DNA of 22,654 nucleotides from a virus. The DNA is taken from positions 1 through 22,654 of the IMG/VR virus record IMGVR_UViG_3300044940_000614, one strand, 5' to 3'. The notes below the pieces were generated by a model that worked only from the letters and a program-made list of their open reading frames with translations, did not search any database and had not been told where the DNA came from. A program made the position numbers and the translations under genes. The first letter of the stretch is position 1. The number at the start of each line of letters is the position of its first letter. Positions 1 through 22,654 of the stretch are shown here, in pieces.

Positions 1-23
1 GGCTTCGCCTCGTCATGTTTCCG

Positions 24-212
24 CTAGATCTTGGGGTCCGCGGGTGAGTTACCGGTTACCACCATCGGGATCCTCCAGCTTCGCCCGACGCGCCGTCCGT
101 AGAGTAGCCCAGAACGCAGCAGCCGATAGACGGTCCGCTCACAAAGCCGCAGTTCGCCGGCCGCCTCCTTCACGCTCAAGAGCCTGTTTTTATTGGTGTT
201 GGGCCGTTTCAT
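24..212 (-). CDS. Excisionase-like helix-turn-helix protein
   Basis: A 62-residue protein that is almost entirely one MerR/HTH_17-type winged helix-turn-helix: residues about 11-49 read LLSVKEAAGELRLCERTVYR, then LLRSGLL and GRSWRIP, the classical pattern of excisionase-family DNA-binding domains (VxEAAxxLxxxxxTVYRLxxxG with a basic wing ending in WRIP). Such proteins act as recombination directionality factors or as small transcriptional regulators. It is the only convincing minus-strand gene and is transcribed away from the late block, as an early or control gene would be. The ATG overlaps one copy of a TTAGGAC repeat, so autoregulation is possible. There is no clear Shine-Dalgarno sequence before the ATG. 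The domain call is firm; the role (Xis versus repressor) is undecided because no integrase is in view. Confidence 0.75.
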   Translation of the reverse strand: MKRPNTNKNRLLSVKEAAGELRLCERTVYRLLRSGLLYGRRVGRSWRIPMVVTGNSPADPKI

Positions 213-248
213 TAGGACAGTTCAGTACTATTGTGTACTTGTTAGGAC
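212..248. repeat. Direct repeat TTAGGAC, two copies 30 bp apart
   Basis: TTAGGAC occurs at 212-218 and again at 242-248 in the same orientation, exactly 30 bp (about three helical turns) apart, immediately upstream of and touching the start codon of the minus-strand helix-turn-helix gene. The same interval holds an inverted repeat. The spacing and position would suit binding sites for a small DNA-binding protein such as the neighbouring excisionase-like product. Function is inference; seven-base repeats can also occur by chance. Confidence 0.4.
224..239. promoter_or_regulatory. Inverted repeat, candidate operator
   Basis: AGTAC (224-228) and GTACT (235-239) form a perfect 5-bp inverted repeat around six A/T-rich bases, centred between the two TTAGGAC copies and about 20 bp upstream of the minus-strand helix-turn-helix start codon. 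Dyads of this size are typical operator half-sites. The pocket is clearly more AT-rich than the coding DNA around it. No experimental or comparative support can be drawn from the sequence alone. Confidence 0.35.
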
Positions 249-346
249 TTCTCCGACACATCCAACTGAGAGAATTCTTACACTTAGCCGGAATTTTCGG
301 TACCCACTCGCTGCCGCCCAATGTCAGCTTTTCCGTGTCAAGCTCG

Positions 347-352
347 TATAAT
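347..352 (+). promoter_or_regulatory. Candidate -10 box (TATAAT) for the rightward block
   Basis: A perfect TATAAT lies in the short noncoding interval between the minus-strand helix-turn-helix gene and the first rightward gene. The -35 region is poor: ATGTCA at 321-326 matches TTGACA at four of six positions but with a spacer of 20. If used, transcription would start near 360 and give a leader of roughly 95-110 nt before the ribosome binding site at 456. It could serve the two regulatory genes that open the rightward operon. A weak -35 would fit a promoter that needs an activator, but this is speculation. Confidence 0.35.
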
Positions 353-455
353 CGGTCGAGCGTACTGATTCCCGGGTTCCTGGGCTTCGGCGCGCCGCCC
401 GCCCCCCGCTGACAAGAAACCGCATGACCCATGCGACTGGACGCCGCTCCCCGGC

Positions 456-462
456 AGAGGAG
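456..462 (+). promoter_or_regulatory. Ribosome binding site selecting the ATG at 472
   Basis: AGAGGAG sits nine bases before the ATG at 472, whereas the in-frame ATG at 424 has no purine-rich motif in front of it. This argues that the longer reading frame from 424 is an over-extension. Confidence 0.5.
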
Positions 463-471
463 CGATCCGCG

Positions 472-915
472 ATGGCCTTGCCGGCTCCCCTCCCGCGCCA
501 TCGGTTGGCGCCCGCCGGGCAGCAGGAACGGCCCTGGACCACAGGGCAACTGCTCGCCCTGGCGTGGCGCCGCTGCCCGGACTGCGGCGGGGAGGGCCGG
601 GCCGGCGCGGTAGCCTGTGACTGCGTCTGGGATGCGGTATTCCGGCAGGTCTACCGGCGATACCGGGACTGCCAACAATTTGACCCTCGCGGCTGGCACC
701 GCAAGAACGAAGAGTTCATGGCGGACTTTGAGGTTGTCGCCCGCAGGGCCACGGGCGAGTTGTGGCCTCTTTTCCAACGGCACTTCTGCCAGGGCCGGCC
801 TATCCAGCAGCCGGTGATCGAACGGAAGATGATCCTAGCCGCGGGCCGCGCGTTTCGAAATACTCAGCCCTACCCGCTGTTCCCCGTCGGTGACTATTTT
901 GCGGGGGGAAACTGA
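472..915 (+). CDS. Zinc-knuckle phage regulator-like protein
   Basis: A 147-residue basic protein (163 if the in-frame ATG at 424 is used; 472 is preferred because AGAGGAG precedes it). Residues 35-51 contain CPDCGG followed by CDC, a four-cysteine cluster like the zinc-binding turns of DnaJ-type or antiterminator-Q-type proteins. The C-terminus ends in a PYPLFP...YF motif that I remember from small helix-turn-helix proteins in prophages of soil bacteria; I cannot verify this here. The gene is separated by two bases from the sigma-region-4-like gene that follows, so the pair is probably co-translated and may work together in late transcription control. The exact function is unknown; the cysteine cluster is what can be seen, the regulatory role is inferred from motif and position. 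Confidence 0.6.
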   Translation: MALPAPLPRHRLAPAGQQERPWTTGQLLALAWRRCPDCGGEGRAGAVACDCVWDAVFRQVYRRYRDCQQFDPRGWHRKNEEFMADFEVVARRATGELWPLFQRHFCQGRPIQQPVIERKMILAAGRAFRNTQPYPLFPVGDYFAGGN

Positions 916-917
916 CG

Positions 918-1187
918 GTGCTGTGGGTCCATACCGCCCCTGATGGATTCTCCGTGGTCGCCGCCGCGGAGCGGCGAGCGGTGCTGGCCGATGTCACGGC
1001 CGCTGTATTGACTGGCGAAAACCGCCAGGTCATACTGCTCCGCTACAAACGGGACCTCACGTTCCGTCAGATCGCGATGGTATTGGACAGCACCGAAGAC
1101 GCAGTCGCGCAAATGCACGGCCGGGCCCTGGAAAAGCTGCGCTCCGCACTCGCAGCGCTGCGGATTACATCCAGGAAACATATCTGA
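918..1187 (+). CDS. Stand-alone sigma-70 region 4-like protein
   Basis: An 89-residue protein starting at GTG. Residues about 33-79 match sigma factor region 4: GENRQVILLRYKRDLTFRQI is the helix before and into the helix-turn-helix (pattern LxLRYxxxLTxxEIA), and STEDAVAQMHGRALEKLRSA is the recognition helix as in FliA-type sigmas (SESRVSQxHxxALxxLR). There is no room for regions 2 and 3, so it cannot be a complete sigma factor. It may instead replace or tether region 4, as small phage transcription factors do, or be a simple DNA-binding regulator. It lies between the zinc-knuckle gene and the late genes, a position expected for a late-gene activator. Its stop overlaps the next ATG (TGATG). 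The domain call is solid; the target promoters are unknown. Confidence 0.65.
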   Translation: MLWVHTAPDGFSVVAAAERRAVLADVTAAVLTGENRQVILLRYKRDLTFRQIAMVLDSTEDAVAQMHGRALEKLRSALAALRITSRKHI

Positions 1188-1333
1188 TGCCCACCCCAGC
1201 TCCCCAACCGGAAAGTCTGCGGCGGGAGGAGCTGTTGGAGTTATGGAAATCTCTGCCCATTGGTGAGCAGAAGCGGCTCCTGGAGCTATTCGCACAAGGG
1301 ATTGGAGTGCCCAAGCCGGTATTGAAGAAATAG
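1187..1333 (+). CDS. Small hypothetical protein, 48 aa
   Basis: A short reading frame that starts in a TGATG overlap with the sigma-like gene and ends with TAG just before the ribosome binding site of the next gene. AGGA at 1173-1176 lies ten bases upstream. The product is a proline-containing N-terminus followed by an amphipathic charged helix (REELLELWKSLPIGEQKRLL) and a basic tail (VPKPVLKK). No family is recognised. The exact fit between its two neighbours and the translational coupling make it likely to be real. A helix-rich small protein next to transcription-factor-like genes could be a partner of either, but nothing in the sequence shows that. Confidence 0.6.
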   Translation: MPTPAPQPESLRREELLELWKSLPIGEQKRLLELFAQGIGVPKPVLKK

Positions 1334-1341
1334 GGAGGAAC

Positions 1342-1890
1342 ATGCGACTCGACGAATGGACGAAGCGCCAGCCGAAGGTGATCGGCAAAGATTATCTCGG
1401 CAATCAGATCGAAGGGGGTTACCAAGGCGACAAGCCCGGTGAGATCGTGATGGAACCCTCGGTCCAGATGTGGGATATGCGGCCGCGCTTCCATCCACTG
1501 AGCTTCGCGGCCGGACTGATCGAGCAGTTGCGCCGCGATACGGGCCTGCAGGTCGACGATCCCGTGGAGCTCAAGACGTACGTCCCCTCCGCCGGCGGGT
1601 TCGTGCCCGTATACCGCACGCCGAATGACCCGCTCTTCCGGAAGTTCTACGTGGTGTACGTTCCGCGGGGCGTCTTCGATGTCCCGATGTATGAAATCGG
1701 GCAGTTGTTCGCGATCGCGTCCCAGGCGGGCGTTGGCCTCCCCGGCCGCTGGAGCGTGGATCCGGGCGTGGCCAGCGAATCCAACCCGGCCGGGCTCGTC
1801 TTCACTCCGCAGAAGGGTCCGGAGGCACCGTCGATCCAAACGGTCGAGCAGCGGCTGGCCGAGATCGAGCGGCGGCTGGCGATCTCCTAG
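1342..1890 (+). CDS. Hypothetical phage protein, 182 aa
   Basis: Preceded by GGGAGGA at 1333-1339 with short spacing. No known domain is recognised. The N-terminal third is polar and charged; the middle (residues about 50-140) looks like a folded globular domain with aromatic-rich strands (KFYVVYVPRGVFDVPMYEIG); the last 25 residues (VEQRLAEIERRLAI) form a short coiled coil suited to oligomerisation. There is no signal peptide or membrane segment. It sits upstream of the terminase genes, where phages often keep poorly conserved regulatory or nuclease-type genes, but no catalytic motif such as HNH is visible. Coding status is supported by the ribosome binding site, length and clean fit to its neighbours. 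Confidence 0.7.
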   Translation: MRLDEWTKRQPKVIGKDYLGNQIEGGYQGDKPGEIVMEPSVQMWDMRPRFHPLSFAAGLIEQLRRDTGLQVDDPVELKTYVPSAGGFVPVYRTPNDPLFRKFYVVYVPRGVFDVPMYEIGQLFAIASQAGVGLPGRWSVDPGVASESNPAGLVFTPQKGPEAPSIQTVEQRLAEIERRLAIS

Positions 1891-1900
1891 GAGAGTCGTG

Positions 1901-2074
1901 ATGGATACTCAGACCGTGATCAACCTCATCTGCCTGGCGTTCGGGGTGGGCGGTGGTCTCAGCTCCCTGGTGATCAAGGCTTCGATCGCGGCTGAAATCC
2001 AGAAGAGCCGGCGGGAGGACCGCGAGAAGGTCCAGGAGTGGGTGGAGAGAAACTTCCTACGCAAGCCGGTGTAA
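1901..2074 (+). CDS. Small single-span membrane protein, 57 aa
   Basis: Starts at ATG 1901 with AGGAGAG (1889-1895) six bases upstream; the same frame is open further left, but only inside another gene. Residues about 6-28 (VINLICLAFGVGGGLSSLVI) form one hydrophobic helix with a glycine-rich centre, followed by a strongly charged helix (EIQKSRREDREKVQEWVERN). The architecture, a short N-terminal tail, one transmembrane helix and a charged cytoplasmic helix, is shared by small phage membrane proteins including some holin-like and superinfection proteins, but no family is recognised. Its end overlaps the small terminase gene by 37 bases. Membrane insertion is a good prediction; any lytic role is conjecture. 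Confidence 0.65.
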   Translation: MDTQTVINLICLAFGVGGGLSSLVIKASIAAEIQKSRREDREKVQEWVERNFLRKPV

Positions 2075-2559
2075 ATCTCGGGCTTCGCGCCGCCGCGAAG
2101 TGCCTCGGCGTTTCTCACGTGGCCCTCAAGAAGGCTGCGGACGCGGGCCGCGTCGATCGTAACCCGGACGGAACGTTCGACGTCGAGCGGGTCCGTCGGC
2201 AGCTCACAGCGAACTCCCACCCGGCGAAGCAGCGTGCGGGCCGTTCGCAGCGCAAGGCGCCTGATGCGGAACCCGAAGCCGGAAAGCTCAGCTACAACGA
2301 GCTGTTGTGCGAGCGGGAGCGCGTGCGGCTCGAAAAAGACAAGTTGGACCTTGCCAAGCGCAAGGGTGCGCTGGTAGAAAAAGATGCCGTGAACGCCTGG
2401 GTGGCCGGGATGATTCTGCAGGCCCGCGACACGTTGTTGCAGATGGGGCCCACCTTGCGGGACAAGCTGGCGAAGGTCGAGGATCCGGTTGAGGTGGAGG
2501 CGTTGATCATGGACCAGGTGCAGCGGGCGTTGAGGAAACTTGCAGCCTTCGAAAACTGA
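2038..2559 (+). CDS. Terminase small subunit (Nu1-like)
   Basis: A 173-residue DNA-recognition subunit of the packaging motor. Residues about 17-40 (RAAAKCLGVSHVALKKAADA) are a winged helix-turn-helix as in Nu1-type small terminases, which bind the packaging site; residues 85-115 are a charged helix (LCERERVRLEKDKLDLAKRK) typical of the oligomerisation region, followed by a C-terminal helical part expected to contact the large subunit. The gene directly precedes, and overlaps by 20 bases, the large terminase, as in lambda. The start is GTG at 2038, inside the end of the membrane-protein gene, with only GAAGG about ten bases upstream; no later start keeps the helix-turn-helix whole. The assignment rests on motif plus position. 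Confidence 0.85.
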   Translation: MGGEKLPTQAGVNLGLRAAAKCLGVSHVALKKAADAGRVDRNPDGTFDVERVRRQLTANSHPAKQRAGRSQRKAPDAEPEAGKLSYNELLCERERVRLEKDKLDLAKRKGALVEKDAVNAWVAGMILQARDTLLQMGPTLRDKLAKVEDPVEVEALIMDQVQRALRKLAAFEN

Positions 2560-4519
2560 GACCGGCGCCGACCTGGCGCCCTGCTTCGACGGTTGGAGAA
2601 CTCTATGGCTGCCGCCAGAGCGGCTGCCTTTGTCCCGCTGGGCGGAGCAAAATATAACGCTCTCCCGCGAGTACGCCCGGCAGGCGGACCAGTTGAGGTT
2701 GTTCGGCTGGCAGAGGGAAATCTTCGACAGCTTTACAGACCCTCGGGTTTCGGAAATCGTGCTGATGTGCGGTACGCAGATGGTGAAAACGCTGTTCATT
2801 CAGGCCGCGATCGCATATGCGATCGCCGAGCAGCCCGGCCCGATTCTGGTGCTGCAGCCGAGCGAGGGTGACGCGAAAGCCTTCTCGAAAGAGCGGCTGA
2901 CCCCGATGCTGCGGGACTGCGAGGTTTTACACGGCAAGGTCGCGCGGGCCAAAAGCCGCGATTCGGCCAACACCATCCAGGAAAAGTGGTTCCCAGGCGG
3001 CATGCTGGCCGTTGACGGGGCCATTTCGCCAGCCAACGTGGCCCGGCGATCGATCCGGTACTTTTTCGCGGACGAAGTCGACAAGTACGGCGTCAGCGCC
3101 GGCGTCGAGGGCGATGTCATCGCTCTCGGCGATGAACGTGTCGCCACCTATGAGTCTCTCGGGAAGAAGATCCGGACCTGCTCACCCACGATCGCAGGAC
3201 GGAGCCGGATCGGCCGTTTATACGCCGCCACAGACCGCCGCAAACCCTGGGTGGCGTGCCCCGGCTGCGCGGCTTATCAGGTGCTGGTCTGGAGCCAGGT
3301 GGTGTTTGACCCGGTCGGCTACCGCTGCGCGCACTGCGGTGACTTATGGGGGGATATCGAGCGGTGGGCGGCCTGCGACAAGGGTGTCGAATGGCGGGCG
3401 GAAGCCCCCTTTTCCGGCCGCGCCGGGTTCTGGATCTCGCATCTGTACTCGCCCTGGAAAACGCTGGCGGCCATGGTCGAAAAATATCAGGCTTCCCACC
3501 GGGATCCGCAGGCCTACAAGGTCTTCGTGAATACCACGCTGGCCGAACTCTGGGAAGAGCAAGGCGAGACGCCGGACTATGAGCTGCTCCTCGCCCGGCG
3601 TGAGGATTACCCGGCCAATGAAGAGGCCGTCGTCCCGGAGCGGGGGCTATTCCTGACCGCCGCGGTGGACGTACAAGAGTCGCCGCCGCGCCTCGAATAT
3701 GAAGTGGTCGCCTGGGGCCGCGACCGGGAAAACTGGTCGCTCGCCTACGGCACCATCCAGGCGCTGGCTTCAAACGGCCAACCGCTTCCGGTGAGTAGTC
3801 CGGAGGTCTGGGCGGAACTCGATCGCCAGGTACTGCAGCGGACGTTCCCACACGCTCTAGGCGGGGAGCTGCCGGTGATGGTCATGGCGATCGACACGGG
3901 GATGCGGCCCCAGCCGGTCTACAGTTTTGCGCGCCGGCACGCCCGCCCGGCGTATTCCGCGAGCGGCATCAGGATCGTGGCGCCACGAACCGTGGTTCCG
4001 GTAAAGGGCAATGAGGATCCGCTGCGAATTATAAGTAAGATTTCGCGCGAGGACGCCTCGCGCAAGCGGCAAAACATCCGCATCGTTTCGATTGGAACGC
4101 ACGCGGCCAAGCAGGAGATTTACGACGCCCTGCGCGAGATCGTACCCAGTGCGGACGGCAGCCCGGTCCCGCGCTGCCACCACTTCCCCGCGTACGGGAA
4201 AGAGTACTTCGAAGGGCTGTGCGCGGAAATCCGCCTGGTCAAGGAAAACGGGCGAATCGAGTGGCGCAAGAAGCCGAACGTCCGTAATGAGCCGCTCGAC
4301 CTGAAAGTTTACAACCGCGCCGCAGCGTCGATGTTCGGCATCGACCGGTTCGGCAAGAAGCAGTGGGCTGCGCTCGAACGCATGGTGGCCCCCAGCCGGG
4401 CGATCAGTATGCCGGAGCCAGCGGCGGAGGCCCAGCCAGCCAGCCCTGCTGCAGCGCCGCCGCCACCGCCGGTCAAACGGCGGAAGCCGCGAACGTTCGT
4501 TCCTTCGTACCTGCTCTGA
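2540..4519 (+). CDS. Terminase large subunit (gpA family)
   Basis: The 659-residue ATPase-nuclease that pumps and cuts phage DNA. The order of motifs matches lambda gpA: an adenine-binding Q-containing segment (LFGWQREIFDSF, about 54-65), a Walker A-like loop CGTQMVKT (about 77-84), Walker B YFFADEVDKY (about 174-183), a coupling motif CSPT (about 214-217), a C-terminal nuclease with acidic residues in AAVDVQ (about 375-379) and AIDTG (about 450), and the late EPLDLKVY motif. Two CxxC pairs (CPGC, CAHC at about 240-266) probably bind zinc. The start is TTG at 2540 with GAGGA close by, overlapping the small subunit gene; the first 40 residues fit the family. The Walker A lacks the usual Gly before Lys. 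The final 45 residues are Pro/Ala-rich and basic, a likely flexible portal-contacting tail. Confidence 0.95.
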   Translation: MQPSKTETGADLAPCFDGWRTLWLPPERLPLSRWAEQNITLSREYARQADQLRLFGWQREIFDSFTDPRVSEIVLMCGTQMVKTLFIQAAIAYAIAEQPGPILVLQPSEGDAKAFSKERLTPMLRDCEVLHGKVARAKSRDSANTIQEKWFPGGMLAVDGAISPANVARRSIRYFFADEVDKYGVSAGVEGDVIALGDERVATYESLGKKIRTCSPTIAGRSRIGRLYAATDRRKPWVACPGCAAYQVLVWSQVVFDPVGYRCAHCGDLWGDIERWAACDKGVEWRAEAPFSGRAGFWISHLYSPWKTLAAMVEKYQASHRDPQAYKVFVNTTLAELWEEQGETPDYELLLARREDYPANEEAVVPERGLFLTAAVDVQESPPRLEYEVVAWGRDRENWSLAYGTIQALASNGQPLPVSSPEVWAELDRQVLQRTFPHALGGELPVMVMAIDTGMRPQPVYSFARRHARPAYSASGIRIVAPRTVVPVKGNEDPLRIISKISREDASRKRQNIRIVSIGTHAAKQEIYDALREIVPSADGSPVPRCHHFPAYGKEYFEGLCAEIRLVKENGRIEWRKKPNVRNEPLDLKVYNRAAASMFGIDRFGKKQWAALERMVAPSRAISMPEPAAEAQPASPAAAPPPPPVKRRKPRTFVPSYLL

Positions 4520-4523
4520 CTAT

Positions 4524-4736
4524 ATGGCGTATACCAACGACGACCTGGCGGCGCTTGAGCGCGGCCTCTCCTCGCCCGAGCTGCGGGTGACGTTCACCGA
4601 CGGCCGCTCGATCGAGTACCGCTCGATCGGGGAGTTGCGGGAAGCCATTGCGGAGGTGAAGGCCTCGCTGGCGTCCGCCGGATCCGGCAAGCGGCGGGTC
4701 CGTCGCGTCGTGGTCAGCATGGAGCCAGGGTTTTGA
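4524..4736 (+). CDS. Head-tail joining protein, gpW-like
   Basis: A 70-residue protein of the gpW size (lambda W is 68 residues) in the W position between large terminase and portal. It shows the family pattern: an N-terminal helix (NDDLAALERGLSSPELRV), a two-strand turn (TFTDGRSIEYRSI), a second helix (ELREAIAEVKASL) and a C-terminal basic tail ending in aromatic hydrophobics (VVVSMEPGF), comparable to the RRGPAGFYV end of gpW. In lambda, gpW plugs the portal channel after packaging and makes the platform for gpFII and the tail. It starts four bases after the terminase stop and its stop overlaps the portal start. Confidence 0.85.
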   Translation: MAYTNDDLAALERGLSSPELRVTFTDGRSIEYRSIGELREAIAEVKASLASAGSGKRRVRRVVVSMEPGF

Positions 4737-6235
4737 AAATCGTGCAGCAGCTGCGCCGCCGGTTGGGCGGGGCCCTTGGTGTGCTCCGCGGGCGGGCGCT
4801 GGCGCTCGACTATAAGGCCGCGTCCTCCATGGGCCGCCGATTGCAGTCATGGCAGCCCAGCGGATCGGGGCCCAATGCAAGTTTGTTCGGCAGCCTGGAT
4901 CTCCTGCGCCGGAGATCCAGGTGGCTGGCTCGCCAAAACGCGTATGCCAGCGCTGCGCTGGAGCGATTTGTCAGTTCCACCGTCGGAACGGGCATCGTTC
5001 CGATGTCGCAGCATCCCGATCCCGAAACCCGCCAGCGGATCCAGGCTGCATTCCTGGCGTGGACGGACGAGTGCGACGCCGACGGCGTCTGCGACTTCTA
5101 CGGGCTGCAGAGTCTAGTCTGCCTGAGCGAGCGTCGCGACGGCGAGGTGTTCACCCGGTTCCGTCCGCGGCGTCCGCAGGACGGGCTAGTGGTGCCGTTG
5201 CAGCTTCAGGTAATCGAGAGTGACTTCGTCCCGCTGGCCGACGAAAGCGGAGACGAAACGGTGCGCGGGGGAATCGTATTCGACGCCATCGGCCGGCGCC
5301 GGGCATACCGGATGTACCGCAGCCACCCAGGCGAGCGGTTCGCCCTCGACGGGGCCGCGGTCATGACGGTTCCGGCCAGCGAAGTCCTGCACACCTACCG
5401 GGTGAAGCGCCCGGGACAGCTCCGGGGTGAGCCGTGGCTTACGCCGGCGATCGTCACGCTCTATGAGCTCGATCAGTACGTCGAAGCCGCATTGCTGCGG
5501 GCCAAGCTCGCCAACCTGCTCGCATTCTTCATCAAGCGTTTGAACGACGAGGATAACCCGACGCTCAATGAGGAAGATCAGGGTGACGGCACGGGGCTGG
5601 CGGATGTCGCCCCCGGCTCGGTGAACTATCTGGATCTCAACGAGGACGTAGTGGTCCACCAACCGGTGGCGCCAGGTACGGACTTCAAGCAGTTCCTGCG
5701 CAGCATGCTGCGTTCGGTGGCGGCGTCCCTGGGCGGACTGACCTACGAGCAACTGGCTGGTGACTTGGAGGGCGTGAATTACAGCTCCATCCGCGCCGGC
5801 CTGCTCGATGTCCGCCGCTGGTGCGAGGCCTACCAGCACCAGGTACTCGTATTCCAGTGGTGTCGGCCGATCTGGGATCGCTGGATGGAGACAGCCGTTT
5901 TGGCGGGTTTGTTCAGCGCGAGGGACTATCGGGAGCATCCCGAGTGGTTTACCGCCGTTTGGCATCCCCACCGCTGGCCATGGGTGGATCCGCAAAAGGA
6001 TCTCGAAGAGGCGGTCGGCAAGATCCGAGCCGGACTTTCCACGCGCTCCGCTGAGTGCGCCAAGCTCGGCGAAGACAGCCGCCAGGTGGATGCCGAACAG
6101 GCCGACGATAACCAGCGCGGAGATGGGCTTGGCCTGCGGTACGACTCCGATGGCCGGAACCCACGCTCCGGATCCACGAGCGCGGCCGCCCGCGGGCTCG
6201 AAAACGAACCACCCAGCAAAGGAATCGACGAATGA
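4733..6235 (+). CDS. Portal protein (lambda family)
   Basis: A 500-residue portal subunit; twelve copies would form the ring through which DNA enters and leaves the head and which nucleates the procapsid. Lambda-family features in order: an N-terminal amphipathic region, RRRSRWLARQNAYASAALER (helix before the wing), GIVFDAIGRRRAYRMYRSHP (clip/stem strands), VPASEVLHTYRVKRPGQLRG followed by a long stem helix (LYELDQYVEAALLRAKLANL), LTYEQLAGDLEGVNYSSIRA and WFTAVWHPHRWPWVDPQKDL near the crown. The TTG start at 4733 overlaps the gpW-like stop and has GGAG eight bases upstream. The C-terminal 50 residues are polar and probably disordered. The stop overlaps the protease start (ATGA). Confidence 0.95.
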   Translation: MKIVQQLRRRLGGALGVLRGRALALDYKAASSMGRRLQSWQPSGSGPNASLFGSLDLLRRRSRWLARQNAYASAALERFVSSTVGTGIVPMSQHPDPETRQRIQAAFLAWTDECDADGVCDFYGLQSLVCLSERRDGEVFTRFRPRRPQDGLVVPLQLQVIESDFVPLADESGDETVRGGIVFDAIGRRRAYRMYRSHPGERFALDGAAVMTVPASEVLHTYRVKRPGQLRGEPWLTPAIVTLYELDQYVEAALLRAKLANLLAFFIKRLNDEDNPTLNEEDQGDGTGLADVAPGSVNYLDLNEDVVVHQPVAPGTDFKQFLRSMLRSVAASLGGLTYEQLAGDLEGVNYSSIRAGLLDVRRWCEAYQHQVLVFQWCRPIWDRWMETAVLAGLFSARDYREHPEWFTAVWHPHRWPWVDPQKDLEEAVGKIRAGLSTRSAECAKLGEDSRQVDAEQADDNQRGDGLGLRYDSDGRNPRSGSTSAAARGLENEPPSKGIDE

Positions 6236-7416
6236 AGCAACGACGGCCCGCCGGGCTCGATTACCATGCCGACGTTCATAAACGCTGTCGCGGCCCGCTG
6301 ATGGTCAACCTGGCGGCGCTGGGGGCGAATCCGGCTCAAGAACGGAAGCCCTACCAGGTGGTGGACCGCATCGCTCTGGTGGAAATCACCGGGCTGCTGA
6401 CCAACGATCCCTATTGGTCGGACGAGACCGGGTACCAGGAGATCCGGGTTGAAGTCGGCCTGGCGGCTGCCGATCCGGACGTCGACGGCATTTTGCTGGT
6501 TGTGAACTCGCCCGGTGGGTACACCGACCACTGCTTCGAGACGGCCGCCGCGATTGCCGAGGCGGGCAAGCAAAAGCCGGTATGGGCTGTGGCGGCCAAT
6601 ATGGCTTACAGCGCCGCCTATGCCCTGACCAGCCAGGCCTCGCGGATCTATGCGGCGCCGTTCACCGGAGGAGTCGGATCGATTGGCGTCTACGCCGCGC
6701 ATTGGGAGTACAGCCGGATGCTCGACAAGGCGGGCATTCAGGTGACCACGATCGCGGCGGGCGAAGGCAAGACGGATGGCAACCCGTACGAACCACTGAG
6801 CGAGCGTGCACGGAAGGACATGGAGGCCGAAATCGGCCGGCTGTACGGCGTCTTCACGGCGACCGTGGCGCGTGGGCGCGGCATGCCCGAATCGCAAGTC
6901 CGCAAGCTCGGGGCGTACCTGTACGAAGGCGCCCCGGCGGCCATAGCGGCGGGACTCGCGGACGCACCCGGAACGGTGGAGCGAGCGCTGGCCGAACTGG
7001 CCGCGCACATCGTCGGGAAAAAGAACAAGTTTCGAGTTTCAGGAGCTGCGGCCGCGGCCTCAGCCCAAACCACAAAGGAGGTATCGACGATGGTCGAAAC
7101 CAATCAGCCGGCGGCCGGGATTCCCGCTCCGCCGGATTTGCTGGCGCAAGGGCGGCAGGAAGGCCGTGACCAGGCGCTGGCCGACGTGCAGGAGATCGCA
7201 GTGCTGTGCCAGATTGCGGGCGCCGAGGATCAATTGCCCGGTTTCCTCGCGGCCGGTAAGACCCCCGCCGAGGTGCGCGCCGCGCTTCTGCAGCGCCGCG
7301 CCGCGGCCGCCGACATGCACGGCGTCGACAACAAGACTATGCCGCAGACCAGCGCGGCCCAATCCGGCTCGCTGCGCGAGCGCATGATTCAAAAGCACAA
7401 GCAGGAGGCTCGTTAA
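6232..7416 (+). CDS. Capsid maturation protease, S49 family (gpC-like)
   Basis: A 394-residue protein with a ClpP/SppA-type protease (residues about 40-250) and a C-terminal scaffold region. The S49 signature is clear: LLVVNSPGG (oxyanion region), ANMAYSAAYAL with nucleophile Ser127, a glycine-rich loop FTGGVGSIGVY, and GEGKTDGNPY with general base Lys180. The 53-residue Ser-Lys spacing fits the SppA family. In lambda the equivalent gpC cleaves scaffold and portal inside the procapsid. A region after 250 is a low-complexity linker, then the sequence shared with the nested scaffold gene. It starts at ATGA overlapping the portal stop with AAGGA eight bases upstream. The first 24 residues are basic and without signal peptide. 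Confidence 0.93.
   Translation: MKQRRPAGLDYHADVHKRCRGPLMVNLAALGANPAQERKPYQVVDRIALVEITGLLTNDPYWSDETGYQEIRVEVGLAAADPDVDGILLVVNSPGGYTDHCFETAAAIAEAGKQKPVWAVAANMAYSAAYALTSQASRIYAAPFTGGVGSIGVYAAHWEYSRMLDKAGIQVTTIAAGEGKTDGNPYEPLSERARKDMEAEIGRLYGVFTATVARGRGMPESQVRKLGAYLYEGAPAAIAAGLADAPGTVERALAELAAHIVGKKNKFRVSGAAAAASAQTTKEVSTMVETNQPAAGIPAPPDLLAQGRQEGRDQALADVQEIAVLCQIAGAEDQLPGFLAAGKTPAEVRAALLQRRAAAADMHGVDNKTMPQTSAAQSGSLRERMIQKHKQEAR
7074..7082 (+). promoter_or_regulatory. Internal ribosome binding site for nested scaffold
   Basis: AAAGGAGGT, a full-strength Shine-Dalgarno sequence, lies inside the protease reading frame with seven bases to an in-frame ATG at 7090. It falls exactly at the linker between protease and scaffold parts, where lambda has the internal start of Nu3. 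Confidence 0.8.
7090..7416 (+). CDS. Nested scaffolding protein (Nu3-like)
   Basis: A 108-residue product made from an internal in-frame ATG of the protease gene, sharing its C-terminus and stop codon. The evidence is the excellent ribosome binding site at 7074-7082, the position at the domain boundary, and the composition: a Pro-rich N-terminus, helices (QEGRDQALADVQEIAVLCQI, TPAEVRAALLQRRAAAADMH) and a basic C-terminus (RERMIQKHKQEAR), as expected for a scaffold that binds the capsid protein through a basic helix and is later degraded by the protease. The same overlapping arrangement is established for lambda C and Nu3. It would be missed by annotation that allows one gene per frame. Confidence 0.8.
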   Translation: MVETNQPAAGIPAPPDLLAQGRQEGRDQALADVQEIAVLCQIAGAEDQLPGFLAAGKTPAEVRAALLQRRAAAADMHGVDNKTMPQTSAAQSGSLRERMIQKHKQEAR

Positions 7417-7417
7417 C

Positions 7418-8086
7418 ATGGCCGCATACACGGAAGGGAAAGTCCCCGGCGATTGGCTGAAGGGCGAACAGCGCGATCCCCGCGACTACTCGCGCGAGGC
7501 AATCGTCATTTTGGCCGGCAGCGGCGCGGAGCGCCGGCTGACCTCCGGCATGGTGCTGGGCAAGGTCACCAAGGGTACGGCCACTGCGGCCGCTGTCTCC
7601 GGCAATACCGGCAACGGGACGATGGGCCCGGTCACGGTCGGGGCCGCCGCCAAGGCCGGCGTATACCGGCTGACCTGTATTGAACCGGCCCCCAACGCCG
7701 GCAAGTTCCTGCTGGAGGATCCGGAAGGCATTGTGGTCGGCACGGTCACGGTCGCGGTGGCATTTTCGGGTGGTGGTCTCAGCTTCACCTTGGCGGACGG
7801 CTCCACGGACTTCGCCTCGGGTGACGCCTTCACCGTCACGGTGGCCGCCGGCTCGGGCAAGTTCGTGCAGATCGACAAGACCGGCACCGATGGCCGCGAG
7901 GACGCGGCGGGCCTGCTGTATCTGGACGCCTCGGCGCCGGATGGGGAAGACGGCAAGGGCGTGGCGATCGTCCGCAACGCGGTGGTCAGCGCCAACGGTA
8001 TCACCTGGCCCAGCGACTTCGACTCGAACGATAAGGCCGCGGCGGTCCAGCAACTGGCTGCCCTCGGGATCCTCGTGGCGGCGTAA
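7418..8086 (+). CDS. Head decoration protein (gpD-like) with inserted domain
   Basis: A 222-residue protein, twice the length of lambda gpD (110). Residues 1-50 (including SREAIVILAGSG and LTSGMVLGKV) and about 145-222 (GKFVQIDKTGTDGREDAAGL, AVQQLAALGILVAA) match the two parts of the decoration-protein fold that clamps capsid three-fold sites. Between them, residues about 55-145 are a Gly/Thr/Val-rich insertion containing GNTGNGTMGPVTVG and AGVYRLTC, probably a separate beta-domain displayed on the capsid surface; I recall similar insertions in other phage D proteins. AGGAGG at 7403-7408 precedes the ATG by nine bases. It sits between scaffold and major capsid gene as in lambda. Confidence 0.88.
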   Translation: MAAYTEGKVPGDWLKGEQRDPRDYSREAIVILAGSGAERRLTSGMVLGKVTKGTATAAAVSGNTGNGTMGPVTVGAAAKAGVYRLTCIEPAPNAGKFLLEDPEGIVVGTVTVAVAFSGGGLSFTLADGSTDFASGDAFTVTVAAGSGKFVQIDKTGTDGREDAAGLLYLDASAPDGEDGKGVAIVRNAVVSANGITWPSDFDSNDKAAAVQQLAALGILVAA

Positions 8087-8103
8087 GCCGGAAAGGACAC
8101 AAG

Positions 8104-9108
8104 ATGCTCGATATTTTCAACGACAACTCTTTCAGCAACCTGGAGCTGAGCGCCGCCATCCAGGTGGTGCCGAACAACTACGGCATTCTGCAGCGGATGA
8201 ATGCCTTCCCGGACAAGCCCGTGCGCACCCGCTCGATTGTCATCGAGCGTAAGGACGGCCAACTGAATCTGCTGCCCACCCAGCCCGTGGGCGGCCCTGC
8301 CACGCAGGGCACATCCTCCAAGCGCGTGTTGCGGAACTTCACCATCCCGCACATTCCCTACGAGGATGTGATCCTCGCGGCCGACGTGCAAGGCATCCGG
8401 GCCTTCGGCAGTGACACCCAGCTCGCCGCGGTGCAGGACCTGGTGCTCGAAAAGCTCACCGCTGCCGCGAACAAGCACTACATCACCCGGGAGTTCCACA
8501 AGTGGGGCGCGCTCCGCGGCACGGTGCTGGACGCGGACGGCAGCGTCATTCTGGATCTTTTCGATGAGTTCGGGGTCACCGAAAAGGTGATCGATTTCGC
8601 GTTCTCCAGCGCCGGCACGGATGTTGCGGCGAAGGTCCGGGAAATCAAGCAGTACGTCGAGGAGCAAGCCATGGGCCTGATGTACGACGGGATTCACGTG
8701 TTCTGCTCGCCCGAGTTCTTCAATGCCCTGGTCGGCCATCAGAAGGTCGAGAAGTTCTATACGGCCTTCAACAACGGAACCCTGCTCAATCAGGACCAGC
8801 GCTCCGGCTTCCCCTTCCAGGGTGTGATGTTCGAACAGATCTCCGCTTCGGCCACCGACGCGGCGGGCACCGTGCGGAAATTCGTGCCGGCCAACACCGC
8901 CCGGGTTTTCTTGAAGGGCGCGCCGGGCCTGTACGCCACGTATAACGCCCCGGCCGACTTCATCGAGACGGTGAACACTCCGGGCCAGGTTTTGTACGCC
9001 AGCCAGGAGGTCATGAAGCACAATCGCGGCGTCGAGATTCATACGCAGTCGAATCCGCTGCCGCTGTGCACGCGTCCGGAGCTGCTGGTGAAACTGACCA
9101 TGTCCTAG
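8104..9108 (+). CDS. Major capsid protein (gpE family)
   Basis: A 334-residue HK97-fold capsid protein of the lambda gpE family, close to the 341 residues of lambda gpE. Family-like segments are the N-terminal IFNDNSFSNLELSAAIQVVP, the P-loop region RNFTIPHIPYEDVILAADVQ, the spine helix AAVQDLVLEKLTAAANKH, the strand YDGIHVFCSPEFFNALVGHQ and the C-terminal VEIHTQSNPLPLCTRPELLV. AAAGGA lies six bases before the ATG. It is preceded by decoration protein, scaffold/protease and portal, exactly the lambda order, and would be the most abundant product of the block. Confidence 0.95.
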   Translation: MLDIFNDNSFSNLELSAAIQVVPNNYGILQRMNAFPDKPVRTRSIVIERKDGQLNLLPTQPVGGPATQGTSSKRVLRNFTIPHIPYEDVILAADVQGIRAFGSDTQLAAVQDLVLEKLTAAANKHYITREFHKWGALRGTVLDADGSVILDLFDEFGVTEKVIDFAFSSAGTDVAAKVREIKQYVEEQAMGLMYDGIHVFCSPEFFNALVGHQKVEKFYTAFNNGTLLNQDQRSGFPFQGVMFEQISASATDAAGTVRKFVPANTARVFLKGAPGLYATYNAPADFIETVNTPGQVLYASQEVMKHNRGVEIHTQSNPLPLCTRPELLVKLTMS

Positions 9109-9118
9109 CGGCGCCCCA

Positions 9119-9589
9119 ATGACCATGCTGCCCAAACTCTTCCTGGTGCTGCTGGCGGGCCTGTCGCTTCTTGCGCAGGCCCCCCTGCGCTGGACCTACA
9201 CGGCCGGCTACACCGTCACCGGTACGGCGGCGAAGCTGACCCTGCAGACGCCGTCCACCGGGCTCACGCGGACCGTCCGTCCGCAGACCGCCTCGGTGGT
9301 TTGCGCTGCGGCCTGCACCATCACGCTGAGCCGTAACGGCACTGTGGCGACGGCCACGGCCGGAACGGCGCTCAAGAACCGCACCGCCGCACCCAACGCG
9401 CAAACTCAGGTGTTCACCGCGTCGGACTCCAGCGGCGGGACCAGCTACCCGAGCTACCCAATGCCGGCGGGCGGCTCCGTCGTTTTGGACCTCAACGACA
9501 TGGAACTGCTGGCCAACGAGCGGCTGACAATTGCGGTCGCAGGTAGCTCCCAGGACATCACAGTCCTCGCCAAATGGGAGGAATACTGA
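9119..9589 (+). CDS. Secreted-type hypothetical protein in virion block
   Basis: A 156-residue protein with a textbook Sec signal peptide: short basic n-region (MTMLPK), hydrophobic core LFLVLLAGLSLLAQA and predicted cleavage near residue 21. The mature part is Thr/Ser/Ala-rich and beta-like (TVTGTAAKLTLQTP, GGSVVLDLNDMELLANERLT), resembling a small beta-sandwich, with a close cysteine pair (Cys62, Cys66) that could form a disulfide outside the cytoplasm. No family is recognised. It lies eleven bases after the major capsid stop, where a lambda-like phage has head-tail connector genes. The ribosome binding site is weak (GC-rich spacer); ATG 9125 is an alternative start that keeps the signal. 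The strong overlap with the next gene (TGATG) ties it to the late operon. Confidence 0.75.
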   Translation: MTMLPKLFLVLLAGLSLLAQAPLRWTYTAGYTVTGTAAKLTLQTPSTGLTRTVRPQTASVVCAAACTITLSRNGTVATATAGTALKNRTAAPNAQTQVFTASDSSGGTSYPSYPMPAGGSVVLDLNDMELLANERLTIAVAGSSQDITVLAKWEEY

Positions 9590-9888
9590 TGCCGGTCGAT
9601 TTCGCCCGGCATTCCGGGGCCTTCCTCCGGCATTTCGGTACACCACTGACCCTCTGGCCCGGACAACCGGGCGAGGTGGACATCCAAGCGGTGCTATACC
9701 GTTCGGCCCGTGGTGAGATCCGGTCTCCCGGAGACGCCGAGCGGGCATTGGTGTTTCTCACGGACTTGCCGGACGGTTTGCCCGCCGCCAACGACATGGC
9801 CGCGGTCGGCTCCCAACGCTACGCGATTATCAGCGTCACCGACCAAGGCGATGGAAGCGCAGCACTCCTGCTGCGCAAAAAGAACTAA
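9589..9888 (+). CDS. Head-tail attachment protein candidate (FII-like)
   Basis: A 99-residue protein. GGGAGGA (9576-9582) places the start at ATG 9589 in a TGATG overlap, not at the in-frame ATG 9574 that is itself upstream of this ribosome binding site. The size, position after the capsid gene and outline resemble lambda gpFII: polar N-terminal helix (FARHSGAFLRHFG), then strands with a charged turn (RSPGDAERALVFLTDL), DMAAVGSQRYAIISVTDQGD (barrel strand and loop) and a final AALLLRKKN strand. FII-type proteins bind the gpW/portal face and present the tail attachment surface. The similarity is at the level of pattern only, so the assignment is moderate. Confidence 0.6.
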   Translation: MPVDFARHSGAFLRHFGTPLTLWPGQPGEVDIQAVLYRSARGEIRSPGDAERALVFLTDLPDGLPAANDMAAVGSQRYAIISVTDQGDGSAALLLRKKN

Positions 9889-9899
9889 GGGGAACAATC

Positions 9900-10565
9900 A
9901 TGAATCAACTCCACAACCGGTGCCTGGCGATCCTGCTGGCAGTGGCGATCGCGCTGGCCGCGCCTCTGTCCGGAGCCATCCAGTACAGCACCGCGGTCCG
10001 TAACGCGCAGCTGGACGCGCTCGAAACCACCATCGGCACGTCGCCGGTCCTCAAGATTTTCGACGGGACCAAGCCTGCCAATTGCGCGGCGGCGGACGCC
10101 GGTACCGTGCTGGTGACAATGACCCTGCCGTCGGACTGGATGGACGCGGCGTCGAGCGGCAGCAAGAGTAAGCTCGGGACCTGGTCGGGAACGGTGAGTG
10201 ATGCCGGCACCGCCCAGTATTTCAGGATCTACGCCACGGGCGGCTCTACGTGCCATATCCAGGGCTCGGTGACGGGTTCCGGGTCCGGCGCCGGTGATGT
10301 TGGTGCCGGCGGATCTGGGGATGTAGCGCAAGGCGCAGACGTCGCCGCGGGCGAAGGCGCCGTGGCGGAGGGCGATGCCACCCAGGACCCGGATGCGGTT
10401 GTGGGTACGGCCGGCGATGGAACAGCGATCGCGGTCTCCGGTACTTTGCTGGCGCACTTCAGCGCAGCATGGCCCCGGGCGGCGTCCTGCACCGCCCTGT
10501 CGGCACCGGGTGCGGTGTGGCGTATGGCGGCGCCGGTCGCTCAATTTAGCCTGATCGAGAACTAA
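9900..10565 (+). CDS. Phage virion-associated protein with signal peptide
   Basis: A 221-residue protein behind a strong AAGGGG site. Residues 1-26 form a signal peptide (MNQLHNR, then CLAILLAVAIALAAPLSGA). Residues about 27-125 (QYSTAVRNAQLDALETTIGT, DGTKPANCAAADAGTVLVTM, TLPSDWMDAASSG, YFRIYATGGSTCHIQGSVTG) match a conserved phage protein family that I recall beginning at the QYSTAVRNA segment itself and lacking a signal; its function is unknown. Residues about 130-180 are a low-complexity stretch of Gly, Ala, Asp, Glu and Val, almost all GNN codons with lower GC at third positions than the neighbouring genes; the end (RAASCTALSAPGAVWRMAAP) is unlike the family. A frameshift, local rearrangement or real repetitive tail could explain this. 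Confidence 0.75.
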   Translation: MNQLHNRCLAILLAVAIALAAPLSGAIQYSTAVRNAQLDALETTIGTSPVLKIFDGTKPANCAAADAGTVLVTMTLPSDWMDAASSGSKSKLGTWSGTVSDAGTAQYFRIYATGGSTCHIQGSVTGSGSGAGDVGAGGSGDVAQGADVAAGEGAVAEGDATQDPDAVVGTAGDGTAIAVSGTLLAHFSAAWPRAASCTALSAPGAVWRMAAPVAQFSLIEN

Positions 10566-10568
10566 ACC

Positions 10569-10904
10569 ATGAAACTGCTGCTCGAAATGACGCGGCTGCG
10601 CACCGCGTTGTGGCGGGTGGCGGTCACCGCGGCGGGGGCCCCCCTGGATGTGTCGGGAGGGACCTTCACCTTTGCGGCGAAAACGACCATCGCCGGCAGC
10701 CCGCTGTTTTCGAAGACCTCCGGGGCCGGTATCACGGTTGAGGACGGGCCTGGAGGTATCCTCCTGGTCGAAGTCGGCCCCGACGATACCGAGGGCCTGG
10801 CGAATAGTACCACGGTTCTGCAATGCGAACTGACGGGGGCTTTCGGCGGCCAGGTCTACTCGCTCGCGCGCGGGCGGCTGACCGTATTCCCGAACATCGC
10901 CTGA
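10569..10904 (+). CDS. Small beta-rich phage protein (BppU N-terminal-like)
   Basis: A 111-residue protein that resembles the small all-beta BppU-type domain found at the N-terminus of receptor-binding proteins and in free-standing phage proteins: VAVTAAGAPLDVSGGTFTFA, then AAKTTIAGSPLFSKTSGAGI, VEDGPGGILLVEVGPDDTEG, LQCELTGAFGGQVYSLARGR and a final strand LTVFPNI. The pattern of a quantity defined, a material derivative written as a constrained strand pair, and a terminal TVxPxI is typical. The role is probably virion attachment or connector. It starts three bases after the preceding stop and is followed by the tail terminator candidate. There is no signal peptide; the N-terminal MKLLLEM is too short. 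Confidence 0.6.
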   Translation: MKLLLEMTRLRTALWRVAVTAAGAPLDVSGGTFTFAAKTTIAGSPLFSKTSGAGITVEDGPGGILLVEVGPDDTEGLANSTTVLQCELTGAFGGQVYSLARGRLTVFPNIA

Positions 10905-10907
10905 CAT

Positions 10908-11342
10908 ATGCAAAACCCGGATCTGCTGGTGGATGCCCTCGTTGATCGCCTGCGCGGAATGCCCGAGGTGCTCGATCTGGTGCATGGCGATCCCGACCTG
11001 ATCGAAGTCTACGGGGACGACGCCGACAGCGCCTTTGCCGCGGTCTATGAGGGTGGCGCGAACCGCATCCTGGCGGTGCTGACTGCAGTGGAAAGCGATG
11101 AGCGATCGCGCTGGGTGTACACCGTCACGCTGTACCTGCGCGTGGCGGGACACCGGCTGGGCGGGGCATTCGTCGCCATTTGCGGGACCCCAGTGCCGGG
11201 CGCGGGCACGACATTCGCGAATGCGGACCCGCATCCCGATTTTGTGTGGGCCGCCGCACCCACCTTCGAGCGCCAGCTCGACGAAGACGGCATCGAGTAC
11301 CCGGTGATCGTGATGCGTTTTACGGACGCCACGGCCGGTTAA
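10908..11342 (+). CDS. Tail terminator/completion protein candidate
   Basis: A 144-residue alpha/beta protein in the position of lambda U. The N-terminal helix (DLLVDALVDRLRGMPEVLDL) followed by a strand with acidic loop (IEVYGDD), AVYEGGANRILAVLTAVESD, a basic-aromatic strand SRWVYTVTLYLRV and the long C-terminal strand YPVIVMRF resemble tail terminators, which form a hexamer that caps the tail tube and binds the head connector. It lies between the connector proteins and the tail tube gene, and the fold outline fits, but no diagnostic motif is conserved enough to be certain. ATATG start directly follows the preceding TGA. Confidence 0.6.
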   Translation: MQNPDLLVDALVDRLRGMPEVLDLVHGDPDLIEVYGDDADSAFAAVYEGGANRILAVLTAVESDERSRWVYTVTLYLRVAGHRLGGAFVAICGTPVPGAGTTFANADPHPDFVWAAAPTFERQLDEDGIEYPVIVMRFTDATAG

Positions 11343-11354
11343 AGGAGACCCACA

Positions 11355-11507
11355 ATGCAGCATCTGAAGGACTACGTATGGATGCGGCTGGGTGACGGAC
11401 CCGTCATCCAGGTGCCCGCCACCACCGAAGCCTTGACCGAGAAACTGGCAGCCGGATACATCCAGGTTGATCAACCGGCGGAGAGCGCCGGGGAGGAGCA
11501 GCACTAA
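11355..11507 (+). CDS. Small acidic phage protein, 50 aa
   Basis: A short gene with a strong AAAGGAG site (11341-11347) seven bases before its ATG and a stop that overlaps the tail tube start (TAATG). The product contains YVWMRLGDGPVIQVPATTEA, a short beta-hairpin, then a helix TEALTEKLAAGYIQV and an acidic tail ESAGEEQH. Nothing in the families I know matches; similar small acidic proteins occur beside tail tube genes in other siphoviruses. The good translation signals and tight fit between two structural genes make it a confident coding call with unknown function. Confidence 0.7.
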   Translation: MQHLKDYVWMRLGDGPVIQVPATTEALTEKLAAGYIQVDQPAESAGEEQH

Positions 11508-12559
11508 TGTCCGCGAATATCCGCGAAATTATTTCGGCCTTGGCCTTCCGCAAACAGGCCAACATCTCGACGTTGCCCGGCGCTGCCAACTTCTTCACGC
11601 TGAGCCGGACGAACGACTCGACCGCGGAAATCAACCCCGGCACCGAGGACGATGCGCTCGACCTGGGCAAGGGCAACGAGTGGGCCAACAACGTCTTCCC
11701 GCTGGCGGTGGACGTGAACGTGCCCTACGAGAAGTACGCGTCGAGCGAGATCTTCGCCTACCTCGGGGTCTTCGGTCTGGGCAGCTTCGCCAAGACCACG
11801 CCCGACACCGGCGTGATCCGCTACACCTGTGTCCCGCTGAACCCGGTGACCCAGGGCATCGAGCTGCCGTATACCGCCTACGTCGAGGCGGTGCGCCAGG
11901 GCGGGAGCGCGGTCATGGATCGCGCCGCCATCGGCTGCGTAGTGCAGGATTGGGGTTTCGAGCTCAACTCCGGGACTGGCCGGCAAAACGCCAAGGTCAG
12001 CTTCAATCTGGTCGGATGCGGCCTGGTCGCCCAGCCGTCCGGCGTGACCATCCCAGCGGCATTCGTGGAGCATGGGCTGAACGCCGGCTCCGCGGCAATC
12101 ACCATCCTCGGCCAGAACTACATCACGCTCAAGCGGTTTGTGAATCTGCGGTTCAATTGGGCGAACAACATCCGTCTGGAGCAGGGCTTGTTCCCCGGCT
12201 CCGGGCTGGATGACAACGGCTTCCAGTACCGTGGCCGGCTGGAGAACGGCGATCGCAGCGTCAGCATGGAGTTCCAGGTGCGCCTCGCGAACGGCTCCAC
12301 CGAAGCGGCCAATCTGCTGGCCCAAACCGAGGGCACGGCGGTGATCTCGCTGACCGGCGCCGAAATCGGCTCCACGGGCATTCATCACAGCATGACGCTG
12401 ACCCTGCACCGTGTGCGCGTCAGTGCGGCGGTGGTGGGCAACGACAACGGCCTGCTGACCATCAACGTCACTCTGCGCGTGCTCTACCACGCCACCAACG
12501 GTCTGCTGACGCTGGTGGTGGATACCGAGCAGGACAACATCGGCGCGGCGGCCGCGTAA
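11507..12559 (+). CDS. Major tail tube protein
   Basis: A 350-residue protein in the V position before the chaperone and tape measure genes. The N-terminal IREIISALAFRKQANISTLP, the central beta-rich part (PVTQGIELPYTAYVEAVRQG, CVVQDWGFELNSGTGRQNAK) and the repeated sandwich strands (SVSMEFQVRLANGSTEAANL, MTLTLHRVRV, LLTINVTLRVLYH) fit siphovirus tail tube proteins, which stack as hexameric rings around the tape measure. It is longer than lambda gpV (246 residues), suggesting an additional surface domain, perhaps around residues 170-230. The start overlaps the preceding stop. No signal peptide. Identification rests on sequence pattern and conserved order. Confidence 0.8.
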   Translation: MSANIREIISALAFRKQANISTLPGAANFFTLSRTNDSTAEINPGTEDDALDLGKGNEWANNVFPLAVDVNVPYEKYASSEIFAYLGVFGLGSFAKTTPDTGVIRYTCVPLNPVTQGIELPYTAYVEAVRQGGSAVMDRAAIGCVVQDWGFELNSGTGRQNAKVSFNLVGCGLVAQPSGVTIPAAFVEHGLNAGSAAITILGQNYITLKRFVNLRFNWANNIRLEQGLFPGSGLDDNGFQYRGRLENGDRSVSMEFQVRLANGSTEAANLLAQTEGTAVISLTGAEIGSTGIHHSMTLTLHRVRVSAAVVGNDNGLLTINVTLRVLYHATNGLLTLVVDTEQDNIGAAAA

Positions 12560-13051
12560 ATGGCGGCCCCGCTGATCGGCAGCCGCGGCCGGCGCGTCAG
12601 GATCTACGTCAAGAAACAGATCGTGGTCAGCCACCTCAACCTGAGCCAGCGCCAGATGCTGGCGATCGGGAACGTAGGCCTGGCCGCCCGCAAGGAAGAG
12701 ATCGCGCGCGGACTCAACGCAAAGGGGGCTCCGGCCAAGCCCCTTAGTAAGGGCTATGCGATCCGCAAGAGCAAGCTCTCGAAATGGTTTCAGGGCGCGG
12801 GCAGGAACAAGCGCGACCTGCGGCTCACGGGCGCCATGCTGCGTGAATGGACGGTCCGCACCGTATCGACCAACGAGGCCCGCGCCGGATGGTCTACCCT
12901 GCGGAACCGCACGAAAGCGGCGGTCAACAACGCCATCGAGGAGTTTGTCGCCTGGTCTCCAGAGAACCAGAAGCGGGTGATGTCGGCGGCGAACCAGGTT
13001 GTGAACGAGGTCAGCAAACGCATCGTTTTGGAGAAGACGCTGAATGATTGA
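12560..13051 (+). CDS. Virion morphogenesis / gp10-like neck protein candidate
   Basis: A 163-residue, strongly basic protein beginning immediately after the tail tube stop. After a basic N-terminus it has helices QRQMLAIGNVGLAARKEEIA and the segment AKPLSKGYAIRKSK, then RDLRLTGAMLREWTV, a pattern (R-D-L-x-L-T-G-x-M-L) seen in phage virion morphogenesis and HK97 gp10/lambda gpZ type proteins that complete the head-tail interface. The C-terminal half is helical (WSPENQKRVMSAANQVVNEV). Gene position, between tail tube and chaperone, is a little later than Z in lambda. The assignment is by motif resemblance only. The stop overlaps the chaperone start. Confidence 0.55.
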   Translation: MAAPLIGSRGRRVRIYVKKQIVVSHLNLSQRQMLAIGNVGLAARKEEIARGLNAKGAPAKPLSKGYAIRKSKLSKWFQGAGRNKRDLRLTGAMLREWTVRTVSTNEARAGWSTLRNRTKAAVNNAIEEFVAWSPENQKRVMSAANQVVNEVSKRIVLEKTLND

Positions 13052-13601
13052 ACAGAAGATCGACCTGCACTTGCTGAGTGGCCAGGTGCTCGAAGCCAGG
13101 TTCCCCACCGACGAGGAGTGGATCCGGCGGAACCGGATCCGCCGTCTGATCCAGCGGACGGTGAAGGGAGAAACCTCTTACGAAGTGGAGCAATCCGAGG
13201 CGGCCGACCTCGAACTGTTCCGGGCGATCACCGGCGACGAGTCGTTCAACGACGTGGATGAAGCCGTCCTGGTTGTGGAGAAGCTCGCCGCCGTGGAGGT
13301 CGCCGCGATCGAGCGTGCCGGCGAAGATTACATGCTCGAACTGGAGACGTTCCTGGGGGCGCGCGAGCTGCGGTTGCGGCGGCCTACGGCGGCTCATGTC
13401 CGCCGCTTCCGCGGCTTTGTGACTCCGGTGGATCTGTCGCACGGCCGGACCTGGCTGAAGACCGACCTCACTTTGGGTGCCCAGATCTGCGACGAACTGG
13501 CCGGCGGAGCGACTCCAGTGCCCATTCTGGTGAAGGTCAGCGCCGTGTCGGCGGTCATCGCCGAAGTGCAGCGGCCATTAGAGCCCTGCGTGCGCCCTTA
13601 G
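13044..13601 (+). CDS. Tail assembly chaperone (gpG-like)
   Basis: A 185-residue, mostly helical protein directly upstream of the tape measure, the constant position of siphovirus tail assembly chaperones, which coat the tape measure and recruit tail tube subunits. Visible parts: N-terminal hairpin (DLHLLSGQVLEARFPTDEEW), basic helix (RRNRIRRLIQRTVKG), then acidic helices (EAADLELFRAITGDESFNDV, VVEKLAAVEVAAIERAGEDY). A second reading frame in the -1 register opens at 13262 and continues past its stop to 13978, as in lambda G/T, and frame-matched slip candidates lie at 13472 and 13595. ATG 13044 overlaps the preceding stop. The chaperone call is by position and composition. Confidence 0.65.
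   Translation: MIEQKIDLHLLSGQVLEARFPTDEEWIRRNRIRRLIQRTVKGETSYEVEQSEAADLELFRAITGDESFNDVDEAVLVVEKLAAVEVAAIERAGEDYMLELETFLGARELRLRRPTAAHVRRFRGFVTPVDLSHGRTWLKTDLTLGAQICDELAGGATPVPILVKVSAVSAVIAEVQRPLEPCVRP
13472..13478 (+). promoter_or_regulatory. Candidate -1 slippery heptamer TTTGGGT
   Basis: T TTG GGT in the chaperone frame has the X XXY YYZ form needed for tandem -1 slippage (TTG to TTT, GGT to GGG). Against it, the -1 frame between here and about 13575 reads as an Arg-rich stretch that looks like a shadow rather than protein, so the site may be fortuitous. Confidence 0.3.
13595..13601 (+). promoter_or_regulatory. Candidate -1 slip site at the chaperone stop (CCCTTAG)
   Basis: The chaperone frame ends C CCT TAG. 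A prolyl-tRNA on CCT can re-pair with CCC one base back while the stop codon waits, and reading would continue TTA GAC GGG into the downstream -1 frame. The junction would read CVRP-LDGDPPRNF, with plausible coding sequence on both sides. It is not the classical two-codon heptamer, so efficiency would be low or would need further signals. Confidence 0.35.
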
Positions 13602-13639
13602 ACGGGGACCCTCCGCGCAACTTTCGATGGTTCGCCCGG

Positions 13640-13978
13640 TTGCTCTGGTCCCCGGAAGAACGCTGTCTGCGGCGGCCTCAATCCGCCTGCCCGGAGTGCA
13701 GGCCGGGCCAGGCGGTGTGTGACGGCTGCCCACTCCCGGATTTCGAAGCGATGCAGCGCGGGCACTTCGGCCAACTGGCCGACGCGGCCGCGGAATGGCG
13801 GTCGATGATCGCCGACGGCCTGCATATCTGTCCGCAGGACATTCCCGCTGAAGAGTATTACGCGCTGCGCGTGATGCGCGAAGAAGAACCACAACCCAAA
13901 GATCCCCATGGCCAACAATCTGCAATTGGTGGTGACGCTCGACAACCGTCCCGCCAACCAGGCCATCGGCGACCTTAA
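13640..13978 (+). CDS. Chaperone -1-frame extension (T-like), zinc-knuckle
   Basis: A reading frame in the -1 register relative to the chaperone. If translated alone it would start at TTG 13640 (112 residues) with no good ribosome binding site, yet protein-like sequence begins earlier, near 13586 (APLDGDPPRNFRWFARLLWS), with no ATG or GTG. That is what a frameshift extension such as lambda T looks like; the fused product would be 311 residues. It contains ACPECRPGQAVCDGCP, a CxxC...CxxC knuckle likely to bind zinc, followed by helices (FGQLADAAAEWRSMI, EEYYALRVMREEEP). The last 71 bases overlap the tape measure gene. Alternatives are a non-canonical start (CTG/ATT) with coupling to the chaperone stop. 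Confidence 0.55.
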   Translation: MLWSPEERCLRRPQSACPECRPGQAVCDGCPLPDFEAMQRGHFGQLADAAAEWRSMIADGLHICPQDIPAEEYYALRVMREEEPQPKDPHGQQSAIGGDARQPSRQPGHRRP

Positions 13979-16900
13979 CAAGCAGCTCGGCGGGATCGAT
14001 CAGGCGGCCATTCGCGGTTCGCAGGCCGCGTCGAAGGCCCTTGAAGGCGTGGACCGCAGCGCGGTACGCGTGGCGGCGTCGGTACGGCAGTCGTTCGCGG
14101 GGCTGGGCGCGGCGCTGGGCGTCACCGGGTTGGGGGCGCTGGCGAAGTCGGTGTTCGACCTGAGCGCCGGCTTCGAACGCTCCCGGGTCGGTCTGCGCGC
14201 TTTCGTCGGGGATGCGAAGACGGCCGATGCGCTGTTCAAGGACATCCAGAAGTTCGCCGAGTCCTCGCCCTTTGAGTTCAAGGACCTACTTCAGGGCGGC
14301 CAGCGGCTGCTGGCGTTTAACACCGCGGCGGAGGATGTCGTGCCTACGCTCAAGGCGGCCTCGGCCGCCATCGGTGCGATCGGTGGGGGGATGGATAATT
14401 TCTTCCTAATCATCAAAGCACTGGGAGATATCCGGAACCGTGGGAAGGTGACTGGCGAAGAGATCCGGCAGTTGGCCAACCAGGGAGTCCCAGCGATCGA
14501 GATGCTCGCCAAAGGGTTTGGCGTCACGACGCGGGAAATCGTGAAGAGTGTCGAGCAGGGTATTGTTCCGGCCGACGCTGCCATCCGAGTTCTGGTGCGC
14601 GGGATGACGGAGAAGTTCGGCGTTTTCGACGATGCGGTCAGCAAGACAGCCAGCGCCGCGCTATCGAACTTCAAGGACGCGGTACAGCGCCTGGCCGACG
14701 ATCTGGGCCGCGCTGGTCTGCCGGCAATCACGAAGGGCATCAATGACCTGCGTGCCAAGCTCGACGACATCGTCGCGCGGGCGGCGGAATACAAAGCACA
14801 GTTCGCGAGCCTGGCGGTGACGCTCGGAGAAATCGGTCTGGCTATTGTCACTTACCGCGTGATCGCAGGGTTGCAGGGCATCGCGACGGCGTTGACCGCC
14901 ATTCGCGCCGCCAGCGTTGGGAATGTGTGGGGTCTGATCGCGGCCGGGCTCGCGCTGGTGACCGTCGAAACCATCCGTGCCAACAAAGCACTCCGGGACC
15001 TGAAATCCGCCGAACTGGACGACGGCATCGTGCGTGGCTTGCTCCGGGATGGCAAAACCGTCCAGGAGATCGAGGCCCTCGCCCGGCAGGCGGGATTGAC
15101 CGCCGATCGCATCCAGGATGCCTTGCAGCGGATCAACGGGAGAGGCGCACAGTCCGACTTCAGTGGGGCCTCCGAGCGGCTGCGAAAACAGTTCGGCCTG
15201 GAGATCGTGGGCGAGGCCGCGAAGAAGGCCGCCCCGGAGATTGAGCAGTTCGACACCAGCCTGCGTGACGCCGAGGAGGCCGCCAGGCGGGCGGCGGATG
15301 CCAATAAGCGCTCGGCTGACATCCTGGATCGCGCGCGGCGCGGCGAGCTGACGGGCGTCGCCCGCATTGTCGAGGAATACCGCCAGTACCGGGAGGAACT
15401 GGGGATCACCGCCGAGGCCCGCCGCAATCTGGCGGAAGCGCAACTGATCAGCATTCGCAAGGAGGCTGCCGCACAGCAGCGCAAGGGCGTCGAGGAGACG
15501 CTCAAGGCGGCCGAGGAGGAGCGCAAGATCCAGATGGACGCCCGCGATGCGACATTCCGGGCGGAGCGGCAGATGGCCGGGGAGATTCTCAACCAGCGCA
15601 TCGAGAATTCCAGAGCTGAGCTGGGGCTGCAGGAGATCACGCTGGCCGCACGGCGCGACCGCGAACTACGGGCGCTCGAAGGCCTCAACGCCGTCACCAT
15701 CGACCAGAAGGTGGGCGTCGAACAGCAGAAGGCCTCGATTGAGGAGCGCTACTTGCGCGACAGCCTGGCGCTCAAGCGCACCTTGCTGGATGCCGATCTG
15801 GCGATCGAGCTCGCCAAGGCCGGAGAGAACGCGGATCTGCGGCTGGCGATCGAGCAGAAATACTCGATCGCGCGGCGGTCGCTCGAAATGCAGACGGACG
15901 CGGAGATCGCCGCGGCGCGCGAAAACGCGGCCAACCAGAGCACGCGGCTGGTGCTCGAACAGAACCAGCAGGTCTTTGACCGTTTCAAGCGCCAGGCGGA
16001 GGGCGTGTTCGATGCGCTGGTGCGGACCTCGACGCGCGGGTGGCGGGCGATTGGCGACGCGCTGCGCACGGCGCTGCTGACGGCGCTCAAGGACGTGGTG
16101 ACCTCGCGTGTCGCGCAGATGCTGTTTCAGGCGGCCGGTGGGCAGGTAACGCTGGCTCCGGGTGTGGGCGGCGGCCGGGGCGGGATGCTGGGCGGATTGG
16201 CCGGGCTGTTAGGACTGGGAGGGATCCCGGTCTTCGGCGCTCCCGGTGCGCCGGGCGGAACTCCCGGATTTGCTGGGCCGGTGAACTTGGCCAATACGGC
16301 CGCCACGGCTGCGGCCAACACCGGAGCTGCGGCGCAAGCCAAGGGCGTTGGCCTGCTGGCCAGCCTCACGGGCATGGGCGCTCAGTTCAAGGGACTGTTG
16401 ACCCAATTGGGCAACCTGGGCGCGGGAACCGGCCACATGGCCCGGGGGATCACGGGAATGAAGGGCGGCGGACTGCTAGCGGGTGGGGGTGTCCTGGTCA
16501 TGGACGGCCTCCGGCGCGGCGGCTGGCTGGGGCTGGCGGAAACCGCGGCGGGCGGCGCGATGATCGGGGCCAAGTTCGGCGGTCCACTGGGCGCGGTGAT
16601 CGGTGCCGCGGCCGGCGGCGTGGCTGGGCTGTTCCGCATGCTGAAGAGCTCGGCCGAGGAGAAGATCGTCAAGAAGGTCCGGGAGATGTACGGCATCGAT
16701 ATCGAGCGCCGGTTCGCGAAGGACCATCTGTTGCCCATCATCAAGAACCAGTTCGGCGGCAATGTCGACCTCGGGCTGCGGTCGCCCGCGGTGCGCGACT
16801 TGCTGGAGCTGTACCAGATGTCGCGGGGCCGCGACGCGCAGGGGATCGTCACGCGGGCCACCGCCAGCGTCTTCGCGAGCCGCGGCGGGGCCTTCGAACA

Positions 16901-17129
16901 GCTGCCGACGTTCCAGAACGGCGCCCCGGTGCTGGCCGGCGGCGGAAGTGTCCAGAACATCACCGTGCAGTTGGACGCGAAATCGAGCGCGGCCTTCCTC
17001 GAAGGCCGGGCCGTGCAGGCGCTGGCGGAGAACCCGCGGGTGGTCTCGCGGGCATCGGACCGGGGCCAGGTGGAGCGCGCCAGCCGGGATGGCCTGGCGG
17101 CCTCGCTCGCGCCGTCGTTTGTCGTGTAG
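13908..17129 (+). CDS. Tail tape measure protein
   Basis: A 1073-residue protein that sets tail length and is ejected with DNA. Residues about 60-230 match the tape-measure N-terminal domain family (FERSRVGLRAFVGDAKTADA, PFEFKDLLQGGQRLLAFNTA, KVTGEEIRQLANQGVPAIEM). Hydrophobic helices follow at about 300-355, then a long charged coiled coil (about 430-690, many Ala/Glu/Arg helices), a Gly/Pro-rich region (about 745-790), further small-residue hydrophobic stretches (WLGLAETAAGGAMIGAKFGG, about 865-910) suited to membrane penetration, and a C-terminal part ending in RDGLAASLAPSFVV. By the common rule of about 1.5 angstrom per residue the tail would be near 150-160 nm. The ATG at 13908 lies inside the chaperone extension frame, with only a weak purine tract upstream. 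Confidence 0.93.
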   Translation: MANNLQLVVTLDNRPANQAIGDLNKQLGGIDQAAIRGSQAASKALEGVDRSAVRVAASVRQSFAGLGAALGVTGLGALAKSVFDLSAGFERSRVGLRAFVGDAKTADALFKDIQKFAESSPFEFKDLLQGGQRLLAFNTAAEDVVPTLKAASAAIGAIGGGMDNFFLIIKALGDIRNRGKVTGEEIRQLANQGVPAIEMLAKGFGVTTREIVKSVEQGIVPADAAIRVLVRGMTEKFGVFDDAVSKTASAALSNFKDAVQRLADDLGRAGLPAITKGINDLRAKLDDIVARAAEYKAQFASLAVTLGEIGLAIVTYRVIAGLQGIATALTAIRAASVGNVWGLIAAGLALVTVETIRANKALRDLKSAELDDGIVRGLLRDGKTVQEIEALARQAGLTADRIQDALQRINGRGAQSDFSGASERLRKQFGLEIVGEAAKKAAPEIEQFDTSLRDAEEAARRAADANKRSADILDRARRGELTGVARIVEEYRQYREELGITAEARRNLAEAQLISIRKEAAAQQRKGVEETLKAAEEERKIQMDARDATFRAERQMAGEILNQRIENSRAELGLQEITLAARRDRELRALEGLNAVTIDQKVGVEQQKASIEERYLRDSLALKRTLLDADLAIELAKAGENADLRLAIEQKYSIARRSLEMQTDAEIAAARENAANQSTRLVLEQNQQVFDRFKRQAEGVFDALVRTSTRGWRAIGDALRTALLTALKDVVTSRVAQMLFQAAGGQVTLAPGVGGGRGGMLGGLAGLLGLGGIPVFGAPGAPGGTPGFAGPVNLANTAATAAANTGAAAQAKGVGLLASLTGMGAQFKGLLTQLGNLGAGTGHMARGITGMKGGGLLAGGGVLVMDGLRRGGWLGLAETAAGGAMIGAKFGGPLGAVIGAAAGGVAGLFRMLKSSAEEKIVKKVREMYGIDIERRFAKDHLLPIIKNQFGGNVDLGLRSPAVRDLLELYQMSRGRDAQGIVTRATASVFASRGGAFEQLPTFQNGAPVLAGGGSVQNITVQLDAKSSAAFLEGRAVQALAENPRVVSRASDRGQVERASRDGLAASLAPSFVV

Positions 17130-17139
17130 GGAGGGACGT

Positions 17140-17559
17140 ATGGCTTGGGGATGGTTGAAGAAGACGGGCAAGGTGGCGGCGGCCACTGGCAAGATCGCGG
17201 GGCAGGTGGGCATGCGCTATGCCGAGACGCGGTATCCCTTCCTGGGGGATCTGCTCAACCTGGTCGCCGAGGGCGTGGACCACGCGGAGATGGCTCCGGG
17301 CCTCACTGGAGCCGAGCGGAAGGAGCAGGTGATGGGCCGGATCGACGTGGCCGGCGAGGCGCTGCTCGCGCGCATTCATCAAGCGGGTCTGGCGGTGGCC
17401 GACCAGCAGGGTTTTTTTGAAGGGGCGAGCGCACTGGTGGACGCCGTGCACCGCATCCGCAAATCCGTGTCCCCGGCTGGCTTCAGCGGGAAGGTCCCGC
17501 CGGGGGCGGTGATGCACGTGCAGAATGGCCGGATCGTGGCCGTGGAGAGCCCCGAGTAA
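17140..17559 (+). CDS. Hypothetical tail-region protein, 139 aa
   Basis: GGGAGGG (17129-17135) directs the start to ATG 17140; the same frame is open much further left but only as a shadow of the tape measure. The N-terminus is basic and small-residue-rich (WGWLKKTGKVAAATGKIAGQ), possibly a membrane-active amphipathic helix, followed by RYPFLGDLLNLVAEGV, a charged segment LTGAERKEQVMGRI, and AVADQQGFFEGASALVDAVH. The GAERKEQVM...FFxGxxxLVDAVxxI pattern is reminiscent of small phage proteins related to the LLH holin superfamily, but a clear transmembrane helix is missing. It ends with a short beta-hairpin (GAVMHVQNGRIVAVESPE). Location between tape measure and distal tail protein suggests a tail or ejection-related role. 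Confidence 0.65.
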   Translation: MAWGWLKKTGKVAAATGKIAGQVGMRYAETRYPFLGDLLNLVAEGVDHAEMAPGLTGAERKEQVMGRIDVAGEALLARIHQAGLAVADQQGFFEGASALVDAVHRIRKSVSPAGFSGKVPPGAVMHVQNGRIVAVESPE

Positions 17560-17561
17560 CC

Positions 17562-17972
17562 ATGCCGGCATCGGTGGCGGCGGCCAGCCCGGCCGCGGTC
17601 CTTCCCCACTTCCTGGCGATCGCCTTCGAGCGCAGCCAGGAATGGGCGGCTGAGGAGAACCTGTACCGCGACGGGAGCGTGCAGCAAAGGTCTCTGGCGG
17701 AAACCAGCCGCAAGCGCTGGGTGATCCATGCGCGGCTGACGGCGACGCAGCTGGGCGCGCTGCGGGCGTTCTACGTAGCCCGGAATGGGCCGCAGCAAGA
17801 GTTCTACTTCTACGACCCGTGGGAGACGTCCCCGGCGCTCAGCGCGGCCGGATACGACGAGAGCGGTTCGGTCACGGCCGGACGGTATGTCGTCCGGTTT
17901 GAAGGCGGCTGGCGGGAGTCGTTGCAACTGGGCCGGGGCGAGGCGCAGGTGGCGCTGGTGGAGGTCGGTTAA
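17562..17972 (+). CDS. Distal tail-like protein
   Basis: A 136-residue beta-rich protein following the tape measure, in the lambda M position. Residues 52-85 (RWVIHARLTATQLGALRAFY, then GPQQEFYFYDPW) and the closing strands (GRYVVRFEGG, AQVALVEV) are the pattern of distal-tail/minor tail proteins and DUF2460-type proteins, in which a helix after a strand pair (LTxxQxxxLRxFY) and an aromatic FYFYD strand recur. Such proteins form the ring between tail tube and tip. The same pattern reappears at the N-terminus of the next protein, so the two probably arose by duplication and may stack. ATG two bases after the preceding stop; no strong ribosome binding site, consistent with coupling. Confidence 0.72.
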   Translation: MPASVAAASPAAVLPHFLAIAFERSQEWAAEENLYRDGSVQQRSLAETSRKRWVIHARLTATQLGALRAFYVARNGPQQEFYFYDPWETSPALSAAGYDESGSVTAGRYVVRFEGGWRESLQLGRGEAQVALVEVG

Positions 17973-17980
17973 GAGCGGGC

Positions 17981-20900
17981 ATGCCGGACTATCTCGGGCT
18001 GGTGCCCGTGCCCGAGGTGTCTCCCTCCGGCACTTTCCCGTTCACCCCGGAATGGCCGTTCTATACTCTGCTGGATCCCGAGGTAGTGGTGCACACCTTC
18101 GGGGCGGGGAACGCCAAACGCGAGCAGCGTTTTCTGCTGGGCCACGGGCCGCGGCGCTGGCGCCTGGACCTGACCCTCACCCACGCCCAGTGGAACACGC
18201 TGCGGGATTTCTGGGAGGATCACCAGGGGCCAGTGATCCCGTTCACTTTCCACGCCCTCAATCCGGACCAGACCACCACCAGCTACACCGCACAGTTTGA
18301 AAGCGAGCCGCTGATTGTCCAGCGCGGCCGCCAGCGCCACGCGGTCAGTGTAGCCCTCCGGGAAGTATTCACGGGCAGCGGCCCCGTATATTCGGTGAGT
18401 GCGACGCAGACGCGGTTTCCGAATGGCGCGCTGGCGAGCGCCTTGGCCGCGCAGGCGCAGACGTTGATTCCGCTGCTGAAGATCACGCCCCGGCAAGCCG
18501 GATATCCGGCCATTTACCTCAGTGACCGCCGCTGCACGGTGGGCGGACAACTCTACCTGCCGCGGCTGCTCGAACTGCCGGAGATCCGCCAAAGCGCGGT
18601 GGGCGTGCCGGGCGCAAGCGCGGAAACCGACGACGCGACATTCGTACTCGGAAACGCCGATGGCGTCATCCGCGATCTGGCCACGCATGCGGACTACGGC
18701 GTGATGCTCGACTTCGCCCGCGTCGAGTATTCGCTCTTCCATGTCGGAACCGGAATCAAGCTGGACCTGTGGGGCGGGGAAATCGCGCGCGAAGGCTGGC
18801 AGATCGACGGGCCGACGGCATATCTGCGGTGCACCGACCGCCTGGCAAATCCGTTCCTGATCTTTCCGAACCGTACGATTGACCGGGGCTGCACCGCGCC
18901 TTTCGACGTGGCCCCGCTGTGCCCGTATTCGACCGCCGGAGCGCTCGACACCACGCACTTCCCGGCGGCCAGCGGCGCGAGCTGCGACCACGGCTACGCC
19001 ACTCCCAACGGGTGTCTGGCCCACGGCATGGAGCGCTACTATCGCGGCGTTCCGGTGACTCCGCAGCCGTTCCGCAGCCGGGACAACACGACCGGTTTGC
19101 GAGGCCTCGGCCGCGCGGTGTTCACCAGCTTGAGCCAGGTGAGCGACAGCATCATGGGGCGGGCTCTGCCATTCATCTTTACCGCCGAAGACCTGCCGGT
19201 GAAGGCGCTGCTGGCCACGGGCGCCGACCAGGGAGACTTTTACGAGGCGGTCGGCATCATCGGGCAGGGGCCGCTGGGCGCGCTCGGCGACCCGATGAAG
19301 CACAAGCTGGACGGCCAGCCGCAGCATGACCCGAAGTTCCCGCCGCGCGCGGTTTTGGGCGCCGAGCCTGCCGGGCCGAACGATTACCTGTCGCTCAGCT
19401 ACAACGGCAACCAGGTGAATGGCGACTGGCGCAAGGCCTACGTCGGCAACTCTACCTATATCCGCAACCTGAGCGCCGGGCTGGCGTTCCTGACTATCCG
19501 CAGGACCGACGAGAAGGGCCAGCAGTTCACGCGGCTCGATGAGCACGAAATGGAGGTCATCGTGCGCGAGGGCCTCTCGGGGTGGAAATGGACGGCCCCC
19601 GGCAGCCGGTCGAGCGTCCTGCTGACCAATCCCGTCTGGGTGGCTGTGAACCTGCTGCTGTGGGGGCTGAACCTGCACACCGCCTCCGCGGCGGCGCAGG
19701 AAGAGTACTTCGACGTGGCCGCCGCGATCGCCGCGGCCGCGATCTGCGACCAGACCGTCGCCAAGCTGGTGGGCAGCGGCAGCGAACCCCAATTCACTTT
19801 CGCCGGCGTGGTTAGCGAGCAACGGCCGCTGCGGGAGTGGATCGAGGACGTCCTCAAGAACTGCCTGGGCTACTTCGTCAACCAGGCTGGCAAGCTGCGG
19901 ATCGGCATCCGCAGCAATTCGAGCGCGGTGGCGGCGTTCACTTCCGGCAACCTGTTGCACCGTTCCGTACGCTTCGATCCGCCGAAGCGTGGCTTCAACC
20001 GGCTGGTGGTGAGCTTCGCCGACCGGCTGAAGGACGAAGTCACCGGCGAGACACTGTATCTGCCGAACACCGCGACGGCGTACGATGAGGACTTCGCGCT
20101 GGAACTGGGCGGCGGGACACGGGCCGAGTACTTCGAGGGGCAGACGAACCTGGCGGGCACGAACTCCATCAGCCAGGCGCAGCGGATCGCCAACATCCGG
20201 CTGCGCGAGGAGGTGGGAGGCGTCACGGCCGCCGAGCGGCTGCAACACGGCCGCGTGCGCGGCTCGACCACGGTGCTGGGGCTGGATTTCTCGGCAGGCG
20301 ATGTCATCTCCGTCGCGGATCCCGAGATTCCGGGCGGCACGGCCGAGATCCGGGTCACCACCTGGCGGCTGGGGCCGGATTTCCGCGTCGACTTCGAAGG
20401 CTACACCACGCGGGACTCGATGTACGATCTGCTCGAAGGGCCGAAACCGGCAGATGTCCTGCCAGACGGCGTACCGCCGGAGGAAGAACCGTGGCCCTTC
20501 CGTCTCCAGTGGCAGCCGAACGCCGAAACACCGGTGAGCGGTGATCCGGTGCATGCCGCGGGACACAACACGTTCGCACTGCGGCAGCGGTATGAGCCGC
20601 TGTATGACGGCAGCCAGCGCGCGCTGCTGGACGTGAGCGGCGTGCAGCCTGTGAACCGCTTCGTGCCGGACAGCTACCCGCCGGTGATCCGAACGGTGAC
20701 GCAGGCCTCGACGGGCGGGCACCTGCCCGGAGAACGCCGCTATTGGATCTCCGTGTGCGCCTGGAACTCCGACGGCTTCAGCCCGCCATGCCGGCTGCGC
20801 GTGCAGACCACGGCGGAAGGCACCGATACGAACCGTTTCACGCTGGCCGACATCACATGGCCCGCCGGCAGCTGGTCGGGATACGCGGTGTTTGTCGGGA

Positions 20901-22078
20901 TCGACGATGAACGCACCGCCACCCAGCAGGCGAAGGTCACAGGGGCGTTACCCGCCTCGATTGCGATTAATGGGCCGCTCCAAGTCTCAACGGTGGGCGT
21001 CCCGTCGCCCACCACCCGGCGTGTGGTGGCGTTCGCCAAGAAGTGCATCCACTTCGGGCTGTGGGGCGAGGTGGTGACTGGCGTCGCGGCGGGAGCCGTG
21101 ACGGTGGCGGCCATCGCGGGCCTCTCCGATGACTATACCGGCCGGATCCTGGCCGTAGTCGCGGACCAGAGTGACGGCTCCGCGAATCTTCTGCACTTCA
21201 CCGTGACGGGCCACAATCTCACTACGGGGGAGCTGAGTCTGACGCCGGACCCGCAAGCCGCGGGGGTGGAGTTCGGAGACGTCGCCACCATCCTGCTTCA
21301 GCCGAACATCTACACCGGCGCGACCATCGGCGATGCGATGATCGCCAACGGCATTTACCCGGACGGGCTGGGGACGGAGGACCCCGAGCGCGAGGCCGGC
21401 CTGCTGATCCGCGGCATCACCCCCGGACGCCCCCACCAGTTGCGGCGCATCGTGTCTCACACCGCGACCGCCTACACCGTGGATGAGCCGTTCGACTTCG
21501 AGCCGCTGTATTTCATCGTGGAGGAGGCGGGTTGGCCGTACCGCGCGAATTCGAGCGACATCGCCAACCGCCAGCCGGACGCGCGGATCACCACCACGCT
21601 GGTGGTGGACAACCTGGTCGGCCAGCCGATGCTGGTGGGCGCCTTCCTCGAAGACCGGCGTGGCTTACTTACGCCGGAGGAACTGGCGCCGGTGCGTTTT
21701 ACCTACCTATTCGGGCAGCCCGGATCGTCCATCGCGATCGACGATGGGTTCTACGATGCGCCGATCGTCGCGGACGCGGTGGCGATCGACCTGGCCAACG
21801 GGCTGAATCAGCGAATCACGCTCAACCAGGCGGACCGGATTACGATCCAGAATCCGGTGAACAGCGCGGGCCCCATCCGCGCGGGCATGTGGCTGCAGCT
21901 CTACATCGTCCAGGACGAGATCGGGCAGCGCCCGAACCCGGCTTATGGCTCGGCCTACGGCCCGGATGTCGCGGCCGAGCAGATCGACGATACGCCCGAA
22001 ACCCGGACGTCTATCGGGTTAACCTACGACGGCGCCAAGTGGCGCCTGGATTATTTCCGAACAGGAGTTCCGCTATGA
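17981..22078 (+). CDS. Fused tail-tip protein (distal-tail/gpL/gpJ-like)
   Basis: A 1365-residue protein that seems to join functions lambda divides among M, L and J. Residues about 55-130 repeat the preceding distal-tail domain (RRWRLDLTLTHAQWNTLRDF). Residues 165-360 look gpL/DUF2163-like, ending in four cysteines, Cys304, Cys314, Cys335 and Cys345 (C-x9-C-x20-C-x9-C), where lambda gpL holds an iron-sulfur cluster. Residues about 545-645 (NPVWVAVNLLLWGL, CDQTV, LREWIEDVLKNCLGYFVNQA, GKLRIGIR) and 660-850 (RLVVSFADRLKDEV, AQRIANIRLREEVG) resemble the gpJ/phage-tail-3 hub. Residues about 900-1010 look like an FNIII-type domain (RYWISVCAWNSDGFSPPCRL); the rest is beta-rich and unassigned. The stop overlaps the fibre gene start (ATGA). 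A stop-free 4.1 kb frame with domains in correct order argues against an assembly artefact. Confidence 0.88.
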   Translation: MPDYLGLVPVPEVSPSGTFPFTPEWPFYTLLDPEVVVHTFGAGNAKREQRFLLGHGPRRWRLDLTLTHAQWNTLRDFWEDHQGPVIPFTFHALNPDQTTTSYTAQFESEPLIVQRGRQRHAVSVALREVFTGSGPVYSVSATQTRFPNGALASALAAQAQTLIPLLKITPRQAGYPAIYLSDRRCTVGGQLYLPRLLELPEIRQSAVGVPGASAETDDATFVLGNADGVIRDLATHADYGVMLDFARVEYSLFHVGTGIKLDLWGGEIAREGWQIDGPTAYLRCTDRLANPFLIFPNRTIDRGCTAPFDVAPLCPYSTAGALDTTHFPAASGASCDHGYATPNGCLAHGMERYYRGVPVTPQPFRSRDNTTGLRGLGRAVFTSLSQVSDSIMGRALPFIFTAEDLPVKALLATGADQGDFYEAVGIIGQGPLGALGDPMKHKLDGQPQHDPKFPPRAVLGAEPAGPNDYLSLSYNGNQVNGDWRKAYVGNSTYIRNLSAGLAFLTIRRTDEKGQQFTRLDEHEMEVIVREGLSGWKWTAPGSRSSVLLTNPVWVAVNLLLWGLNLHTASAAAQEEYFDVAAAIAAAAICDQTVAKLVGSGSEPQFTFAGVVSEQRPLREWIEDVLKNCLGYFVNQAGKLRIGIRSNSSAVAAFTSGNLLHRSVRFDPPKRGFNRLVVSFADRLKDEVTGETLYLPNTATAYDEDFALELGGGTRAEYFEGQTNLAGTNSISQAQRIANIRLREEVGGVTAAERLQHGRVRGSTTVLGLDFSAGDVISVADPEIPGGTAEIRVTTWRLGPDFRVDFEGYTTRDSMYDLLEGPKPADVLPDGVPPEEEPWPFRLQWQPNAETPVSGDPVHAAGHNTFALRQRYEPLYDGSQRALLDVSGVQPVNRFVPDSYPPVIRTVTQASTGGHLPGERRYWISVCAWNSDGFSPPCRLRVQTTAEGTDTNRFTLADITWPAGSWSGYAVFVGIDDERTATQQAKVTGALPASIAINGPLQVSTVGVPSPTTRRVVAFAKKCIHFGLWGEVVTGVAAGAVTVAAIAGLSDDYTGRILAVVADQSDGSANLLHFTVTGHNLTTGELSLTPDPQAAGVEFGDVATILLQPNIYTGATIGDAMIANGIYPDGLGTEDPEREAGLLIRGITPGRPHQLRRIVSHTATAYTVDEPFDFEPLYFIVEEAGWPYRANSSDIANRQPDARITTTLVVDNLVGQPMLVGAFLEDRRGLLTPEELAPVRFTYLFGQPGSSIAIDDGFYDAPIVADAVAIDLANGLNQRITLNQADRITIQNPVNSAGPIRAGMWLQLYIVQDEIGQRPNPAYGSAYGPDVAAEQIDDTPETRTSIGLTYDGAKWRLDYFRTGVPL

Positions 22079-22654
22079 TGCTTCGCTTGACCCTGCTGCT
22101 GGCCGCGCTGTCGGCCGGGTGCGCCGCACAGAATCACACCGTCATTACGGTACTTCCCATCACGAACCCGGCCAGCGGTGCGCCCGAGGAGACCGGGCGG
22201 ATCCGGTACCGGGACCTGACCGGCAAGGCGGTGAGCCTGCGCGCGCCGGACGCGCTGGTGGCTTCCTACGATCTCCGCTGGCCGCAGGAGAACCAGACCG
22301 GCTGCGTCAAGAATACGGCCGCGATGGACGAGGGGCAGTTGGAGTTCGCCGCCTGCGCGACGTTTCCGGTGACCGACGATACGGTGGTGCTCAGCAACCT
22401 CGCGGATCCGACAAAACAGATCCGGTTCAGCGCCGCTTCCATCGGGACGGGGCAGACCCGCGTAGTGACCTTCCAGGATGCCGACCACACGGCCGCGGGC
22501 ATCGACATCACGAATACATTCAGCGCGAGCCAGGTATTCAACAACACCATCAACCTGGAGTGGAAGGACACGAGCGGAACTGCGCGCAAAATGCTCTATC
22601 TGGACAGCTCCAACAATTTCCACGCCGGGCCGGAGGACGCGCCCGGTGTGGGCG
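22075..22654 (+). CDS. Tail fibre-like protein with signal peptide (partial)
   Basis: Runs off the right edge; 193 residues are visible. ACAGGAG at 22061-22067 lies seven bases before ATG 22075 (ATG 22078 is the alternative). Residues 1-19 are a signal peptide (MMLRLTLLLAALSAGCAA); LSAGC is lipobox-like but has Ser at -3, so a lipoprotein is uncertain and signal peptidase I cleavage after CAA is the alternative. The mature part contains segments typical of phage tail fibres: ETGRIRYRDLTGKAVSLRAP with APDALVASYDLRWP (residues about 40-70), and NLADPTKQIRFSAASIGTGQ with RVVTFQDAD (about 109-137), plus AGIDITNT and KMLYLDSSNNF. The position after the tail-tip gene is that of a side or central tail fibre. 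The presence of an export signal is not normal for such proteins. Confidence 0.75.
   Translation, partial: MMLRLTLLLAALSAGCAAQNHTVITVLPITNPASGAPEETGRIRYRDLTGKAVSLRAPDALVASYDLRWPQENQTGCVKNTAAMDEGQLEFAACATFPVTDDTVVLSNLADPTKQIRFSAASIGTGQTRVVTFQDADHTAAGIDITNTFSASQVFNNTINLEWKDTSGTARKMLYLDSSNNFHAGPEDAPGVG

Follow-up and report, generated by a model that had tools for sequence, protein, structure and literature searches.

Tailed-phage virions are assembled, in the textbook view, wholly in the cytoplasm. The window analysed here (the whole stretch of DNA, 22,654 nt, of the virus record IMGVR_UViG_3300044940_000614) carries a lambda-like late block, with head and tail genes in a single orientation, in which three genes, here called gA, gB and gC, begin with leaders of the export type. 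The question raised by this locus is whether these leaders are genuine and, if so, why genes of a virion block would encode them.

Materials and methods

Genes were named from two family scans and, beyond these, by their position and by homology to syntenic relatives; a capsid-based search gave 80 relatives, of which L225 and L200 were the best syntenic ones. Leaders were scored by a home-made, rule-based scheme built on the charge of the n-region, the hydrophobicity of the h-region and an AXA-type cleavage site, which called all 11 of the known E. coli signal peptides given to it. A leader passed with an h-region value of at least 2.3 together with a score of at least 7. For the comparison of cysteine content, leader-bearing proteins with a score of at least 8 (n=32) were set against 1527 other virion-block genes. 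The structure of gB was modelled by AlphaFold2 from 69 sequences, with block means of 83-95 over residues 1-100 and 75.5 overall.

Results

Head and tail block of the window

The late block starts with the terminase genes and continues with a gpW-like gene, the portal, the protease, the decoration protein (HDPD, 4e-26 in the family scan of the window), the major capsid protein and gA; these are followed by Hc1/FII, gB, a phrog_1084 gene, the tail genes, the tape measure, a DUF2460-like gene, the J-like gene and gC. The lambda-like head and tail cluster of the original prediction was confirmed, HDPD, Phage_cap_E, Hc1, the tape measure protein and J all being identified, and open reading frames lie where it had placed gA, gB and gC. 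The genes to which the text refers are given below.

8104..9108, + strand, major capsid protein (Phage_cap_E), family match 3e-99
9119..9589, + strand, gA, 156 aa, exported-type, mature part predicted all-beta with 2 Cys
9574..9888, + strand, head closure Hc1 / FII-like, family matches
9900..10565, + strand, gB, 221 aa
17981..22078, + strand, central tail fibre J-like, phrog_31 6e-12
22075..22654, + strand, gC, exported-type, tail-fibre-like, 193 aa with no stop, ended by the contig end

The closest named phage to the capsid protein of the window is Wolbachia phage WO (48-50%). A PADLOC family search for known anti-phage defence gave no match.

Leaders of the three genes

By the rule-based scheme the hallmarks of Sec type I signals, which are a positive n-region, a hydrophobic h-region and an AXA-type site, are present in gA, gB and gC.

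9119..9181, + strand, gA leader MTMLPKLFLVLLAGLSLLAQA, 21 aa, h-region mean 2.85, score 7.3
9887..9892, + strand, gB ribosome-binding site AAGGGG, 7 nt before ATG, from the sequence
9900..9977, + strand, gB leader MNQLHNRCLAILLAVAIALAAPLSGA, 26 aa, score 9.0, predicted cleavage SGA|IQYS or alternatively ALA|APLSG
22063..22067, + strand, gC ribosome-binding site AGGAG, 7 nt before ATG, within the end of the J-like gene
22075..22128, + strand, gC leader MMLRLTLLLAALSAGCAA, 18 aa, score 7.1, predicted cleavage CAA|QN or LSAG|C

In all, 24 window genes were scored, and none of the other 21 passed the cut-off. The portal was excluded, as its score came with a weak h-region (2.02), below the threshold of 2.3. 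The pass rate was 1.4% in shuffled window N-termini, giving P(>=3 of 24)=0.005, and 2.4% in 1875 same-strand phage genes with true signals included, giving P=0.02; these values are indicative only, because the thresholds were picked with the window in view. Export-type leaders on three genes of the virion block, as originally proposed, thus exceed the chance level, and the two ribosome-binding sites that had been claimed were located, 7 nt before the ATG of gB and of gC. The GC3 of each leader resembles that of the remainder of its own gene.

The start of gA is the less certain one, because inspection of the upstream DNA gave no Shine-Dalgarno sequence and the start lies only 10 nt past the stop of the capsid gene. 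Its leader has a second possible cleavage site, SLLA|QA. The protein gave no PHROG or NCBIfam match, no Pfam match above the cut-off and no sequence relative in the viral contigs or phages searched. A single-sequence model of low confidence (pLDDT 58) is all-beta and similar to small phage virion proteins; any structural statement beyond all-beta was dropped, as the model is too weak for it.

The signal of gC could be of type I (CAA|QN) or of the lipoprotein kind (LSAG|C). Against the canonical lipobox [LVI][ASTVI][GAS]C, the motif LSAGC has S at -3, and the match to the NCBIfam YgdI/YgdR lipoprotein is weak (0.003, below the cut-off). The middle part of gC matches phrog_13925 (6e-7), a family of unknown function. 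Relatives of gC were limited to one weak match in phages, Phage C72C1, and none was found in viral contigs. Its fibre-like label is our assumption from position and from a resemblance of motifs, and its place directly after J is that of the exported Lom in lambda.

Graft of the leader on gB

gB is the decisive case among the three genes. Its domain clearly belongs, by sequence, to PHROG 3758, a family annotated as virion structural protein with relatives that are common (35-70% identity), and its N-terminus departs from the family as a variant with an added leader.

9975..10370, + strand, gB conserved domain (PHROG 3758, 7e-24, residues 26-130)
10371..10565, + strand, gB C-terminal tail past the usual family end, with one extra Cys and low pLDDT

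Members of the family usually end at about 134 residues. An origin of the C-terminal tail by frameshift was considered and set aside, as the other frames, viewed by eye, gave no support.

In 161 of 166 PHROG 3758 loci a start codon is found at, or at most 3 codons from, the conserved A-x-Q-x-S start, so a leader as a family-wide trait is ruled out. In the window gB, 25-26 residues precede the conserved N-terminus and the ancestral site has no start codon; with the ribosome-binding site lying upstream, an artefact of a wrongly called start is ruled out too. Orthologues that start past the hydrophobic stretch had been named in advance as evidence against export signals, and this is what the family at large presents, but the window gB has a ribosome-binding site of its own, and the case is strengthened by the finding of own leaders in three other, unrelated members.

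These three sources are one phage represented by L076, L093 and L095 (found in a proteobacterial MAG contig as well), the Defluviimonas aestuarii genome (L087) and an uncultured-bacterium MAG (L091). Their leaders all differ in sequence, and each has a strong Shine-Dalgarno site at its start. L087 was counted among the 161 loci; it has only an unsupported TTG at the conserved start, and its true start is upstream. In all four cases the conserved N-terminus lies no more than one residue from an AXA-type site: SGA|IQYS in the window, ADA|ALKYS in L076/L093, ALA|AFQFS in L087 and AYA|LKLS in L091. For the window gB the crude scheme gives ALA|APLSG a somewhat higher score than SGA|IQYS. The four leader-bearing proteins are dispersed in the family tree, each being closest to leaderless members. 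With leaders that differ in sequence and positions that are scattered, independent gain at one shared site, in at least four phages, is the most likely origin of the gB leaders, and cleavage of the predicted leader would give back the usual mature protein. A search of 764 genomes of two bacterial groups gave no leader-bearing gB beyond those already known. One gB match was obtained in each of the L076, L087 and L091 genomes, and it is the leader-bearing copy, the sole source found.

Fold and cysteines of gB

A cysteine pair at residues 37 and 93 (numbered from the conserved N-terminus) covaries in the family: 58 members have both, 6 have neither and 5 have one (Fisher p=1e-5, uncorrected for kinship). 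This joint presence or absence indicates that the two conserved cysteines form a disulfide in gB. The mature protein of the window has 3 Cys, one of them in the C-terminal tail.

The model of gB matches chain A of 9RKV (Foldseek E 1e-6, prob 1.0, TM 0.74 on the target); in the profile comparison this match is weak (0.008), and the identity is 18%. Weaker structural matches were obtained to the neck chains of Bas63 and Sf14, and a profile match to 44NX_B (E=2e-10), a chain named just "Structural protein". The gB genes of isolated phages follow the tail genes, and that of Seuss comes after J. gB is distantly related to the chains of 9RKV and 44NX_B; from these matches and this position it is read as a small surface protein of the outer tail or neck of the virion.

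Accessory position

L225 has 14 genes in common with the window and L200 has 11, and no homologue of gA or gB was seen in either; in L200 the closure gene directly follows the capsid gene. Both have another leader-bearing gene after the DUF2460-like gene, directly before J in L225, with the leaders MRRLIGLFMLACAAWA|QTQIRD... and MRRLLLILAWCHVAAA|QTQILD... respectively. The one of L225 had no match in the phages searched. The "AQ" endings of these leaders are no more than a hint that the host of the window phage belongs to the Acidobacteriota. With gA and gB missing there and another leader gene in place, gA and gB are, as judged from gene content, accessory inserts, and leader-bearing genes appear to be parts exchanged within the late block. 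The three genes do not form one system, gA and gB being accessory inserts and gC being placed after J.

Leader-bearing genes and cysteine content in other phages

A census of the fetched loci located leaders on further genes, many of which adjoin gB and are fibre- or tailspike-like; it is not pure, some matches being clearly false (terminase Walker motifs) and some lysis-type. A leader-bearing gene of L024 matches PHROGs of tail fibre (2e-13) and decoration (4e-13), one of L077 matches a tail spike PHROG (8e-5) and one of L071/L074 has GTLPVANGGTGATS, which we take to be a fibre-like motif. Leaders were also found in L004, L127, L066, L131 and L035. Besides gB, L076 has three leader-bearing proteins that are tailspike-like; one of these has a Beta_helix match just under the cut-off, and the search for their relatives returned L076 alone.

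The cysteine density is 1.25 per 100 aa in leader-bearing proteins and 0.67 in the others (p=0.002), and the counts of the former are more often even (19/28 against 516/1141, p=0.02). Cysteine counts that are richer and even are the pattern expected where proteins reach an oxidising compartment. In L076 the three spikes have 12, 14 and 10 Cys; a single Cys is present in the 857-aa portal and none in a 3296-aa protein.

Discussion

The repeated gain of leaders at the native start of gB suggests that some phages route outer parts of the virion via host export. The reading we favour, with a probability of about 0.4, is that gA, gB and gC are accessory outer virion proteins which are exported by Sec, become disulfide-bonded and join the particles at lysis. 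Late in infection the three proteins would pass into the periplasm through their Sec signal peptides, the leader would be removed after export and the conserved cysteines would be oxidised there; the folded proteins would then join particles made in the cytoplasm once lysis mixes both compartments. gB would serve as a small surface protein of tail or neck, gC as a tail-fibre-like protein and gA as a small beta-sandwich decoration. The fold of gB does not depend on export, given that 161 of 166 family loci are leaderless and that the Cys pair is retained in most of these.

The main rival holds that the exported proteins are surface decoys, i.e. adhesins that bind the host receptor or cover it, or that reside in the envelope, and are dispensable for the particle; they would keep out superinfecting phages or prevent progeny from adsorbing again to the same cell and to its debris. 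The leader-bearing proteins are indeed of the adhesin type (tail fibre, tailspike, gB beside fibre genes), gA and gB are accessory, and gC lies in the position of lambda lom with a possible lipobox; as a lipoprotein it may be tied to a membrane, and for gC a decoy role may be the better reading. As an account of all three genes we consider it less probable than the favoured reading, since no gB copy other than the leader-bearing one was found in the L076, L087 and L091 genomes, its mature N-terminus is kept within one residue, as expected for fit in a particle, and the genes lie inside a co-oriented late block. A virion role is preferred because of the same two observations, the single copy and the retained mature N-terminus.

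The leader might instead be retained, as an anchor in membrane or virion or hidden in the particle, and gA and gC do score below gB; four independent gB cases combine a positive n-region and an h-region with an AXA-type motif where the leader is grafted, which makes this improbable, and membrane-anchored virion parts, one of the meanings first offered, are not supported for gB, whose leaders finish at the mature N-terminus with a cleavage motif. We give an equally small chance to neutral capture, by which leaders would be taken from host genes by recombination and tolerated as export is partial, with no special function: leaders are rare in the gB family and their sequences differ, but there are four independent gains, each leader with a ribosome site, a bias in cysteines and several leader-bearing genes per phage (3 in the window, at least 4 in L076). 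Chance hydrophobic N-termini or wrong starts are the least probable of all. They would best apply to gA, which has neither a Shine-Dalgarno sequence nor a relative, and the predictor is home-made; gB has no alternative start and a strong homology boundary, and the indicative chance level is P 0.005-0.02.

A wider proposal, that several lineages of Caudoviricetes send fibres, tailspikes and gB-type proteins via Sec to be cleaved and to acquire periplasmic disulfides before joining the particles at lysis, as a second assembly line, is put forward only tentatively. Export signals added repeatedly to virion proteins at their exact native start would imply either that the particle is made partly in a second compartment or that virion adhesins are displayed by the infected cell; both would bear on the folding of disulfide-rich fibres and spikes, on superinfection and on spread. 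One isolated pair of host and phage gives a direct test, and such a gene is present in Defluviimonas aestuarii.

Comparison with known systems

Signals in tailed phages usually serve lysis, as in spanins, SAR endolysins and T4 RI; gA, gB and gC differ from these in having no lysis domain or family match. Lambda Lom and Bor and the T5 Llp-type proteins are phage-encoded and exported and do not belong to virion families, and no sequence relation to the three genes was seen. The pVIII and pIII of filamentous phages are virion coat proteins that are exported by Sec with cleaved leaders; these phages are extruded through the membrane, have ssDNA and are not tailed, and the two proteins are unrelated to gA, gB and gC.

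The closest system to gB is PHROG 3758 itself (e.g. Caulobacter phage Seuss gp33), which has the fold and the Cys pair in common with it; the window gB differs from the usual form by the 26-aa leader and the longer C-terminal tail. The tail-fibre entry 9RKV of Agrobacterium phage 7-7-1, a contractile-tailed phage, has a fold like that of the gB model. According to the main text of the 7-7-1 paper, the fibres are surrounded by a garland of small homodimeric proteins, and 9RKV_A (141 aa, four copies) is probably the garland protein gp014. Dense disulfide networks in the virion are described for the Agrobacterium phages Milano and 7-7-1, and the term "signal peptide" is absent from the main text of both papers. 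No account of signal peptides on virion proteins of tailed phages was found in the literature searched, which was covered in part. The kinds of protein are thus known, and the added export route is new as far as this literature shows.

Additional features of the window

Positions 7418-8086, decoration protein gene, matching the HDPD decoration-protein profile
Positions 918-1187, small protein gene upstream of the terminase genes
Positions 10371-10565, C-terminal tail of the virion structural gene gB
Positions 9885-11504, minus strand, long open frame (539 aa) antisense to late genes
Positions 17969-20722, minus strand, long open frame (917 aa) antisense to late genes

The decoration protein exceeds the HDPD profile by about 100 residues, and this surplus is internal to the domain. 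The small protein was judged by eye to resemble sigma-70 region 4 and is possibly a late regulator. The gB product extends about 64 residues past the usual family end, and the minus strand opposite this tail is also open. The two long antisense frames are most likely a product of high GC3 and not genes.

Leader-bearing genes at other loci

L225:19150-19758 and L200:12825-13439, leader-bearing gene, not of the gA or gB type
L076 (IMGVR_UViG_3300002461_000337), record positions 16866-19699 and 23971-25575, leader-bearing tailspike-like genes
L087:9911-10378 (Defluviimonas aestuarii NZ_JASBQQ010000002.1), leader-bearing gB with a GTG start

In L225 and L200, the relatives whose gene order best matches that of the window phage, a gene with a predicted export leader is placed downstream of a DUF2460-like gene; its product has 202-204 aa with no cysteine in the mature part, and in L225 the central tail fibre gene J lies immediately 3' of it. 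The single podovirus-like genome of L076 encodes a gB with leader alongside three cysteine-rich tailspike-like proteins, each with its own leader, and its gene at 16028 may be an additional case, one in which the n-region is long. The L087 gB is flanked by tail genes in a prophage-like block of a named strain, which provides a starting point for experiments.
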